Shown here in pieces: positions 1 through 64,000 of a stretch of DNA of 64,000 nt. Positions within the stretch are counted from its first letter, which is position 1, and each line of letters opens with the position of its first letter. The notes beneath the pieces are model-generated. The model saw only the letters and a list, made by a program, of their open reading frames with translations, did no database searches and had not been told where the DNA came from. This stretch comes from Hallerella porci (lineage in GTDB: Bacteria > Fibrobacterota > Fibrobacteria > Fibrobacterales > Fibrobacteraceae), in the NCBI RefSeq assembly GCF_003148885.1, contig NZ_QGHD01000002.1, positions 109,323-173,322 of the forward strand, written 5' to 3'. Made by a program: the position numbers and the translations under genes.

Positions 1-18
1 ACTTTAGAGGAGATCGCT

Positions 19-1404
19 ATGAGCGTTCAAGAAATTCCGTACAAGATTTATCTTGCCGAAAGTGAAATTCCAGAGGCGTGGTACAATGTCCGCGCCGATA
101 TGAAAAATAAGCCCGCACCGCTTTTGAATCCGGGAACGCATCAGCCGCTCCAATTTGAAGAATTGCGTCCTGTTTTTTGCGATGAACTCATCAAGCAAGA
201 ATTGAATGATACAGACCCGTGGATTCCTATTCCCGAAGAAATTCGCAAATTTTATAAAATGTTCCGCCCGTCGCCACTCGTTCGCGCATACTGCCTCGAA
301 CGCAAACTCGGAACGCCCGCAAAAATTTATTACAAGTTTGAAGGCAACAATACGAGCGGAAGCCACAAATTAAATTCGGCAATTGCTCAAGCTTACTACG
401 CCAAAATGCAAGGCCTCAAAGGCGTCACTACCGAAACGGGCGCAGGGCAATGGGGCACAGCGCTTTCGATGGCTTGCGCTTACTTCGGTTTGGATTGTCG
501 CGTTTATATGGTGAAATGTTCCTACGAACAAAAGCCGTTCCGTCGCGAAGTGATGCGCACTTACGGAGCAAATGTTACTCCGTCGCCATCGATGACAACC
601 GAAGTCGGTAAAAAAATTAACGCCGAATACCCGGGCACCACAGGAAGCCTCGGCTGTGCAATTTCCGAAGCCGTTGAAGCGGCAACGCACATGGAAGGCT
701 ACCGCTACGTTCTCGGCTCCGTTCTTTCTCAGGTTCTTTTGCATCAGACCGTTATCGGTCTCGAAGCAAAAGCGGCGTTAGATAAATACGGCGTCACTCC
801 GGACATTATCATCGGCTGCGCAGGTGGCGGATCAAACCTCGGCGGACTCGTTTCTCCGTTCCTCGGCGAAAAGCTCCGCGGCGAAAAAGATTATCGCATT
901 ATCGCTGTCGAACCCGCATCTTGCCCGAGTTTAACCCGCGGCGTTTTTGCCTACGACTTCTGCGACACCGGTCACGTTTGCCCGCTCGCGAAAATGTACA
1001 CTCTCGGTTCCGAATTTATTCCGTCTGCAAACCATGCCGGCGGTCTTCGCTATCACGGAATGAGTTCCATTCTTTCGCAAGCTTATCACGACGGTTTAAT
1101 GGAAGCGACAAGCGTTGAACAAACTGCGGTCTTTGAAGCAGCCGAAGAATTTGCTCGCGTCGAAGGAATTCTCCCTGCACCAGAATCGAGTCACGCGATC
1201 CGCGTTGCAATCGATGAAGCGCTCAAGTGCAAGCAAACCGGTGAATCGAAAACGATTCTTTTCGGCTTAACTGGAACAGGTTACTTTGACTTGAAGGCTT
1301 ACGAAGCATACAACAACAAATCGATGACCGATTACATCCCGACGGATGAAGATTTGAAAAGAAGCATTGATTTGATTCCGCGCTTCCCCGGCAACTTAAT
1401 GTAA
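19..1404 (+). CDS. trpB: Tryptophan synthase beta chain, TrpB2 type
   Basis: A PLP enzyme of 461 residues that condenses indole and serine to tryptophan in the cytoplasm. The PLP lysine lies in SGSHKLNSA (K117), and a phosphate-binding glycine loop GCAGGGSNLGG follows. The N-terminal extension, the motif FEGNNTSGSHK and the length place it in the TrpB2 group rather than classical TrpB (about 400 residues). TrpB2 is often encoded away from trpA and may use free indole. GAGGAG lies 7 bases before the ATG, which fixes the start. No trpA is seen next to it, though the upstream side is cut by the window edge. A hairpin terminator follows directly. Family assignment is confident; in vivo indole source is inferred. 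Confidence 0.93.
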   Translation: MSVQEIPYKIYLAESEIPEAWYNVRADMKNKPAPLLNPGTHQPLQFEELRPVFCDELIKQELNDTDPWIPIPEEIRKFYKMFRPSPLVRAYCLERKLGTPAKIYYKFEGNNTSGSHKLNSAIAQAYYAKMQGLKGVTTETGAGQWGTALSMACAYFGLDCRVYMVKCSYEQKPFRREVMRTYGANVTPSPSMTTEVGKKINAEYPGTTGSLGCAISEAVEAATHMEGYRYVLGSVLSQVLLHQTVIGLEAKAALDKYGVTPDIIIGCAGGGSNLGGLVSPFLGEKLRGEKDYRIIAVEPASCPSLTRGVFAYDFCDTGHVCPLAKMYTLGSEFIPSANHAGGLRYHGMSSILSQAYHDGLMEATSVEQTAVFEAAEEFARVEGILPAPESSHAIRVAIDEALKCKQTGESKTILFGLTGTGYFDLKAYEAYNNKSMTDYIPTDEDLKRSIDLIPRFPGNLM

Positions 1405-1420
1405 TTTTCACTCCAATACA

Positions 1421-1452
1421 AAAAACTCCTCGACTTTGTCGAGGAGTTTTTT
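1421..1452. terminator. Bidirectional rho-independent terminator
   Basis: A perfect stem AAAAACTCCTCGAC / GTCGAGGAGTTTTT with a TTT loop has A-runs and T-runs on both sides. It lies between the convergent trpB and serine hydrolase genes and can serve both. Confidence 0.85.
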
Positions 1453-1463
1453 ATTTCTCATTT

Positions 1464-2492
1464 TCATTTTTTCAAGAAAAATTCTTCGGAAAGTCTTGCG
1501 CGAAAATCGTTAATTCTCGCTGCAGAATTTTCGCGTTTCGGATAAGTAAAATTGCTGAGAAGAATGACTGCGCTTTTGCGTTCTGCATCGGCGACAATGC
1601 TCGTTCCTGTAAATCCTGTTTTTCCAAATAAACGCGGATGGTGCGCCTTGCCCATAAATTTTTCGGCATCGAGTTCCCAGCCGAGCGCTGTGCATTCTTG
1701 CGGGATGCGGTCTTCTAACGCATTCGTCGAAACAAGTTGTAAAATTCCCGCGGGCAAAATTCGTTTGCATTCAAACACACCATCGTTCAAAATCATCCGC
1801 ACAAATTTGAGCAAATCAGGAACCGTCGAAAACATTCCTGCGCTGCCGACAGGGAAAAGTTTTTTAAGAGAGAATGCACTTTCATCGTGAATTTCTCCCT
1901 GTAAAATTCTCCCGCGCCACGGGCAATTTTCCGTTGCTACAATTTCTTCTTTCGAAATGCGCGAAAGCGGATCCCAACCGGAACGCGTCATGCTGAGCGG
2001 CGTAAAGAAATTTTCTTCGGCGAGTTCTTGCAACGTTTTTCCCGAAATGCGCATCAAAACAATTCCCAAAAGAATGCTCGCCGGATTTCCATAATTAAAA
2101 ACTGTTCCCGGTCTTTTTTCAAATTGATACGAGTATAAAAATTGCAAAATTTTTTCGGGAGCTAAATCCTTTAACGAACTCATGCGAACGCGATAATCCA
2201 AGCTATGCGTTAGCAAATGTCGAATGAGAATTTCTTCGCGATAATTCGTTTGCATTTCAGGAATGTAATCGATGAGTTTTGCATCGAGATTTAATTTTCC
2301 TTCCAAAACAAATTTCAGCGCAAGAGTTGAAGTCGGGCAAACTTTCGTTACCGACGCTAAATCAAAAACAGAATTTTCCGCTGTTCCATAATGACGAATT
2401 TCACTTTCGCCATTTTCAAAAAGAAAGCCGACAACCGCTTTCGAAAAAATTCCTGCGTCCATCGCAGAATGAAAAAGAGAATCGATTTGCAT
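1464..2492 (-). CDS. Serine hydrolase, class C beta-lactamase family
   Basis: A 342-residue penicillin-binding/beta-lactamase fold hydrolase. The SxxK motif is SVTK in FDLASVTKVCPTS, the YxN motif is YGN in FNYGNPAS, and the third box is KTG in LFGKTGFTG. All three catalytic motifs are present and correctly ordered, so it should be active as an esterase, peptidase or transpeptidase-like enzyme. The substrate cannot be told from sequence. No signal peptide is obvious (N-terminus MQIDSLFHSAMDAGIF), so a cytoplasmic place is likely, unlike typical beta-lactamases. It stands alone, convergent with trpB and divergent from the NUDIX gene. Confidence 0.85.
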   Translation of the reverse strand: MQIDSLFHSAMDAGIFSKAVVGFLFENGESEIRHYGTAENSVFDLASVTKVCPTSTLALKFVLEGKLNLDAKLIDYIPEMQTNYREEILIRHLLTHSLDYRVRMSSLKDLAPEKILQFLYSYQFEKRPGTVFNYGNPASILLGIVLMRISGKTLQELAEENFFTPLSMTRSGWDPLSRISKEEIVATENCPWRGRILQGEIHDESAFSLKKLFPVGSAGMFSTVPDLLKFVRMILNDGVFECKRILPAGILQLVSTNALEDRIPQECTALGWELDAEKFMGKAHHPRLFGKTGFTGTSIVADAERKSAVILLSNFTYPKRENSAARINDFRARLSEEFFLKK

Positions 2493-2588
2493 AAAACAAA
2501 AATAAAATTAAAAATGAATAATTAAAAATTCGCGCTTTCACTAGCAGCATAGCCGCCAAACTTTACACGCCTAATTTAAATTTTCAGT

Positions 2589-3122
2589 ATGGCAGAACAA
2601 ATCGACATTCTCACTTCCGATGGAAAGAAAACCGGCGAAGTGCGCTCTCGCGACGAAGTGCACAAACTCGGACTTTGGCATCGCACCGTTCACATTTGGC
2701 TTTTTGATGCGCAAGGAAATATTCTTTTTCAACTGCGCGCCCACGACAAAGAAAACAATCCGAATCTTTACGACACGAGTTGTGCGGGGCATATTTCTGC
2801 GGGCGATGAAAGTCTCGAATCCGCTCTCCGCGAAATCCGCGAAGAACTCGGGCTCAAAAAAAATCCCGAAGATTTAATGTATTTATTTGAATCGACTCAC
2901 GAAAGCGTTTTGAACGGCGGCAGTTATTTGGACAATGAATTTTACGATGTTTATCGCGGACAAATTTCCGAAGACGAAAAACGCAGGCTCGTTCCGCAGC
3001 CACACGAAGTGGATGCGTTTCGCTTTTTTAGCGTAGACGAACTTCGAGAAGCATTAAAAAATCATCCCGAAAAATTCGTGAGCCACCCGAAAGATTTTCA
3101 ATATTTACTTTCTCAAGCCTAA
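2589..3122 (+). CDS. NUDIX hydrolase
   Basis: A 177-residue NUDIX protein. The Nudix box runs from G in CAGHISAGDESLESALREI to the REELGL end. The first acidic position of the box is Asp where Glu is usual; the metal-binding REIREE core is intact. The N-terminal layout (ILTSDGKKTGEVRSRDEVH) resembles the group containing YfcD and IPP isomerase-like NUDIX proteins. The substrate is unknown and is probably a nucleoside diphosphate derivative. LysR starts 13 bases downstream on the same strand, so the two may be cotranscribed. Confidence 0.85.
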   Translation: MAEQIDILTSDGKKTGEVRSRDEVHKLGLWHRTVHIWLFDAQGNILFQLRAHDKENNPNLYDTSCAGHISAGDESLESALREIREELGLKKNPEDLMYLFESTHESVLNGGSYLDNEFYDVYRGQISEDEKRRLVPQPHEVDAFRFFSVDELREALKNHPEKFVSHPKDFQYLLSQA

Positions 3123-3135
3123 TTATATTTGCGCT

Positions 3136-4059
3136 ATGACATTACAACAACTTCGTTATGCAATCGGCATCGCCGACAATCCTTCTTTCAATAAAGCCGC
3201 AGAAAAGCTTTATGTTTCGCAGCCATCGCTCACCGCAGCCATTCACGAATTAGAAGATGAAGTCGGTATCACGATTTTTAATCGCACTAGTCGCGGCGTT
3301 TCATTAACCAGCGATGGCGAAGAATTTATCGCTTACGCCCGCGATCTTTACGGCCATTACGAAGCGCTGTTAAATTTATACGGCAAAAACGGAAAGCGTC
3401 GTCAACGATTTTCTGTTTCCACGCAACATTATTCTTTCGCTGTCAAAAGTTTCGTTGAAATGGCAAAAAAATTCGGCTCCGATGAATACGATTTAGCGAT
3501 TAGCGAAACAAAAACGCGCGATGTCATCACCGATGTTAGCAATCTCAAAAGCGAAATCGGCATTCTCTATTTAAGCGATTTTAATCGCAAAGTCATCTCG
3601 GATTTGCTCGATGCCAAAGACTGCGAATTTCATAAATTGGTAAACTGCAAAGCCTACGTTTACCTTTGGAAAAAGCATCCGCTCGCCCAAAAGAAATTTA
3701 TCACATTCAAAGAACTCGAACCTTATCCGTGTTTATCATTTGATCAAGGCGACGGCAGCGCAGAATATTACGCCGAAGAAATTTTGAGCACCAAAGAATA
3801 TTCGCGGACAATTAAAGCAAACGATCGCGCGACGATGTTGAATTTAATGATCGGCCTCAACGGCTACACGCTTTGCTCGGGAATTATCTGCGAAGAATTA
3901 AACGGCAGCGATTTTATCGCAGTGCCTTTCCGCGATCCCGCAGCGAGTAAAGATGTGATGGAAGTCGGATTCATCACCAAGAAAAATATGATGCTCAGCA
4001 CTCTCGGCGCTTACTACATTCAAGAGCTCAAAAAATATCTCGGCGTCGAAGAAAAATAA
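3136..4059 (+). CDS. LysR-family transcriptional regulator
   Basis: A 307-residue LysR regulator. The N-terminal winged helix-turn-helix covers residues 1-60 (LQQLRYAIGIAD, FNKAAEKLYVSQPSLTAAI, FNRTSRGVSLTSDG), and an effector-binding domain resembling periplasmic binding proteins follows from about residue 90. It likely controls the preceding NUDIX gene or distant targets, but no divergent partner is adjacent, so the regulon cannot be read from context. The effector is unknown. It converges tail to tail with the phosphatase gene, with only two bases between the stops. Confidence 0.9.
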   Translation: MTLQQLRYAIGIADNPSFNKAAEKLYVSQPSLTAAIHELEDEVGITIFNRTSRGVSLTSDGEEFIAYARDLYGHYEALLNLYGKNGKRRQRFSVSTQHYSFAVKSFVEMAKKFGSDEYDLAISETKTRDVITDVSNLKSEIGILYLSDFNRKVISDLLDAKDCEFHKLVNCKAYVYLWKKHPLAQKKFITFKELEPYPCLSFDQGDGSAEYYAEEILSTKEYSRTIKANDRATMLNLMIGLNGYTLCSGIICEELNGSDFIAVPFRDPAASKDVMEVGFITKKNMMLSTLGAYYIQELKKYLGVEEK

Positions 4060-4061
4060 TT

Positions 4062-4721
4062 TTACTTCTTAATCGGCGAATAAATTTTTGCTGACGAAAC
4101 TTGATACAATTTTTTTTCTTCAAGGCAATAAGCCGAAAGCGCTTTTCCGTAAACGCAGCCCGAATCGAGTCCGCGGAAACCGGGAACATCGACAAGGCCT
4201 TTCGCTGCCCAATGTCCAAAGATGACAAGCTTCGGCCAAGTCACGCATTCAAACCAAGCAGGATTCGTTTGCGATTTCATGTCTTCGCCAACGCCGTCCC
4301 ACGTGCGCACCGAAAGTAAAACGCTCGGACGCATTTCTTCGAGTTTTGATTTTCCCGGTTCAAGTCCCGCGTGAACCAGTAACGCATTCGGCGTATCGCG
4401 CCACAGCGGCCAATCCTTGACGACATTCGCAATCCAAAACGGATCTTCTAATGTCGCAGCCATGCGTTTTGTTTTTTCGGTCCACTCGGATTCGGGCGCC
4501 GAGATGAGTTTTAATAAATGCGCTTCCCAATTTCCTTTCACACAGAGAAATTGATTCTTCACAATTTCTTGAATCACTTGAAATGATTGCGGACCTTTCC
4601 CGATTAAATCGCCGGTAAAATAGACCGTATCTTCGCCCGGCGTAAAATGAATGGCGTCGAGCATTTTCATCATTTCGTCATAGCAACCGTGAACATCTCC
4701 GATGAAAATTGTGCGCTTCAT
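4062..4721 (-). CDS. ApaH-like metallophosphoesterase with GNWE motif
   Basis: A 219-residue phosphatase of the PPP/ApaH superfamily. Metal-binding blocks are GDVHGC (start of protein), GDLIGKGP, GNWE, VHAGLEPG and FGHWAAKG. The usual block is GNH(E/D), whose His acts as general acid; here the codon is TGG, giving Trp. The other ligands look intact. Start chosen at 4721 because GGAGAAG precedes this ATG and the protein begins with the metal motif; a longer frame to 4913 only overlaps the upstream gene. It starts 2 bases after the pseudouridine synthase stop, so it is the last gene of that operon. It could hydrolyse Ap4A or phosphoprotein. Confidence 0.82.
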   Translation of the reverse strand: MKRTIFIGDVHGCYDEMMKMLDAIHFTPGEDTVYFTGDLIGKGPQSFQVIQEIVKNQFLCVKGNWEAHLLKLISAPESEWTEKTKRMAATLEDPFWIANVVKDWPLWRDTPNALLVHAGLEPGKSKLEEMRPSVLLSVRTWDGVGEDMKSQTNPAWFECVTWPKLVIFGHWAAKGLVDVPGFRGLDSGCVYGKALSAYCLEEKKLYQVSSAKIYSPIKK

Positions 4722-4723
4722 TT

Positions 4724-5455
4724 TTACTTCTCCGAATTTTCGTCTTCTACCATTTCGCGGAGAGATTTTTCTTCGGTAGCGCTGAGCTCGCGGAATTCTC
4801 CCGTCGGAAGATTTCCCAAAGTCACGCCCGCATAAGTGACGCGCTTCAAATCGCGAATTGTATAACCGACCGCTTCGAGCATACGACGAATTTCGCGGTT
4901 CTTGCCTTCGCAAAGAACCATTTCAAAAAATCCTTCGTCAAAGAAAATTTCTTCGGCGTGACCTTCTTCCATTTCGCCGTGTTCATTTTCTCCAATTTCT
5001 ACGCCATCGACAAGTCGTTGCGCATCGCTTCGAGAAAGCGGTCGCGTCGTCCACACATAATAACTGCGCGGAATTTCAAATTTCGGATGCGTCAATTTAT
5101 AAAGCAAATCCCCGTCGTCGGTAAAAAGCAAAAGTCCGCGACTTTGCAAATCCAAGCGCCCGATATATTTCATCGTGCGATATTCTGGCGGCAAATAATC
5201 GTAAACCGTTGAACGTCCTTGCGGATCATGCGCCGAGCAAACGCAGCCCGCGGGCTTGTGAAAAAGAATCACTTTCGTCTTTTTCGGCGGGCGCACTTTA
5301 CGACCGTCCACGCGGACATCGTCGCCTTCGTTTACAACAAATCCGGGCTCTTCTAAAATTTTTCCGTTGACCGAAACGCGTCCTTGCTTAATGATATCGT
5401 CCGAAGCGCGGCGGCTCGCCACCCCGCACAAAGAAAGAAATTTGTTAATTCGCAT
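4724..5455 (-). CDS. Pseudouridine synthase, RsuA/RluB family
   Basis: A 243-residue RNA pseudouridine synthase. An N-terminal S4 RNA-binding domain (RINKFLSLCGVASRRASDD to about residue 60) is followed by the catalytic domain, with the nucleophile Asp in GRLDLQSRGLLLFT. The C-terminal block NREIRRMLEAVG is typical of RluB/RluE/RsuA. RluB, which modifies 23S rRNA, is the most likely role. Start taken at 5455 (MRINKF), where the S4 domain begins; this overlaps the end of the ppx-like gene by 11 bases. A longer start at 5482 is possible but adds residues unlike the family. Confidence 0.88.
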   Translation of the reverse strand: MRINKFLSLCGVASRRASDDIIKQGRVSVNGKILEEPGFVVNEGDDVRVDGRKVRPPKKTKVILFHKPAGCVCSAHDPQGRSTVYDYLPPEYRTMKYIGRLDLQSRGLLLFTDDGDLLYKLTHPKFEIPRSYYVWTTRPLSRSDAQRLVDGVEIGENEHGEMEEGHAEEIFFDEGFFEMVLCEGKNREIRRMLEAVGYTIRDLKRVTYAGVTLGNLPTGEFRELSATEEKSLREMVEDENSEK

Positions 5456-6353
5456 TTTGCTTCTCCGGATACAAAAGTCCAAATCGCAGTCCCGCTGTGC
5501 TAATGCAGAAACTTTCTGCGTGCAATCTTAATAATAAACTGCGCAACCAAAAAAGCCCGCAGATAATCACATCGCTCCGTCCCTTTTCAAGTCCGGGCAT
5601 GCTGCCGCGCAATTCTTTCGAAACATTGGAAATTTTTGTAATCACTTTTTCCAACTGTTCCAAATTCATTTCAACGCCTTCGATTGTTTTAAAATCAAAT
5701 TCGGAAAGATTTAAGAAAACCATTGCGAGCGCAGTCGCTGTTCCGCCGACCAAGTAAACCGGCTTTTTCGCATAAGGGCGCAGCGGATTTCCTTTGAGTT
5801 CTTCCTTCTCCCATTTTTTGTATTCGGGTCCAGGAATCGCACCCATTTTTTTGAAAAGAAATAATGCGCCCACCGGAATAGAAATCGCTTTTTTCCCGTC
5901 CGAAATTTCGGTAGAACCACCGCCGATATCCACGGTGACAATGCCTTCGCCGTGCCATTCTTCGACCGCGCGGAATGTATAAGCGGCTTCTTCTTCGCCC
6001 GAAATAATTCTCGGTTTTACCCAAAGTGCTTTTTCGACCGCTGCAATAACTTCGTCACCATTTTCTGCGCGACGCGATGCTTCGGTCATCGCACACGCTT
6101 TGATTTCTGCGCCCAGTGCGTGCGCCGTAGAACGAAATTCATTCAAAATTTTCGAAAGCGCATCCAAGCGTTCTTCGGTAATGCGCCCGAAATTAAAAAC
6201 GTCTTCGCCCAAACGGCAAATTTCCACTTTCTGAATTTTCGGCTGCAAAATTTCTTTGCCATTTTCATCTTTTTCAAAATCGGCGATGAGAAGAATCGTC
6301 GAATGACTGCCGATGTCCACCGAAGCGGGGAGAGTTTTTAACGCGTTAGCCAT
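5445..6353 (-). CDS. Ppx/GppA-family phosphatase
   Basis: A 302-residue member of the exopolyphosphatase/guanosine pentaphosphatase family (ASKHA fold). The phosphate loop is SVDIGSHSTILLI near the N-terminus and the second is TVDIGGGSTEI. A SGEEEA block sits between them. At about 300 residues it is the short form with only the catalytic ASKHA core, lacking the HD extension of E. coli Ppx. It acts on polyphosphate or pppGpp; sequence alone does not decide. It overlaps both neighbours by about 10 bases, which suggests translational coupling. Confidence 0.87.
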   Translation of the reverse strand: MANALKTLPASVDIGSHSTILLIADFEKDENGKEILQPKIQKVEICRLGEDVFNFGRITEERLDALSKILNEFRSTAHALGAEIKACAMTEASRRAENGDEVIAAVEKALWVKPRIISGEEEAAYTFRAVEEWHGEGIVTVDIGGGSTEISDGKKAISIPVGALFLFKKMGAIPGPEYKKWEKEELKGNPLRPYAKKPVYLVGGTATALAMVFLNLSEFDFKTIEGVEMNLEQLEKVITKISNVSKELRGSMPGLEKGRSDVIICGLFWLRSLLLRLHAESFCISTAGLRFGLLYPEKQNAN

Positions 6354-6657
6354 TTAAAAGTCCTTCGCGGATTCGCGTCGCAATTTTTTCTGGATTCATG
6401 AAAAATTGCTTTGCCAAAGGAATTGCTTGTTCCACCAATTCAGGCGAATATTTTTGCATCCACAGCGCAACCGTTTTTCCCGAATCGCTGCCGAGTTCTT
6501 TTCCCGATTGAATTTCTACCGCCATCTTCAACGCTAAACAAAGCCCGAGTTCAAAAGGCTTCGGCGATTCCTTGCCTTCGAGAAGTTTTTCCACACGAGC
6601 GAGCTGCGCCGCCGAACCTAAGGATTCTATTTCTTTTAAATCTTGTTCCGAAATCAT
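6346..6657 (-). CDS. Small conserved-looking hypothetical protein
   Basis: A 103-residue acidic, mostly helical protein (MISEQDLKEIESLG start) with no motif that I recognise. It has no signal peptide or membrane segment. The end overlaps the Ppx/GppA start by 8 bases, so it is the first gene of the reverse operon small protein, ppx-like, rsuA-like, apaH-like. The overlap and clean frame support it being real. Function unknown. Confidence 0.6.
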   Translation of the reverse strand: MISEQDLKEIESLGSAAQLARVEKLLEGKESPKPFELGLCLALKMAVEIQSGKELGSDSGKTVALWMQKYSPELVEQAIPLAKQFFMNPEKIATRIREGLLNG

Positions 6658-6705
6658 AGTGCAAATTTAGTTTTTCGCTTTTTGCTTTTCGGATTTCTAT
6701 CCACG

Positions 6706-6738
6706 AAAAAATCCCCAGAACTTGTCCGAGGATTTTTT
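6706..6738 (-). terminator. Rho-independent terminator of the histone-like gene
   Basis: Read on the reverse strand, AAAAAATCCTC...GGGGATTTTTTC forms an imperfect stem with G-T wobbles and a T-run, 25 bases past the stop of the Lys/Ala-rich gene. Confidence 0.6.
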
Positions 6739-6762
6739 CAAAGAGAGAAATGAAACTGAAAA

Positions 6763-7110
6763 TTATTTCGCTTTTTTCACGGCTTTCTTCGGAGCAACTT
6801 TGCTTGCAACTTTCTTTGCAGCCGGTTTTGCAGCGACTTTTTTGGCCGGAGCTTTCACAGCCTTGACCGCTTTTTTCGGAGCAGCCTTGACAGCGACTTT
6901 CTTTGCTGCGGGCTTTGCGACTTTCTTCGCAGGAGCCTTCGCCGCTACAGCTTTCTTCGGAGCTGCTTTTGTAGCCTTTGCTTTCGGCGCAGACTTCGGA
7001 GCTGCTTTCACCGCAGATTTTTTAGCAGCCGGAGCTGCTTTTTTGACGGCAACCTTCTTCGGAGCGGCAGCTTTTTTAGCTACGGCTTTTTTTACAGGAG
7101 TTTTTGCCAT
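6763..7110 (-). CDS. Lys/Ala-rich histone H1-like DNA-binding protein
   Basis: A 115-residue protein made almost entirely of Lys, Ala, Pro and Val, with repeats of the KKAAPKK, PAKKVA and AAKKVA type. This composition matches the histone H1-like tails of bacterial AlgP, HctA/HctB-type and related nucleoid proteins. It has no globular domain. It would bind DNA or RNA non-specifically in the cytoplasm and help compact the nucleoid; that is inference from composition. The gene stands alone with its own terminator. The repeats are imperfect at the DNA level and could vary in number between strains. Confidence 0.8.
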   Translation of the reverse strand: MAKTPVKKAVAKKAAAPKKVAVKKAAPAAKKSAVKAAPKSAPKAKATKAAPKKAVAAKAPAKKVAKPAAKKVAVKAAPKKAVKAVKAPAKKVAAKPAAKKVASKVAPKKAVKKAK

Positions 7111-7229
7111 ATTTTTTTCCTTTATGTTGATTTGTTGATAACTATAAACATAAAATAACTAGATTTTCACAAAATATCAACAACTTTTTGAAAATAATTT
7201 TGATTTTCCCGAAAAATTTTCACAAAATT

Positions 7230-7250
7230 GCGCACGACTTTGCCGTGCGC
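7230..7250 (-). terminator. Terminator at the end of the Bat operon
   Basis: The stem GCGCACG / CGTGCGC (loop of 7) lies just past the stop of the last Bat operon gene. A T-rich stretch follows on the reverse strand down to about 7213. Confidence 0.65.
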
Positions 7251-7256
7251 TTTGCG

Positions 7257-7934
7257 TTACCAATCTTTTTCGGGGCGCGCTTTTCCGCGGGCGGGTTTCC
7301 ACGGTTTTCGTTCGCCGTGCTCTTCGTCAAAATCTTTGAGCAACTGCGAAGCTTCTTGCGGGCTCATTTGTCCCGGTTCATTGGGCGGTTCTTCTCCGCC
7401 ACGCGAATCGCTCGAATTTTCCGAGTTGCTAGAACCTTCTGCGTTATCCGACTGCGAATTGGAATTATTGGAATTACTGGAATTTCCATTCGACTGACTT
7501 GAATTTTCCGAAGAATTTTCGGAATTGTCATTTTGCGAATCGCTTGAGTTTTCCGAATTGCTAGAATTATTTTGATCCGAAGAACTGGAATTTCCCGAAC
7601 CATTTTCGGAATTCTGCTGATTCTGATTTTGTTCTTGATTTTGGTTCTGATCTTGATTTTTATCTTGATTCTTTTCTCCGTTCGGATTATTTTCTTTATT
7701 TTGATTTTTCTGTTCGTTTTTGGATTCGTCAATGCGATCGGCGAGCATTTGCAATTTCGCATCATCCGGATAATACGAAAGTCCTTCTTTGCAAGTAATT
7801 TCCGCCGTCGGCAAACGATTTTCAATATATTGAAACGCCGCGTCCGAATAATATTCCGCAGCCGTTTTCGGCGCCTTTGCAGCAAAAGCTACCGCAACAG
7901 AAACCGTGAGAAACATCATAATTTTCGCAAGCAT
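7257..7934 (-). CDS. Secreted or periplasmic protein with Asn/Ser/Gln-rich region, end of Bat operon
   Basis: A 225-residue protein. Residues 1-19 form a signal peptide (MLAKIMMFLTVSVAVAFAA). Residues 22-70 look like one or two TPR-like helices (TAAEYYSDAAFQYIENRL, CKEGLSYYPDDAKL). Residues about 75-175 are low complexity, rich in Asn, Gln, Ser, Glu and Asp. The C-terminus has PGQMSPQEASQLLKDFDEEH, which resembles the short motif seen after the charged linker in BatC-like TPR proteins. It overlaps the upstream TPR gene by one base (TAATG). It is probably a second BatC-like periplasmic partner of the VWA proteins. Function inferred only from the operon. Confidence 0.72.
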   Translation of the reverse strand: MLAKIMMFLTVSVAVAFAAKAPKTAAEYYSDAAFQYIENRLPTAEITCKEGLSYYPDDAKLQMLADRIDESKNEQKNQNKENNPNGEKNQDKNQDQNQNQEQNQNQQNSENGSGNSSSSDQNNSSNSENSSDSQNDNSENSSENSSQSNGNSSNSNNSNSQSDNAEGSSNSENSSDSRGGEEPPNEPGQMSPQEASQLLKDFDEEHGERKPWKPARGKARPEKDW

Positions 7935-8659
7935 TAAATTACCCCCAAATCATTATCCGCATTGGATTGGTCAATTTTACTCTTGGGTTTTCTTCCTGCT
8001 TTGATATCGATGACATCTTCAATGCGCTGAATATAAGAATTCAAACTCGTCGCCGTTGAATCGTTCGTCATCGTATTTTCAAGCAAATTTTTCGCCGGCG
8101 TATATTGTCCTTCTTTGCACATTTGCATCGCACGCGCGAGCATTTTCTTGGCATTTTCCGAAAGTTCCGGCTGCTTCTGATCATTTTGATTATTCTGATT
8201 TTGATCTTTTTGCTTGTCGATTTCTTCTTTCAATTTACGTTGCACAATTTCCACATTGCGCTTTGCCTTTTCATAACTCGGATTCAAATCGATTGCTTTT
8301 TTCAAATAGCCAACCGATTCTCGCCATTTTGCAATGCGTTCCGAAGGCTCGCTCGATTTTTCACCGATACGGTAAAATGTATTCGCCAAATTGTATGCCG
8401 CTTTGGAAGCGAGCGAAGAATCGGGCATGCGCACAGCGCTTTCGAGTTCTTTCTGCGCCGTTGCGTAATCGCCTAATTGATACGCGCACGTTCCGATGTT
8501 ATAAAACAAAAGCGGATTCGCGGGCTCATCTTGTCGCGCTTCTTCGTATTTTTTTAGCGCACCCGAATAATCGCCTTTTTGAAAGAGCGCATTGCCATCG
8601 TTAATCGGGCGTGCAAACGCTGCCACCGAAATGAAAAGCAAACAAATTAACCATTTCAT
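7934..8659 (-). CDS. batC: BatC-like TPR protein
   Basis: A 241-residue periplasmic TPR protein. A signal peptide at the start (MKWLICLLFISVAAFA) is followed by TPR units (NDGNALFQKGDYSGALKKY, NPLLFYNIGTCAYQLGDY, ASKAAYNLANTFYRIGEK, YLKKAIDLNPSYEKAKRN) and a charged Gln/Asn linker. In Bat operons BatC carries TPRs and interacts with the membrane VWA proteins. The start at 8659 is preferred over a TTG at 8674 because GAGG lies 9 bases upstream and the signal peptide begins there. It lies 11 bases after the stop of the VWA gene. Confidence 0.8.
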   Translation of the reverse strand: MKWLICLLFISVAAFARPINDGNALFQKGDYSGALKKYEEARQDEPANPLLFYNIGTCAYQLGDYATAQKELESAVRMPDSSLASKAAYNLANTFYRIGEKSSEPSERIAKWRESVGYLKKAIDLNPSYEKAKRNVEIVQRKLKEEIDKQKDQNQNNQNDQKQPELSENAKKMLARAMQMCKEGQYTPAKNLLENTMTNDSTATSLNSYIQRIEDVIDIKAGRKPKSKIDQSNADNDLGVI

Positions 8660-8670
8660 TTGAAAAATCC

Positions 8671-9699
8671 TCAACTAAAACGCCCCGCGAGCTGTTTCCG
8701 TTTTTTGCCGCGTTCCGAAAGAAGCGCTTCGACCAAAAATAAAATCGCAGCCATCGCTAAGAAAATTTGATAGCGATCTTGATAATTTTCCATTTGATCC
8801 GAAGAAGTATCGCGCTTTTCTAAACTTTCAATTTCCGAAAGCACTTTTTGCAGTTGAAATTCGCCGGGACTTGCGTAAAAATATCGCGCGCCCGTGATGC
8901 TTGCCACATCTTGCAATGTGCGTTCTTCCAAATGCGTTGTCACGATATTTCCGAAGCGATCTTTGTGATACGAGACGTCGCCATTTTTCGTCGGCTCCGG
9001 AATAGGAACGCCTTCTTTCGATCCGATGCCAACGGTGTAAATGCGAATTCCCGCTTCCGCAGCTTCTTTCGCTTTTTCCACCGCTTTTGCATCTTGTTCT
9101 TCGCCATCGCTCATAAGCACCATCACCGCATACTTAGACGGTACTTTGGAACGACGAAACATTTGCATACCTTTGTCAATTGCCGCAGCCAAATCCGTTC
9201 CCGGCAAAAGCCAACCCGGTTCCAAATCCCGCAGAATTAACTGCACCGTTCCATAATCGAGAGTGAGCGGAACCAAAGTTTGCGCTTCGCCCGAAAACGC
9301 AACAAGCCCGACGCGATCTCCCGAAAGCGTATCCAAGAACGCCGAAATTTCATGCCGCGAACGCACCAAACGATTCGGCTTTACATCTTCCGCAAGCATC
9401 GAAAGCGACACATCTTGCAAAAGTAAAATGTCCAAACCTTTGCGTTCGATATGTTCCATTTGCCTTCCCCATTGCGGGCGTGCAAGCGCAACAATCAAAA
9501 ACGCAATGCCCAAAAGAAGCAGTCCTGTTTTCGTCGCACGACGCCACGGCGAAAGCGAAGTCGCAATTTTCGGAAGCATTGAAATCGACGCAAATTTCGA
9601 AGCGAGTTTTTTTCGCCGACGATACGCGTAAACGAATAAAAGCAAAAATAGCGGTAGGGTAAAAAGAGCCCACAAAAAATTCGGTTCTGCAAATCTCAT
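8671..9699 (-). CDS. batB: BatB-like VWA-domain membrane protein
   Basis: A 342-residue inner-membrane protein. Two N-terminal membrane segments (residues 7-25 and 57-75) are followed by a VWA domain with the MIDAS motif DVSLS in LLLQDVSLSMLAED, and a C-terminal membrane segment (IFLAMAAILFLVEALL). The layout TM-TM-VWA-TM is that of BatA/BatB. The VWA domain would face the periplasm and bind protein partners through a metal. Its ATG overlaps the stop of the upstream VWA gene (ATGA), so translation is coupled. GAGG precedes the start. Confidence 0.87.
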   Translation of the reverse strand: MRFAEPNFLWALFTLPLFLLLFVYAYRRRKKLASKFASISMLPKIATSLSPWRRATKTGLLLLGIAFLIVALARPQWGRQMEHIERKGLDILLLQDVSLSMLAEDVKPNRLVRSRHEISAFLDTLSGDRVGLVAFSGEAQTLVPLTLDYGTVQLILRDLEPGWLLPGTDLAAAIDKGMQMFRRSKVPSKYAVMVLMSDGEEQDAKAVEKAKEAAEAGIRIYTVGIGSKEGVPIPEPTKNGDVSYHKDRFGNIVTTHLEERTLQDVASITGARYFYASPGEFQLQKVLSEIESLEKRDTSSDQMENYQDRYQIFLAMAAILFLVEALLSERGKKRKQLAGRFS

Positions 9700-10790
9700 G
9701 GAATCCTCACAAATCGCGTATTCGCTAAAACGAGTTCAAGCAAAATGAAAAGTGCACCCGCGAGCAGCCACGGATAAAATTTTTCGGAATAACGAGCGTA
9801 AGCAATCGTTTGAATTTCTGTTTTTTCTAACTGATCGATTTCGCTGTAAATTTTTTCCAAATCTTCTTTGCTTTCGGCGCGGTAAAATCTCCCGCCAGTT
9901 GTAGCGGCGATTTGCCCGAGAGTTTTTTCGTCCAAACTATTTTCGGGCGGAATCGGTTGTTCGCCCCACGAAATTTCTCCGGTCCACGGATTTTGTTGGA
10001 ATGCGAGGAAAGTTCCGCTGCGTTTTCCGACGCCGATTGTATAAACTTTGACGCCAAGCGCTTTCGCCACTTCTGCCGCATGCAGCGGAGGCACAATACT
10101 TGCGTTGTCAATTCCATCGGTTAATAAAATCACAATTTTCGATTTTGCATCGGATTTTTCAAGCCGCGCAAGCGAAGTCATTAAACCGTCACCAATTGCA
10201 GTTCCATTTCCCGAAGCCGTTGAATCATTCACCGACGCTAAAATTTCGAGCAGAGCGCCGTAATCCAACGTGAGAGGCACTAACGTATACGAATTGCCCG
10301 CAAAAGCCGAAAGTCCAATGCGATCGCTTTCTCGTTTTTGAATAAATTCCGCCATCACATTTTTCGCATAACCTAACCGCGAATAATCCCAAAACTTCCC
10401 GCTCTTCCAAACTTTTTCTGCATTCATGACGCCGAGTTTTGCTTGATCCATCCGCGTTAGCATATCGAGAATACTCATCGAGCCCGAAACGTCTAACGAA
10501 AGCATAATGTCTACGCCATCCGTCGAAGTGTATTCGACTTCCGTCGCATTTTGCGGTCGCGCAAGCGCCACAATAAAGCAGCAAAGAGCCAAAAGACGAA
10601 GAGCGGGGACAATGTAGCGCGCACGAGCCCGCGAACCTTTCGCCGCTTTTTTCGCAATCGCTAACGCCGGAAATTTAATCGTACTTTTCCGTTTTCGCGA
10701 ATGCCACCACCAATCCGCAATCAAAAGCGGAACGAGCAGCAAAAGCAAAAATGCTTCGGGATTTTGAAAATGCAAATTAGCGAGATCCAT
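9696..10790 (-). CDS. batA: BatA-like VWA-domain membrane protein
   Basis: A 364-residue inner-membrane protein with N-terminal membrane segments (residues 13-25 and about 60-78), a VWA domain with a full MIDAS (DVSGS in LSLDVSGSMSILD; later LLTDGIDN) and a C-terminal membrane segment. It is about 20 residues longer than BatB, with an insert after the MIDAS. AAGGAG lies 7 bases before the ATG at 10790; an ATG at 10796 is too close to it. The start overlaps the BatD-like gene by 14 bases. It is predicted to act with MoxR and the DUF58 protein in an envelope complex. Confidence 0.87.
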   Translation of the reverse strand: MDLANLHFQNPEAFLLLLLVPLLIADWWWHSRKRKSTIKFPALAIAKKAAKGSRARARYIVPALRLLALCCFIVALARPQNATEVEYTSTDGVDIMLSLDVSGSMSILDMLTRMDQAKLGVMNAEKVWKSGKFWDYSRLGYAKNVMAEFIQKRESDRIGLSAFAGNSYTLVPLTLDYGALLEILASVNDSTASGNGTAIGDGLMTSLARLEKSDAKSKIVILLTDGIDNASIVPPLHAAEVAKALGVKVYTIGVGKRSGTFLAFQQNPWTGEISWGEQPIPPENSLDEKTLGQIAATTGGRFYRAESKEDLEKIYSEIDQLEKTEIQTIAYARYSEKFYPWLLAGALFILLELVLANTRFVRIP

Positions 10791-11754
10791 TCGCATTCTC
10801 CTTCTTTTCTTCGGGCGAAGGCTTCGTGTCTTCGACTAAACGACTCGCCCAATCCATCCAAAATAATCCGCGGTCATCGCCGATTTTCATCTTGGCAAAT
10901 TTCACCGGATACGTTTCTTTTTCAAGTTCCACAAGCGACTGCTTATACGCTTCTTCTAAATTCGGCATTTGCGAAACGCGCGATTTTAATTGCGAAAGAG
11001 TCGCATCCAAAATGCCTTCGGTCGGGTGCTCGCCCAAAAAACGCCGTTCGACATAACGCCGCACAATAAAACTGAGCGCTGTATAAAATTCCGCTTGATT
11101 TCCCGCTGCGAGTAATTGCTTATTCTGCAAATCTTTTAACGCGAGCACCGCTTCTTCGTAAGGCGGAAGCTGCGGCACTTCTTTTTCTTTGCGGAATTTT
11201 TTGTGCAAAATCCATCCGAGCGCAATTAAAATGATCGCCGCCAAAACGATGAGTAAAATCGAAAGCCATTTCGGAAGTCGCGGATCATTTAACGGCTCTT
11301 CTGCATCCAAAATATCTTCTTCGCTGCCATCGGTCCGCGTGACCACTTTCACCGCCACCGGATCCGTTTTGGTTTCAGCGGTATCTGCTTTGAGAACTGC
11401 GCGCACTTCTTGCGGCGCAATCAAAAAATCGCCCGCGACAAATGTATTGAGAGTCGCTTTCCAAATAAATTTTTTCTGCCCTTTTAATCCTTCGACCGGA
11501 ACTTCTTCGTGCTGCATATCTTTCACTTCGAAGTTCCCTAAATTGCCGACGAAACTCGGCAAATCCACGCGGGCACTTTCGGGAGCAGTCACCGTGATTT
11601 CGTAATCAAAACGGTCGCCGACAAAAACCTGCGACGCAGTCGTCGTCGATTTCACCGAGATATTTAACGCAAACGCTGGAATTGTGAGCAGTAAAATTCC
11701 GCATACAAGCAAACTCGGCAACTTTCCGCGTCGCAAAAATTCAACCATTTTCAT
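10777..11754 (-). CDS. BatD-like membrane protein
   Basis: A 325-residue protein. A signal peptide (LPSLLVCGILLLTIPAFA) is followed by a beta-sandwich periplasmic domain (about residues 30-145, with SQVFVGDRFDYEITVTAP), one membrane helix (WLSILLIVLAAIILIALGWIL) and a cytoplasmic helical tail with FIVRRYVERRFL. The N-terminal part resembles the oxygen-tolerance (BatD) domain. The start at 11754 has GGAG five bases upstream and lies just after the DUF58 stop. It shares its plan with the first gene of the operon at 13639-14463, so the operon carries two BatD-like proteins. Confidence 0.75.
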   Translation of the reverse strand: MKMVEFLRRGKLPSLLVCGILLLTIPAFALNISVKSTTTASQVFVGDRFDYEITVTAPESARVDLPSFVGNLGNFEVKDMQHEEVPVEGLKGQKKFIWKATLNTFVAGDFLIAPQEVRAVLKADTAETKTDPVAVKVVTRTDGSEEDILDAEEPLNDPRLPKWLSILLIVLAAIILIALGWILHKKFRKEKEVPQLPPYEEAVLALKDLQNKQLLAAGNQAEFYTALSFIVRRYVERRFLGEHPTEGILDATLSQLKSRVSQMPNLEEAYKQSLVELEKETYPVKFAKMKIGDDRGLFWMDWASRLVEDTKPSPEEKKENANGSR

Positions 11755-11755
11755 T

Positions 11756-12643
11756 TTAACTCCGACGTCTTTGCAGCATTCTAAAATATTCGACAAGTGG
11801 CGCCACCGTATCGCGAAATTCTTCGCGGACTTGACACTGCACATAATCCACATTCATTTTTTGAAATAAATTTTTCGTCGCTTTCTGCGCCTTTTTCGCT
11901 TCGTAGGCAAACGCTTCGCGGAAGGCGGCATCGCCCGTATCGACGAGCATCGTTTCGCCCGTTTCCGGATCTTCAAATTCGACAAGTCCGACTGGCGGAA
12001 GTTCCGATTCGCGCGGATCCGTTACCGAAACCGCAAGCATATCGTGACGCTTCCCGAGAATTTTAAAAGCGGTCTCAAATCCCGAATCCAAAAAATCCGA
12101 CATCACGACGACCATCGCGCGCCGATTCAAAACGCCGCCTACATATTCGAGCGCACGCTGTAAATTCGTCCCATGATGTTCCGGTTTAAAATAAAGAATT
12201 TCGCGAATTAAACGCAGCGCATGTTTCTTTCCTTTCGCCGGCGGAATGAAAAGTTCCACTTGATCCGTAAAAATGAGAAGTCCCACTTTATCGTTATTGC
12301 GGACAGCGGCAAACGAAAGCAAAGCCGTAATCGCCGCCATCGCTTCGCCTTTCATTTCTTTTCCCGAACCGAATTCCGAACTCGAACTCGCATCGACCAT
12401 GAGCATTAACGTAAGTTCACGTTCTTCGATGAACTTTTTAATATACGGCGTCCCCATGCGGGCGGAGACATTCCAATCGATGGAGCGCACATCGTCGCCG
12501 GGAACATATTCGCGGACTTCACTAAATTCCACGCCGTTCCCTTTGAACGAGCTGTGATACGCGCCCGCCATCATCGAATCGAGAGACCCCCGCACCGAAA
12601 GTTCAATGCGGTTCACCGTTTTAAGAATATCTTTCGAAAGCAT
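11756..12643 (-). CDS. DUF58 / VWA-like protein of the MoxR-Bat operon
   Basis: A 295-residue cytoplasmic protein. The DUF58 signature is present: GNGVEFSEVREYVPGDDVRSIDWNVSAR, followed by a VWA-like fold with LMVDASSSSEF as a partial MIDAS. DUF58 proteins are regularly encoded next to MoxR ATPases and are thought to be their partners or adaptors. The start at 12643 (MLSKDILKTV) lies one base after the MoxR stop. A longer frame to 12685 only overlaps moxR. Function beyond the MoxR link is not established. Confidence 0.88.
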   Translation of the reverse strand: MLSKDILKTVNRIELSVRGSLDSMMAGAYHSSFKGNGVEFSEVREYVPGDDVRSIDWNVSARMGTPYIKKFIEERELTLMLMVDASSSSEFGSGKEMKGEAMAAITALLSFAAVRNNDKVGLLIFTDQVELFIPPAKGKKHALRLIREILYFKPEHHGTNLQRALEYVGGVLNRRAMVVVMSDFLDSGFETAFKILGKRHDMLAVSVTDPRESELPPVGLVEFEDPETGETMLVDTGDAAFREAFAYEAKKAQKATKNLFQKMNVDYVQCQVREEFRDTVAPLVEYFRMLQRRRS

Positions 12644-12644
12644 A

Positions 12645-13631
12645 TTATGGCACTTCGACCGAATCCAAAATTTTCTGCACCACAAGTTCTGCCGAAACTT
12701 CTTCGGCTTCTGCTTCGTAGCTCAAAATAATGCGGTGACGCAACACTTCCATCGCGACAGCTTTTACATCTTCGGGAGTCACATAACCGCGGCCTTCGAT
12801 AAACGCATGCGCTTTCGCTGCTTTCGCAAGTCCAATAGACGCACGCGGAGAAGCTCCCGTCGAAATAAATCCGGCAAGTTCCGCTTTCTTAATTCCCGCA
12901 GGATCACGCGTCGCAAGAACCAAATTCACAATGTATTCGCGGATGCGTTCGTCCACGTAAATTTCTTTCACCAATTCCCGCGCATTCAAAATGTCTTGCT
13001 TATTCGCAACCGCTTGCGGCACCTTTAATCCCGAACCGCTCACCGCTTCGAGAATTTTCATTTCATCTTCTTTGCCGGGGTAACCCACTTTAACCTTTAA
13101 CAAGAAACGATCGACTTGCGCTTCGGGCAAAGGATAAGTGCCTTCTTGTTCAATCGGGTTCTGCGTTGCGAGAACCAAAAACGGAGCGTCCAACGGATAC
13201 GTTTCATCGCCGATGGTAATCATCCGTTCCTGCATCGCTTCGAGAAGTGCGCTCTGCACTTTCGACGGCGCACGGTTAATTTCGTCGGCCAAAACCAAAT
13301 TGGTAAAAAGCGGGCCTTTCCGCGTTTCGAAGCGGGATTCTTTCGCATTGTAAATAGTCGTACCGAGTAAATCCGCCGGGAGAAGATCCGGAGTAAATTG
13401 AATCCGCTTAAAATCCAACGAAACTGCGCTTGCAAAAGCTTGCACCGCAGTCGTCTTCGCAAGTCCCGGAAGACCTTCCAACAAAATATGTCCATCGGCG
13501 AGAATTCCTGTGAGAATGCTCTTCACCATATCCTTTTGCCCGATGACCGTGCCTTCTACTTCGCGTAAAAGGTCCACGCAAAAATGGCTCTGATCTTTAA
13601 TTTTTTCCGAAAGTTCTTGAACGTTTGTCAT
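12645..13631 (-). CDS. moxR: MoxR-family AAA+ ATPase
   Basis: A 328-residue AAA+ ATPase. Walker A is GLPGLAKTT, Walker B is LVLADEINRAP, sensor 1 lies in LVLATQNPIEQEGTYPLPEAQ, and the lid domain has STGASPRASIGLAKAAKA. These are the signature blocks of the MoxR branch. MoxR proteins act as chaperone-like ATPases for VWA-containing complexes. It lies second in the Bat operon, 7 bases downstream of the first gene. It is strongly linked to DUF58, BatA and BatB by order. Confidence 0.95.
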   Translation of the reverse strand: MTNVQELSEKIKDQSHFCVDLLREVEGTVIGQKDMVKSILTGILADGHILLEGLPGLAKTTAVQAFASAVSLDFKRIQFTPDLLPADLLGTTIYNAKESRFETRKGPLFTNLVLADEINRAPSKVQSALLEAMQERMITIGDETYPLDAPFLVLATQNPIEQEGTYPLPEAQVDRFLLKVKVGYPGKEDEMKILEAVSGSGLKVPQAVANKQDILNARELVKEIYVDERIREYIVNLVLATRDPAGIKKAELAGFISTGASPRASIGLAKAAKAHAFIEGRGYVTPEDVKAVAMEVLRHRIILSYEAEAEEVSAELVVQKILDSVEVP

Positions 13632-13638
13632 GTTGACC

Positions 13639-14463
13639 TCAATCGTCTTCTTGAATGTTTAAAAGTTTTGCAGCGATTTTCCAAAGTTCTTTGTTTTGGA
13701 AAGCATCGCGATCACCGCCACCGTAACGCGCCTGCGCAAATTCTTGCAAAAGCGCATCCCAGTTGACAAGTTTTCCGTTGGCGGCAAGTTCCTCTAAATT
13801 TTCACTGCCGAATTGTTTTTTCGCCCACTTTTTGCAAAGCGATTCCAAATCCAAAATCCAAGTGCGGCTGTCGGCTTTCGTCACCCGCTTCTTGAGCAAA
13901 ATAAATTCTTCGGCAAATTCATCTTGTTCGCGCTTTTCTGTTTTCGCGTGCGCTGCAGCCATTTTCCGCTTTCGTTGAATTAGAACAAAGCCCGCGATTA
14001 AAATCGCAAGCAGAAACACGCTTAAAATCGTCCACGCAGCCGTATGCGACGGCGTATCCACGCGAAAATGCATTTCTTCTGCCGAAAATTCAAAAGGTCC
14101 ATTCGCCGAAGGAATTTGAAATTTCAACGCAGGAATCGAAACATTCCCCGTATCGCTCGCGGTAAGCGTATAAACGAACTGCGTATTCGAAATCGAATTT
14201 TTCCCTTGCACCACCCGAGAATGTTCTTCGCGGACGCTTAACTGCGAAATTCCCTTCGCATTTGCCGAAGACACGGGCAAAATTAAAACCGAACTTTGCC
14301 CCGCTGGCGCTTGCCAGGCGACATTCACTTTATATTCAAAAGTGTCGCCTTGTAAAATCGGCAAAGAAAGGGAATCTGCATGAACCGAAATGTTAATCTG
14401 TAAAGGTTCTGCGGCAGCCGCCGAATCCACCGCCATTTGATTTTGCAAAGAATCCGTGATCAT
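13639..14463 (-). CDS. BatD-like single-pass membrane protein, first gene of the operon
   Basis: About 274 residues from the ATG at 14463; a GTG at 14490 would add nine. The N-terminal half is a beta-rich domain (residues about 25-130: LPILQGDTFEYKVNVAW, FVYTLTASDTGNVSIPALKF). Next comes one membrane helix (TILSVFLLAILIAGFVLI), then a charged cytoplasmic tail of about 110 residues. This is the plan of BatD. No good signal peptide or Shine-Dalgarno sequence is visible for either start, so the true N-terminus is uncertain. An in-frame stop immediately precedes the GTG. It opens the eight-gene Bat operon. Confidence 0.65.
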   Translation of the reverse strand: MITDSLQNQMAVDSAAAAEPLQINISVHADSLSLPILQGDTFEYKVNVAWQAPAGQSSVLILPVSSANAKGISQLSVREEHSRVVQGKNSISNTQFVYTLTASDTGNVSIPALKFQIPSANGPFEFSAEEMHFRVDTPSHTAAWTILSVFLLAILIAGFVLIQRKRKMAAAHAKTEKREQDEFAEEFILLKKRVTKADSRTWILDLESLCKKWAKKQFGSENLEELAANGKLVNWDALLQEFAQARYGGGDRDAFQNKELWKIAAKLLNIQEDD

Positions 14464-14529
14464 CAAAAAAGAATATAAAAATCTCCCCACTCAAAAGCGT
14501 CACGAAAAATTCATAAAAAGGTAAAATCA

Positions 14530-14556
14530 AAAACGCCCGCCAAAGGCGGGCGTTTT
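14530..14556 (-). terminator. Terminator of the GH8 lipoprotein gene
   Basis: A perfect GC-rich stem AAAACGCCCGCC / GGCGGGCGTTTT with loop AAA, 24 bases past the GH8 stop. On the reverse strand it is followed by TTTTTGATTTT. Confidence 0.8.
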
Positions 14557-14579
14557 CAAACTTTTTTCAAAGCAAAGGA

Positions 14580-15968
14580 TTAGAATCCGAGAGTCGCCGG
14601 CTTCACGTACTTACCATTCAGCAACTGACTCATCATCATCTGCAGAATATCACTAAAGTAGCTCGTTGTAGAAAGCGTCATCTGCTTTGCATTAAAGATA
14701 TTGGTGCAGGCATCAACCCAAGCATCGGCGCCAGCCATACCGGTTAAGCACCAAGCCCCCCACCATTCCATCGGAACTTTAGACATTTCTTTGTCACTGC
14801 CCACAGCCAAATTCCAAGAATATTTCACCGCAGGAATCTGAGCCGGATCATTGTTCGAACGCGTTGCGATAAATGTATTCAAAGTATTCAAGATGGTAGC
14901 AGCGCGTTCATCTTGGAACCAGTAATAATCCCAAGCCAAACGCCACGGAATACGCACCGATTCCTTGTCAAAGCGCCAATAACTCGCTTGCGCTGAATTA
15001 TTATTCGGATCCACAGCAACACCAGCGCCATTGCACCAATCAGGGAAAACGCCCGTGCCAGCGGCTTGCACTTGTTGCATAAAGGCATATTCGGCATCCA
15101 AAACACCCTTCCAATCATGTGTGGGATCTACAGCAGCAAACAAGCGAAGCGCCACCGGAGAGAAATAGCTCAAGTTGTAAGCCGGATCAGCCCCAGTCCA
15201 CATCGGCGTATCTCCCGAATAGAGAAGCAAATTTGTCGGGTTGACTTCATAAGTCCAAAGCGCATTGATCAAAGTCAACGCATCTTCTAAATAGGCGGCA
15301 TTTCCGGTTTGATAATACGCAATCACGAGCGAAGCAGCGATATCCAAGTCCGCATCCGTCGCACTCGCATCATCGCCAATATCCCAGCTAAAGGACGAAG
15401 TAAGCCAAGGCATCAAAGCGTGTCCGCTTGCATACGAAGTATTGCGATACGCTTTGCTATAAACCCAAAGACGGTTATATGCATCCATATCGCCTTGGAA
15501 AAGCGTAATTAACATACCATAACCGATTCCTTCCGAAACGGTACAGCCGCGCTTATACATATTGGTGCCTTGTGCTTCATCAATTTGGCAACCCGCATAG
15601 TTATAAGTTGACCAAATTACACGAGCTGCAGCCAATCCTTGAGCATTATAAGCACCAAAAATTTCCCCAAACTGAGCCCCTAATGTGGGATACTTTGTCG
15701 CTTCTTCTTCTTGAGTAGTATAATGGAAACCTTTCCAAGTCGGATACAGCGCATCGGTATACAAAGCATTCGCCGTCGCCGGAAGGCGTGATGTCTTCGC
15801 CACAGGAACATTTCCACTCGATCCGCCCGCAGAACTGGTCGGAATTATCACAGAACCCGAAGAGGTCGGATCCACGGGATCTGGGCTCGAAGAGCTGTCG
15901 CTCGAGCAAGCGTTCAAGCCGAACATCGCACACAAGGCGACAGTGCAAAGGGGAAGTTTTAACTGCAT
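14580..15968 (-). CDS. GH8 glycoside hydrolase, lipoprotein
   Basis: A 462-residue lipoprotein of glycoside hydrolase family 8. The lipobox is LNAC with Cys21, followed by a Ser/Pro-rich linker (residues 22-60). The GH8 domain runs from about residue 65 to the end. The general acid Glu146 is in TVSEGIGYGML, and the conserved Asp cluster is SATDADLDIAAS (D205, D207, D209). GH8 enzymes cleave cellulose, xylan or chitosan by inversion; cellulose or mixed-linkage glucan is likely here. Start taken at 15968, with GGAG 7 bases upstream and the signal sequence at the right place; a longer frame to 16097 has no RBS. No carbohydrate-binding module or sorting tail is present, unlike the GH8 at 17334. 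Confidence 0.88.
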   Translation of the reverse strand: MQLKLPLCTVALCAMFGLNACSSDSSSSPDPVDPTSSGSVIIPTSSAGGSSGNVPVAKTSRLPATANALYTDALYPTWKGFHYTTQEEEATKYPTLGAQFGEIFGAYNAQGLAAARVIWSTYNYAGCQIDEAQGTNMYKRGCTVSEGIGYGMLITLFQGDMDAYNRLWVYSKAYRNTSYASGHALMPWLTSSFSWDIGDDASATDADLDIAASLVIAYYQTGNAAYLEDALTLINALWTYEVNPTNLLLYSGDTPMWTGADPAYNLSYFSPVALRLFAAVDPTHDWKGVLDAEYAFMQQVQAAGTGVFPDWCNGAGVAVDPNNNSAQASYWRFDKESVRIPWRLAWDYYWFQDERAATILNTLNTFIATRSNNDPAQIPAVKYSWNLAVGSDKEMSKVPMEWWGAWCLTGMAGADAWVDACTNIFNAKQMTLSTTSYFSDILQMMMSQLLNGKYVKPATLGF

Positions 15969-16072
15969 AAAATCTCCAAAAAGATTGCCGTATCTCAATA
16001 CGGGAAAAGTCTTCTTAAATATATAATGGAAAATCCCAATTCCCACCCAAAGCAAGGAAAATTTCTGCTTAC

Positions 16073-16111
16073 AAAAAAAGAATGGAATCTGCATCACACA
16101 GACTCCATTCT
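16073..16111 (-). terminator. Terminator of the small secreted protein gene
   Basis: Read on the reverse strand, AGAATGGAGTCTG / CAGATTCCATTCT forms a 13-bp stem with a loop of 7, followed by a run of seven T. It lies 23 bases past the stop. Confidence 0.85.
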
Positions 16112-16134
16112 AAATTCCCAAAGAGAATTCTCAA

Positions 16135-17061
16135 TTACTTGAGAACAATCTTCTGGCTGAGATTTGCTTGACCAGCAACACGAACCATGTAGATACCTGC
16201 GTCCATGTTAGCGAGGTTCAAAGAAGCGTTTGCCGAGTTGAGAACGCTCTTGAGCATCACTTGGCCTTGGAGGTTGATCACTTCGACCGTTGCACCAGCC
16301 TTCACGCCAGAGATAGCGAGAGTGCGACCAGCAACAGAAGCCTTCAATGCAGATGCAGACTTCACAGATTGGATTGCAGAGCCATCGCACTTGCCGAGTT
16401 CACCGATTTGAGCAACGTTGAAGTTCGTTGTCTTGCCGTCAGCAGCAGCCATTTTGAACTTGATTGCAGAAGCCTTGCTAAGAACAATAGACTGATCCAC
16501 TTTATTGCCCCAGCCTGCTTCCTGCTTGAACTGAGCCCAAGGAAGGTCCACAACCGTCACGACCGCAGCAATCTTCAAAGAAGCCTTGTAGTTATTGTAT
16601 TTGGTAAGAGTACCTTCATCTTCCGGTGCAATTTCAAGTGCCGGAGCAATTCCATCGGACTTGTAACCGAGGCAGATACCACCCCAAGAAGAAATATCAG
16701 CACCTTCTTGGTTTCCGCTCACCAAGTTGAAACCAACGCCAACGAACGGATACTTGTAAGGACCACCCATTGTAGCGGAACCGCAAATACCACCGCACAT
16801 ATCAATAATCGGATCCATTGCGTCGTCAGCGTATTGGTTACCTTTATCTGTAGGCCAAGTAATCTTCGAGGTTCCCGGACCATTATCAGCGGTTTCCTTG
16901 TTATCGTTGTAATCGTACCAATAACCATAGGTGTCGTCAGTAACATCACCCACACCGGTTTCAACGCGGTAGGAATCAGGTCCACCAACCCAAGTTTCCA
17001 TACCGAAAGACATAGAAACTGCAGCGAGAATTGCAGAAGCTGCGAGGATTTTCTTGTTCAT
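16135..17061 (-). CDS. Small secreted carbohydrate-binding-like protein with sorting tail
   Basis: A 308-residue secreted protein. A signal peptide covers residues 1-20. A beta-sandwich-like region (residues about 30-215, with PYKYPFVGVGFNLV, GGICLGYKSDG and VVDLPWAQFKQEAGWG) resembles the CBM11/CIA30 module of the neighbouring GH8 (KYPFAGIACSF, VHIVYKSKG). A C-terminal tail of about 80 residues ends LNLANMDAGIYMVRVAGQA, like type IX sorting domains. No catalytic domain is visible, so it may be a stand-alone cellulose-binding or scaffold protein. Codon choice is strongly restricted compared with neighbours, and a strong terminator follows, suggesting high expression. The function is inferred. 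Confidence 0.75.
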   Translation of the reverse strand: MNKKILAASAILAAVSMSFGMETWVGGPDSYRVETGVGDVTDDTYGYWYDYNDNKETADNGPGTSKITWPTDKGNQYADDAMDPIIDMCGGICGSATMGGPYKYPFVGVGFNLVSGNQEGADISSWGGICLGYKSDGIAPALEIAPEDEGTLTKYNNYKASLKIAAVVTVVDLPWAQFKQEAGWGNKVDQSIVLSKASAIKFKMAAADGKTTNFNVAQIGELGKCDGSAIQSVKSASALKASVAGRTLAISGVKAGATVEVINLQGQVMLKSVLNSANASLNLANMDAGIYMVRVAGQANLSQKIVLK

Positions 17062-17113
17062 AGTTTTCTCTCTCTTGTTAATGTGAATGCCCTATGCGGG
17101 CGGTTTGCAACTT

Positions 17114-17119
17114 AATATA
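17114..17119 (-). promoter_or_regulatory. Candidate -10 element for the small secreted protein
   Basis: TATATT on the reverse strand lies 53 bases before the ATG, in a very A/T-rich stretch with several A-tracts upstream (17123-17185) that could serve as an UP element. No good -35 box at 16-18 bases. A GAGAGAG Shine-Dalgarno sequence precedes the ATG. Confidence 0.3.
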
Positions 17120-17333
17120 TCTTTTTTTTGCAAAAAGAAAAGGGATTTTTTTTGGCAGCGGCATTTTTTTTCAAAAAAACGCTTTTTTGCGATAATTTGC
17201 ACATTTGTTAATTTTATTTTTACAATTCATTTTTCCCAATTATCCCCCATTCTGTGATAAACAGAAACATTTTAAACAAATTTATACAATAAAAGTTTTT
17301 CAATTTGCCTTTTCGATGATTATTTTGTAGGCT

Positions 17334-19544
17334 ATGAAACATTTTACCAAATCCCTTTTTATCGCCGGTCTTACCGCATTTTCTTTTTCCAATGCGGCAC
17401 CGAGTTTTCCTTTTCCGCAAAATCAAGCCTATCCCTACGGCAATACATTTAAATCAGCGGTAACCGACTCCATTCAAAAGCACTTTGATGTTTGGAAAAA
17501 AGCGTGGTACACCGAAGCCGGGACTTTCTACGCCAAATACGACGGCGCCTCCGAAAGCGCAAACGCCCAAATGCCTGCGGGCACAGCACGCGTGATTAGT
17601 CCCGACGAACACGCCGAAAGCACCGTTTCCGAAGGCATCGCTTACGGTATGTTGTTAATGGTTTATATGTCGAGCACGGCGAGCGATCATCAAGCCGAAT
17701 TCGATAAATTATGGAAATATTGGAAGTGCTACGGCAAAGGTTCCAACGGAAATGGCTGCAACAGTTGGAACGGCGAAGGGATGGATTGGAAAATCGACAA
17801 TTACACAGGAAGTGTTGACGGTTCCGGTACGGCAAGCGACGCCGAATTCGATGCAGCCCTCGCCCTGGTCATGGCATCGAAACAGTGGAATAATCCCACT
17901 TATTTAGAAGAAGCGAAGAAATTGATTACTTGGACAAAGTCCAACGACTTTAATTCCGACGGCTCAATTCGTCCGGGCAGCAACTGGAATGATGCATTTA
18001 ACCCAAGTTATTCTGCGGTAGCCGCCTTCCAACTTTTTTACGAAGTGACGAAAGACGCCTTCTGGCAAACCGCTGTCGAAAAAGCCACCGCCGAAGTGCA
18101 ATTATGCCAAAATGCCGCGACCGGTTTAATGCCGGACTGGTGCGATTGGAGCTCTCACAAACCTACACATACAAGCGCAAATGTCACTAGCGGTTACCTC
18201 GGATTTTATAATGATGCGACTCGTACGCCGTGGCGTATGGCTTGGGGCTATTCTTGGTACGGAATCAAAGGCGCCAAAGCGAGCAACGATAAAATCATTT
18301 CTTGGTTAGATTCTATTTCTTACGGCTACGCAGGGATGCTTGCGCCGGGTTATAATGTAGACGGTTCTACAGAAACCGACGTCTTTGTTTCTTCGGATTT
18401 TACAGGCGGTCTCGGACTTTCGATGCTTTCGGCCGATAATCCGGGTGCTTACTTAGAAGGTTTATATTATACCCTCGCCAACACACAAGGAAAAGAATCG
18501 TTGACATCTAGCTCGGGAGAACAATATTTTGCGGCGACATTAAATGTGCTCTATATGCTCCTCCTCACGGGAAATATGCCGAACTTCTATAATATGACGG
18601 GTTATACCGCCTTTACGCCGAACCCGGCAGATGTGCAAACTCCGAAAATGCCCGAAGGCACTTTAATTGACACCGCAGAACATCCCGCGATTTCAGGATT
18701 CACGCATTGGGGAGTTTATTCCGATAAGCTCGGCCAAACTAAAATGTATCCGGATTCGGGCACTTCGGGAGTTTTCAAACAACTCGATGGCACCAATATG
18801 GTCGCAGCCGAAATGTTTATCGGTCCAGAACCGCTCTACACCGGCGCCGCTGATTTGAAATATCCTTTTGCGGGCATCGCTTGCTCTTTTGACGCTAGCC
18901 AAGCTTACTATGATTTAAGCGATTTAGCAAATGTGCACATTGTTTATAAGAGCAAAGGTGTTGTCCGATTCTCTCTCTTGGATCAAGAAACCTTAAACCA
19001 AGACAAAGAAGGCGGCGAACCGGGCTATTATCTGCCACCGACCGAAGATTGGCGAGTTCTCGATATTGATATTAGCTATAACACAAGCGGTTACTATAAG
19101 AATTTTAACACTCTCACTTATCCCGCGTGGACAGGTCTTCAAGGAAATATGGATGCGCCCGATGTTTTGAAAGCAGTTCGCGGTGTCAAATTTGATGCCA
19201 AGATGCAAAAATCCGGATTTGCTTCATTTGCTTTGAAAGAAATTGCTTTGCAAGATAAGGACGGCAATATTATCTCAAACTTGAAAGAAATCAATGCCAT
19301 TCAAGCCCCGAAAAAAGCCGTCGGCAAAGCGCTCCTTAGCCAAAATGGAAAGAGCGTACACTTTGAACAAGTCGGAAACCAAGCAAAGCTCCGCATCTAC
19401 GACTTGAAAGGCAATTTACTCGCGAGCAAGACTGTGAGCGGAACAGGCGACATCGCATTAGACGCTCTCGCTCCCGCTAGCGGACTTTATGTGTTGCGTC
19501 TTTCGACGGCAACTCATTCGCAATTCTTAAAAATTCAAAAATAA
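17334..19544 (+). CDS. GH8 cellulase with CBM11-like module and sorting tail
   Basis: A 736-residue secreted GH8 enzyme. Signal peptide residues 1-21; GH8 catalytic domain about 35-420, with general acid Glu100 in STVSEGIAYGML and the Asp motif GTASDAEFDAAL (D169, D173). A beta-sandwich module about 450-645 resembles CBM11/CIA30 (YPFAGIACSF, VHIVYKSKGVVRFSLLD, DWRVLDIDI, RGVKFDAKM). A C-terminal sorting-type tail covers about 660-736 (LRIYDLKGNLLASKTV, GLYVLRLSTA). It would cleave cellulose or beta-glucan outside the cell. The only upstream SD-like sequence is a weak TAGG. The GH5 gene follows 36 bases after the stop, so they form a pair. Confidence 0.9.
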   Translation: MKHFTKSLFIAGLTAFSFSNAAPSFPFPQNQAYPYGNTFKSAVTDSIQKHFDVWKKAWYTEAGTFYAKYDGASESANAQMPAGTARVISPDEHAESTVSEGIAYGMLLMVYMSSTASDHQAEFDKLWKYWKCYGKGSNGNGCNSWNGEGMDWKIDNYTGSVDGSGTASDAEFDAALALVMASKQWNNPTYLEEAKKLITWTKSNDFNSDGSIRPGSNWNDAFNPSYSAVAAFQLFYEVTKDAFWQTAVEKATAEVQLCQNAATGLMPDWCDWSSHKPTHTSANVTSGYLGFYNDATRTPWRMAWGYSWYGIKGAKASNDKIISWLDSISYGYAGMLAPGYNVDGSTETDVFVSSDFTGGLGLSMLSADNPGAYLEGLYYTLANTQGKESLTSSSGEQYFAATLNVLYMLLLTGNMPNFYNMTGYTAFTPNPADVQTPKMPEGTLIDTAEHPAISGFTHWGVYSDKLGQTKMYPDSGTSGVFKQLDGTNMVAAEMFIGPEPLYTGAADLKYPFAGIACSFDASQAYYDLSDLANVHIVYKSKGVVRFSLLDQETLNQDKEGGEPGYYLPPTEDWRVLDIDISYNTSGYYKNFNTLTYPAWTGLQGNMDAPDVLKAVRGVKFDAKMQKSGFASFALKEIALQDKDGNIISNLKEINAIQAPKKAVGKALLSQNGKSVHFEQVGNQAKLRIYDLKGNLLASKTVSGTGDIALDALAPASGLYVLRLSTATHSQFLKIQK

Positions 19545-19580
19545 ATACATCCTGGGTTGGGTAACTTTAGGAGATTCGAA

Positions 19581-21770
19581 ATGAAAAAATTAACCAAGTT
19601 CCTTTGCGTCGGCCTCTTGGCATTAGCTTCTACCGCTTTTGCCGATGCGACAAGCGCAAAACCTCTGCGCGTGGGTCCTGTGCAAAATTACGGCGCACTC
19701 GGTACCGACGGCGGAAAAATCGTAAGCCTAGTCAACGGCAAAGAAGTAATGCTCCGCGGCGTAAGCCTTTTCTGGTCCGATGCATTAGGCATTCAATACT
19801 ACAATTCCGAATCGATTTCTTGGGCAGTCAAGAATTTAGGGATTGATGTGTTCCGTTTTGCGATGGGCATTCAATACTACAATTCGCAAGGAAACGCCTC
19901 AGAACCGATGGATGCTAGCTATTCTTATGTTGGCGCCCCCGAATCTTATCTCTCTAAATTAGATCAGATGGTGCAAGTGGCAATTGAAAACGATGTTTAC
20001 ATTATCGTGGACTGGCACAGTCACCGCGCCGAAAATGAGCAAGCTTTAGCGGTTGATTTTTTCAATAAGATTGCGCAGAAGTATGCAAATATTCCGAATG
20101 TGATTTTTGAAATCTATAATGAACCGGTCAATACAGCGTGGAATACGATTGTCAGCTACGCCAATACCGTTTCTGCAGGAATTCGCAAGTACTCTAAAAA
20201 CTTGATTTTAGTCGGCACTCCAAGTTGGTCACAGCTCGGCTCTTATGGTGGCGTCACCGCCAACAATGTGGCGTATGTTTTCCACTTTTACGCGGGCACT
20301 CATAAAGTCGGTTCCTTTGGTTCACGAATTACCGCCGCCAAAAATGCCGGCAATGCGGTCTTTATTTCGGAATGGGGCACAACGAACGCCGACGGTGATG
20401 GAGAACCCGATGCCAGCGCAACTCAAGATTGGTTCCAATTTATGGAAACAAATCATTTGAGCAACTGTAACTGGAGCTTCCGCAATTATACAAGCACTAT
20501 CGACAACAAAAGCGAAAAATCCGCCATGTTTGACGGCAGCGAGATTTTGAATACTCAAGAAGCTTTGGCGAATGCAAAATACACCACTTCGGGCACGCTT
20601 GTCAAAAACTATTTGACATCGCACACTAGTTCTTGGGCAGATTCTTTACTCGCCGGGAAGACTGCAGGTTCTTGCCACTTTGATTCCAAAACAGTCAAGC
20701 AAACCGCAGGTTCTGTAACTTTACCAGCCGGTTGCACCTACACTTCGAGCAATGAATCGGCAGTCACCGTTTCGGGCGGAACCGCAACCATTCTCGATGC
20801 GGGCTATGCCATCCTCACCGGAAACGATGGTTCTCAATCCATCATCACGGTGGAAGCGGAACCGGAACAAAATTCGGGAATCGTCAGCTTCCTTTGCCGT
20901 TACGGCGGAAACTGCTCGCAAGGTCATTCTGTAAAAAATTATACCGGAACAAATCCATTAGAAACAATTCTTACAGTCAGTACAACAACAACCCAAAAAG
21001 GAACTTTATCTTTTAAAGCTTTAAATCCAGAAATCGTCAAAGTAAAAACGGGAACTTGCACTATCACCCAATGTTATAGTGCACAAAATAAAACCGTTAC
21101 TTTTGCAGAATTTACAGGCGTCTATGGTGACGGAAAAATCGTCATTACTGCGCCCGCTGTTACCGGCTACCGCGCACTCAACGAGACCATTACAGTTTCC
21201 TATAAGAAAGGCCTCTACAAACTGAGTTCCTATTTCAAAAATTGGACTCTTGCTCTCGGAGCTCTTTCCAGAGAAAAAGTGCTTCCTGATGTTGTCAATC
21301 AAACAGTCCCTGTGACCTATACTTATAACGGTCAACCGTCTACTCCGTATTTGACGAAAGTCGGCACCGCAATTCAAGCCGGAACAGAAAATGCAATTGT
21401 GCTGATTAACGCCTCTGCCCCCGGCGATGACAATTACGAACCGTTAGATCAAACGATTACTGTCGTCGTCGGCGATAGCACTCTTGCGGTCAACAAAACC
21501 GAATTCGATAACGCTCCGATTCTTGCAAAAGCAAAAGTCGCTCCGTTCCGCACTCAAATTCAAGAAAACGGCCTTTTGCTGCAAGTTCCGCAAAGCGGTT
21601 TTGTTTCGTGGGCAATTTACACCCCCGCAGGCAAAGTCATCGCAAGCCAAAAGCAAAACCTCTCCGCCGGCTCGCACTTAATCTCGCTCGAAAACCTCCC
21701 CACCGGCTCTTATATGATGCGGGTCAAGCAAGGCAGCAACCAGTCTAATTTTCACTGGAATAAGCAATAA
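19581..21770 (+). CDS. GH5 endoglucanase with Ig-like repeats and sorting tail
   Basis: A 729-residue secreted GH5 cellulase. Signal peptide about 1-22; catalytic domain about 35-315. The acid/base Glu181 is in FEIYNEP and the nucleophile Glu264 in VFISEWGT. The block VDWHSHRAENE is conserved in the GH5_2-like group. Residues about 370-640 look like several bacterial Ig-like/MBG repeats (SAVTVSGGTATILDAGYAIL, NYEPLDQTITVVV). A sorting-type tail covers about 650-729. The start at 19581 has AGGAG 9 bases upstream. The heptapeptide GIQYYNS occurs twice, at residues 70 and 96, with a 20-base identical DNA repeat. Likely a cell-surface or secreted endoglucanase cotranscribed with the GH8. Confidence 0.92.
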   Translation: MKKLTKFLCVGLLALASTAFADATSAKPLRVGPVQNYGALGTDGGKIVSLVNGKEVMLRGVSLFWSDALGIQYYNSESISWAVKNLGIDVFRFAMGIQYYNSQGNASEPMDASYSYVGAPESYLSKLDQMVQVAIENDVYIIVDWHSHRAENEQALAVDFFNKIAQKYANIPNVIFEIYNEPVNTAWNTIVSYANTVSAGIRKYSKNLILVGTPSWSQLGSYGGVTANNVAYVFHFYAGTHKVGSFGSRITAAKNAGNAVFISEWGTTNADGDGEPDASATQDWFQFMETNHLSNCNWSFRNYTSTIDNKSEKSAMFDGSEILNTQEALANAKYTTSGTLVKNYLTSHTSSWADSLLAGKTAGSCHFDSKTVKQTAGSVTLPAGCTYTSSNESAVTVSGGTATILDAGYAILTGNDGSQSIITVEAEPEQNSGIVSFLCRYGGNCSQGHSVKNYTGTNPLETILTVSTTTTQKGTLSFKALNPEIVKVKTGTCTITQCYSAQNKTVTFAEFTGVYGDGKIVITAPAVTGYRALNETITVSYKKGLYKLSSYFKNWTLALGALSREKVLPDVVNQTVPVTYTYNGQPSTPYLTKVGTAIQAGTENAIVLINASAPGDDNYEPLDQTITVVVGDSTLAVNKTEFDNAPILAKAKVAPFRTQIQENGLLLQVPQSGFVSWAIYTPAGKVIASQKQNLSAGSHLISLENLPTGSYMMRVKQGSNQSNFHWNKQ
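19788..19885 (+). repeat. 20-base direct repeat inside the GH5 gene
   Basis: GGCATTCAATACTACAATTC occurs at 19788-19807 and again, identical, at 19866-19885, in the same frame. Both copies encode GIQYYN. Confidence 0.9.
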
Positions 21771-21789
21771 AAATTAGAACAGAAAATGA

Positions 21790-21877
21790 AGAACTGGCGC
21801 GGCTTTGCTGCGCCAGTTCTATTTACAACGAATAAAAAATTAGGAACGAAAAAGAACCGCTTTCGCGGTTCTTTTTT
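21790..21877 (+). terminator. Double hairpin terminator after the GH8-GH5 pair
   Basis: The first stem is AGAACTGGCGC / GCGCCAGTTCT (21790-21820) and lacks a T-run. The second is AAGAACCGC / GCGGTTCTT (21852-21872), followed by six T. Together they should end the cellulase transcript. Confidence 0.8.
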
Positions 21878-22246
21878 ACAGTGCTTTAATTTCGTCAATT
21901 GTGAGGCCAGTCCGTTATGCGATCGCTTCTAATGGAAAGCCGTCATCGCAGAAGCCTTTGGCGAGGGAACGTGCTGCGCGCCAAAGGCGCGCCTAATTCT
22001 CAATTGTTAATTATGCATTGACTTACGCCCATTACGCTGCGGCTCGGTCATAAATGAGCAAGCTCATTTTTGCGACTCTCACCTTGCTATAATTGTTAAT
22101 TGTGCATTGAAACTAGTGCTCCGCGCGGAAATGCAAGATCTTAGAACTTAGATTTTAGAGCTTAGAGTTCTAAGTTCAAAGCTCTCAGCTCAAAGTTCTT
22201 AAGACCCGTACGGCTTCGCCGCGCCAAACTCTACAAATTTCCACAT
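21878..22246. repeat. Gene-free stretch with degenerate intergenic repeats
   Basis: No credible gene. It contains a GC palindrome GCGCGCCAAAGGCGCGC (21979-21995), two copies of an AATTGTTAATT(A/G)TGCATTG motif (near 21999 and 22091), and a self-complementary run of ATTTTAGAGCTTAGAGTTC / AAGTTCAAAGCTC type (22140-22200). The TGCATTG-type motif recurs in degenerate form near 59090-59130. These look like decayed dispersed intergenic repeats. Confidence 0.5.
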
Positions 22247-22280
22247 AAAAAAATTCCCAGCTTTTGCTGGGAATTTTTTT
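22247..22280 (-). terminator. Terminator of the six-gene surface operon
   Basis: The stem AAAAAAATTCCCAGC / GCTGGGAATTTTTTT ends only 4 bases from the GH18-like stop. It is strong in both directions. Confidence 0.9.
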
Positions 22281-22283
22281 CTT

Positions 22284-23339
22284 TTACTTTTTCTTCGGCT
22301 TGTAGTTCACATCGGGTCTCAGTTCTAGTCCGATGGTGACTAACAGCGAAACAATCGGTTCCGTGTGATCTTGCGAAAGGTCGTAAGCCGCAACGCCTGC
22401 GTAGCCTTCGTTTTTCACCGTTTCTGCGAGAGCTTTTACCGAAGGAATTCCCATAAAGACGATGGATTCCATATCGCTGACAGCAACTTCGGATTTCGAG
22501 GCTTCATCAAAGGTCACCTGATAATCCGGCGTATCAAACTTCGCCATCAATTCTTTATACGAAAGAATGCCTTCGTTACCGCTACCGATACCGGTTTGCG
22601 CTTCGCCCAAACCTTTGGCTCCTGTAAAGCTTTTACCATAGAAAAGCACAACCGGAACGAGTTTATCTTTTTCAACGCCCTTACTCGAAAGAGTATTCAT
22701 CGCTTCTTCAAAAACGGTGACGCTCTGATTCGGCTTTAATTCCGAAGATTCTTCGGTCATTTGATCCGGCACAAAGACGGTAATGTAATCGGCACGGTTC
22801 AAGGCTTCGGCGCTATAAGCGTCTGCAGATGATTGCGGATAAGCGGTCACCGCAAGTTCTTTATCGCCCAAAGCTTCCTTCAAAGCATTGACCATTTTGC
22901 CAAAAGCTTCGGCATTTTCGGCGGTAAGATTTTGCCAATCCAATTCGGCACCCGCAGCACCATTTTCCGAAATCCAAGAAGCCGCATTGTTTGCAAAAGT
23001 CGAAAGCATTTCATCGGAGCCTGCAATTTCTGCTAAAGTTCCTTCTTGTTCCATGCCACCGATCGAAACAATCAGCTTTACCTTATTTTCATTCGAAAGT
23101 TTGGCGAGTTCCTTAAAGTTTTCCGCATCGTTTTCATCGGCAAAGGCGAGAGAACCATCCGAAGAAGGCGAAAGCGAAACATAGTGAATATGAGTCACCA
23201 TATTGTAGCGGATATCTTTTGGCGCAAATTGCGAATATTGGCTCCAATACGGGAAATATCCCACGACTTTATCAGCTGCAGCATTCGCAAGTGCGGCGCA
23301 ACCGAAGACCAAAGAAAGAGCGATCCATTTTAAGTTCAT
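22284..23339 (-). CDS. GH18-like protein lacking the catalytic Glu
   Basis: A 351-residue secreted protein of the GH18 (chitinase) fold. Signal peptide about 1-21; TIM-barrel strands include KVVGYFPYWSQY, KLIVSIGG (the SxGG motif, residues 92-95) and ELAVTAYP. The active-site motif DGxDxDWE reads AGAELDWQ at residues 129-136: the first Asp is Ala, the second Glu, and the catalytic Glu is Gln (codon CAA on the coding strand). It should not hydrolyse chitin and may bind a glycan instead. Start at 23339 is set by GAGG upstream and the signal peptide; a longer frame to 23456 only overlaps the neighbour. Last gene of the six-gene operon, 8 bases after the lipoprotein stop. Confidence 0.85.
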   Translation of the reverse strand: MNLKWIALSLVFGCAALANAAADKVVGYFPYWSQYSQFAPKDIRYNMVTHIHYVSLSPSSDGSLAFADENDAENFKELAKLSNENKVKLIVSIGGMEQEGTLAEIAGSDEMLSTFANNAASWISENGAAGAELDWQNLTAENAEAFGKMVNALKEALGDKELAVTAYPQSSADAYSAEALNRADYITVFVPDQMTEESSELKPNQSVTVFEEAMNTLSSKGVEKDKLVPVVLFYGKSFTGAKGLGEAQTGIGSGNEGILSYKELMAKFDTPDYQVTFDEASKSEVAVSDMESIVFMGIPSVKALAETVKNEGYAGVAAYDLSQDHTEPIVSLLVTIGLELRPDVNYKPKKK

Positions 23340-23347
23340 AAAAGACC

Positions 23348-24229
23348 TCATTCCGCAATTTCGCGGACAATGCCAGCGGCATCTACGCAATAAGTTTTCG
23401 TCGCCGGATAAACTTCTTCCGCTTGAATCGGATTCATCGATTCGGCATCCGAGCAAAGGCGATAAGCCCAGCCGTGCGTTCTACCATAAAATACATACTG
23501 CAAGCTAATCGCTTCCCAATCCACCGGAATCGCAGCTAACGCAGCCAAATCCTCAGTAGTCGTTTTGAAGTTGAATTTCAGCAGTTGTTTTTTCTTATCC
23601 GCCGGAATTCCGCCTAAAGTAACAGTTGTATCAATCGTAAACTTCTCAAGATTTTCTTGCGTCGTAGCCCCATGAAGTTTTACAACCGAATAAGCAGAAT
23701 CGTCAATGTCATACGAAACAGGAATCATTTTCGTAGCATCTACGGAATCCTTGATTTCGCCAGAAACATTCGTGATTTTGCCTTCTGCGCTGTAAGTCAG
23801 TTTGACATTTAAGACTTCTATTGGCTTTTTGGCAATAAGGTCGGCAACTTTCAAAGCTAAAGTATCCAATTTGAAGGTTGTGTCCACGACAGTCATCGCG
23901 GTCCAATCATCTTGCCACAATTCTTCGGAATAACCGGCATATAGCGGATTCGCATAAATTTGATGCAATGTCGCGGTATCGCCAAAGAACATCGCTGTAT
24001 CCACTGCAAAAGTCAACGAATCGACTGTTGCGGCATCATTCAGCGCCGAAACATAGTCTTGAATCTGCAAGCTGCGAAGTGCCGGATGCAAATTCATATA
24101 AGTTTCTGCTTGGAAGTCTTTCGGGTAATTGTCTTCATACGCTTCCGAAGAAGAAACATCCAACGAGGAGCAAGCGGTGAACGCAAAGGTTCCCAAAGCT
24201 ACTAAAAGAGTTAAAGATTTATTCATCAT
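23348..24229 (-). CDS. Lipoprotein of unknown function in the surface operon
   Basis: A 293-residue lipoprotein. The signal ends in a lipobox FTAC with Cys20, followed by SSLDVSSSEAYED. The remainder is acidic, with mixed alpha/beta character, and contains repeated TVDSLTFAVDTAMF and KLDTLALKV-like strands and DSxDAT sequences. I recognise no family. It lies 11 bases downstream of the third barrel gene and 8 bases upstream of the GH18-like gene, so it belongs to the same transcript. It may be the surface or periplasmic partner of the barrels; this is inferred. Confidence 0.75.
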   Translation of the reverse strand: MMNKSLTLLVALGTFAFTACSSLDVSSSEAYEDNYPKDFQAETYMNLHPALRSLQIQDYVSALNDAATVDSLTFAVDTAMFFGDTATLHQIYANPLYAGYSEELWQDDWTAMTVVDTTFKLDTLALKVADLIAKKPIEVLNVKLTYSAEGKITNVSGEIKDSVDATKMIPVSYDIDDSAYSVVKLHGATTQENLEKFTIDTTVTLGGIPADKKKQLLKFNFKTTTEDLAALAAIPVDWEAISLQYVFYGRTHGWAYRLCSDAESMNPIQAEEVYPATKTYCVDAAGIVREIAE

Positions 24230-24240
24230 AGTCGCACCTC

Positions 24241-26406
24241 TTAGAATGTTACCGTCACGTCGGCCATAATCACATTCTTATCGATCGAAAGTTCATCATG
24301 CACTTCTGTCGTTACCGCCGTAGCCGGGTCGGTGACAGAGCGGTTGAATTTCACTTTATCGGTCAAGAGTCCGTATTGAATGGAAAGGTAAGATGCCGGA
24401 GCAATTTTGACGCGCGGACCCACGCGGAGAAGCATTTCTTCGGTCTTGGTAATCATCGCCGAAGAACTGATTACGAGCGGGTTACCGTATTCCATCTTGA
24501 ATTGTTCAAAGCCTGCGAGGAAGCCGATCGGGCCCCAAATTTCGGCAGAAACACCCGCCATAATGCGGTCGGATTTCCGCTTAAAGTAAGCATCTTCTTC
24601 GGAATGCGCAAAGGATCCTTGCACGAAGACGCGATTAAAATCGGTGTCAAATTGTTTGAGCACTTGATCCACGCGAACGCCGAGACCCACAGCGTATTGC
24701 GTGTACTTGTTATCAATCGCATCTTGATTGTATTGCGAGAAGCGCACATTCACATTCACCGCAGCATTCCAATCGCCATCAAAGGCAACATCAAAGCCTT
24801 TGCGGTCAGGGGTTGCAATGCCATACGGAAGAGCCATATCCAAAGAGCCATCCATCAAGAAGAGCGCTTCATTCAAATCCAAACGCTTAATGGTGTTGGC
24901 GTTGTAGCCATTGCGATAGGTATGCACATTCTTGTAGTTGTTATACAAGCGGGAATACATATAATCCGATTCACCATTATTGGAAGACAATACATTCGCC
25001 TTCGACGAAGATTGAATGTTGCTTGCGTTATACGGATTGGAGTTATAAACTTGGAAGTAGAGATTTTCAAGGCTAGACATGCCAAAGGTCGAAACCAAGC
25101 CCGAATAAACCGAATCCGCATAGAGAGCGTTTGCGTTCAAAATCACAGCATTTCCGCGATAAGCCGGAGCCGCTGCCATTTCAGACCAGAACTTTTCATC
25201 GTTCTGCAAATAGCGTGCGCGCAATTCCAAGTTGAAGTTTTCGATACTCGTCTTCACATAAGGCGCGATATAGAAGCTCTTGCCGTCGTCATCCGCAAAA
25301 TCTTCCGAAACGGTCACATTTTCATCTGAAGCGATTTTCTTGACATAAGCAATGGAATCCATCGCTCCACTTGCATTTGGAATGCGTCCTCTTTGAATCA
25401 CATATTCGTAATTCGTCTTGGTTGCCGAATGATACAAATCCGCATTCCACCAAGACATGGCAAATTCACCCGTTAAACCGAAGGTTACCGGCAAATCGGG
25501 GAGAAGTTTCTTGGAATCAAAGCCAAATTCTCCCGAGAAGACTTGGTTTTCGTCCAAGACGACAGAATCCGCAAGATCGACGTCATGGGCTAAGAAGCTC
25601 AATTCGCGGTCAAAGACGTAAACATAGTTTGCGCCCACATGAGCACCGTAAGCGTCAACGCCTAAGCGAGCACCGACAAAATAACGATCCGCCCAGTCAA
25701 AGTCAAAGAAGGATTCGTCATTTTTCTTCGAGATATTGCGCAAGCGAGCGCCCGTTGCTTGGAACATCACATTGTCCACAGCACCGAGATTTCCGCTGTT
25801 ATAGACGACATTCAAGCCTTGTAAAAGGCGATTGTTTGTCGTATCCAAGTTGCGCTTTTCCATCGCTTCTGCACGGGCAGCAGCAAAAATTTCTGGTTCT
25901 TGCAAAAAGTTCGGCTGCGGCGTGTATAAGGTGTACGGAGAATAACCGACACGCATGTAACCCAAGTTGAAGGAAACGTGCTTATTGAGAATTAAACCAT
26001 CGTAAGAGAACCAATGTCCGATAATCGGGTTATTGTTCTCTTCGTATGCGCTCTGCCAATCTTTGTGCAAACGAAGTTCAACGCGAGCTTGCGTTTCGGA
26101 ACTCGGACGTGCGGTAAAGACCAAGTTTGCGGTTGTATAAGCCTGCGTTTCTTGTTCCGGTGAATTCGAGCTAAATTGATCCGACTTTGCCATCGAAGTC
26201 AAAACGCCCGCTTTGACGGATCCGTTCACGCGCAAACCGAGAACAGCATCATTCAAAGAATCCAGTTTTTCAAACAAAGACTTTTGTTGTTCTGCAATAG
26301 GCTGTTGTGCCGAAGATTCCACTTCGGGCTGCGCAAATGCGGTAGCCGCCGAAAGGAAGAGCACCGAAGAGAAGCCGAGCAAGTTTTTCATATTCAAGTT
26401 CTTCAT
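24241..26406 (-). CDS. Outer-membrane beta-barrel protein (third barrel of the operon)
   Basis: A 721-residue protein with a signal peptide (about 1-25, ending AFAQ), a short predicted coiled coil (SLFEKLDSLNDAVLGL), and then many alternating amphipathic strands ending in Phe (VTF). This is the plan of a large outer-membrane porin. Its region YTLYTPQPNFLQEPEIFAA, followed by MEKRNLDTTNNRLLQG, aligns by eye with the next gene (YTPLTLFSPDVEILYEPLIF, LLDGNQRNLQG), so the two are paralogs. GGGAGG lies 9 bases before the ATG. Likely transports or binds glycans; substrate unknown. Not a TonB receptor: no TonB box or plug seen. Confidence 0.78.
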   Translation of the reverse strand: MKNLNMKNLLGFSSVLFLSAATAFAQPEVESSAQQPIAEQQKSLFEKLDSLNDAVLGLRVNGSVKAGVLTSMAKSDQFSSNSPEQETQAYTTANLVFTARPSSETQARVELRLHKDWQSAYEENNNPIIGHWFSYDGLILNKHVSFNLGYMRVGYSPYTLYTPQPNFLQEPEIFAAARAEAMEKRNLDTTNNRLLQGLNVVYNSGNLGAVDNVMFQATGARLRNISKKNDESFFDFDWADRYFVGARLGVDAYGAHVGANYVYVFDRELSFLAHDVDLADSVVLDENQVFSGEFGFDSKKLLPDLPVTFGLTGEFAMSWWNADLYHSATKTNYEYVIQRGRIPNASGAMDSIAYVKKIASDENVTVSEDFADDDGKSFYIAPYVKTSIENFNLELRARYLQNDEKFWSEMAAAPAYRGNAVILNANALYADSVYSGLVSTFGMSSLENLYFQVYNSNPYNASNIQSSSKANVLSSNNGESDYMYSRLYNNYKNVHTYRNGYNANTIKRLDLNEALFLMDGSLDMALPYGIATPDRKGFDVAFDGDWNAAVNVNVRFSQYNQDAIDNKYTQYAVGLGVRVDQVLKQFDTDFNRVFVQGSFAHSEEDAYFKRKSDRIMAGVSAEIWGPIGFLAGFEQFKMEYGNPLVISSSAMITKTEEMLLRVGPRVKIAPASYLSIQYGLLTDKVKFNRSVTDPATAVTTEVHDELSIDKNVIMADVTVTF

Positions 26407-26422
26407 TCTTTAGTCCCTCCCA

Positions 26423-28642
26423 CTAAAATTCCACGTTGATGGAGGCTTCGACAATCGCTTGGCTAAATTCATGTTTGAATTTACCCGATGCATCGGTTGT
26501 CACATCGTAGTAAGAAGGCAGGTTGTAAGGCTGTTCAAAATTGCCACTCGCATTATCAGCCACCAAAGCTGCGGTATTGTATTCGTTCTTTACAGAAACT
26601 CTTCCGTAATTGATCGAAAGCCAAGCGTCCTTTGCCAAGGTATAATCGAGACCGACCATCCACTGCATTTGCTTGCCGCTCATCAACGGAGCCTTCAAGC
26701 CAGTCGAAAGTCCTTCATAGGTATTGTAATCGGTCTTGATGTATTGGAAGCCTGCGGTAAAGCCGAGACGCGGCAAGTATTGCACATACAAACCCGCATT
26801 GATAAAGTCACTCTTGAGTTCTGCGGTTCCATCGGTAAGACCTAAATCACCCCAACCATCGGTATCGATTTTACGTTCGGAATGCTTATAGGAGCCCGAA
26901 ATTTCGAGCGGTTTCTGGAAGCCGAGCATCTTGAACACATCGACCTTTGCGCCACCGCCAAATTCCAAATACTTCGCTTCTTTGTAACCGCTCAACGCAG
27001 AAACCTGCATAAAGTAGCTACCCATCGCTTGAACTTCGGCGTAATCTTTCCAGTTGAACTTTAAGTTGCCGCGTCCACCTTGACGGTTCGAAGTCGCAAG
27101 ACCATTCGGGAGAGAAAGTTGTAGCGCCGGATCGCTCATCTGTTCAATTAAAGCGAGCTGAGCGCGGGTATAAACATTCGACTTCCAAGAGCTCTTGTTG
27201 AACGGAGCAATGTTATAGCTCTTGCTCTGTCCGCTGCTCAAAGCGCCGTCGTCCGTTCCCAAGGTGCGAGCGACCGGGGAGAACTTCGGCGAATAGTTAT
27301 AAAGAGCGTCAAAAGAAGAGTAGAGCGGCGAATTGACGCCATACTTAATCGTTTCGCCATCGATATCGGAATTCAAAATGCGGCGAGCGAAGAATTTCGG
27401 CGATTGAGCGAGGTTGTTAAACCAGTTGCTGTCGTTTCGGACGATGTCCATACCGAGAACAACTCCCCAATCCGATTCCATCTTGTAACCCACATTCATG
27501 TTGACCAAGAGAGCGGAACCATTCAGAGTTTTCTTTTTTGCGACATCTTGAGAAATGGCATTGCCTTCTTCGTCGACAGCAGGAAGTCCCGTTGTCATAT
27601 CGATGACCGGAACGCCTTCGTGCTTGTAAGTTTCGTCCGAAGAATAAGCGTATTCTGCCACGAGATCCAAGACTAAGTTCTTATTGCCGAGAATGCCTGC
27701 GACATCACCGCCCACGCGACCGCTCACGATTGTCGTCTTTTGCGGATCGATTTCGAACGGGTTAATGTCTTGCATTTCATAAGGATCGCCGACAAAGAGA
27801 CCTTGGTGACGGTAAGTATAAGAACGGGAATCTTTGTTATCGAAGATATACATCGGAGTCACGCCGACATATAAATTCTTGTCCATCGGAAGGAGTTCCA
27901 AGTTACCCGCAATCACCCACTTGTCCATATTCGACGCTTGCGAAGCACCCGCAACCGAATCATTCGGAAGGATGTTGCCTTCTGCAGCGGAAAGGTCGAG
28001 GACCGATGTGCGATTTAAGCGAGCGGCCAACGCTTCGACGCGAAGTTCACCCACCGCACTCCCGAAGTAGTGACGGAATTGAACATTCGCACCTTGTAAA
28101 TTGCGCTGATTGCCGTCCAAAAGTTCCTGCGATTCCGCCATATGACGCTTGCGCGCAAAAATGAGCGGTTCATACAGAATTTCGACATCCGGAGAGAAGA
28201 GGGTTAACGGCGTATATTGCTGACGGAAATCACCGACGACCCAGTAGAAGTCTTTGCCGATATTCCCTTCGACATTTAACCAGCCAACCGAAAGAGTCTT
28301 CGACGCCGAAGAGAAGTATTCTTGCATGCCAGCGCCCATCCGGAGCATCACATTGGCACGCACATTTTCGAACGGACGGAAATGAAAATCAATATCGGCA
28401 TTTGCCATTTCATTGCGTTCCGTTTCCGGCATATCACTTGTGCCATTCGGATCTTGATCCGTATCAAAATACGAAGTCTGCGCAATCGCACGAATCTTTC
28501 CGCCGATTTCCACCCCGCGTTTGGCGTTGATGGAATCTACTTTGGCGTTTAACTTTTCTTGAGTTTGCCATTCTGTAGCCGCAGGAGCGGTCACAGCAGC
28601 AGCCAGGAAAGCGATCAGAAACTTATTCATATTCTTTTTCAT
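26423..28642 (-). CDS. Outer-membrane beta-barrel protein (second barrel of the operon)
   Basis: A 739-residue protein with a signal peptide (about 1-20), a short helical stretch (TQEKLNAKVDSINAKRGVE) and a long strand-rich region ending in NVEF. Terminal Phe and alternating aromatic residues mark an outer-membrane barrel. It is paralogous to the 24241 gene by several shared blocks and by the same helix-then-barrel start. GGAGG precedes the ATG by 9 bases. It lies 14 bases from the upstream barrel gene and 16 from the downstream one. Function inferred from the operon. Confidence 0.78.
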   Translation of the reverse strand: MKKNMNKFLIAFLAAAVTAPAATEWQTQEKLNAKVDSINAKRGVEIGGKIRAIAQTSYFDTDQDPNGTSDMPETERNEMANADIDFHFRPFENVRANVMLRMGAGMQEYFSSASKTLSVGWLNVEGNIGKDFYWVVGDFRQQYTPLTLFSPDVEILYEPLIFARKRHMAESQELLDGNQRNLQGANVQFRHYFGSAVGELRVEALAARLNRTSVLDLSAAEGNILPNDSVAGASQASNMDKWVIAGNLELLPMDKNLYVGVTPMYIFDNKDSRSYTYRHQGLFVGDPYEMQDINPFEIDPQKTTIVSGRVGGDVAGILGNKNLVLDLVAEYAYSSDETYKHEGVPVIDMTTGLPAVDEEGNAISQDVAKKKTLNGSALLVNMNVGYKMESDWGVVLGMDIVRNDSNWFNNLAQSPKFFARRILNSDIDGETIKYGVNSPLYSSFDALYNYSPKFSPVARTLGTDDGALSSGQSKSYNIAPFNKSSWKSNVYTRAQLALIEQMSDPALQLSLPNGLATSNRQGGRGNLKFNWKDYAEVQAMGSYFMQVSALSGYKEAKYLEFGGGAKVDVFKMLGFQKPLEISGSYKHSERKIDTDGWGDLGLTDGTAELKSDFINAGLYVQYLPRLGFTAGFQYIKTDYNTYEGLSTGLKAPLMSGKQMQWMVGLDYTLAKDAWLSINYGRVSVKNEYNTAALVADNASGNFEQPYNLPSYYDVTTDASGKFKHEFSQAIVEASINVEF

Positions 28643-28656
28643 TGTTTACGCCCTCC

Positions 28657-30876
28657 TTAGAACCAGACCTTGGTTTCTGCAGCGACATAATGCGAATGCC
28701 AATCGTTGACAGAAATCACTTCGTCGCTATGAGTCATCCACTTGTAGCGCACATGCAAACCGGCGCGGTCTGCAAAGTCCCAGTCAAACCCGATACCGAT
28801 TGCGGTTTCGAGATAATTGATCGGTGCATAAGCGAAATAAGAAGTGGAAACTTCACTATACATAGAGGAGGTCTTAGAAAGGTTATTGCTTACGCTATAG
28901 CTCGTATAAGCATTCTTCGAGCGGAACATTTCAATACCGAGAAGCCCCACCATATGGAAGGTCGGCGTTACCGCAATAGACGGTTCAAATTGGCCGTAGA
29001 AGCTCCAGAGAAGCATGTCTTTTTGATCTTCGCTGTAAGCAATCGGAGCAATCGTCGTCGAAATTCCCGAAAGGGCTGCGTAGCCGGTCATCATCACAGT
29101 GCGTTCGGTATTGAACCAGTGACCGATATCGTAACCGCCCATCACAGAAACATAAGAGGACCATTTTGCGTGGCTCGGGACTTCACCCTTCGCAATCTGT
29201 TCGCCGTTTTCGTAAGCGGTGAAAGATTCCCACATTTCCCAAGTTCCACCGTAGAGGCCGCCGCGTTGACGGCGAAGCTTGATGCCGGTACCCGGTTCGA
29301 GAACACCAGTACGAGCGACATAGCCCGAAGCCTTCGGATCCGCATTACCCGAGTCTGCCCAGAAAATCGGTTTGTGCTTTGTCCAAGAATTGGTGCTTTC
29401 CCACATGTTACGACCATTCAAGCGGTAGTTGAAAACGATGACATCGTTTCCTTCTTCAACTTGACGATGTTGACCGTATTGGAAGTCGAAATAGCCACGG
29501 TTAAAGGTCGGTTCCAATTTGAAGTTCAAGCCCATCATATTCGGTGAATAGCGGAGAGAACCTGCATTCAAGTAAGTTTCATCTTTGCGCCAACCGGTAA
29601 AACGCGACGGGTTGCTGAGAGAATACGGAGAATAGAAATCCTTCGGAAGGTAAATTCCTTCGATAGTCATCGGCCAGCCTTCGATGTACTTGCTCTGCGC
29701 TTTAATGTAAACGCCGACCTGCGGATTCGCCACAGAAGAAGAATAATCATCACGCGTGTAATTTCCCGATTCCGACTTGTAGAAGTTAAGAGAATCGGTG
29801 ATGCTCAACGCCACATCGGCCATGAAGTAGAGTTTCGGAGTGATGTTACCCTTAATATCAATAGAAGCAACATGCGTATTCAAAAGCATCGGTTCGTATC
29901 CCGCAGTCAACCATTGATCGCGGAATTCGCTTTCGTAAATAATGCCTTTGTCAAAGACGACGCCCATATAGTTCAAACCGAGGGTCATCGTTTCCATCAG
30001 TTTGTCTTTGGCGATACGAGCGTGGTAAATGGAACCGCGCATATCGTGCAAACCGTAAGTTTCGAGTTCGCCCGGCTGACCTGCAAAAAGACGCAAACCA
30101 TCGCGCGTACCCATGTCGGCGTCCATCGGCTGCGACACCATGAACTGCGCCTTCATATTATACGGCAACTGGTAAACGTTTGCAAAGATACCGCCAAAAG
30201 AACGGTTCGTCCAGAATGCACGACCGCCTTCTTTCACCGGCTTAAAGACTTTTTCTTTATAGTAAGTACTGACAGTCTTTTCGTCCTCGAAGAGTTCGTA
30301 CTGCCAAGCAAAACGCGGAGCGGTTTCGCGTTCCCACATGGTGAGAGGCGAAGAATTTGCCCAAATCACACCGCCTGCGGTAATGTAAGCACCAAAGACA
30401 CCTGCGCGAATATCGGCACCCACATTAAATTCTTCGTCGATTGTCGAAGAATAATAGTCGGTCGAATGATCGTAAAGAACGCGTTCATCGTAAGTCGGCA
30501 CTGCGGTCGGCTGCGTTGCATACTTGTTGCCGAAAGTTCCCGAAAGATCAAATGGGAATGCGAAGTTCGTCCACAATGTCATGTACGAGTTCGGCATCGC
30601 AACGATGTTCGCTTTGAAAATAGCGTCGATCGCTGTGCGCGCTTTATCGCTTCCAAATGCGGGCGCAGTATTGGAATAATGGAAATTCTTGCCGCGGAAT
30701 GCCATAAAGCCCGAGACCGCCACCGGCAGATCGTCCTTGCCGAGAAGCGTTGATTCCATATTGCTAGAAAGCGTATCCAAAGAGGCGTGAATCGAATCCA
30801 ACTGCAGCTGGGTCGGGAGAGCCCAAACCGAGGCTGCGCAAGAAGCGATTAAAAAAGAAGAAACTAGTTTACGCAT
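28657..30876 (-). CDS. Outer-membrane beta-barrel protein (first barrel of the operon)
   Basis: A 739-residue protein with a signal peptide (about 1-19), a predicted coiled coil (LQLDSIHASLDTLSSNMES), and a strand-rich body rich in Trp and Tyr ending in KVWF. It is more diverged from the other two barrels but keeps the plan and length. AGAGGG precedes the ATG. Being the first barrel gene after the CIA30-like gene, it is probably the best expressed of the three. Glycan transport or adhesion is inferred. Confidence 0.75.
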   Translation of the reverse strand: MRKLVSSFLIASCAASVWALPTQLQLDSIHASLDTLSSNMESTLLGKDDLPVAVSGFMAFRGKNFHYSNTAPAFGSDKARTAIDAIFKANIVAMPNSYMTLWTNFAFPFDLSGTFGNKYATQPTAVPTYDERVLYDHSTDYYSSTIDEEFNVGADIRAGVFGAYITAGGVIWANSSPLTMWERETAPRFAWQYELFEDEKTVSTYYKEKVFKPVKEGGRAFWTNRSFGGIFANVYQLPYNMKAQFMVSQPMDADMGTRDGLRLFAGQPGELETYGLHDMRGSIYHARIAKDKLMETMTLGLNYMGVVFDKGIIYESEFRDQWLTAGYEPMLLNTHVASIDIKGNITPKLYFMADVALSITDSLNFYKSESGNYTRDDYSSSVANPQVGVYIKAQSKYIEGWPMTIEGIYLPKDFYSPYSLSNPSRFTGWRKDETYLNAGSLRYSPNMMGLNFKLEPTFNRGYFDFQYGQHRQVEEGNDVIVFNYRLNGRNMWESTNSWTKHKPIFWADSGNADPKASGYVARTGVLEPGTGIKLRRQRGGLYGGTWEMWESFTAYENGEQIAKGEVPSHAKWSSYVSVMGGYDIGHWFNTERTVMMTGYAALSGISTTIAPIAYSEDQKDMLLWSFYGQFEPSIAVTPTFHMVGLLGIEMFRSKNAYTSYSVSNNLSKTSSMYSEVSTSYFAYAPINYLETAIGIGFDWDFADRAGLHVRYKWMTHSDEVISVNDWHSHYVAAETKVWF

Positions 30877-30885
30877 AAAACCCTC

Positions 30886-31620
30886 TTAAATCGCATTGCG
30901 GAAAGGATAGTGAGCCGGACCTTCGTAAGGTTTGCCGTGCTTCTTAATCACGATATCGTCAATCCACACTTTGAAGGATTCGTTTTCATCCTTGCGGACT
31001 TCCAAGCGGAATCCTTTGAAGTTTGCCCAACCAAACGGGAGCATGACTTCGCGAGTATTCTTGGCATCCCAATACACACCGGTCATCCCGAAGAGTTTGA
31101 GAGGAATGCTGAAGTGTTTCCATTCGGTGGTGATTTCGCCGAGACTCTTGGAGCGGAGCTTTACCTGCATCGATTCGCCGCCGGTCTTCACCCCGTCGTC
31201 CACGAGCACGAACAGAGCGTTTTCGCCGCCCTTTTCACCTTTAATCCAAAATTCCAAGACGCCTTCTTCGAGATACGGAGTCAGGTCCACCGAGCCCGCA
31301 ATACAAATTGCCACACCCGAATAATCGCTCGCGATGAGTTCGATTTCCATCGAGAGAGCGCCTTCCATCGCGTACTTATCCGTGAGGATAGGTTCGGGGT
31401 TTTCACGCGGATATTGATAAGTATATCCACCGCCACGAGGAATGGCTTCGCGCATAACGACCGTCACCACATCTTTATCCGGGCGGAACGGCTTTGCCGG
31501 TTTCATGATAAAGCGAGATTCATCGCGGTTGCGGTAATCACCGAAACCAGCCGACGCGAAAGACACCAGAAGAAGAGTCGCAAACAGACACTTCAAAATG
31601 GGTTTTTGTATTGCATTCAT
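30886..31620 (-). CDS. Secreted CIA30/CBM11-like protein, first gene of the surface operon
   Basis: A 244-residue protein with a signal peptide (MNAIQKPILKCLFATLLLVSFASA) and a single beta-sandwich of the galactose-binding-like type. Features are VDLTPYLEEGVLEFWIKG, TTEWKHFSIPLKLFG and, near the end, FKVWIDDIVIKKHG, the pattern seen at the end of CBM11 and CIA30 domains. It would bind a glycan in the periplasm or at the cell surface. Start at 31620 is set by GGAGAATT upstream and the signal peptide; an ORF to 31698 has no RBS. It leads the operon, 9 bases before the first barrel gene. Confidence 0.78.
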   Translation of the reverse strand: MNAIQKPILKCLFATLLLVSFASAGFGDYRNRDESRFIMKPAKPFRPDKDVVTVVMREAIPRGGGYTYQYPRENPEPILTDKYAMEGALSMEIELIASDYSGVAICIAGSVDLTPYLEEGVLEFWIKGEKGGENALFVLVDDGVKTGGESMQVKLRSKSLGEITTEWKHFSIPLKLFGMTGVYWDAKNTREVMLPFGWANFKGFRLEVRKDENESFKVWIDDIVIKKHGKPYEGPAHYPFRNAI

Positions 31621-31926
31621 AATTTTTAAAATTCTCCAAAAATCCAGTGAGCTACAATATAAATAGATTTTCGCCATTTCACATTCGGCGTTATGCAAAA
31701 AAAGAATTGCATTCTACGATTTTTCGGCGGGAAAGCCCAACTTTTGTGCGGAGATTTTCTTTTGTTAAGAAGAATTTACAAGAATGAACTATTATTAAAT
31801 TTTCGTTAAATTTCCGTTTTCTGTGATTTTCCTCGCTATTTTTAATTTTCGTTAACATTTTCCCGTTTTTTGACAAAAAATCTAATTTTAGCGCAAATTT
31901 GCTTTCACATTCCCAAGGAATGCCCG
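31621..31926. promoter_or_regulatory. Divergent intergenic region between surface operon and GH5 gene
   Basis: A 306-base A/T-rich region with no gene. It must hold the promoter of the six-gene operon (reverse) and of the GH5 lipoprotein (forward). TTGACA at 31870-31875 could be a -35 box for the GH5 gene, but no clear -10 at normal spacing is seen. AAGGAAT precedes the GH5 ATG. Confidence 0.4.
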
Positions 31927-33105
31927 ATGAAAAAACTTTTCCTCCCCGCTCTTTTTGCTGCAGCGTTTATCGCTTGTTCTAGCGATGGTGGCGCCACCCA
32001 AGCTTCGCTTTCTTCTGCTTCGACTTCGACGAGTTCAGGAACAGCTGAATTCGTCCCCGTTCCCGTGGATTATTCTGCAGGACGTGCGATGAATGCGCGC
32101 TTAGGCAGAGGCATAAACCTCGGCAACTCTTGGGATTCGGGCGATTCGACAGGCGCACCCGATTGGTTTAATTTTGGCTTTGGCGTCGACTTGGATGATG
32201 GTTGGGGCAATCCGATTGACGATGGCGATTTTAAACTTCTCAAAGATGCGGGATTTAATTCCATTCGCCTTCCGGTGCGCTGGCAGCAAAATTCGAATAT
32301 TCTCACTCACGAAATTAACGCTGAACGCATGGCGGGCGTGATTCAAGATGTCAATTTAGCGATTGAAGCAGGACTTGCTGTGATTATGGATTTCCACTGG
32401 TATAAAGAAATCGAAGAAGCGGCGAAAATGTATCCGACCGATCCGAGCCTTTGGGCGATGCACAAGGAACATTTCCTCGCGTTGTGGGCGCAAGTCGCAT
32501 CGGTTTTCAATAATTATCCGGACTCACTTCTCGCCTTTGATATTTACAATGAACCGGCGATGAAAGCGGAATTGATGAACGATTTACTCCTCAGCGCTTA
32601 CCAAGTTATCCGTGCGGCTGCGCCGAATAAAACGATTATTTTCCAATCAAATCAAATGGCAAAATTCCATCAGATTGGCGAATTGCGCCTCCCGCAAGAT
32701 GGAAACATCATCTTCTCGGGGCATTATTATGAGCCTTATACATTCTCACACGAAGGCCACGGTTATAAATGCGTCGGCGATAATTCATACGCCAATACCG
32801 CCAAGCAAGACTTTACAAAATACGTCGCCCTCGCGACGCAATACTATCCCGATGTCAACGGCGGACACATTCCGATGAATATGGGCGAATTTGGCATTGC
32901 CGCAGGAAGCCGTAGCAGCTGCGGTTCCGATGGTCCAAGTGATTTGAGATGGGCGTTGTGGAATAAAAAGACTGTCGCCGCTGCCGAAGAAGCGGGATTT
33001 AGTTGGCATTATTGGGGCTTTACGAAAGTCGGCGGCTTCGAAGCTTACGACCGCGAGAATGCAAAATGGTATCCGGGAGCGCGCGAAGCGTTCTTCCAAA
33101 ATTAA
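31927..33105 (+). CDS. GH5 cellulase, lipoprotein
   Basis: A 392-residue lipoprotein GH5 enzyme. The lipobox FIAC has Cys17, followed by a Ser/Thr/Ala-rich linker (residues 18-45) and the catalytic domain. The start of the fold is RGINLGNSWDSG, the acid/base Glu209 is in FDIYNEP, and the nucleophile Glu321 is in NMGEFGIAA. The FHW block (residues 156-158) and HYYEPY are also conserved. It cleaves beta-1,4-glucan, probably cellulose or its oligomers. The start at 31927 is set by the lipobox and AAGGAA upstream. Its stop overlaps the convergent lpxA stop by 4 bases. There is no sorting tail. Confidence 0.92.
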   Translation: MKKLFLPALFAAAFIACSSDGGATQASLSSASTSTSSGTAEFVPVPVDYSAGRAMNARLGRGINLGNSWDSGDSTGAPDWFNFGFGVDLDDGWGNPIDDGDFKLLKDAGFNSIRLPVRWQQNSNILTHEINAERMAGVIQDVNLAIEAGLAVIMDFHWYKEIEEAAKMYPTDPSLWAMHKEHFLALWAQVASVFNNYPDSLLAFDIYNEPAMKAELMNDLLLSAYQVIRAAAPNKTIIFQSNQMAKFHQIGELRLPQDGNIIFSGHYYEPYTFSHEGHGYKCVGDNSYANTAKQDFTKYVALATQYYPDVNGGHIPMNMGEFGIAAGSRSSCGSDGPSDLRWALWNKKTVAAAEEAGFSWHYWGFTKVGGFEAYDRENAKWYPGAREAFFQN

Positions 33106-33860
33106 CGAATCATCGGAAAATTTTCGGCGGAAAAAAATTGGCGAATGGCGAAGTCTTCGGATTTCGCCATTTCTTGTGCGAGTTCTGCAAAGGGACGCCG
33201 CGAATGAAAAAGTTCGCGGTAAATTTTTTCGATTTGAATGATGCGCTCTTCGGGAAATTCTTGCGGGAAACGGCGCAGCGCGTGCAAATTGACCCCAGCA
33301 AAACGCAGCGGATTTCCGAGTGCTTTGACATACGGCGGCACATCGCGATCGACTTTGAGAGCTGCCCCGACGAAACTGTATGCGCCGATGCGGCAATTTT
33401 GCGAAACTCCCGCAGTCCCGCCGAGATTTGCGTAATCGCCGATTTGAACATGTCCCGCGAGCTGCACACCGTTTGAAATGACAACGCCTTTTCCGATTTG
33501 ACAATCATGCGCCACATGCGAATAAGCCATGATGAGAGTATCGTCGCCGACGAGAGTTTTCCCGGTAGAAGCCGTGCCGCGGTGTAATGTTGCATATTCG
33601 CGGATAATGCAACGCTTCCCGATTTCGAGAACGGTTTCTTCGCCGTTAAATTTTAAATCTTGCGGAATTTGTCCTAAAATTGCGCCGTCAAAAATCTGCG
33701 ATTCCGCTCCGATTTTTACATGAGAAAGCACGCGCACGCGGGATTCTAAAATCACATTTTCCCCGATTTCGGCAAAGTCTTCGACGATGCACCACGGGCC
33801 AATGCAGGCACTGGCTGCGACTTTGGCGTTCTGGCTCACATAAGCGGAAGGATGAATCAT
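33102..33860 (-). CDS. lpxA: UDP-N-acetylglucosamine acyltransferase
   Basis: A 252-residue LpxA, the first enzyme of lipid A synthesis. It moves a hydroxyacyl chain from ACP to UDP-GlcNAc. The left-handed beta-helix hexapeptide repeats fill residues 1-180 (IHPSAYVSQNAKVAASACIGPWC start), and the catalytic His lies in AYSHVAHDCQIG. The C-terminal helices (LRRFPQEFPEERIIQIEKIYREL) are typical. Start at 33860 (MIHPSAYVS) matches the family; an ORF to 33905 adds 15 odd residues. It shows that the host is Gram-negative. It lies away from other lipid A genes. Confidence 0.94.
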   Translation of the reverse strand: MIHPSAYVSQNAKVAASACIGPWCIVEDFAEIGENVILESRVRVLSHVKIGAESQIFDGAILGQIPQDLKFNGEETVLEIGKRCIIREYATLHRGTASTGKTLVGDDTLIMAYSHVAHDCQIGKGVVISNGVQLAGHVQIGDYANLGGTAGVSQNCRIGAYSFVGAALKVDRDVPPYVKALGNPLRFAGVNLHALRRFPQEFPEERIIQIEKIYRELFHSRRPFAELAQEMAKSEDFAIRQFFSAENFPMIR

Positions 33861-33894
33861 AAGTTTGCCAAATAATAAATATATTTTCCGCGTT

Positions 33895-35004
33895 ATGCTC
33901 AGCATTTGTGTTATCGGAGTCCTTTCGGCGCTTTACGCTGCCCTCTTTTTGATTTTTTCTTTAGGGCTTATCCGCGCAAAAAAAGGCGAGAAAAATCCCG
34001 AGAAACTGTGGACTGTTTCGGTGATTGTCCCGCTACGCAACGAAGAAGAACATGCGAAGCGCACATTAGAAGCATTGAATGCGCAAGATTATACGGGCAC
34101 ATGGGAAGTCATCTGCGTCAACGATCGCTCTACCGATAATACCGCAAAAATTCTCGAAGAATTTGCCGCGACTCATCCGAAGTTTTCGGTGGTGCATGTT
34201 CCGATGGATGCGCCATTTTTAGAAAGTCCGAAGAAGCGCGCCCTTGAAACGGGATTTCATGCTGCGAAATATGAAATTTTGATGACGATGGACGCCGATT
34301 GTATTCCGCCCAAAGGTTGGATTCGTTCGATGGCGGGACGCTTCCGCGGAAACATCGCCATTGTGCAAGGGCCAAAGAAAAATTCAGGTTCGCCGGGAAT
34401 TGTCCACGCTTTTCAGAAATTGGAAACTCTCGGTTATACATCGATTGAAGCAGCGGGTTTTAGCTTGGGAACGCCGATGGTCGCTAGCGCAGCGGCTCTC
34501 GCTTACAAGAAAGATTTATTCTTCCAAGTCGGCGGCTTCGGCGATTTGGTGCATCTTTCATCGGGCGATGATGATATGCTCGTGCACAAAATGATCCGCG
34601 AACCGAATGTCGGATTCTGCTATAACTTGGACAAAGACGCCGTCGTCGAAACCGCTCCGGTCGATACCTTCAAAGGTTTGCTCAATCAGCGGGCGCGTTG
34701 GTCGAGCAATGGCACAAGTTACACGAATCATTTTTACACTCTCTTTCTCACGCTGATTTATACGTTTTATGTTTGGCTTTTTGTGTCGCCGTGGTTAGCA
34801 TTCCTTTTTGATTTTCCGTGGACATGGTTCGTAATTCCCTTTGCGATTAAAGTCGCTGTGGATACTCTCTTTTTAACAATCAGCGCCATTCGCCTTGGCG
34901 AAAAGAAATTATTGTGTGCGCTCCCGATGACAGAACTTTTGCAAATTCCCATTATCACGGTCGCCGTTCCTCTTGGCATTTTCAAATTATTTAAGTGGAA
35001 ATGA
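33895..35004 (+). CDS. Membrane glycosyltransferase, family GT2
   Basis: A 369-residue GT2 enzyme. One N-terminal membrane helix (residues 4-26) precedes a GT-A domain: VSVIVPLRNEE, VNDRSTDNT, MDADC (the DxD motif) and the QRARW acceptor motif. Two or three C-terminal membrane helices follow (FYTLFLTLIYTFYVWLFV, WFVIPFAIKVAVDTLFLT). It likely adds sugars to a lipid or an envelope polysaccharide; the donor and acceptor are unknown. The start could also be TTG at 33865; ATG at 33895 is preferred as it opens the membrane helix. It is divergent from lpxA. Confidence 0.86.
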   Translation: MLSICVIGVLSALYAALFLIFSLGLIRAKKGEKNPEKLWTVSVIVPLRNEEEHAKRTLEALNAQDYTGTWEVICVNDRSTDNTAKILEEFAATHPKFSVVHVPMDAPFLESPKKRALETGFHAAKYEILMTMDADCIPPKGWIRSMAGRFRGNIAIVQGPKKNSGSPGIVHAFQKLETLGYTSIEAAGFSLGTPMVASAAALAYKKDLFFQVGGFGDLVHLSSGDDDMLVHKMIREPNVGFCYNLDKDAVVETAPVDTFKGLLNQRARWSSNGTSYTNHFYTLFLTLIYTFYVWLFVSPWLAFLFDFPWTWFVIPFAIKVAVDTLFLTISAIRLGEKKLLCALPMTELLQIPIITVAVPLGIFKLFKWK

Positions 35005-35130
35005 AACAAGCCCGAAGGCGGAGCATCGCTTCGCGGTGCGTCTCATTTCTAATTCCTAACGATTTGTAGCGGCGACCAAAATATTTATTTTGCCCATCAT
35101 TTCTAGCGGCATTAAAAAGGAGAAATGAAA

Positions 35131-35147
35131 AAAACGTGGACGTTTTA
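35131..35147 (-). terminator. Terminator of the CCA-enzyme operon
   Basis: Read on the reverse strand, AAAACG TCCA CGTTTTTTT forms a short stem 2 bases from the CCA-enzyme stop, with a T-run. Confidence 0.5.
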
Positions 35148-35148
35148 T

Positions 35149-36447
35149 TTAATTCTTCGTTCCTATTTTTTTCACGGCAAATTCTTTCGCTTCTTCGGCG
35201 GTTTGGATTTTGCCTTGCAGTTGCAATTCAAATTCTTCTTTGATGATTTCGCCAAAAAGGCGGCCGGGTTTGAGACCCATTTGAATTAAATCGCTGCCGC
35301 GGAGAAGTGGCTCGGGCGCATTTTCGAAAACGCCGAGAGCGCGAGCGCGTTCTTCAAAAATTTGTGACGCTTCTTGCGATTTGACATCGCTTAAAAGCGG
35401 TGAAGATTGCAGATAAAGATGCGCGAGATTTAAGCCGCCGAGTTTGACGGAAGCGCGACGCAAAAATTCGGCGTTAAAATTTTCTTCGGGATTTTCGGCG
35501 CTAGAAATCATCTGCGGAATAAATGCAAAAAGAATCGGCGATTTCTTTAACAGTTGCACTTCATTTGTAATGCGCGAAAGGAATGCGGTCACCGCTTGAC
35601 CATTTTCTGCGCCCGAAAGTAATGCGGTAAACGCCAAAATTTCTTGTTGCATTAAATCCGAAAGCCGCGGCAATTTTTCTGAAATGCGATCCAATAATTC
35701 GCCGAGTTTTTCGTCGGAATTTTCAGAACCGAGCCCGCGAATTTCGGGAAAGAAACGTTCTAAATTCATTTCACGGAATGCTTTGAGCCCAAGACTCGGA
35801 CGTCCCGGTTTTAAAAGCCACTTTTTAAATTCTTCAAAAATGCGCTCCGAAGAAAGGTCGGCGAGTGAAAGCCCGCGGCAAAGTGCTGCGGTTTCGGGAG
35901 CAAGTGTAAGAGAAAATCGCGATGCAAATTGAACGCCCCGCAAAACCCGCAGAGAATCTTCGGCAAAGGCATCGGAAACATGGCGCAAAATTTTCTTTTC
36001 TAAATCTTCTTTGCCCGAATACGGATCCGAAAGTTCCAAATTCGGAAGCGAAAGTCCCATCGCATTCACCGTAAAATCGCGGCGACGCGCGGCTTCTTGA
36101 AAAGACAAATGCAAATGCGTTTGCACCAAAAATCCACGGTGGCCTTCGCCCACTTTGCTTTCGGTCCGCGGAAAAGAAAAATCGAGTTCGAGCCCGCGGG
36201 TCATTAAATGCACCACGCCGAAAGCTTTCCCGACTAAATTCGGTTTTCCAAAATCCCGCAAAATTTTTAGCAAAGTTTCTTGTTCAATGTCGTAAACTTC
36301 GACGTCGAAATCCCGAGAAGAACGCCCGAGAATGGCATCGCGCACAAATCCGCCGACGAGATAACAGCGACCGCCCGCAGCGCAAATCCGTTCTGCAATT
36401 TGCATGAGGCGTGCGGGAATATCTTTTTTAATTTGTTCAAAATTCAT
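35149..36447 (-). CDS. CCA-adding enzyme / poly(A) polymerase family
   Basis: A 432-residue class II nucleotidyltransferase. The head has GGFVRDAILGRSSRDFDVEVYD with the catalytic DxD pair (DFD). The neck has RRRDFTVNAMG, and the body contains the RNA-binding helices (EDSLRVLRGVQFASRFSL). It would add or repair the 3'-CCA of tRNA. The tRNA-Arg gene in this window lacks an encoded CCA, which fits a need for such an enzyme. It is the last of three genes, 11 bases after the lipoprotein. A poly(A) polymerase role cannot be excluded, but length and motifs favour CCA. Confidence 0.87.
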   Translation of the reverse strand: MNFEQIKKDIPARLMQIAERICAAGGRCYLVGGFVRDAILGRSSRDFDVEVYDIEQETLLKILRDFGKPNLVGKAFGVVHLMTRGLELDFSFPRTESKVGEGHRGFLVQTHLHLSFQEAARRRDFTVNAMGLSLPNLELSDPYSGKEDLEKKILRHVSDAFAEDSLRVLRGVQFASRFSLTLAPETAALCRGLSLADLSSERIFEEFKKWLLKPGRPSLGLKAFREMNLERFFPEIRGLGSENSDEKLGELLDRISEKLPRLSDLMQQEILAFTALLSGAENGQAVTAFLSRITNEVQLLKKSPILFAFIPQMISSAENPEENFNAEFLRRASVKLGGLNLAHLYLQSSPLLSDVKSQEASQIFEERARALGVFENAPEPLLRGSDLIQMGLKPGRLFGEIIKEEFELQLQGKIQTAEEAKEFAVKKIGTKN

Positions 36448-36458
36448 TCGGCAACCGG

Positions 36459-36839
36459 CTATTCTTCAACATTTTCTGCGGGAATTTTTTCGGTTTCCGT
36501 TGAATCATTTTGGAGAACGGGAGACGTCACCACAGAATCTTTCGCCGAATCTTTTGTAGCATTGATTTTTACCGAATCCGTTTTTGCGGAATCTTTTTTG
36601 GAATCCGCATACATTTCGTAAATGCTCTTTTTGAATTTATTCGTGAGCGAATCCGACTTTGCATATTCTTCTTGTTCCGCTTGGCATTGGCGCAATTCTT
36701 CGGCTGTCCACGCACGTTGATCGGGCGACATCGCCGTGTGATTTAGGCGATATTCAATTTCGGCGCAAACGGGTTTCTGACGCTGCGATGCGCAGCCCAC
36801 AAAAAATAATGCGATGAGAAGAACAGAAAAAATTTTCAT
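36459..36839 (-). CDS. Small lipoprotein
   Basis: A 126-residue lipoprotein with lipobox FVGC (Cys16). The C-terminal half is rich in Lys, Asp, Ser, Thr and Glu (KKDSAKTDSVK-type repeats). It starts 1 base after the propeller gene stop and ends 11 bases before the CCA-enzyme. It may be an accessory of the propeller protein. No family recognised. Confidence 0.72.
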   Translation of the reverse strand: MKIFSVLLIALFFVGCASQRQKPVCAEIEYRLNHTAMSPDQRAWTAEELRQCQAEQEEYAKSDSLTNKFKKSIYEMYADSKKDSAKTDSVKINATKDSAKDSVVTSPVLQNDSTETEKIPAENVEE

Positions 36840-36840
36840 G

Positions 36841-39036
36841 TTAATGAATTACCAGCAATTTTCCTTTTTTGGTTTTGCTGCCTTTTTTAATGAGATAATG
36901 ATAAACTCCCGGAGCGATGCGAACGCCGCGTTTATCTTCGCCATTCCAAACGAGACGACCGCCGTCAAGATCGTTCCCGGCGAATGAACGCACCAAATGC
37001 ATTCCCGAATTGTAAACCGAAATGACCGCGGACTCGGCGACATTTTCAAACGTAATCATTTGTCCTAAATCCAAACGCACAGGATTCGGATAAACTTTTA
37101 CCGCGGGGCCTTCGGATGTCATGAAACTTTCGGTTTCCCGCAAATCGGTGCGCGCATAACGGGTGAGGCCGTTGCGGTGCACAAACCAAACTTCGCCGCG
37201 TTTTCCATCGACGGTGACATCGTAAATGATATCGTTTAAAAGTCCATTCCGCGTCACGAATTTTGTCGCTTTCATCGTATCGGGACTTGTCGATTTTTTC
37301 TGAATTAAATAAGCGCCGCTGCCGATGGTTCCAATCCAAAGACGATCGTTTGCGTCAATTGCGAGAGAAGATAAACTGCCTTGTTCATACGAAGATGTGC
37401 GATGCGGAGCCTGCACCGAATCCATGCCCGCTTCCCAATAGGCAAAATCCGAATACGTAATTCCCCACAAGCGTCCCGACTTTTCTAATTCCAAATCGAG
37501 AAGCGCATAATGCCCCGGCGTCGGAATCGTTTCTTTCGAAAGAATTTCAATTTCGCCGCCATTTTTCGAAACCGGTTTTAAGGTGAACACATCTAAAGCG
37601 CCCAAACCTTCGACGCCTTCGGAACTTCCGGCGCCCGAGAAGAGCGTCCATTCGGTGCTATCGTCCGACCACGCCGCCCGTAAAGGCCCCGCAAAATTTC
37701 CGCTGCCGACTCCATTGGCGCAGCTCACATTTCCCGATTCATCGACGTAAGCGATGCCGTAGCCCGAACGTCCCCAATAATTCACAAGCCAGCCGATACT
37801 ATCCGGCGATGCGGTAACGCCTCCGGGCACAATGTAATTCGGCAAATATTTTTCGACGCAGCTAGCCGTTTTCTTATTCACATCTTCTTCTAAACCGCCG
37901 CCGTTGCTATTGTAAAGTCGCCAGCCGTAACCCCAAATGGCGGCCAATGTTTTTTTGTCCGCTAAAGACGCGACATTTTTGAGAAGTCGATTCGTCGGTT
38001 CGCTAACGCCGTAATAGGGCAAATCCATCGGCGACGGACTTGCGGTCCAATTTTCACCATCGCTCCAACCAAATTCGCCCCATTCCGAATAAACGGTAAC
38101 GCCGCCGTTTTCGTCCACATAAGGAATTACCGTGTAAGGATGCGTAAGCGGAAACTTGGACCATTCCGAAACATTTTCTAAATCACCGTCATAAATCCAC
38201 GCGGAATCTTTCCCGACGAGATACGCAACGCTTTCGTCTTCGACGATTTGCTGAATTTTAGAAGAATCTTTTTGCCAAAGTTGCGGGAATTTTTTGTTCG
38301 AAAGAGTATCGCCCAAGGCGACGAGAATTTTTTGTGTTTCGGTAAATTCTGCGGATAATTTTTTCCCCGAGAAATGCAGCCGACGAATGGCTGTTTTCGA
38401 AGTGTCGCTGCTTTCAAAAGTCGCCGCTAATTTCCAAGAAGACGGATCTGCGAGAAGCACATCTTGATTCATCGCGTCCCATTTCATCTTCCGCACATAA
38501 ACTTCGTTTCCGAGGGCGACAAAAAGAGAATCGCCGTGCACGAGAAGCGCCGACGGAGACTGCGATTTAAGAGAAACATTTCCAATCCGCGAAACCGTCA
38601 TCAAAGAACGTCCGCGCGTATAATCGTAAAATGCGATTTTATCTTGAAAGCCCAAAATAAGATTCGGGTCAGAAGCCGCAAAAAGTCCGGGAACTAAAAC
38701 GGAACCCGTCGAAACAAATGAACGATTTTGCACTTCGAATCGGCCATTTCCCGCATAGCGCGAAATAATTCCTTTAGAAGAAACCGCAAAAATTTCATGG
38801 CTTTCGGTTAGCGTAACGCCGTAAATTTCCGAAGATTCCAATCCATCTTCGGACGAATAAACCTCGGAACTGCCATTCGTATAAATAAAACGCACACCGC
38901 CATCGGTCGCCATGATAAGCGTCCGATTCGCGATAATCGCTTCGTAAAATTCAGTCGTTCGAGAAAAGGCATTCCACGGACTCACGGCGAATGCACTGGA
39001 CAAAAATAAAATCAAAAAGGAAATGCAAATTTTCAC
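36841..39036 (-). CDS. PorZ-like propeller protein with FlgD-type Ig tail
   Basis: A 731-residue protein. Signal peptide about 1-17; many repeats like TDGGVRFIYTNGSSEVYSSE and AIDANDRLWIGTIG are typical of two-component-regulator propeller blades, forming one or two beta-propellers. The C-terminus (about 640-731) is a FlgD-like Ig or sorting-type domain: YPNPVRLDLG, VISVYNSGMHLV, VWNGEDKRGVRIAPGVYHY. In type IX secretion organisms PorZ has this plan (propellers followed by a C-terminal domain) and is needed for surface attachment of cargo. It is therefore a candidate PorZ analogue, by inference. It is the first of three cotranscribed genes. Confidence 0.7.
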   Translation of the reverse strand: MKICISFLILFLSSAFAVSPWNAFSRTTEFYEAIIANRTLIMATDGGVRFIYTNGSSEVYSSEDGLESSEIYGVTLTESHEIFAVSSKGIISRYAGNGRFEVQNRSFVSTGSVLVPGLFAASDPNLILGFQDKIAFYDYTRGRSLMTVSRIGNVSLKSQSPSALLVHGDSLFVALGNEVYVRKMKWDAMNQDVLLADPSSWKLAATFESSDTSKTAIRRLHFSGKKLSAEFTETQKILVALGDTLSNKKFPQLWQKDSSKIQQIVEDESVAYLVGKDSAWIYDGDLENVSEWSKFPLTHPYTVIPYVDENGGVTVYSEWGEFGWSDGENWTASPSPMDLPYYGVSEPTNRLLKNVASLADKKTLAAIWGYGWRLYNSNGGGLEEDVNKKTASCVEKYLPNYIVPGGVTASPDSIGWLVNYWGRSGYGIAYVDESGNVSCANGVGSGNFAGPLRAAWSDDSTEWTLFSGAGSSEGVEGLGALDVFTLKPVSKNGGEIEILSKETIPTPGHYALLDLELEKSGRLWGITYSDFAYWEAGMDSVQAPHRTSSYEQGSLSSLAIDANDRLWIGTIGSGAYLIQKKSTSPDTMKATKFVTRNGLLNDIIYDVTVDGKRGEVWFVHRNGLTRYARTDLRETESFMTSEGPAVKVYPNPVRLDLGQMITFENVAESAVISVYNSGMHLVRSFAGNDLDGGRLVWNGEDKRGVRIAPGVYHYLIKKGSKTKKGKLLVIH

Positions 39037-39160
39037 ACATTAAAATTACCAAAATAATTGAGCCGAAAACAAAAACAAAAACCTAGACACACAAAAATTA
39101 AATTGGTTACGGTAAATCAGCCCATCTATTTGACTTTAAGATGAATTGCCGCAGTTATTC

Positions 39161-39682
39161 TCAGGACTTTTTGACCAAATTTTCCGTTTTTCGTCGAATC
39201 ATATCGACAGATAAAAGAAGTCTTTTGCTCACTGCGGCCCTCGTGCACCCCGAAATATCCGACAATTCTGCAATGGAAAAACCTTTGAGGTAATGCAATT
39301 CCACCAAAGTTCCATATTGTGGCGGAATTTTTTCCAGCAAGAAATTCAAGTGTTTCGCAGTTTGTTCCCGCTTCCGTTCGCGCTTGACCAACGAATGAAA
39401 ATAATGATAAAAATGTTTGCAGCCTTCTTCGGCTCGCATCAAACGGCGGAGTTCGTCATTGCATTCATTTTCTGCAACTCGCATTAACCAAGCCCACGGA
39501 TTTTCTAAAAGACAAACTTGATGAAAATGCGTATGCAAACGAATGTAAATATTTTGCATCACATCGTGTAGCAACTCTTTTTTTCGAATTTTACTAAAAC
39601 ACAATTTGTAAATTTGAAACTGATGTTTATTCCAAAGTCTAAGCACGTCGGTATTTTGAAGCGGTCTCTGAATATGGACCAT
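39161..39682 (-). CDS. ECF-like RNA polymerase sigma factor
   Basis: A 173-residue sigma-70 family factor of the short (ECF) type. Region 2 is about residues 15-80 (VMQNIYIRLHTHFHQ, ENPWAWLMRVAENECNDELRR); region 4 has a helix-turn-helix at 120-165 (LEKIPPQYGTLVELHYLKG, SIAELSDISGCTRAAVSKRL). No anti-sigma gene is next to it. The downstream propeller gene starts 124 bases away on the same strand, and dsbD is divergent. Either could be a target. The linker between regions 2 and 4 is Lys/Arg/His-rich. Confidence 0.85.
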   Translation of the reverse strand: MVHIQRPLQNTDVLRLWNKHQFQIYKLCFSKIRKKELLHDVMQNIYIRLHTHFHQVCLLENPWAWLMRVAENECNDELRRLMRAEEGCKHFYHYFHSLVKRERKREQTAKHLNFLLEKIPPQYGTLVELHYLKGFSIAELSDISGCTRAAVSKRLLLSVDMIRRKTENLVKKS

Positions 39683-39740
39683 GTTTGCTTCCCTTCCGTT
39701 TCGGTATCTACGACAAACGACTGGCGAAAAAATAATTTTC

Positions 39741-39749
39741 GGAAAGGAG
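39741..39749 (+). promoter_or_regulatory. Strong RBS that sets a TTG start for dsbD
   Basis: GGAAAGGAG lies 7 bases before TTG at 39757. No ATG occurs near it in frame, so the TTG start is well supported. Confidence 0.7.
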
Positions 39750-39756
39750 TGCTTTT

Positions 39757-41565
39757 TTGATTTCTCGCAAAAAAAATAATTTACATACTTCTTGGATACT
39801 CTTCATTTTCTGCTTCTTCGTTTGTGCCGAAGCGTCGGATTTTGAATCGATAAATCTCAACGGCATGACGCCTCCGCAGGTAGAAATTATTTATCCCGAA
39901 GAAAGCACTCACGCGGGTTCTATCGTTTCGGTGCAAATTACAATTCCCGAAGGTTGGCATGTCAACGCAAACATCACCGCCGATCAATTTTTAAAGCCTT
40001 CGACTTTGCAGATACAAGCCCGCGGCATTGAATTTGCCGAGCCGATTTGGCCTGCGCCCATCAAAGAATACAGCGAAGCGCTCGATTTTGAAAATTTGGT
40101 TTTCAAAGGAAAATTCTCCGTCGAAATTCCCATCGAAAAAATTTCTCCCGATTACGATACGAGCACGACGAATGTCGATTTTGGTTATCAAGCTTGCAGC
40201 AACATTTGCTTAGCGCCGCAGAGCGTTCACGCTTCTCTCGAAATCAAATCGCTTCAAAGCAAACTTTCCGAATCTGCCCCGTTAAAAAAAAACTCTGAAT
40301 CCGAAAATTCTTCCTCCGAAAATGCCGTAGCATTTTTGCTTGTGTTGGCTTTTCTCGGCGGGCTGATTTTGAATTTAATGCCCTGCGTTTTGCCAGTTCT
40401 CTTTTTAAAACTTTTCAGCTTGGTGAAAAATTCTGGAGAAACGCGTTCGCGGTTGTGGGCGCTCACCCTTGCGCTCGTCGCAGGAATTCTCGTTTCGTTC
40501 TGGACCCTAGCGGGAATCGTCGCCTTAATCAAAGCGGGCAGCGGAAACGCTGGCTGGGGATTTCAATTTCAAAATCCAGGATTTATCGCATTCATGGTCA
40601 TTCTCCTTTCGGCATTTGCGATGAATCTTTTCGGTGCATTTGAAATTTTCCTTCCGGGAAAAACTCTCACCCAAATGGATTCTGCTACAAAGAAAGAAGG
40701 ACTTGCCGGTGCATTTTTCAGCGGCGTTTTAATGGTGCTTTTGAGCACGCCGTGTTCTGCGCCATTTCTCGGGACTGCGATGGGATTTGCATTTTCGCAA
40801 AGCACGCCGATTCTCATTCTCTTTTTCACCGTGGCAGCGCTCGGACTTGCTTCGCCGTATTTAGCCGTCGCCATTTTTCCGAATGTACGAAAAATTTTTC
40901 CGAAGCCCGGAAATTGGATGGTGAAATTTCAAAAATTCCTCGGGCTCTTTTTACTCGGGACTGCGATTTGGCTCGTTTGGGTCGCCTTTAAAATGCTCGG
41001 CGGAACAGGCGCAATTATCCTCAGTCTTTTTGGAATTTGCTCGATGATTCTTTCGATTCTCTTCGGTAAATTCGCTCGGCCAGATAAACCGTTTCTCCGC
41101 GAACCGATTGCACTTTTGCTTATCGCTGCATTCTTTTTTGCTTCTTGGTTTGCCGCTGGGAAGCCCGCTGTCGATTCCGTCGTCGCCGAAAAATTGCGCG
41201 CTTCAGCAGAGAAAAATTTAGATGCCGATGGTTGGTACCGTTACTCGCCCGAAATATTCCAAGCATTAGCCGCCGAACAAAAACCGATTTTCATCGACGT
41301 CACCGCCGACTGGTGCCTCACTTGCAAAACCAATGAAGCCGTCGTTTTAAATAGTGATGAAGTGCAGAAAATTTTCGTCGAAACCAAAGCGATTCGCGTC
41401 CGCGCCGATTACACATTAGAATCGCCCGAAGTGACGCAACTTTTGCAAAAATTGCATCGCAGCGGCGTCCCCGCTTACGCAGTTTACAAACCGCAAACCG
41501 ATTCGTGGACCGTCCTCTCGGAAATTCTTTCGGCAGATGCCATTCGCGAGGCGCTTACGAAATAA
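39757..41565 (+). CDS. dsbD: Thiol:disulfide interchange protein DsbD
   Basis: A 602-residue inner-membrane electron carrier that passes reducing power from cytoplasmic thioredoxin to the periplasm. A signal segment (residues 11-25) leads to a periplasmic alpha domain with Cys147 and Cys151 (YQACSNICLAP). The membrane domain carries Cys210 (LMPCVLP) and Cys333 (STPCSAPF) in eight predicted helices, and a C-terminal thioredoxin domain has Cys520 and Cys523 (ADWCLTCK). All three cysteine pairs are present, so it should be fully functional. It starts at TTG. Confidence 0.93.
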   Translation: MISRKKNNLHTSWILFIFCFFVCAEASDFESINLNGMTPPQVEIIYPEESTHAGSIVSVQITIPEGWHVNANITADQFLKPSTLQIQARGIEFAEPIWPAPIKEYSEALDFENLVFKGKFSVEIPIEKISPDYDTSTTNVDFGYQACSNICLAPQSVHASLEIKSLQSKLSESAPLKKNSESENSSSENAVAFLLVLAFLGGLILNLMPCVLPVLFLKLFSLVKNSGETRSRLWALTLALVAGILVSFWTLAGIVALIKAGSGNAGWGFQFQNPGFIAFMVILLSAFAMNLFGAFEIFLPGKTLTQMDSATKKEGLAGAFFSGVLMVLLSTPCSAPFLGTAMGFAFSQSTPILILFFTVAALGLASPYLAVAIFPNVRKIFPKPGNWMVKFQKFLGLFLLGTAIWLVWVAFKMLGGTGAIILSLFGICSMILSILFGKFARPDKPFLREPIALLLIAAFFFASWFAAGKPAVDSVVAEKLRASAEKNLDADGWYRYSPEIFQALAAEQKPIFIDVTADWCLTCKTNEAVVLNSDEVQKIFVETKAIRVRADYTLESPEVTQLLQKLHRSGVPAYAVYKPQTDSWTVLSEILSADAIREALTK

Positions 41566-41599
41566 AATTTTTCGGTTTGGGTCAAATTAACATAGATTT

Positions 41600-42838
41600 A
41601 TGACTATGAAAGTCGCACTTCTTACCAACGAATTTCCTCCCGACATCTATGGCGGTGCCGGCATCCATGTTCAATTTCTTTCCCGCGAACTCCGCGCCCA
41701 TTGCGAAATCGAAGCCCGCGCATTCGGTTCGCAGAATGATTTTGAAAAGAATCTGCATGCGCTCGGTTTTGCGCCGAAGCTCGATTCCAAGCCGAAAGAC
41801 GCCCGCATGGGAAAAATTTTAAACCCGCTGGACATCAATTTGCAATGGATGAGCAGCCTCGAAGGCATCGACATTGTGCATTGTCACACTTGGTACAGTC
41901 ACTTTGGAGGCGTTCTCGCTAGCCGTTTATTTGAATGTCCGCTTGTGCTAACGACGCATTCGCTCGAACCGCATCGTCCGTGGAAAGCAGAACAGCTCGG
42001 CAATGGCGGTTACCAAATGAGTTCTTGGATTGAACGCACCGCTTACGAAGCTGCCGACGGCGTCATCGCTGTTTCGAATGAAATGAAGCGCGATGTGATG
42101 GAACTTTACAAAGTCCCCGCAGACCGCGTCCAAGTCATTTACAACGGAATCGATCCTGACTTTTACAAGCCGACTTTTGAGCCCGAAGTCTTGGACAAAT
42201 ACGGCATCGACAAAAATAAACCGTTTATTCTCTTCGTCGGGCGCATTACCCGCCAGAAAGGAATTTCGCAACTGATCAGCGCAATTCCGCATTTGAAAAA
42301 AGATGTGCAAGTTGTTCTCTGCGCTGGTGCCCCCGATACTCCGGAACTCGCCGCAGAATGCGAAGCAAAAATCAATGCGTTAAAGCAAACCCGCGACGGC
42401 ATTTTCTGGATTCAAGAAATGATGCAGCACAAAGAATTGCGCGTGCTTTACACCTACGCAACCGCTTTCGTCACGCCTTCGCTCTATGAACCGTTTGGCA
42501 TTATCAATTTGGAAGCGATGAGTTGCGGAACGCCAGTCGTCGGCAGCGCAGTCGGAGGCATCCCCGAAATCATCGTCGACGGGAAAACCGGATTCTTGGT
42601 TCCGCTCGAACCGACTTCGTCCACCAATTTTGAGCCGAAAAATCCGGACGAATTCCAGCACGCACTCGCCGACAAATTAAATGTTCTCTTGGACAATCCC
42701 GAGATGGCAAAGAAATTTGGCGAAGCGAGTCGTCAACGCGCAATTGACGTTTTCAGTTGGAAAAGCATCGCCAAGCAAACTTTCAATTTTTACGAATCCG
42801 TTATCGCTCGTTACAAAGCCGAAGGCGCTCGTAAATAA
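41600..42838 (+). CDS. Glycogen synthase, GT4 family (Corynebacterium type)
   Basis: A 412-residue GT4 glucosyltransferase. The start has LLTNEFPPDIYGGAGIHV with the GT-B glycine loop, the middle has ERTAYEAADGVIAVSN, and the EX7E motif is in YEPFGIINLEAMSCGTP. This pattern matches the GlgA of the corynebacterial group, some of which (GlgM) make maltose-1-phosphate. It is 412 residues, shorter than the GT5 GlgA. Fibrobacter stores glycogen, so a storage role fits. A start at the second Met (41606) is equally possible. It is followed by a hairpin terminator. Confidence 0.87.
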   Translation: MTMKVALLTNEFPPDIYGGAGIHVQFLSRELRAHCEIEARAFGSQNDFEKNLHALGFAPKLDSKPKDARMGKILNPLDINLQWMSSLEGIDIVHCHTWYSHFGGVLASRLFECPLVLTTHSLEPHRPWKAEQLGNGGYQMSSWIERTAYEAADGVIAVSNEMKRDVMELYKVPADRVQVIYNGIDPDFYKPTFEPEVLDKYGIDKNKPFILFVGRITRQKGISQLISAIPHLKKDVQVVLCAGAPDTPELAAECEAKINALKQTRDGIFWIQEMMQHKELRVLYTYATAFVTPSLYEPFGIINLEAMSCGTPVVGSAVGGIPEIIVDGKTGFLVPLEPTSSTNFEPKNPDEFQHALADKLNVLLDNPEMAKKFGEASRQRAIDVFSWKSIAKQTFNFYESVIARYKAEGARK

Positions 42839-42855
42839 TTTTCAAAATATCTGCG

Positions 42856-42886
42856 AAAAAGCCGCTGCATCCGCAGTGGCTTTTCT
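42856..42886 (+). terminator. Terminator after the glycogen synthase gene
   Basis: AAAAGCCGCTGC / GCAGTGGCTTTT forms a 12-bp stem with a G-T wobble and an ATCC loop, followed by CTTTTG. It may also serve the convergent sbcC gene. Confidence 0.7.
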
Positions 42887-42903
42887 TTTGCACCCCGTTT
42901 ATT

Positions 42904-45900
42904 TTAATTCACTCCCGGACCTTCAATGCGACTGTGACCGTTTCCAGTCGGGATAATTTCAAAGTGATTCGTGATTTCTTCTTGGACGCGGTTCACGTGC
43001 GAAATGACACCGATTAACTTTTCGTTGCTTTCGCCCAAATTCCGAAGCACTTCAATCGCACGCTGCAATTTGCGTTCGTCCAAAGAGCCGAAACCTTCGT
43101 CTAAGAAGAGCGTATCAATGCGGACACGCTGACTTGCAAGCGACGAAAGTCCAAGCGCAAGAGAAAGGCTCACGAGGAAAGTTTCTCCGCCCGAAAGATT
43201 TGCTGCAAAGCGACGCTCTCCACATTCCGAATCGTAAAGCAAAATGTTTAACGAATTGTTTTCGGTTTCAATCGTATAACGCGGATCTAAACTCTTCAAG
43301 TGTTTATTCGCCGCCTGCACCAAACGCGACAAAGTCAGCTGTTGCACATAAGCGACAAAAGTTTTTCCATCGGCGCTACCGATAAGCGAATTCATCGTAT
43401 TCCAAAGGAATGTCACCTCTTCTTGCTTCGCTTTCTTTTCTGACAAATCCCTAGACTTTTTCTTTTCGCTTTGGTTCACCGCAAATTTCTGCGATTTTTC
43501 AGTATAATTTTTATTCAAATCATCCAATTCTTTTTGCAGCACTTCAATTTTTGAAGTTGCGGTTTGAAGAGTCGTGTGACCTGTATCGCGAGAACGTAAT
43601 TCATTCAAATTCGTTTCTGCTTGATTCAACTGACCTTTTGCTGTCGCCAAATCCGCAGCCACTTTTTCATATTGCTGCACCATTTGCTGCTTTTCCAAAT
43701 CCGGAATTAACGCATGACGCAAATCTTCTTCCGACGCAAAACTGTGTTTGCGGAGTTGTGCTGCAAGATCCGTTTCGGCGTGCGATTTATCGCGTTCCGT
43801 CAAATTCAACTGTTCCACAATCGTCTGCAACTGCGCCTGCGCTGCGGCAAGTGCATTTTCAGCTTCAGTGGATTGCGTATTCGCTTGCGTCCGATTTTTC
43901 TCCGCCGTATCAATTTTCGTTTGATATTCTTTGCGATCTTCCGCCACATCCCGCGAACCAAAAAGCTTTCCGCGTTCTGCCGATTTATCTTGCAAAGCAT
44001 TTTTTAAGCCCAGCAAATCTTTGTTCAAAAGATCCAAATCTTGTTGCGCTTTTTCAATTTGTTCTTGCAATAATTTTTCTTGTTCGTCAAGAATTTGCAA
44101 CTGATTTTCATCGCTAGCAATTCTATCCTTGCAAGATTTCCAATTGGACGCCCACTTTTTAATCCGTTCCAAAACAACTTGCGGGCTATTCAAATCCGAC
44201 TCCGAAAAACCGTAAATTTTCAATTTTTCAAAAACGATATTCATCAATTCCGAAACGTCACCCGTTTTCGTTTGCACATCTTTTTCTGCATCTGCGACGA
44301 GATCTTTTGCACGTTTCAATTCGTAATCTGCCGTTTTCACGCTTTCTTGCGCTGCTTCAAAATCTTTCTGCAAATGATTCAAACGATTTGCGGTCGCAGA
44401 AATTTCAGTTGCCGAGGCAATCGCCCCTTCATGATTATCGTGATAAGTGCTGCCGCAGACTGGGCACGCTTCGCCTTCGTGCAAAGACGATTGAATTAAC
44501 GATGCAATTTTGTTGATATCTTTTGAAAGATTTTTTTCGCGTTCCGCAGCAATTTGAGTAAATTTGAGCTCTTGTTGCTTCAAATCTTTTTCCGCATTCA
44601 CGCAACGCGTTTTCATCTTCGCAAGCGAATCTTGTGATTTTCCCAAAGCAATTTTCGCATCGTCCAAACGATTTAACCGATCCGAAATAATCGATTGTTC
44701 GCTCTCCAATGTTGAATGCACCGAATTCGTTTTTTCATAATTGCGACAATCCGCTAATTTTTTTTCTAAAGTAGCGCGTTTCTCTTTATATGTTTCCCCA
44801 GTTTGGTACAAATTTTTGATGTCTTTTTCTTTTGAAGAAATCGCCGTTTTCTTTTCTTCAAAAGATGCTTTCAACTGGCGAATTTCCGCATCCAAAGACG
44901 AAACACTATCGCGAAGAGCATTCCGATTTTTATCTTCGCTGCGTAAATTTTCTTCTTCTTGAGTCCGCTTGTCTAAATCATTTTTTGCCGTTTCACAGGC
45001 TTGCTTTTTTTGCGGCATTTGCTCTTGCAATGCTTTTTTCTGCTTCATTTTTTCCGCAAAATCTTTCCGCAAATTTTCCACAACTTTTAACGGCGCGACT
45101 AGTGTCTGCGCTTCATCGCTCCGCTGAACGCGTCTCCGATCGCCGTCTAATTGGCGATTTTTTTCGCCTAAAAGCGCAGCCTCTTTCCGCAAATTTTGAC
45201 AATTCTTTTCGGCTTTTTCAATGTCTTCCAATGTCCGCTTGTATTCTTCATTTTTCTTTAATTCCGCAGACTTGGTTACCTTTGTTTTTTCCGCTTCGCC
45301 GAGCCACGCTTCCAAATCGCGCGCCTCGTTGTCAGGCATCAACTGAATGCCATTCAAATTTTCTTGGATGCTATCTAATTTTCCTTGTTCTTCTTTATTG
45401 CGAGCAAAAACCGCCTTCGAAATTTTCCGATAAATTTCTTGTCCCGAAAGTTTTTCAAGAATCGCCGCTTTTTCTTCGCGCTTACTTTTGAGGAAATTAT
45501 CAAAGCCGCCCTGCGGAAGCATTACCGCCCGCATAAATTGATCAAAATTTAAGCCGACAATTTCTTCAATTTTTTTCTGCACTTCTTTTGTTTTCGAAAC
45601 TTCATCGTGGGCAATGTATTCGCCATCTTTTTCAAACAACAATTTGACTTCCGGCGATTGCATTTTTCCGTCAGGTTTATTTCCTGCGCGATGCACTTTC
45701 CAAATCGCTTTGTAACGATTCCCCGCCGATTCAAATTCCACTTCCGAAAAGGATTCTCCCGTTCCAAGCGTCATCACGAGTTCGGGTCCATTATCCAACT
45801 TCGTCTTGTCCGCAACGCTGTCTTGGCGCGGTGTCTTTCCATAAAGCGCAAGAGAAATCGCATCCAAAATTGAAGTTTTTCCCGAGCCCGTCGGGCCCGC

Positions 45901-46005
45901 AATGGCAAAAAGATGATTGCGCAAAAACGCGGGATCGTCAAATCGTAACGTCCATTCTCCCGCAAGAGAATTCACATTTTTAAAATGCAATGTTATAATT
46001 TTCAT
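42904..46005 (-). CDS. sbcC: Exonuclease subunit SbcC
   Basis: A 1033-residue SMC-like ATPase of the Mre11-Rad50 type. Walker A is AGPTGSGKTS at residues 36-45. Two long coiled coils flank a zinc hook CPVC (Cys514, Cys517). The C-terminal ABC signature is LSGGE and Walker B is LFLDEGFGSLD. With SbcD it removes DNA hairpins and protein-blocked ends. The length is close to E. coli SbcC (1048). It overlaps the upstream sbcD by 4 bases. Confidence 0.95.
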   Translation of the reverse strand: MKIITLHFKNVNSLAGEWTLRFDDPAFLRNHLFAIAGPTGSGKTSILDAISLALYGKTPRQDSVADKTKLDNGPELVMTLGTGESFSEVEFESAGNRYKAIWKVHRAGNKPDGKMQSPEVKLLFEKDGEYIAHDEVSKTKEVQKKIEEIVGLNFDQFMRAVMLPQGGFDNFLKSKREEKAAILEKLSGQEIYRKISKAVFARNKEEQGKLDSIQENLNGIQLMPDNEARDLEAWLGEAEKTKVTKSAELKKNEEYKRTLEDIEKAEKNCQNLRKEAALLGEKNRQLDGDRRRVQRSDEAQTLVAPLKVVENLRKDFAEKMKQKKALQEQMPQKKQACETAKNDLDKRTQEEENLRSEDKNRNALRDSVSSLDAEIRQLKASFEEKKTAISSKEKDIKNLYQTGETYKEKRATLEKKLADCRNYEKTNSVHSTLESEQSIISDRLNRLDDAKIALGKSQDSLAKMKTRCVNAEKDLKQQELKFTQIAAEREKNLSKDINKIASLIQSSLHEGEACPVCGSTYHDNHEGAIASATEISATANRLNHLQKDFEAAQESVKTADYELKRAKDLVADAEKDVQTKTGDVSELMNIVFEKLKIYGFSESDLNSPQVVLERIKKWASNWKSCKDRIASDENQLQILDEQEKLLQEQIEKAQQDLDLLNKDLLGLKNALQDKSAERGKLFGSRDVAEDRKEYQTKIDTAEKNRTQANTQSTEAENALAAAQAQLQTIVEQLNLTERDKSHAETDLAAQLRKHSFASEEDLRHALIPDLEKQQMVQQYEKVAADLATAKGQLNQAETNLNELRSRDTGHTTLQTATSKIEVLQKELDDLNKNYTEKSQKFAVNQSEKKKSRDLSEKKAKQEEVTFLWNTMNSLIGSADGKTFVAYVQQLTLSRLVQAANKHLKSLDPRYTIETENNSLNILLYDSECGERRFAANLSGGETFLVSLSLALGLSSLASQRVRIDTLFLDEGFGSLDERKLQRAIEVLRNLGESNEKLIGVISHVNRVQEEITNHFEIIPTGNGHSRIEGPGVN

Positions 46006-47270
46006 TCCTGAGCCCCTCCTTCTTGCACAAGTTTTAAAATTTCTTGGAACGCACCTTCCAAACGTGCTCTCATCTTGTCATCAAATTTTTTTGTTGATTT
46101 TTCTTCTTCGCGTAAACGGCGATCAAAAATTTCGGTCGGCGAATGTTCCGAAAGATCGCAGTCATCTGCGGCAATCGTCTGCGAACCGTCCACGCGATTT
46201 GCATATTCCGCTTTGACAAATTCCAAAGTCGTCTTTTCAAAATCGGAAGAAAGCATGTCACGCAAATTCCCCACCGAGCCTGTGCCCGTGAAACGCACGC
46301 GGACAAATGCCTTAGGCGTTTCCAAATTTGCCTTTGCAATTTTCGCACGAATTTCATTCAAATTTTCGCCCGAAATCGTCACCATTTTGCGGAATTGCGG
46401 AACGCTAATCGGACGAATTTTCGGCGGATTATTTTCTTCGAAATCGACGAGAAGCACAACGCTTTCGCGGTTCGCTTCATCAAATCCCATCGGCAGCGGA
46501 GAACCCGAATAACGGATGCGATCTTCGCCCGCTACTTTCTGCGCCCGATGAATATGGCCGAGTGCGACATAATCAAATGCCGGCGGGAAAATTTCGACAT
46601 TGACATTTTCCAAATTGCCGACGACAGTGTATTCGGTATCCGCAGCATTTTCTGAAAGAATTGAACCCGCCGCATAAAGATGCGCCATCGCAATAATCGG
46701 AAGTGACTTTCCGACATTTTCTTGCAACTGTCGCGCCAGATTTTTCAATTTTTCAAAATGCGCTTTCGTGCCCGCGCGGACAAATTCTTCGTCCGTTGCC
46801 GCTTTGGCATTTTCCAAACTCGCCTGTAACGCTTTATCGCGCAAATACGGAGCCGCACAAAGAATCACTTGCGGATTTTCTGCATTCGGAAGCGCAAAAA
46901 CTTCGTTCGCAAAATGATTTTCTACATCCGGCGAAGCGATGACGCGCACATGCAACAATTCCAAAACCGAGCGTGCGACATTTAAAGTTGATGGCGAATC
47001 GTGATTCCCTGCGGTAATCACGACATTTTTACAGCACGTGCCATTGAGCTGCGTCAAAAAAGAAAAGTAAAGTTCTTGCGCAGCATTACTCGGCGAACCT
47101 GTATCAAAGATATCGCCCGAAACGAGAAGTGCATCCACTTCGTTCGTAACAATTGTTTCTTTTAACCACGAAAGAAAGGCTCTGTATTCTTCTTGCCGCG
47201 AACGATCGTGCAAAGAATTCCCCAAATGCCAATCCGATGTATGCAAAATTCGAAAACCAGTATGACTCAT
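46002..47270 (-). CDS. sbcD: Exonuclease subunit SbcD
   Basis: A 422-residue Mre11-type nuclease. Metal-binding motifs in order are HTSDWHLG, SGDIFDTG, AGNHDSP, AMAHLY and ALGHIHRAQ, all conserved. It forms a heterotetramer with SbcC to cut DNA hairpins and palindromes. The start ATG overlaps nothing upstream; the end overlaps sbcC by 4 bases (ATGA-type overlap), so translation is coupled. Confidence 0.95.
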   Translation of the reverse strand: MSHTGFRILHTSDWHLGNSLHDRSRQEEYRAFLSWLKETIVTNEVDALLVSGDIFDTGSPSNAAQELYFSFLTQLNGTCCKNVVITAGNHDSPSTLNVARSVLELLHVRVIASPDVENHFANEVFALPNAENPQVILCAAPYLRDKALQASLENAKAATDEEFVRAGTKAHFEKLKNLARQLQENVGKSLPIIAMAHLYAAGSILSENAADTEYTVVGNLENVNVEIFPPAFDYVALGHIHRAQKVAGEDRIRYSGSPLPMGFDEANRESVVLLVDFEENNPPKIRPISVPQFRKMVTISGENLNEIRAKIAKANLETPKAFVRVRFTGTGSVGNLRDMLSSDFEKTTLEFVKAEYANRVDGSQTIAADDCDLSEHSPTEIFDRRLREEEKSTKKFDDKMRARLEGAFQEILKLVQEGGAQE

Positions 47271-47330
47271 ACCACAAATTTAGATTGATTTATTTGTCAA
47301 TTTTGACAAAAATCATTTTTTTTCTCGGAA

Positions 47331-48494
47331 TTATTCCAACCGATTTTTCAAATAATGCGGCGCGGTTTTCTTGACAAAAAATACCGCAGAAACGAGAAGC
47401 AAAGCAGCGCAAAACAAGAACATCGTCGAATACGAAAACGCTTCGGCCAAAGGGCCGCCGACCAAAATGCCGATGCCAATTCCCAAATCCCAGCCCGTCA
47501 AATAAGTGCTCGTCGCCGTTCCGCGCTGATCGTGCCGCGCCAAATTCACGCACATCGTTTGGTATCCCGGAAACACGAGCCCAAGGCCTGCGCCGATTAA
47601 AAACGCCGCCGTTAAAAAGACGATTTGATTTGGAATGAGCGAAAAAAGAAAATACGCAGCCGTTACCGACGAAAGTCCAATGGCGACAAGACGCGTCAAA
47701 TAACCGCGATCGATAAGCTTTCCCGTGAGAAGTCTAGAAGTAATGAGCCCGATGGCGATTAACGCATAAAAAAATCCCGAGCCCGAAAGATGATTTTGTT
47801 CTGCGTAAAGGGCGACATAATTTGTCAACGGTCCATACGCAAAGCCGATAAAAAGCATATTCACAAATTGCGGAATCGCCCGCGTTAAAAAGAAACGATC
47901 GAGAGAAATCGGCGCAGTATCTTTCTTAATCGGCTTCGCTTTCGTCCGAATCGGGAAAATTAAAATAAGTCCGATTACACATAAAATAACCGAAAGTGCA
48001 ATAACCGGATTTGCGCCATACGCTTCGTATAAAAACATTCCCGTCATCGGTCCCGTTGCAAAAGCGAGATTTGTCGTCACACCAAAATAGCCGATGCCTT
48101 CGCCGCGGCGACTCGAAGGCAACACATCGATAACAATCGTGCTGCCCGCTGTACTTGCGATACCGAAACCGACGCCGTGTAAAAATCGGATAACGCCGAG
48201 CACAAAAAGAGTTCCCGCTGCCGCATACCCGATAAACATCGCCGAAAAGACCAAATACATCAACAAATACAAAGGCTTCCGCGGAAAACTATCCACGAGA
48301 AATCCCGCAAACGGACGACAAAAAAGCGCACCAATCGTATAAAGCGAAATGATCACTCCTGAAATCGCCGCCCCAGCTTGAAATTTTTCAAAAATATAAA
48401 GCGGAAGAATCGGCAAAAGTTCGTAAAACGAAAAAAATAAAAGAAAATTTGTAATACCGACTAGAACAAATTCCCGAGACCAAAGCTTTTCCAT
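47331..48494 (-). CDS. Major facilitator superfamily transporter
   Basis: A 387-residue inner-membrane MFS transporter with about 12 predicted helices. The loop between helices 2 and 3 has CRPFAGFLVDSFPRKPLYLL, the MFS signature A-like block. It is probably a drug or metabolite exporter (MFS_1); substrate unknown. A start at 48494 (MEKLWSREFVLVG) fits the first helix; a frame extended to 48653 has a non-membrane prefix. It is convergent with sbcD's neighbours only in spacing, not in function. Confidence 0.88.
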   Translation of the reverse strand: MEKLWSREFVLVGITNFLLFFSFYELLPILPLYIFEKFQAGAAISGVIISLYTIGALFCRPFAGFLVDSFPRKPLYLLMYLVFSAMFIGYAAAGTLFVLGVIRFLHGVGFGIASTAGSTIVIDVLPSSRRGEGIGYFGVTTNLAFATGPMTGMFLYEAYGANPVIALSVILCVIGLILIFPIRTKAKPIKKDTAPISLDRFFLTRAIPQFVNMLFIGFAYGPLTNYVALYAEQNHLSGSGFFYALIAIGLITSRLLTGKLIDRGYLTRLVAIGLSSVTAAYFLFSLIPNQIVFLTAAFLIGAGLGLVFPGYQTMCVNLARHDQRGTATSTYLTGWDLGIGIGILVGGPLAEAFSYSTMFLFCAALLLVSAVFFVKKTAPHYLKNRLE

Positions 48495-48715
48495 ACCCGC
48501 AAATTTAGCAAAATTGACCGCACAAATAAAATTTTTACTAAAATAAAAATCGCAGCTAATTTTTAATTTTTCTGAAAAATCAATAGTTCCTATATAAATA
48601 ACAAGTCTTTTCAAGCTTTTTCCCCGTAGAATTTCCCCGTTGATATTCCTCACGCAATGGCTATCGCAGAAAACTTCTTTTCCGCAAAGCCTTTTTCAGA
48701 GATTACATTTAGTTT

Positions 48716-49264
48716 ATGCATCTCAAACAATTTTTCACAGAAATTCCGACATCAAAACTTTCGCATTCTTCGAGTCCCGATGAAAAGGTGAAAAAACTAA
48801 CCGAAGCCGCTGCGCTCAAAGCAGCGATGGTGAGCGCTACATTATCCGCGCCCGGCGGCGTTGTCGGGATGCTCGCTTCCCTTCCCGATTTAGCGGCGAT
48901 TTGGCGCATCCAAGCGCAACTTGTCGCAGACATTGCTGCGACCTACGGCAAGCTCGGTTACCTTACAAAGCAATCTCTCGTCTGGTGCCTTTGTAAACAA
49001 TCCGGCGTTCAAATTGCCCGCGATGTCGCGATGCGCGTCGGCACTCATTTTCTCTTGAAAAAAAGCAAACTCAAATTGCTTTCTCGGACTCTTCCTGTCG
49101 TTGGCGCAATCAGCAGCGGTGCGTATGCCGCATACGATACTTATAGCGTTTCCAAAATCGCCAAAGCTTACTTTGAAAATTCCGAATTTCAAAATGTCGA
49201 AGACGATGATGTCCGCTATGCCCAAGCTGAATCGGCGGAAAATGACGAAAATTTAAATGCTTAA
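48716..49264 (+). CDS. EcsC-family-like protein
   Basis: A 182-residue protein. The central block SAPGGVVGMLASLPDLAAIW, followed by RIQAQLVADIAATYGK, and the later LLSRTLPVVGAISSGAYAAYDTYS match the pattern of EcsC-like membrane-associated proteins, from memory of the family. It likely lies at the inner membrane face. The C-terminus is acidic (NVEDDDVRYAQAESAENDE). Function unknown. It lies alone between an MFS gene and fusA. Confidence 0.6.
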   Translation: MHLKQFFTEIPTSKLSHSSSPDEKVKKLTEAAALKAAMVSATLSAPGGVVGMLASLPDLAAIWRIQAQLVADIAATYGKLGYLTKQSLVWCLCKQSGVQIARDVAMRVGTHFLLKKSKLKLLSRTLPVVGAISSGAYAAYDTYSVSKIAKAYFENSEFQNVEDDDVRYAQAESAENDENLNA

Positions 49265-49453
49265 ATTGCAGATTTTTTTTGCAATTTGCGCGAAAAATCG
49301 GCATTTTCAGCGGGAAAATTCCTTTATTTTTTGGGAAACGCTCCCGAAAACGCCCGTTTTTCATCCTTACTTTCACTTTAAACCTTGAGAGCTGGTCAGA
49401 AATTTTCTATTTTATGCGCCAGTTTACATTCCTAATCATTTCACGGAAAGAAT

Positions 49454-51562
49454 ATGAACGAAATTCACAAACATCGTAACATTGGTATCTCGGCTCACAT
49501 CGACTCGGGAAAGACCACCCTTACAGAACGCATTCTGTACTTCACCAAGAAAATTCACGCAATCCACGAAGTTCGTGGTAAAGACGGCGTGGGTGCCACC
49601 ATGGACTCCATGGAACTGGAAAAGGAACGCGGCATCACGATTCAGTCCGCAGCGACCTTTGTGAACTGGAAAAACACCACTATTAACATTATTGATACAC
49701 CGGGGCACGTGGACTTCACAATCGAAGTGGAACGCGCACTCCGCGTTCTCGATGGTGCTATTCTCGTTTTGACCGGCGTGGAAGGCGTGCAATCTCAGTC
49801 GATTACCGTTGACCGCCAGATGAAGCGTTATCACGTTCCTCGCGTCGCTTTCGTGAACAAGTGTGACCGCTCGGGCGCAAATCCGCTCCGCGTTGCTGTG
49901 ATGCTCAAGGAAAAGCTCAACCACAATCCGTGCGTTATGCAGATTCCTATCGGACTTGAAGACAAGCTCCGCGGCGTCGTCGACCTAATCAAGATGAAGG
50001 CTTACTATTTCGAAGGCCCGAACGGCGACGATTTGATCGAAAAAGAAATTCCGGAAGAATTGAAAGAACAAGCTCAAGAATACCGCGAAAAGCTCGTGGA
50101 CTGCTGCTCTGACTTCAACGACGAAGTCATGGAAAAGGCTCTCGAAGGCGACTACAACGATATTCCGGCCGAACTTCTCAAGGCTACAATCCGCAAGGCA
50201 ACGATCGAACTCAAGATGACTCCGGTCTTCATGGGTTCTGCACACAAGAACATCGGTATTCAGCCGCTCCTCGATGGCGTTTCCGAATACCTCCCGGACC
50301 CGACCGAAGTTGAAAACATCGCTCTCGATGTGGACAACGGCGAAAAAGAAGTCGTTCTCAAGTCCGAAGATGACAAGCCGCTCGTTTGCTACGCGTTCAA
50401 GCTTGAAAACGGTCAGTATGGTCAGTTGACTTACATCCGTATTTATCAAGGTAAGATTACGAAGGGCGATTCCATTTACAATATGGCAACCGGTAAGAAG
50501 GTTTCCGTGGGTCGTCTCCGCCGTATGCACTCCAACCAGCCGATCGATATCGAATCTGCAGGTTCGGGCGACATCGTAGCCCTCTTTGGTATTGACTGCG
50601 CTTCGGGTACCACCTTTACCGATGGCTCGATTCACTACAACATGACTTCGATGCACGTGCCGAATCCGGTGATTGAACTTGCTATCGAAGCCAAGAGCCG
50701 CGATGACCTCGAAGCGATGTCCAAGGCTCTCAACCGCTTCACCAAGGAAGACCCGACGTTCCAAGTTTACGTGGACAAAGAAAGTGGCCAGACCATCATC
50801 AAGGGTATGGGCGAACTTCACCTCGATGTTTACATTGAACGTATGAAGCGCGAATATAAAGTCGACGTGGAAAAGGGTAAACCGCAGGTGGCTTACCGCG
50901 AAACCATTACTCGTTCTGCAAAGTTCGATTACACGCACAAGAAGCAGACAGGTGGTTCGGGTCAGTTCGCAAAGGTCGTCGGCGAAATGCGTCCGATGGC
51001 AGTCGAAGGCGATGCCGAAAATACATACAAATTCATCAACAGTGTCGTCGGCGGACGTATTCCGAAGGAATTCATTCCGTCTTGCGATAAGGGATTCCAG
51101 AGCTGCATGGAAGCAGGTTCGCTCATCGGCTTCCCGGTCGTCGGCATTGAAATGGACCTTCAAGATGGTGCCTACCACGAAGTTGACTCTTCGGATATGG
51201 CGTTCCAGATTTGCGCTCGTATGGCATTCCGTCAGGCTTTCGAAAAGGCTGGCGCTCAAATCCTCGAACCGATTATGAAAGTGGAAATCACGACTCCGAC
51301 CGAATTCCAGGGTAGCGTCGTCGGCAACATTTCTCAACGCCGCGGCAACATCATGGGCACGACCGAAGAACGTGACGAAACCATCATCGAAGCAGAAGTA
51401 CCGCTTTCCGAAATGTTCGGTTACATGACGGACCTCCGCTCCATGACTCAGGGTAAAGCTGAATTCACCATGGAATTCAAGAAGTACGCCCCGGTTCCGC
51501 GCAACATTCAGGACGAACTCATCAAGAAGTACGGCGACAAGGCGAAGAACGCTCAACGCTAA
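49454..51562 (+). CDS. fusA: Elongation factor G
   Basis: A 702-residue translational GTPase that drives ribosomal translocation. G1 is [10 protein letters not shown]3 DTPGHVDF and G4 NKCD. Domains II, III, IV (with GGSGQFAKV) and V are present. Length and motifs match bacterial EF-G. Codon use is restricted (strong C-ending bias), as expected for a highly expressed gene. It lies outside a str operon (no rpsL/rpsG/tuf beside it), suggesting a second EF-G or a rearranged locus. A clear terminator follows. Confidence 0.97.
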
Positions 51563-51582
51563 TCTTCTCGAACCGAGAATTC

Positions 51583-51615
51583 AAAAAGCGAGCTCAAACG
51601 AGCTCGCTTTTTTTG
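51583..51615 (+). terminator. Terminator after fusA
   Basis: A perfect stem AAAAAGCGAGCTC / GAGCTCGCTTTTT with loop AAAC is followed by T residues, 20 bases after the fusA stop. Confidence 0.9.
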
Positions 51616-51868
51616 TTCAGAATTGAAAGCAAGTCATTTTTATTGCGCACAAAATTGCGCATTAGAATGTTCCAAGTTGGTTTAATCCCTCGAACAATTT
51701 TTGTTGCATCTCTTCAAAAAACAGTTTACCTTTATAGATGTAGGACGCGCCCCGACGGCTTTGGTTTAGCGAAGGGATGCTGGAGCAAACCGCAGCCGCA
51801 GGGTAAGGCGGTCAGGGCGCGTTCCTAATTTCTCTCTTGAATGTTTTTCATTGATCATCCTCCTTGAG
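51616..51868 (+). ncRNA. Structured gene-free region, possible RNA element
   Basis: No credible protein gene. The segment 51742-51832 folds on paper: an outer stem AGGACGCGCCC / GGGCGCGTTCCT encloses GGCTTTGGTTT / AAACCGCAGCC with a purine-rich loop. A strong hairpin terminator follows at 51869-51897 on the same strand, with no gene for it to terminate but this segment. It could be a small RNA or a dispersed repeat. Not matched to a known RNA family. Confidence 0.3.
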
Positions 51869-51897
51869 CGCAGGGCGTAAGCCCTGCGTCTCTTTTT
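51869..51897 (+). terminator. Isolated strong terminator
   Basis: The stem CGCAGGGC / GCCCTGCG with loop GTAA is followed by TCTCTTTTTTTTT. No protein gene ends just upstream on this strand except fusA, which has its own terminator. Confidence 0.8.
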
Positions 51898-51932
51898 TTT
51901 TCGCAGAATTGATTTGCAAAAAAATCCCACAA

Positions 51933-51966
51933 AAAAAGAGCCCGCTAAATTTAGCGAACTCTTTTA
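51933..51966 (-). terminator. Terminator of tRNA-Arg
   Basis: On the reverse strand, AAAGAG-TT-CGCTAA ATT TAGCG-GG-CTCTTT is followed by TTTT. It begins directly past the tRNA 3' end. Confidence 0.85.
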
Positions 51967-52040
<74 letters not shown>

Positions 52041-52259
52041 AGAACTGGTGAAATTCACCGAGTGCGTCAAATATAGGAAATTGAAAAATTTTCATCAAGC
52101 AAAAAGATTCAATCGGAATTTAGAAAAGCATTCCCACTACATTTCTGCATTTTTCAAACAAAAGGCTGACAAAAAATCCATCGAGAAATTGCATTTTTTT
52201 TGCTTTTTTGAGAATGGACAAATCTATATTATAAGAAGAAACTATTTGAAAGGTAGATC

Positions 52260-52781
52260 ATGACATTAAACGAAGCTCTCGCCATTGCCGAAAAAGCCCA
52301 CGCAGGTCTCAAAGATAAAGCGGGCGGTCCATACATTGACTTTCTCAAAAGTGTGGCGGAACATTTGAAAAATAAAGGCGAATCCGAAGAGGTGCAAGCT
52401 CTTGCTGTTTTGCAAGATATTCTCACGCCGGCGACGAAACTCTCCGAAGAAGATGTCCTTAAAATGGGCGTCCCTGCCGAGATGATTGCACGCATCAAGA
52501 AGATGACCTATCACAAGAATCAAGGTTGGATTGACGAATACAGCTGCAAATTGATGGCTCAAGGCGTCCCCGCCGAAGAATCTACTTACGAAGCCCGCGA
52601 AAAAGAATTCGTCCACTTCGTCAAGACTTTGAAAGACGATCCCATTGCAGCGAAAGCAAAAGCCGCCATTTTGAGCGTCCTTCAAGAAGACAAGTACATT
52701 CATCGCCAAGAACGTCGCGAACTCAAGACGCAATTCCGTCTGAAGAAGTATAAAGCAGCGATTGCGGCACTCGAAGAATAA
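52260..52781 (+). CDS. Degenerate RelA/SpoT-type HD-domain protein
   Basis: A 173-residue protein. The N-terminal half follows the HD domain of (p)ppGpp hydrolases and GTP-pyrophosphokinase-like proteins: ALAIAEKAHAGLKDKAGGPYIDFL, ALAVLQDILTPATKLSEEDV and KMGVPAEMIARIKKMT. The metal-binding residues are lost: the first His is Asp or Phe (YIDFL), the HD pair reads QD (residues 52-53), and the later Asp of KLADLxDN is absent (KAAILSVL). It should be inactive as a hydrolase and may bind a ligand or regulate. The C-terminus is basic. It stands alone, with a terminator behind it. The assignment is by eye. Confidence 0.65.
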   Translation: MTLNEALAIAEKAHAGLKDKAGGPYIDFLKSVAEHLKNKGESEEVQALAVLQDILTPATKLSEEDVLKMGVPAEMIARIKKMTYHKNQGWIDEYSCKLMAQGVPAEESTYEAREKEFVHFVKTLKDDPIAAKAKAAILSVLQEDKYIHRQERRELKTQFRLKKYKAAIAALEE

Positions 52782-52786
52782 ATTTC

Positions 52787-52812
52787 AAGGCAGGACGATT
52801 CCTGCCTTTTTT
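52787..52812 (+). terminator. Terminator after the HD-like gene
   Basis: AAGGCAGGA / TCCTGCCTT with loop CGAT is followed by a T-run. Confidence 0.85.
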
Positions 52813-52898
52813 GTTATTCTGTTGTCGTTTGAGCGTTCATTTGTTACATTTACCGCGCTAGCCTTTCGAGGCTCACAACCCTAATAAGGAACATTACC

Positions 52899-54005
52899 AT
52901 GGCAAATAAAGTCTATAACTTCAGCGCAGGTCCTTCGGTCCTGCCGGAACAGGCCCTCAAAGAAGCATCTGCTGCCTGCATCGATTACGCAAACAGTGGC
53001 ATCAGTATTCTTTCGATGAGCCACCGTTCAAAGCCGATTGGAGACATGTTCGCAGAAACCGAACAATTTCTCCGCGACTTGATGGGCATTCCTGAAAACT
53101 ACGATATCGTGTTCCTCGGCGGTGGTTGTTCTCTCTTGTTCTGCATGGTTCCGATGAATCTTCTCGGACAAAATGAAACGGCTGACTATACCGATACCGG
53201 CGTGTGGGCGGGCAAAGCTTTGAAAGAAGCAAAGCAATTCGGCAATGTGAATGTCGCTTGCTCCACCAAGGCCGACGTTTACAATCACATTGACAAGAAT
53301 TTGCAGATGAGCGATAACGCAAAATATCTGCACATCACCGGCAACAACACCATTTACGGAACCGAATGGCACAACTTCCCGAAGCCCAAATCGGGTTATC
53401 TCGTTTGCGATATGAGCTCGGACTTTCTCGCTCGTAAAGTGAACGTTTCGGACTTCGGTATGATTTACGGCGGCGCTCAAAAGAACATTAGCTGCGCTGG
53501 CGTTACCGTTTCGATTATCCGCAAAGGTCTTCTCGGCACCGTGGATCGCAAGATTCCGACAATGCTCAATTTCCAGACGCATATCGATGGCGCAAATATG
53601 TTCAACACGCCTCCGGTATTTGCAGTCTACGTGATGAACCGCACTCTCAAATGGTTGAAGGATATCGGCGGTATCGATGCCATTGAAAAAATCAACCGCG
53701 AAAAAGCAGCTCTTCTCTACGGTGCATTGGACGCTTCGAAGGTGTTCGTCGGCACGGCTGCAAAAGAAGACCGCTCGATGATGAACGTTCCGTTCGTCTT
53801 CAACAAAGAAGTGGTCTCTGCCGAAAAGAACGACGAATTGGCAAAGGAATTCTTGGATTTTGCAAAGGCTCGTGGTTTGCAACAGCTCAAGGGTCACCGT
53901 TCTGTCGGCGGCTTCCGCGCTTCGATTTACAATGCAATGCCTATCGAAGGCGTGCAGGCTTTGGTCGATTGCCTCGGCGATTTCGAAAAGAAAGTCTTGG
54001 GATAA
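52899..54005 (+). CDS. serC: Phosphoserine aminotransferase
   Basis: A 368-residue PLP aminotransferase that makes O-phosphoserine for serine and, in some bacteria, also acts in pyridoxine synthesis. The start VYNFSAGPSVLPEQAL is typical. The PLP lysine is in YGGAQKNISCAG, and KGHRSVGGFRAS near the end is conserved. AAGGAA lies before the ATG. It is monocistronic with a terminator. Confidence 0.96.
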   Translation: MANKVYNFSAGPSVLPEQALKEASAACIDYANSGISILSMSHRSKPIGDMFAETEQFLRDLMGIPENYDIVFLGGGCSLLFCMVPMNLLGQNETADYTDTGVWAGKALKEAKQFGNVNVACSTKADVYNHIDKNLQMSDNAKYLHITGNNTIYGTEWHNFPKPKSGYLVCDMSSDFLARKVNVSDFGMIYGGAQKNISCAGVTVSIIRKGLLGTVDRKIPTMLNFQTHIDGANMFNTPPVFAVYVMNRTLKWLKDIGGIDAIEKINREKAALLYGALDASKVFVGTAAKEDRSMMNVPFVFNKEVVSAEKNDELAKEFLDFAKARGLQQLKGHRSVGGFRASIYNAMPIEGVQALVDCLGDFEKKVLG

Positions 54006-54022
54006 TTCCCGCGGTTTTCACA

Positions 54023-54052
54023 AAAAAAGCTCGCAGCGATGCGAGCTTTTTT
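54023..54052 (+). terminator. Terminator after serC
   Basis: AAAAAAAGCTCGCA / TGCGAGCTTTTTT with a short GCGA loop and T-run. It can act in both directions. Confidence 0.85.
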
Positions 54053-54115
54053 GTTTTGCATTTGATGCAGAAAATTTCAGCGCGAGGCTCAAACTTTCTG
54101 CGTTTTCATTAGAAA

Positions 54116-55213
54116 TTAGTCGCCGTCAATGCAGCGGACAGAATAACCGTTTTCTGCGTGCGGCGCTAATTCGCGGACCATGTTATCGCCCATGCGGCCT
54201 AAGACCCAAATCCAAATCGTCGCATTGCGTCCATTTTGCGAACTCCAGAATGCCGTGTATTCGCCCATTTCTACATAGCGATGCCCGCGGCCCAAAATTT
54301 CACGACGACCAGAACCGAATGCGGTAAATCCATATTCATCTGTTCCGCCGCCACCTTGCCAACCCGAGCGCGCTTTTAACTTCGACGCAAATGCTTCGCA
54401 TTTTTGCACGCCGTCGTAGCAGCCCGTTAAACCGGTGAGCATATCTTGCCATTCGCGATCACGCGGCAAATGGAATCCTTTCGGGCAAGCTTTGCGCGCA
54501 CCTTCTAACGAATAAAGACGACCGCTGCGCATGCAGTAATTGTCTTTGTCATCGTAGCACCAAGATTCTCCGGGGATGTTATAATTCATATTTTGCGCAA
54601 GCCATGTTCTGCCGTCAATTTTAATCGTCCGGTAAACTTGACCATCGCGGACATCGGTAACAAATCCCGAATTTTGCTTCACTTCTTGGAAATGTTCTTG
54701 CTCTTTAATGCGGAAAGCGGCGAGCTGATCGCGCTGATGTCTTTCGGAGCGTTCTTTATTTGCGACCCAATATTTTTGAGCTGCGGGATTTTTGAATTTG
54801 ACGCGCAAATCGCGCAACGCATACAATTCATCGTCACAAGCCAAATCGACACCTTTAATATCGACGATCAATTCTTCTTTGCCAAATTTCTGCGGTTTCA
54901 TCACATACGAAATCCACGCTTCTTTCGTCTTATTGCAGACTCCGTAAAAGCGTTTATTTTCGACGGTATCCGCAGCCACTTTCATCACGCCCGAGACGAC
55001 GAAATCGACATTGTCGCCTTTCACAGCAAACGATACCGGTTGCTTTTCACCGTAATATTCGTATTGCATAAAGCGAATTTGCCCGACGACGGGAACGCTT
55101 TCGTATTCGCCTTGCCCTTCTGCATGGAATATCGCATCCCATGTTTTCGGTTGAACCGCAAAGACATTGGCGCACAATAAAACCAAACCAAACATTCCTG
55201 CCAAAATTTTCAT
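54116..55213 (-). CDS. FISUMP-domain protein (Fibrobacter major paralogous domain)
   Basis: A 365-residue secreted protein. Signal peptide about 1-19; an N-terminal region of unknown fold (residues 20-180) is followed by a FISUMP domain from about 187 to the end. Typical blocks are DGQVYRTIKIDGRTWLAQNMNY, CYDDKDNYC, GRLYSLEGARKACPKGFHLP, WQDML and AFWSSQ, closing with YSVRCIDGD. The domain is abundant in Fibrobacter and is related to C-type lectin-like folds by reputation; its role is not settled. It starts directly after the hemB stop (TAA ATG) with AGGGGA as RBS inside hemB, so it is coupled to hemB. Confidence 0.85.
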   Translation of the reverse strand: MKILAGMFGLVLLCANVFAVQPKTWDAIFHAEGQGEYESVPVVGQIRFMQYEYYGEKQPVSFAVKGDNVDFVVSGVMKVAADTVENKRFYGVCNKTKEAWISYVMKPQKFGKEELIVDIKGVDLACDDELYALRDLRVKFKNPAAQKYWVANKERSERHQRDQLAAFRIKEQEHFQEVKQNSGFVTDVRDGQVYRTIKIDGRTWLAQNMNYNIPGESWCYDDKDNYCMRSGRLYSLEGARKACPKGFHLPRDREWQDMLTGLTGCYDGVQKCEAFASKLKARSGWQGGGGTDEYGFTAFGSGRREILGRGHRYVEMGEYTAFWSSQNGRNATIWIWVLGRMGDNMVRELAPHAENGYSVRCIDGD

Positions 55214-56215
55214 TTAGCTTTCCCCTTGTAAAAGTTTTGCCGCTTCCTTGGCAAAGTAAGTCCAAATCATTTTTGCCCCCGCCCGTTTAATTCCCATCAA
55301 ACTTTCGAGGATGACGCGATTGCGATCTAGCCAACCATTTTCTGCAGCGGCACAAAGCATCGCATATTCTCCGCTCACTTGATATGCGGCGACTGGAACT
55401 TCCGAAAAGTCTGCGACTTCGCGAAGAACGTCCAAATAATAACACGCTGGTTTTACCATCACAATGTCTGCGCCTTCGTTAATATCCAAGGCGACTTCGC
55501 GGATGGCTTCCCGACGATTAGCGGGATCCATTTGATATGTTTTTTTATCGCCCGCTTTCGGTGCCGAATCAAGCGCATCGCGGAATGGTCCGTAAAATGC
55601 CGACGCATACTTTGCACTGTAAGCCATAATCGAAGTGTTCGTAAATCCTGCGGCATCGAGCGCACTACGAATCGCACCAATTCTTCCGTCCATCATATCG
55701 GACGGGCAAACAAAATCGGCACCCGCTTTCGCATGACAAACCGCCATTTTGCAAAGAACGTCAACGGTTTCATCATTTAAGATTTCGCCGTTTTCTGCAA
55801 CGATTCCATCGTGTCCATCGATGTTAAACGGATCGAGCGCGGCATCGGTCATCACGACGACATCCGGAAATTTTTCTTTAATCGCACGAACGCAAGTCGG
55901 CACAAGTCCATTCGGATTATAACTTTCGCTGCCTTTGTGATCTTTCTTTTCTTCGGCGATACTGGGGAACGGCGCAATCGCTTTGACGCCAAGCGCTACA
56001 CATTCTTCAATTTCTTTCAAAAGAACGTCCACGGTTTTGCGGGTCATTCCCGGCATCGACGGAATCGGTTCTTCTTTATTTTCGCCTTCCATGATGAAAA
56101 CGGGATAAACAAAATCCTTCACCGAAATTTCCGTTTCACGCACGAGAGCGCGGACAGTTGCGCTCTTGCGATTTCTCCGCGGACGTTGATTCAAATCCAA
56201 AGTAAATTCATTCAT
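55214..56215 (-). CDS. hemB: Delta-aminolevulinic acid dehydratase
   Basis: A 333-residue enzyme that condenses two ALA to porphobilinogen for haem synthesis. The Schiff-base lysines lie in YSAKYASAFYGPFRDA and MVKPACYYLDV. The metal loop reads TDAALDPFNIDGHDGI, that is, the Asp-rich Mg-type rather than the three-Cys zinc type. The start has AGGTGA upstream. It lies 15 bases after dapB and directly before the FISUMP gene. Confidence 0.96.
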   Translation of the reverse strand: MNEFTLDLNQRPRRNRKSATVRALVRETEISVKDFVYPVFIMEGENKEEPIPSMPGMTRKTVDVLLKEIEECVALGVKAIAPFPSIAEEKKDHKGSESYNPNGLVPTCVRAIKEKFPDVVVMTDAALDPFNIDGHDGIVAENGEILNDETVDVLCKMAVCHAKAGADFVCPSDMMDGRIGAIRSALDAAGFTNTSIMAYSAKYASAFYGPFRDALDSAPKAGDKKTYQMDPANRREAIREVALDINEGADIVMVKPACYYLDVLREVADFSEVPVAAYQVSGEYAMLCAAAENGWLDRNRVILESLMGIKRAGAKMIWTYFAKEAAKLLQGES

Positions 56216-56230
56216 TTTTTCACCTGACTG

Positions 56231-57061
56231 TTAACGCATTTTTCCCGAACGGAGAACGTCCATCATATCAAACGGACGCGCGTTTCCTTCTTTCAATTTT
56301 TCGGCTAAGAAATTCACCGCATCCACCGAACCTTCGGCGTAAATTTTACGGCCGCAGACATTGTGTTGGAATTCAAAATGAACGGTGCCATCTTCGCTAT
56401 CGAGAGAATAAGTGTGGAACGCATGACCCGAAAGATATTCCGCGGGCACATGCATCCGTTCCATCGAATCTTTATCATTCCGCACTTTTTCAATTTTACT
56501 TTCGTCGATGTCAAATCCCATTTTGGCAAAAGACTGCGCCACCGCTTTTGCGGTTCCGCTCGTATCGGCTTTTGTCTTTTGATGACTTTCGACAATCGAA
56601 AGTTTATAGCCCGAGAATGCCGTCGGGAAAGTTTCGGCAAGCCATTCGATCATCGCTTGGAATGCGACAATTTGCTTCGCCATATTCGGCGCAATAACGC
56701 TCGGATGATTTGCATCGGCGACGAGTTTTTTCAACGCTTCGCGGTCGCCGCCCGTCGTTCCCATCACAAAAGGAATTTTGTGCGCCACATAAAATTTTGC
56801 ATTATCATTCACTGCGCTCGGATGCGTAAAATCGACCGCGATAAGACCCGGATATTTTTCGAGCACTTCGCCAATACGCGCTTCGCGATTCGACGGTTTT
56901 AAAAGCTGAATTTTTTTGCCTGCAACTTCGGATTCATTTTCGACGATGATTTCACCGGTGAGCGAAAACGGAACCAATTCAAGTCCGCGCTTCACACAAG
57001 TTTCGGCGACGATTTTTCCCATATTTCCTGGGATTCCATTCACCATGACCAAAGTTGCCAT
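56231..57061 (-). CDS. dapB: Dihydrodipicolinate reductase, plant-like type
   Basis: A 276-residue enzyme of lysine and diaminopimelate synthesis. The nucleotide loop is NGIPGNMGK rather than the usual GAxGRMG, and the catalytic block is VESHQKTKADTSGTAKA. The insert FEFQHNVCGRKIYAEGSVDA is at the usual place. The loop and the SHQK motif fit the plant-like DapB group. It is first of dapB-hemB-FISUMP. The upstream adk gene has its own terminator, so it is a separate unit. Confidence 0.92.
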   Translation of the reverse strand: MATLVMVNGIPGNMGKIVAETCVKRGLELVPFSLTGEIIVENESEVAGKKIQLLKPSNREARIGEVLEKYPGLIAVDFTHPSAVNDNAKFYVAHKIPFVMGTTGGDREALKKLVADANHPSVIAPNMAKQIVAFQAMIEWLAETFPTAFSGYKLSIVESHQKTKADTSGTAKAVAQSFAKMGFDIDESKIEKVRNDKDSMERMHVPAEYLSGHAFHTYSLDSEDGTVHFEFQHNVCGRKIYAEGSVDAVNFLAEKLKEGNARPFDMMDVLRSGKMR

Positions 57062-57144
57062 AAGACACTCCTTGCTATACAGCTTTTATTCCGCGACAAA
57101 GATAGAAAATTTAGCACCCGCTTTTCGTAAGTCTTTTCGAAAAC

Positions 57145-57174
57145 AAAAAAGAACCGCATCGCTGCGGCTCTTTT
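57145..57174 (-). terminator. Terminator after adk
   Basis: AAGA-A-CCGCA / TGCGG-C-TCTT with loop TCGC, flanked by A and T runs. It lies 16 bases past the adk stop. Confidence 0.75.
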
Positions 57175-57190
57175 CCTTGAAAAAAAACGA

Positions 57191-57784
57191 TTAAGCGTTT
57201 TTCTTAAAATCCACATAAGCGCTGAGCACATCGCGGAAAACTTCGTCCGGAGTGTTATCGCCCACGATGTGGCTGATGATTTTGGAATCGTACTTTTCCA
57301 AAACTTTTGCAGTAGAATCTTTGTAAACATTCAAACGATTCTTAATCACATTTTCGTCGGCGTCATCTTTGCGGCCTTCGATTTTTGCGCGATTCAAAAG
57401 ACGTGCAACGATTGTCGCTTCATCCTTAATATCGAGAACAAAAATGTGCTTCACATCGACGATAGACTTGATGAGATCTACCTGCGCAACCGTACGAGGA
57501 ATACCGTCCAAAAGGAGAGTATCCTTTTCCGGATTCAACTTATTCGTGTTCACCAAACCTTCGACATAACGTTCGAAAATTTTCACAGTCGCTTCGTCCG
57601 GAACGAGAAGGCCTTTGCTCGAATAAGAAGCAAGGAGCTTGCCCGATTCGCTCGACGGAGCAATGCCGCGGAAAATATCGCCAGTCGAAAGATGCTTGAG
57701 CGAAGTCGTAGCCGCGAGTTTTGCGCCGACAGTTCCTTTTCCAGAACCCGGAGCACCGAAAATCAAAACAGCAGAAATTGCCAT
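57191..57784 (-). CDS. adk: Adenylate kinase
   Basis: A 197-residue nucleoside monophosphate kinase. Walker A is GAPGSGKGT, the NMP block is STGDIFRG and the LID region is short (RLLNRAKIEGRKDDADENVIKNRL) without zinc-binding Cys. LLLDGIPRTVAQ matches the family with Ile in place of the usual Phe (DGFPR). It converts AMP and ATP into two ADP. The variation in DGIPR and the short LID leave the exact NMP preference somewhat open. Confidence 0.93.
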   Translation of the reverse strand: MAISAVLIFGAPGSGKGTVGAKLAATTSLKHLSTGDIFRGIAPSSESGKLLASYSSKGLLVPDEATVKIFERYVEGLVNTNKLNPEKDTLLLDGIPRTVAQVDLIKSIVDVKHIFVLDIKDEATIVARLLNRAKIEGRKDDADENVIKNRLNVYKDSTAKVLEKYDSKIISHIVGDNTPDEVFRDVLSAYVDFKKNA

Positions 57785-57871
57785 AAGAGAATCCTCATAA
57801 AAGAATTGTTTTGCGCTGCAAATATAGAAAGAATTTTTCCATCTTTTCGTAGCGGATTCAATCCTTTTCCT

Positions 57872-59053
57872 TTATTCATATGCCAGTTCAAAAATTTTCA
57901 AAATATCTTCGTAAGCGAGCGGTTTATAACCGATTAAAGAACGCGTTTTATTTCGCGAACAATCTAACGCCAATTTTTCTAAAGATTCTTTTTTCACGCC
58001 GAGCATTTTTAAATTCGTCGGCATTCCAATCGACGCATAAAATTTTTCTTGCAAATCAATTGCGCATTCGACAGTCTTTTCGGGATGTTCAAAATCGATG
58101 TCTAAATTCCACACATTTTTTGCGTATTGCAAGAATCGATTTACATTGGATTTGTAAACATAACGCGCCCAACTGCACCAAAGCGCCGCAAGTCCTGCGC
58201 CGTGAGAAATTTTCGGATACATTCCAGAAACTTCATGTTCCAACTGATGCACGACTAATTGAAATTCGCGACCGCAGCCGGTGAGTCCATTATGCGCGAG
58301 CGAAGACGCCCACATCATATTTGCGCGAGCCGTATAATCGTTTGGATTTTTCAAACAATCCTTCCCCGCTTTCATCACACTTTTGATAACCGCTTCCGCA
58401 ATAGAATCCGTTAAATAGGTTTCTTCGCCCGGACAAAAATAACGTTCAATCGTGTGCATCGCAATATCGACAATGCCGCAAGCCGTTTGATACGCATTCA
58501 CGCTAAAAGTCAATTCCGGATTTTCAATCGCAAAATTCATGCGATTAAAACTCGAACTATATCCGCGTTTTTCTCCGGTTTCTGCATTCGTAATCACGCA
58601 CGAATTGGACATTTCCGAACCCGCAGCCGCAAGTGTTAAAATCGCCCCTTTCGGAATCGTCTTTTTCGGTTCTGCTTTTCGGAGCGAAAAATCCCACACA
58701 TCGATTTCGGGATTCGCAGCGCCATTCGCAATATCTTTTGACGAATCCATCACCGAGCCGCCGCCCACTGCCAAAATAAAATCGACTCCTTCGCGCAAAC
58801 ACAAATCAATTCCTTTTCGCACTAACGAAAGTTCGGGATTTGCAATGACGCCGCCGAGTTCTACAAACGCAATTTTTTCATCGTTCAAACATTTTTTGAC
58901 GCGGTCCAAAAGCCCGCTTTCTTTCGCCGACTTTCCGCCATAATGAATCAACACTTTTTTCGGCGAAAATTCCTTCACTAATTTTCCAACCCGCAATTCT
59001 TCGCCAGCACCAAAATAAACTTTCGTGGGCGTTTCATAAATAAAATTCTTCAT
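57872..59053 (-). CDS. Iron-containing alcohol dehydrogenase
   Basis: A 393-residue group III alcohol dehydrogenase (BDH-like). The NAD(P) glycine loop is AVGGGSVMDSSKDIA. The metal ligands lie in CGIVDIAMHTIERYF and HQLEHEVSGMYPKISHGAGLA. The start has GGAGG at the RBS, set at 59053. It likely reduces an aldehyde during fermentation; substrate unknown. The AraC regulator lies just upstream on the same strand and may control it. Confidence 0.93.
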   Translation of the reverse strand: MKNFIYETPTKVYFGAGEELRVGKLVKEFSPKKVLIHYGGKSAKESGLLDRVKKCLNDEKIAFVELGGVIANPELSLVRKGIDLCLREGVDFILAVGGGSVMDSSKDIANGAANPEIDVWDFSLRKAEPKKTIPKGAILTLAAAGSEMSNSCVITNAETGEKRGYSSSFNRMNFAIENPELTFSVNAYQTACGIVDIAMHTIERYFCPGEETYLTDSIAEAVIKSVMKAGKDCLKNPNDYTARANMMWASSLAHNGLTGCGREFQLVVHQLEHEVSGMYPKISHGAGLAALWCSWARYVYKSNVNRFLQYAKNVWNLDIDFEHPEKTVECAIDLQEKFYASIGMPTNLKMLGVKKESLEKLALDCSRNKTRSLIGYKPLAYEDILKIFELAYE

Positions 59054-59135
59054 AAAAAACCTCCGCCAAAATATAATCACTATTTCAATTCACAATGGAC
59101 AATGCAAAATGAACAATGATGAGAAATTCTCACTC

Positions 59136-60005
59136 CTAATTTTTCCTGTATTCTTTCGGGCTTTGCGCAAATGCTTTTTTGAATGTTTCGGCGAAATAAC
59201 TTGCGCCCGAAAAGCCGACGCTAAACGCGATATTTTCAATGGAATCGTCTGATGTTTTTAAAAGTTCACATGCTTTGCTTAAACGATAGGCGGTTAAAAA
59301 TTCGTTGGGGGTTTGATGAAAAAATTGATTAAACAATTTGCAGCATTTGCTTTGTCCCACGCAGCCTGCTTTCGCAATTTCGTTAAGCGTTAATTTGTCA
59401 CTAAAATTTTGTTGAATGAACCCGACGATATTTTTTAGAATCGTTAAATCGCCCGATTGTTTTTTGGGCTTTTCATTTTCTTTCATCAAGAGTTTGAAAA
59501 GGCTTGCCCACATCATCGCAAATAAAGATTGAATTTCAAGCGGAGCTGTTTTTGAATTTTTGGCTTGATACATCAATTTTAAATTTTCAATCACTTTTTG
59601 ATGAATCGGATTTTGTTTTTCCAATTTTAAAAAAGCGGCGTTTTGATTTTTCACAAGCGGCATCACAAAATCTTTTTCTACGGCTACTGACGAACAAAGT
59701 AATATTGGATGAATGACAGCAAAAATAAATTCACATTCTTGTTCGTCGGAATATCCAAAATGCAATTGCCTCGAATTTACAAAAGCACCTTCGCCCGGAT
59801 TCATCGGAATAATTTTTCCGTTCACATTGTAATTCATAAATCCCGACAACACGACAACGATTTCAATCGAATCGTGCCAATGGCTTGGGGCCGAAAAATT
59901 GGGGTAGGTCGAAAGATGCGCTTTGTTCACCAAAATTGGATAATCTTCAAAATCATAATGGATTTTTTCAGAGCGGTCATCGTTTAAATCTAGTTCCACT
60001 GGCAT
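59136..60005 (-). CDS. AraC-family transcriptional regulator
   Basis: A 289-residue regulator. An N-terminal cupin domain (residues about 25-100: PSHWHDSIEIVVVLSG, MNPGEGAFVNSRQLHFGY) binds an effector, and a C-terminal pair of HTH motifs (about 190-289: KLTLNEIAKAGCVGQSKCCKLF, DSIENIAFSVGFSGASYFAETFKKAF) binds DNA. The start at 60005 has GAGG upstream. It is divergent from the O-acetyltransferase gene and upstream of the alcohol dehydrogenase, so it may control one or both. Confidence 0.92.
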   Translation of the reverse strand: MPVELDLNDDRSEKIHYDFEDYPILVNKAHLSTYPNFSAPSHWHDSIEIVVVLSGFMNYNVNGKIIPMNPGEGAFVNSRQLHFGYSDEQECEFIFAVIHPILLCSSVAVEKDFVMPLVKNQNAAFLKLEKQNPIHQKVIENLKLMYQAKNSKTAPLEIQSLFAMMWASLFKLLMKENEKPKKQSGDLTILKNIVGFIQQNFSDKLTLNEIAKAGCVGQSKCCKLFNQFFHQTPNEFLTAYRLSKACELLKTSDDSIENIAFSVGFSGASYFAETFKKAFAQSPKEYRKN

Positions 60006-60072
60006 AGCCACCTCGCGCAGGATTGTTATAGAAATAGATAGAAAATTGATTTTAATCTGTAAATTTTAATTG

Positions 60073-60078
60073 TATAAT
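60073..60078 (+). promoter_or_regulatory. Candidate -10 box of the O-acetyltransferase gene
   Basis: TATAAT lies 28 bases before the ATG, in the A/T-rich divergent region. No good -35 box at normal spacing. AAAGGA is the RBS at 60092. Confidence 0.35.
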
Positions 60079-60106
60079 TATACTCGTAAAACAAAAGGAT
60101 ATTTTT

Positions 60107-60733
60107 ATGATAGACAATATCACACGCCGCGATTCTGGCATGGCTTACTTTGCAGACGAAAGCGTTACCGCGCAACAACTCGTCGCCAAAAAATGCATTC
60201 GAAAGTATAATCAAATGATGCCTTTTGATTTAGAAGGTTTAAAATGCTTAGACGAAGCAGGCATTAAACATTCGGGCTCGCTTTACTTTGAACCTCCGTT
60301 TCATTACGAATACGGAACTCACATTCAAGTGGGCGATAACTTTTACGCAAACGCTTTTTGCGTGATGCTCGATGTCGGAAAAATTACGATTGGCGATAAT
60401 GTATTCTTCGGACCGTCGGTTTCTGTGTATACCGCAGGCCACCCCATTCACCCTGTAAGCAGAAGATCGATGTATGAATACGGCATTCCTGTAGAAATCG
60501 GAAACGATGTCTGGGTGGGCGGAAATTCTGTCATTTTGCCAGGCGTAAAAATCGGAAACAATGTCGTCATCGGCGCCGGAAGTGTCGTCACGAAAAACAT
60601 TCCCGATAATGTCATCGCCGCCGGAAACCCGTGCAAAGTCATCCGCAAAATCACCGAAGAAGATCGGAAGTTCTATTTCAAAGACAAGGTTTTTGACGAT
60701 GAAATTTGGGACAAAGTTAAAAACACAAAGTGA
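60107..60733 (+). CDS. Sugar O-acetyltransferase (maltose/galactoside type)
   Basis: A 208-residue hexapeptide-repeat acetyltransferase. The N-terminal MAYFADESVTAQQL region matches maltose O-acetyltransferase. The left-handed beta-helix runs through residues 60-185, with the catalytic His in YTAGHPIHP. It uses acetyl-CoA. It overlaps the start of the MATE gene by about 35 bases, so the two genes form a pair. Confidence 0.92.
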   Translation: MIDNITRRDSGMAYFADESVTAQQLVAKKCIRKYNQMMPFDLEGLKCLDEAGIKHSGSLYFEPPFHYEYGTHIQVGDNFYANAFCVMLDVGKITIGDNVFFGPSVSVYTAGHPIHPVSRRSMYEYGIPVEIGNDVWVGGNSVILPGVKIGNNVVIGAGSVVTKNIPDNVIAAGNPCKVIRKITEEDRKFYFKDKVFDDEIWDKVKNTK

Positions 60734-62057
60734 TTTTACAAGTAAATTAGTTTCACTTGTTTTGCCGATAACTTTTCAGCAATTCATGCTTGCCTTAGTC
60801 AGTGCAAGCGATGCTTTAATGCTTGGAAAGTTATCGCAAAATGCTTTGTCAGCGGTAGCTCTTGCCTCGCAAATCAGCTTTGTGCAAAGCTTATTTCTTG
60901 CGGCTTTAACGATTGGACTTTCGATTTTACTCGCGCAATATTGGGGCAAAAAAGATACCGAAGCGGTTTCGAAAATTTTTTGCTACGGGCTTAAAATTTC
61001 TGCGATACTTTCCCTTTTATTTTCCATCGTCGCATTTATTTTCCCCGCGGAATTGATGCAAATTTTCACAAACGAAAAAGATTTGATTTTCGATGGTGCA
61101 AAGTATTTAAAAGTCGTTTCGTTCTCGTATTTTTTGACAGGGATTTCGCAAATCTTTTTATGCCTTTTTAAAAATTGCGAAAGGGCGTTTCAAAGCAGTT
61201 TGATTAGTTCTGTCGGCGTTGTGGCAAATATTATTTTCAATGCGATTTTTATTTTCGGATTATTTTCATTCCCTGCGCTTGGAATTGCGGGAGCCGCACT
61301 AGCGACGGTTTGCGCAAAAATAATCGAACTCACTTGGTGCATTTTAGATTTCAAATTCAAAAGTCAAATCAATTTCCAAATCAAACATTTAATTCGAAAC
61401 GATATCATTTTTGTTCGCGATTTTTGGAAATATACATTCCCCGTTTTAGGAAACGAAATCGTTTGGGGCGTAGGCTTTACGATGTATTCTGTCATCATGG
61501 GGCACTTGGGAAGCGACGCCGTTGCCGCAAACTCGATTACAAACATTGCGAAAAATTTAATCGCTTGTTTTTGTATTGGGCTCGGAAGCGGTGGCGGCAT
61601 TTTAGTCGGCATTGAACTTGGAAAAGGTAATTTAGAACATGCAAAATTATGCGGGGAAAAGTTGTGCCACTTGGCGATTTTCCTCGGGACGATTTCTGGA
61701 ATTTTATTTATCCCGCTTTCGTTTTTAATTACTTCATTTGCCAATTTATCGGAAACGGCAAATGAATATTTGAAATGGATGCTTTTGATGTGTTCGTATT
61801 ACATGCTTGGAAAATCCATCAACAGCACAACGATTGCGGGCATTTTCTGCGCGGGCGGTGATTCCAAATTCGGATTTGTCTGCGACTCAATCACCATGTG
61901 GTGCGTGACTGTTCCACTCGGATTTTTTGCCGCGTTTGTCTTAAAGCTCCCCGTCCTCGCTGTATTTTTTATTGTGAACTTAGACGAAATCGTGAAACTG
62001 CCCGCCGTATATTTGCATTACAAAAAATACAGGTGGGTGAAAAATATTACGCGGTGA
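60699..62057 (+). CDS. MATE-family efflux transporter
   Basis: A 452-residue membrane protein with about 12 helices. The first, SKLVSLVLPITFQQFMLALV, is followed by SASDALMLGKLSQNALSAVALA, the family's standard N-terminal repeat. It exports drugs or metabolites using an ion gradient. The start is set at 60699 (MKFGTKLKTQ); a frame extended upstream to 60561 is just the acetyltransferase read in another frame. It overlaps the acetyltransferase by 35 bases, suggesting coupled translation. Confidence 0.88.
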   Translation: MKFGTKLKTQSDFTSKLVSLVLPITFQQFMLALVSASDALMLGKLSQNALSAVALASQISFVQSLFLAALTIGLSILLAQYWGKKDTEAVSKIFCYGLKISAILSLLFSIVAFIFPAELMQIFTNEKDLIFDGAKYLKVVSFSYFLTGISQIFLCLFKNCERAFQSSLISSVGVVANIIFNAIFIFGLFSFPALGIAGAALATVCAKIIELTWCILDFKFKSQINFQIKHLIRNDIIFVRDFWKYTFPVLGNEIVWGVGFTMYSVIMGHLGSDAVAANSITNIAKNLIACFCIGLGSGGGILVGIELGKGNLEHAKLCGEKLCHLAIFLGTISGILFIPLSFLITSFANLSETANEYLKWMLLMCSYYMLGKSINSTTIAGIFCAGGDSKFGFVCDSITMWCVTVPLGFFAAFVLKLPVLAVFFIVNLDEIVKLPAVYLHYKKYRWVKNITR

Positions 62058-62077
62058 GACTTAAAACATGAAAGAAC

Positions 62078-62103
62078 TTTCGCGCCTTAGGCGAAAACTT
62101 TTT
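62078..62103 (+). terminator. Weak terminator after the MATE gene
   Basis: TTTC-GC-GCC TTA GGCGAAA forms a bulged stem followed by CTTTTT. Confidence 0.4.
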
Positions 62104-62168
62104 ATGATTATGAAAATCCTAAATATCTACATGACTAAAGAATGCAATGTGTAGTCAATTACTTTCCT

Positions 62169-63050
62169 CTACCCAATCGGTAAATCAATTCCATAATCCA
62201 CAGTATTTTCACGCAATTCAAAAACAAGTTGCATTTGACTATCTTGAGTTTTACAGATTCGATTTTGATAATCGCTTCGAATTGAAATTTGCTCAATTTC
62301 TTCGCGACGTTTTTTAGATAATTCTAAAAATTCCGATTCTTGTTCAATTCCTAAAAAACGGCGATTCAAAAGGTTAGCTGCAATCCCTGTTGTACTTGAT
62401 CCTGAAAAAGGATCTAAAATCCAAGCATTTTCTTTCGTTGAAGCTTGAATTATTCTAGCTAAAAGCGGTAATGGTTTTTGCGTCGGATGTTTCCCACAAG
62501 ATTTTTCCCAACGCCCAATCGCAGGCATTTGCCAAACATCTCGCATTTGCGTGCCGCCATTTATTTTTTTCATCAACTCATAATTAAAATAATGCGGGAC
62601 TTTTTTGTTTTTTCGAGCCCAAAGAATAAATTCTGTCGAATGCGTAAAAAATTTGCAACTCAAATTAGGCGGCGGATTTGTTTTTGCCCAAGTGATGCAA
62701 TTTAAAATTCGAAAATCAAGTTCGTTTAACATTTGAGCTACTGAAAAAATATTATGGTATGTTCCGCTAATCCAAATGGAACCATCTTCTTTTAATCGAT
62801 TACGACAAGCAGAAATCCATTTTCGGTTAAATTCATTGTCACTTTCAAATCCATGAGATTTATCCCAAGAGCCTTTGTTGACGGAGACTTGTTTACCACT
62901 TTGAACTGAGATTCCGCCATTAGACAAGAAATATGGAGGATCTGCAAAAATCATATCAAACTGAAAATCAAGTTCATTTAAAACTTGAATGCAGTTTCCT
63001 TGAATTAGATTAAAATCGTGGTTTTGAGATTTGTAGAAAGATTTAGGCAT
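62169..63050 (-). CDS. DpnA-like DNA methyltransferase (beta class)
   Basis: A 293-residue DNA amino-methyltransferase. The catalytic motif DPPY is in IFADPPYFLSNGGISV, early in the protein; the AdoMet motif LDPFSGSSTT comes late, so it is of the beta class. The blocks EFNRKWI, WISGTYHNIFSV, FTHSTEFILWARK and KHPTQKP match M.DpnA-type enzymes, from memory. DpnA methylates GATC; that site is likely but unproved. The gene belonged to a restriction-modification operon: the 5' neighbour is a truncated frame (63043-63173) cut off by an IS element. No other methyltransferase or nuclease gene is visible. Base composition is more A/T-rich than nearby genes, suggesting transfer. Confidence 0.87.
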   Translation of the reverse strand: MPKSFYKSQNHDFNLIQGNCIQVLNELDFQFDMIFADPPYFLSNGGISVQSGKQVSVNKGSWDKSHGFESDNEFNRKWISACRNRLKEDGSIWISGTYHNIFSVAQMLNELDFRILNCITWAKTNPPPNLSCKFFTHSTEFILWARKNKKVPHYFNYELMKKINGGTQMRDVWQMPAIGRWEKSCGKHPTQKPLPLLARIIQASTKENAWILDPFSGSSTTGIAANLLNRRFLGIEQESEFLELSKKRREEIEQISIRSDYQNRICKTQDSQMQLVFELRENTVDYGIDLPIG

Positions 63051-63173
63051 CAGGCAAAATTTCCATTTCAGGTACTGGTAAACCTAATTTTTCTAACGGA
63101 ATATATTCAAAATAGTAAAAACAATTCATACTGATTATATAATCTAAGGTGTCTTTATATTTTGGATTTCCTA
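63043..63173 (-). pseudogene. 3' remnant of a gene truncated by an IS element
   Basis: An open frame read from the IS junction to a TAA at 63043, ending LGLPVPEMEILPDA. It overlaps the methyltransferase start by 8 bases (ATGCCTAA). An in-frame TGA lies just beyond the junction, in the IS end. The peptide (about 42 residues, with KDTLDYIISMNCFYYFEYIP) is not one I recognise. Its position suggests a restriction endonuclease or a second methyltransferase of the same system. Confidence 0.6.
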
Positions 63174-64000
63174 GGTTCTGTCAAATAAACTGTGTCATTT
63201 AGTTTTTGTTAGCTAAAAAAAGAGCTTTGAAATTTCAAAATTGAAGAAGCGAAAAGCAAAATCAAAGCGATGTTTTTTCAACTCGATTTTGTCTTTGCGA
63301 CAACTTCAAATTTCTCCTTTTGAAGCAATTCAAATATAACAAGAAATGATAAAATTATCATTCCTTGTTTGAAAAAAAATCATCCAATTAAAGTTTTTGT
63401 GTTTCCGTTTGGGGGCGGAGAAAATTCATTTTGGAATTTGATTTAAGTTGAGTGGATTAAATCTTTGACCAAAAAGAATCGATAATTTTTGTACGCAAGT
63501 TGTCCAGTTTTGCAATGGCTTTTTCCACTTCTTTTTGATATTTCGATACGCCAAGTACACGAGTTTTACAAGCGAGTCATCATTTGGAAACAGACCTTTT
63601 GTTTTTGTCACTTTTCGAATTTGGCGATGATAACCTTCGACAGTATTTGTCGTATAAATAATGCGACGAATTTCACTTGGATAATCAAAATAACACGAAA
63701 GTTTATCCCATTTTTCTTTCCAAGATTGAATGACGATTGGATATTTTTTTGCCCAATTTTCTTCTAATTTTTTGAGTGCAATTTCGGCTTCCGTTTTGGT
63801 CGATGCCGCATAAACTAACTTCAGTTCTTTCAAAAATTCTTTTTGTGATTTTGCGTTAATGTACTTGAGTGAATTTCGAATTTGATGCACTACACACAAC
63901 TGAACATTGGTCTTTGGAAACACGGATTCTATTGCGTCCGGAAAGCCTGAAAGTCCGTCTACACAAGCGATGAGAATGTCTTCCACTCCGCGATTTTTCA
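63174..64000 (-). mobile_element. IS256-family insertion sequence, partial
   Basis: The end of the element begins near 63174 with GGTTCTGTCAAATAAACTGT, like the terminal repeats of IS256 elements. The transposase is on the reverse strand and runs off the window. The 250 bases between the end and the transposase stop are non-coding and hold a hairpin at 63338-63369 (AACAAGAAATGATAA / TTATCATTCCTTGTT). The other end and the target duplication are outside the window. Confidence 0.8.
63426..64000 (-). CDS. IS256-family transposase, partial (5' part outside the window)
   Basis: At least 190 residues of the C-terminal part of a Mutator-type DDE transposase. The catalytic Asp lies in ACVDGLSGFPDAIESVFP, the downstream His in VVHQIRNSLKYI, and the catalytic Glu in YTTNTVEGYHRQIRK. 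The frame is open to the window end (KNRG precedes the listed part). The retained part appears intact, so the element could still be active. Confidence 0.92.
   Translation of the reverse strand, partial: KNRGVEDILIACVDGLSGFPDAIESVFPKTNVQLCVVHQIRNSLKYINAKSQKEFLKELKLVYAASTKTEAEIALKKLEENWAKKYPIVIQSWKEKWDKLSCYFDYPSEIRRIIYTTNTVEGYHRQIRKVTKTKGLFPNDDSLVKLVYLAYRNIKKKWKKPLQNWTTCVQKLSILFGQRFNPLNLNQIPK

Follow-up and report, generated by a model that had tools for sequence, protein, structure and literature searches.

Three related predicted outer-membrane barrels in a conserved operon between cellulase genes of Hallerella porci: a candidate route for uptake of cellulose fragments

What do three large, related surface proteins do in an operon placed between cellulase genes? 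In the window, meaning the whole 64,000-nucleotide stretch of Hallerella porci DNA analysed (contig NZ_QGHD01000002.1, positions 109,323 to 173,322), six genes read as ORFs from the sequence occupy 22284-31620 on the minus strand. The first encodes a secreted, stand-alone CBM30 protein (30886-31620, 244 aa from an ATG at the 31620 end). It is followed by barrel A (bA; 28657-30876, 739 aa, with a signal peptide, a short N-terminal helix and a C-terminal WF), barrel B (bB; 26423-28642, 739 aa), its paralog barrel C (bC; 24241-26406, 721 aa), a predicted lipoprotein (23348-24229, 293 aa, lipobox-like ...FTAC-SS) and a GH18-like protein without the catalytic Glu (22284-23339). The gaps calculated from these coordinates are 9, 14, 16, 11 and 8 bases, although a GH18 start at 23351 would turn the 8-base gap into a 4-base overlap with the lipoprotein gene. 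The initial annotation had described six same-strand genes with gaps of 8-16 bases, and all six ORFs were found in place. No NCBIfam family scored above its cut-off for the six operon proteins.

The flanking cellulases that it had named were also recovered. A GH8 enzyme (17334-19544) and a GH5 cellulase (19557-21770) lie on the plus strand, each with a weak type IX sorting tail (Por_Secre_tail, below cut-off). On the other side, a divergent GH5 cellulase, assigned by family profile, is the upstream neighbour (31870-33105, plus strand). A scan of nine window proteins found neither cohesin nor dockerin domains. Immediately following the GH18 gene is a terminator-like hairpin of 15 pairs with A and T runs (22247-22280, listed on the plus strand), which could serve both strands because its sequence reads as near-symmetrical; it is a consensus match only, from a scan that found fewer sites overall than in shuffles. 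By our reading of the sequence, an lpxA-like gene is also close by (33102-33905).

Conservation of this arrangement elsewhere had been set beforehand as a check, and the arrangement is indeed conserved. Among 65 named Fibrobacter/Fibrimonadaceae loci, 55 have the five genes in order; nine of the remaining ten are cut by contig ends, and one has bA and bB in one frame. Counting that last locus, gene order is kept in 56/56 loci uncut by a contig end. The divergent GH5 gene is conserved as well, lying less than 900 bases from CBM30 in 53 of the 57 named loci whose sequence extends far enough to show it. Across the phylum, bA was matched in 145 of 167 genomes, and the presence or absence of bA and CBM30 agreed in 161 (both in 143, neither in 18, discordant in 6), with 0/14 control genomes matched by the CBM30 search. 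A tree of 54 bA proteins divides into two clades (support 100/100).

At least two of the barrels had been called clear paralogs, as bB and bC prove to be (BLASTP 3e-32; hhalign 1.9e-42). Shallow comparisons detected no relation between bA and bB or bC, but deeper, phylum-wide profiles did, matching bA to bB/bC with an hhalign probability of 96.5 (E 7.9e-10), against at most 0.4 in two reversed and ten shuffled controls. The bA link leans on the joined bB and bC profile, because the probability for bA is 83.9 against the 40 bB-type rows alone and 79.8 against the 6 bC rows alone. By sequence comparison, then, the three barrels are of common descent, clearly so for bB and bC and only via deep profiles for bA. 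The barrel protein searches list the best 120 of 671, 422 and 499 matches. Among barrels at least 550 aa long in the loci surveyed, 257/259 end in the Phe noted earlier.

The barrel fold of the three proteins is predicted. Structure prediction had been proposed as a check, and the result is partial: the bB model (mean pLDDT 59.5, 24 strand elements) has outer-membrane barrels as its best Foldseek matches, while that of bA, strand-rich as well, reaches a pLDDT of just 46 and is poor. Both were built on alignments of few rows (31 and 29), and the test is a weak one. CymA and chitoporin are among the structural matches, which for models of this kind indicate an outer-membrane barrel only and no particular family. 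An OMP_b-brl match in bB falls below cut-off; in a profile scan of 88 barrel proteins (42 bA and 46 bB/bC), OMP_b-brl was matched in 5/42 and 8/46 and Porin_4 in 2/46. At E <= 0.01, none of the 88 gave a match to a TonB plug family, the window's bA, bB and bC had no Plug or TonB-receptor match, and a PDB sequence-profile search with phylum-wide barrel alignments returned nothing at E <= 1.

The partners of the barrels include probable glycan binders. The first protein, initially annotated as CIA30/CBM11-like and secreted, is corrected to CBM30 (PF21582, 1.9e-17, 64 bits against a cut-off of 27), its CBM11 match lying below cut-off. Part of it matches PDB chains 2c24 and 1wmx, which we take to be CBM30 structures, at 6e-6. 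It is related to the CBM30 part of a Cel51A-like protein (40%, residues 59-221), and 56 Fibrobacteraceae copies have a mean pairwise identity of 86.6%. One paper states that cellulose is bound by both CBM30 and CBM11 in F. succinogenes. As to location in strain S85, one study found the CBM30 protein exclusively in the extracellular medium, to which it also assigned the GH18 protein, and another found the CBM30 protein in the envelope whatever the substrate, including glucose.

The GH18-like label holds for the family (PF00704, 6.7e-38), and the protein aligns to PDB chitinases, matching 5xep. The motif argues against a working chitinase: the catalytic Glu of DxxDxDxE is absent in 60/60 operon copies (56 DWQ, 1 DWV, 3 DGG), and in the window's protein the change of DWE to DWQ is accompanied by Glu in place of Asp two positions before. 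The S85 counterpart, Fisuc_1530/FSU_2012, is listed as cellulose-binding (PMC3079729) and appears in a section of PMC6204037 among genes with high, stable expression; FSU_2012 is also given as slightly lower on cellulose (-1.30). A passage of PMC4704652 takes GH18 genes as a sign of chitin-breakdown potential across the phylum, a reading that loss of the catalytic residue in the operon GH18 qualifies. In the lipoprotein slot, an ORF with a lipobox-type Cys was found in 54/55 complete loci by pattern and in the 55th (L066) by eye. For S85, a strain outside the set of named loci, the operon is placed by the labels and gene order given in papers, which point to four concrete envelope genes at Fisuc_1526-1529; a literature search of main texts found no paper on Fisuc_1526 to 1529, FSU_2008 or FSU_2009.

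The rest of the genome was examined for other routes. The reported lack of SusC/SusD in the operon extends, for SusD (PF07980), to 0 matches in the whole genome, with a positive control in Bacteroides. A TonB route for cellodextrins has been proposed by others. The genome does encode one TonB plug protein, but its scanned neighbours (Lcl_C-like, ORF6N, propeller-like, one unassigned and an aldo/keto reductase) include no CAZyme, and this receptor, weighed as the cellodextrin route, stays a less likely candidate. An Opp-type ABC cluster (L144) and a Cel51A of the CBM30-CBM11-GH51 type are encoded elsewhere. Cel51A is followed by ORFs of 652 and 668 aa, which were considered as a second barrel pair and rejected, as both match Fib_succ_major and no barrel profile.

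Distant relatives link the barrels to importer genes. Of the 34 distant loci of the phylum, 30 have a gene labelled as a CBM30 protein or as a cellulase with a CBM30 part, and the remaining four are truncated on the side in question. Beyond the family, a version with two barrels adjoins a CBM30-CBM11 cellulase. In 21/34 distant loci, at least two different ABC importer genes lie beside bA (Opp type in 16, Mal type in 5), no set being incomplete except where a contig end cuts it, and 8/34 have a GH94 gene. Fewer than two ABC genes were present in the stretch read for 8/29 two-barrel loci and for 5/5 three-barrel distant loci. A third, chitin-type version (3 loci) carries GH20 and intact GH18, with DWE kept in 6/6, and two of these genomes also have the cellulase/ABC version. 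The initial remark that no ABC transporter is present is correct for the six operon genes and misleading for the barrel family. The claim of an uptake function is limited because the importer linkage sits in the other bA clade; the clade of the window has chitin-linked cousins. Also weighing against it are the loci with fewer than two ABC genes, the low pLDDT of the models, the lack of a PDB match by profile, the Fib_succ_major proteins in place of barrels behind Cel51A, the locations reported for the S85 CBM30 and GH18 proteins, the slightly lower FSU_2012 on cellulose and the TonB route proposed by others.

On balance, we lean towards reading the operon as a module that takes up cellulose fragments at the outer membrane, a polysaccharide-utilization system built on several barrels without plugs. 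Because distant relatives keep the barrels beside ABC importer genes, the set is likely an unrecognised outer-membrane route for such fragments; we infer the channel function, the beta-1,4-glucan substrate, a single complex and the direction of transport. The earlier suggestion of oligosaccharide uptake unlike Sus or cellulosome systems thus gains indirect support from the importers, CBM30 cellulase and GH94 beside the relatives' barrels, with the window operon itself having no importer. The barrels would pass cello-oligosaccharides or single chain ends, with CBM30, the lipoprotein and the GH18-like protein holding glycan at the pore. GH5 and GH8 enzymes, perhaps type IX-secreted, would cut cellulose outside, and the GH18-like protein and lipoprotein would catch chains. 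These would cross the barrels; CBM30 would act on the receiving or docking side. Cel51A would then trim them in the periplasm, and an Opp-type ABC importer and cellodextrin phosphorylase would complete the job. In relatives, genes for the last three of these steps occur together (barrels; CBM30 cellulase; ABC importer and GH94). Both Cel51A (Fisuc_3111) and the GH94 enzyme of S85 have been assigned to the periplasm (PMC4668043), and the mechanism of cellodextrin transport is stated to be unknown (PMC6851124).

Adhesion to cellulose, also suggested initially, would make the barrels anchors by which CBM30, the lipoprotein and a GH18-like lectin tie the cell to its substrate, with no transport. 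CBM30 is present, the GH18 protein lacks its catalytic Glu throughout and that of S85 is listed as cellulose-binding, and part of PMC6204037 reports adhesion to be essential for efficient S85 growth on cellulose. The component of this idea that stands is that the CBM30 and GH18-like proteins are probably glycan binders. Pure adhesion is less well supported: three large barrels would be a costly anchor, and adhesion does not explain why relatives have ABC importers and GH94 linked to the barrels, so we consider it unlikely, if a serious contender. The same linkage goes unexplained if the CBM30 domain binds the barrels in a docking or export platform that keeps Cel51A-like cellulases at the membrane. 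CBM30 is the partner of bA in both clades, alone or within a Cel51A-like cellulase, and the N-termini of 15/21 long Cel51A-like proteins are lipoprotein-like by eye (17 by pattern), as docking would have it; the cellulose binding described for CBM30 and CBM11 in F. succinogenes counts against it, and we judge it distinctly improbable. Least probable is a Wzi-like function in surface polysaccharide or the lipid envelope, with the cellulases as chance neighbours. One bA relative (P0123) carries the incomplete name "Capsule assembly pro..." in a source, and the lpxA-like gene is close. Against this, bA has no Pfam match at E <= 1, no capsule family was matched at E <= 0.01 by any of 42 bA proteins, and distant relatives have cellulases, chitinases and importers next to the barrels.

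The uptake reading also has a stronger form, which we regard as rather unlikely. One machine (three barrels, CBM30, lipoprotein and dead GH18) would thread individual chains of cellulose through to the periplasm to be cut by Cel51A, and would belong to a class of TonB-independent polysaccharide-utilization loci that spans the phylum and has cellulose and chitin versions. If true, chain threading would be a third strategy for consuming crystalline cellulose, beside free enzymes and cellulosomes.

Several known systems resemble parts of this locus. As in the SusC/SusD loci of Bacteroidota, an outer-membrane barrel, a lipoprotein and glycan-binding proteins are encoded with glycoside hydrolases, and paralogous sets follow substrate. 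Unlike those loci, no plug or SusD was found here, two or three homologous barrels occur per locus, and CBM30 and, in relatives, an ABC importer are added. The GH18-like protein resembles by sequence the GH18 chitinases and their inactive lectin relatives such as chitinase-3-like protein 1, and differs in its DWQ, the Glu for Asp two positions before, its operon linkage and the reported cellulose binding in S85. CymA, chitoporin and ScrY are carbohydrate-specific porins of ABC or sugar operons, single and smaller. They share with the present barrels a plug-free form (predicted here) and a link to sugar import, whereas the proteins here come in sets, of about 640-960 aa, without sequence match to PDB chains. 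Members of the PopA superfamily are outer-membrane proteins also found in Fibrobacter (FSU_2404, FSU_0230); in the part of PMC12228718 describing them, they have 16 strands and form radial oligomers, and it is by description only that they are set apart from the operon barrels. Foldseek ranks the alginate exporter AlgE first for the bB model and high for that of bA, with identities of 8-12% and TM-scores no higher than 0.52 among the matches listed. In AlgE, which works in the direction of export, a polysaccharide passes through a plug-free barrel.

The window is part of contig C2 of its genome, and the operon occupies 22284-31620 of the minus strand in the order CBM30 protein, barrel A (bA), barrel B (bB), barrel C (bC), lipoprotein and GH18-like protein. 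The initial annotation described six genes on one strand separated by 8-16 bases, and the window coordinates bear this out, with intergenic gaps of 9, 14, 16, 11 and 8 bases; an alternative GH18 start at 23351 would give a 4-base overlap with the lipoprotein gene. A scan for terminator-like sites located a hairpin of 15 pairs with runs of A and of T at 22247-22280, directly after the GH18 gene. Since such sites are fewer in the window (9) than in shuffles (mean 13.5), only the strength of this hairpin carries weight; promoter-like sites number 12, versus 12.3 in shuffles. GH8 and GH5 genes beyond the hairpin and a divergent GH5 gene upstream of the operon were verified by family matches, in agreement with the flanking genes first described. 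By eye, the 731-aa protein at 36841-39036 is beta-propeller-like with a type IX-like tail.

The CBM30 protein matches PF21582 (64 bits versus a cut-off of 27) and the GH18-like protein matches PF00704. The lipoprotein and bA gave no Pfam matches at E <= 1, bB has an OMP_b-brl match below the Pfam cut-off, the single weak Pfam match of bC was judged meaningless, and none of the six proteins scored over cut-off in NCBIfam. In phylum-wide sets, OMP_b-brl matches were obtained for 5/42 bA and 8/46 bB/bC members, and Porin_4 matches for 2/46 bB/bC members. The UniRef name of one bA relative (P0123) starts "Capsule assembly pro"; Pfam support for this was not found. Frames of bA are often 834-884 aa in one genus of the same family (g6) versus about 750 aa elsewhere, which suggests an extra N-terminal part.

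A single scan of GTDB genomes yielded 65 named loci in the Fibrobacteraceae and Fibrimonadaceae, and the conserved synteny that had been proposed as a check was found: CBM30, bA, bB, bC and GH18 are ordered on one strand in 55, nine others are interrupted by the end of a contig, and L028 has bA and bB in one frame. This 1635-aa open frame (L028:9611-14515, one MAG) is either a natural fusion or an assembly error, and a 1638-aa frame of genome G136 in the bA scan is probably the same contig. In 54 of the 55 complete loci, pattern matching identifies a lipobox-bearing ORF in the bC-GH18 slot; in the 55th, L066, the lipoprotein Cys comes after Trp-Gly. Genomes are slightly fewer than loci, because by their titles L019/L035 and L059/L064 are pairs from a common genome and the GH18 proteins of L007 and L035 are identical. 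A divergent GH5 gene lies <900 bases from CBM30 in 53 of the 57 named loci with room to show one. The bA proteins of the window's genome and of Fibrobacter intestinalis ATCC 43854 share 89% identity. Within the Fibrobacteraceae, mean pairwise identity is 86.6% for CBM30 (56 copies), 69.2% for bA (57), 59.0% for bB (54), 53.4% for bC (55), 33.5% for the lipoprotein (53) and 65.6% for GH18 (54). Compared with the neighboring LpxA-like (72.5%, 46 copies) and GT2 (81.1%, 44 copies) proteins, CBM30 is unusually fixed and the lipoprotein unusually free.

Among 167 Fibrobacterota genomes, bA is matched in 145 and CBM30 in 147 (0/14 control genomes), and both occur in 143; these genomes are related by descent and are not independent points. 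By genus, the counts are 31 and 30 of 40. Two genomes have bA without CBM30 (G010, G027), four have CBM30 without bA (G059, G107, G110, G165), and 18 have neither, including G039 and G166 by deduction, as the bA scan leaves two no-match genomes unlisted. In published work on F. succinogenes S85, the CBM30 protein (Fisuc_1525) is assigned to the extracellular medium (PMC4668043) and is present on all substrates (PMC4619616). Its detection outside the cell, and on glucose as well, argues against a role that is simply periplasmic and induced by cellulose.

Judged from alignment, the operon GH18 is without its catalytic residue. The catalytic Glu of PDB chitinases aligns with a Gln, and none of 60 operon copies (59 different) has Glu there (DWQ in 56, DWV in 1, DGG in 3); DWE is kept in six GH18 proteins of chitin-type loci. 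Loss of activity is predicted. S85 reports describe this protein (Fisuc_1530 = FSU_2012) as the cellulose-binding "CBP-9" (PMC3079729), assign it to the extracellular medium (PMC4668043), find it slightly lower in the envelope on cellulose (PMC6851124), and give high and stable expression for it and for Fisuc_3111 (PMC6204037).

Thirty-four loci from distant Fibrobacterota, picked among the bA matches listed, were read. A CBM30 protein or CBM30-containing cellulase is labelled in 30; the remaining four are truncated on that side. The cellulase, mostly about 1050 aa, has CBM30 and CBM11 matches and weak ones to GH79n or arabinofuranosidase families. We name it Cel51A-like because a 49% identical copy in the window's genome, Cel51A, has two CBM30 stretches and CBM11, the layout given together with GH51 for S85 Fisuc_3111 (FSU_0382) in PMC6851124 and PMC4668043. 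At least two different ABC importer genes adjoin bA in 21/34 loci (16 Opp type, whose complete sets include a family-5 binding protein, and 5 Mal type), divergently in L110, L117, L118 and L129 and co-directionally in the other 17. The 13 loci with fewer than two comprise five three-barrel loci (L097, L098, L099, L112, L119) and eight two-barrel loci (L107, L109, L111, L113, L114, L115, L116, L126); in L113, one long ORF matches a binding protein. Eight of the 34 carry a GH94-type gene, on the opposite strand in L113. On a single strand, locus L105 has the complete set: an SBP_bac_5 gene, two permease and two ATPase genes, then bA, bB, Cel51A-like and GH94. Chitin-type loci L097-L099 combine bA, bB and bC with GH20 and GH18, and also with CBM30 unless it is cut off; genomes G156 and G158 hold both chitin-type and Mal-type versions. 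L112 (G041, same order) has three barrels and CBM30 without a cellulase label. Nearby genes encode an LPG_synthase-type protein and an unknown protein of 693 aa, and this locus may therefore serve a different substrate.

A tree of 54 bA proteins, with a midpoint root for drawing only, separates two clades (support 100/100): one of Fibrobacteraceae and Fibrimonadaceae three-barrel operons, chitin-type loci and L112, the other of two-barrel loci. Long branches lead to L112, L113 and L115, and the program output carries a warning where such branches meet. By these clades, the window's operon, with three barrels, is related to the two-barrel set linked to importers, and its cousins L097-L099 are chitin-linked. 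A chitin-cellulose change of substrate, with GH18 retained as a binder, is one speculative reading of this tree.

Because the barrels travel in relatives with a one-polysaccharide enzyme, an importer and a phosphorylase, they would most simply be the outer-membrane step in uptake of that polysaccharide. S85 Cel51A and the GH94 enzyme are assigned to the periplasm in PMC4668043. The window's genome encodes an Opp-type cluster (L144) and Cel51A (L142) away from the operon; at L142:2763-6737 (G000:C1), the genes after Cel51A encode two Fib_succ_major proteins that begin with lipobox-like sequences. This 2.85 Mb genome has no SusD and one TonB plug protein (G000:C2:42026; L145:5733-7838), which adjoins a propeller-like protein, with no CAZyme among the neighboring genes scanned.

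The set of barrels and CBM30 partner fits no Pfam or NCBIfam family over cut-off, and Fisuc_1526 to 1529, FSU_2008 and FSU_2009 are not named in the main texts of the largely open-access literature searched. The operon would work like a polysaccharide-utilization locus, but falls outside that class by the SusC/SusD test. Its mode of action would also resemble that of porin-plus-ABC operons, from which it differs by having two or three barrels, large and homologous to one another, with a CBM30 protein as their regular partner.
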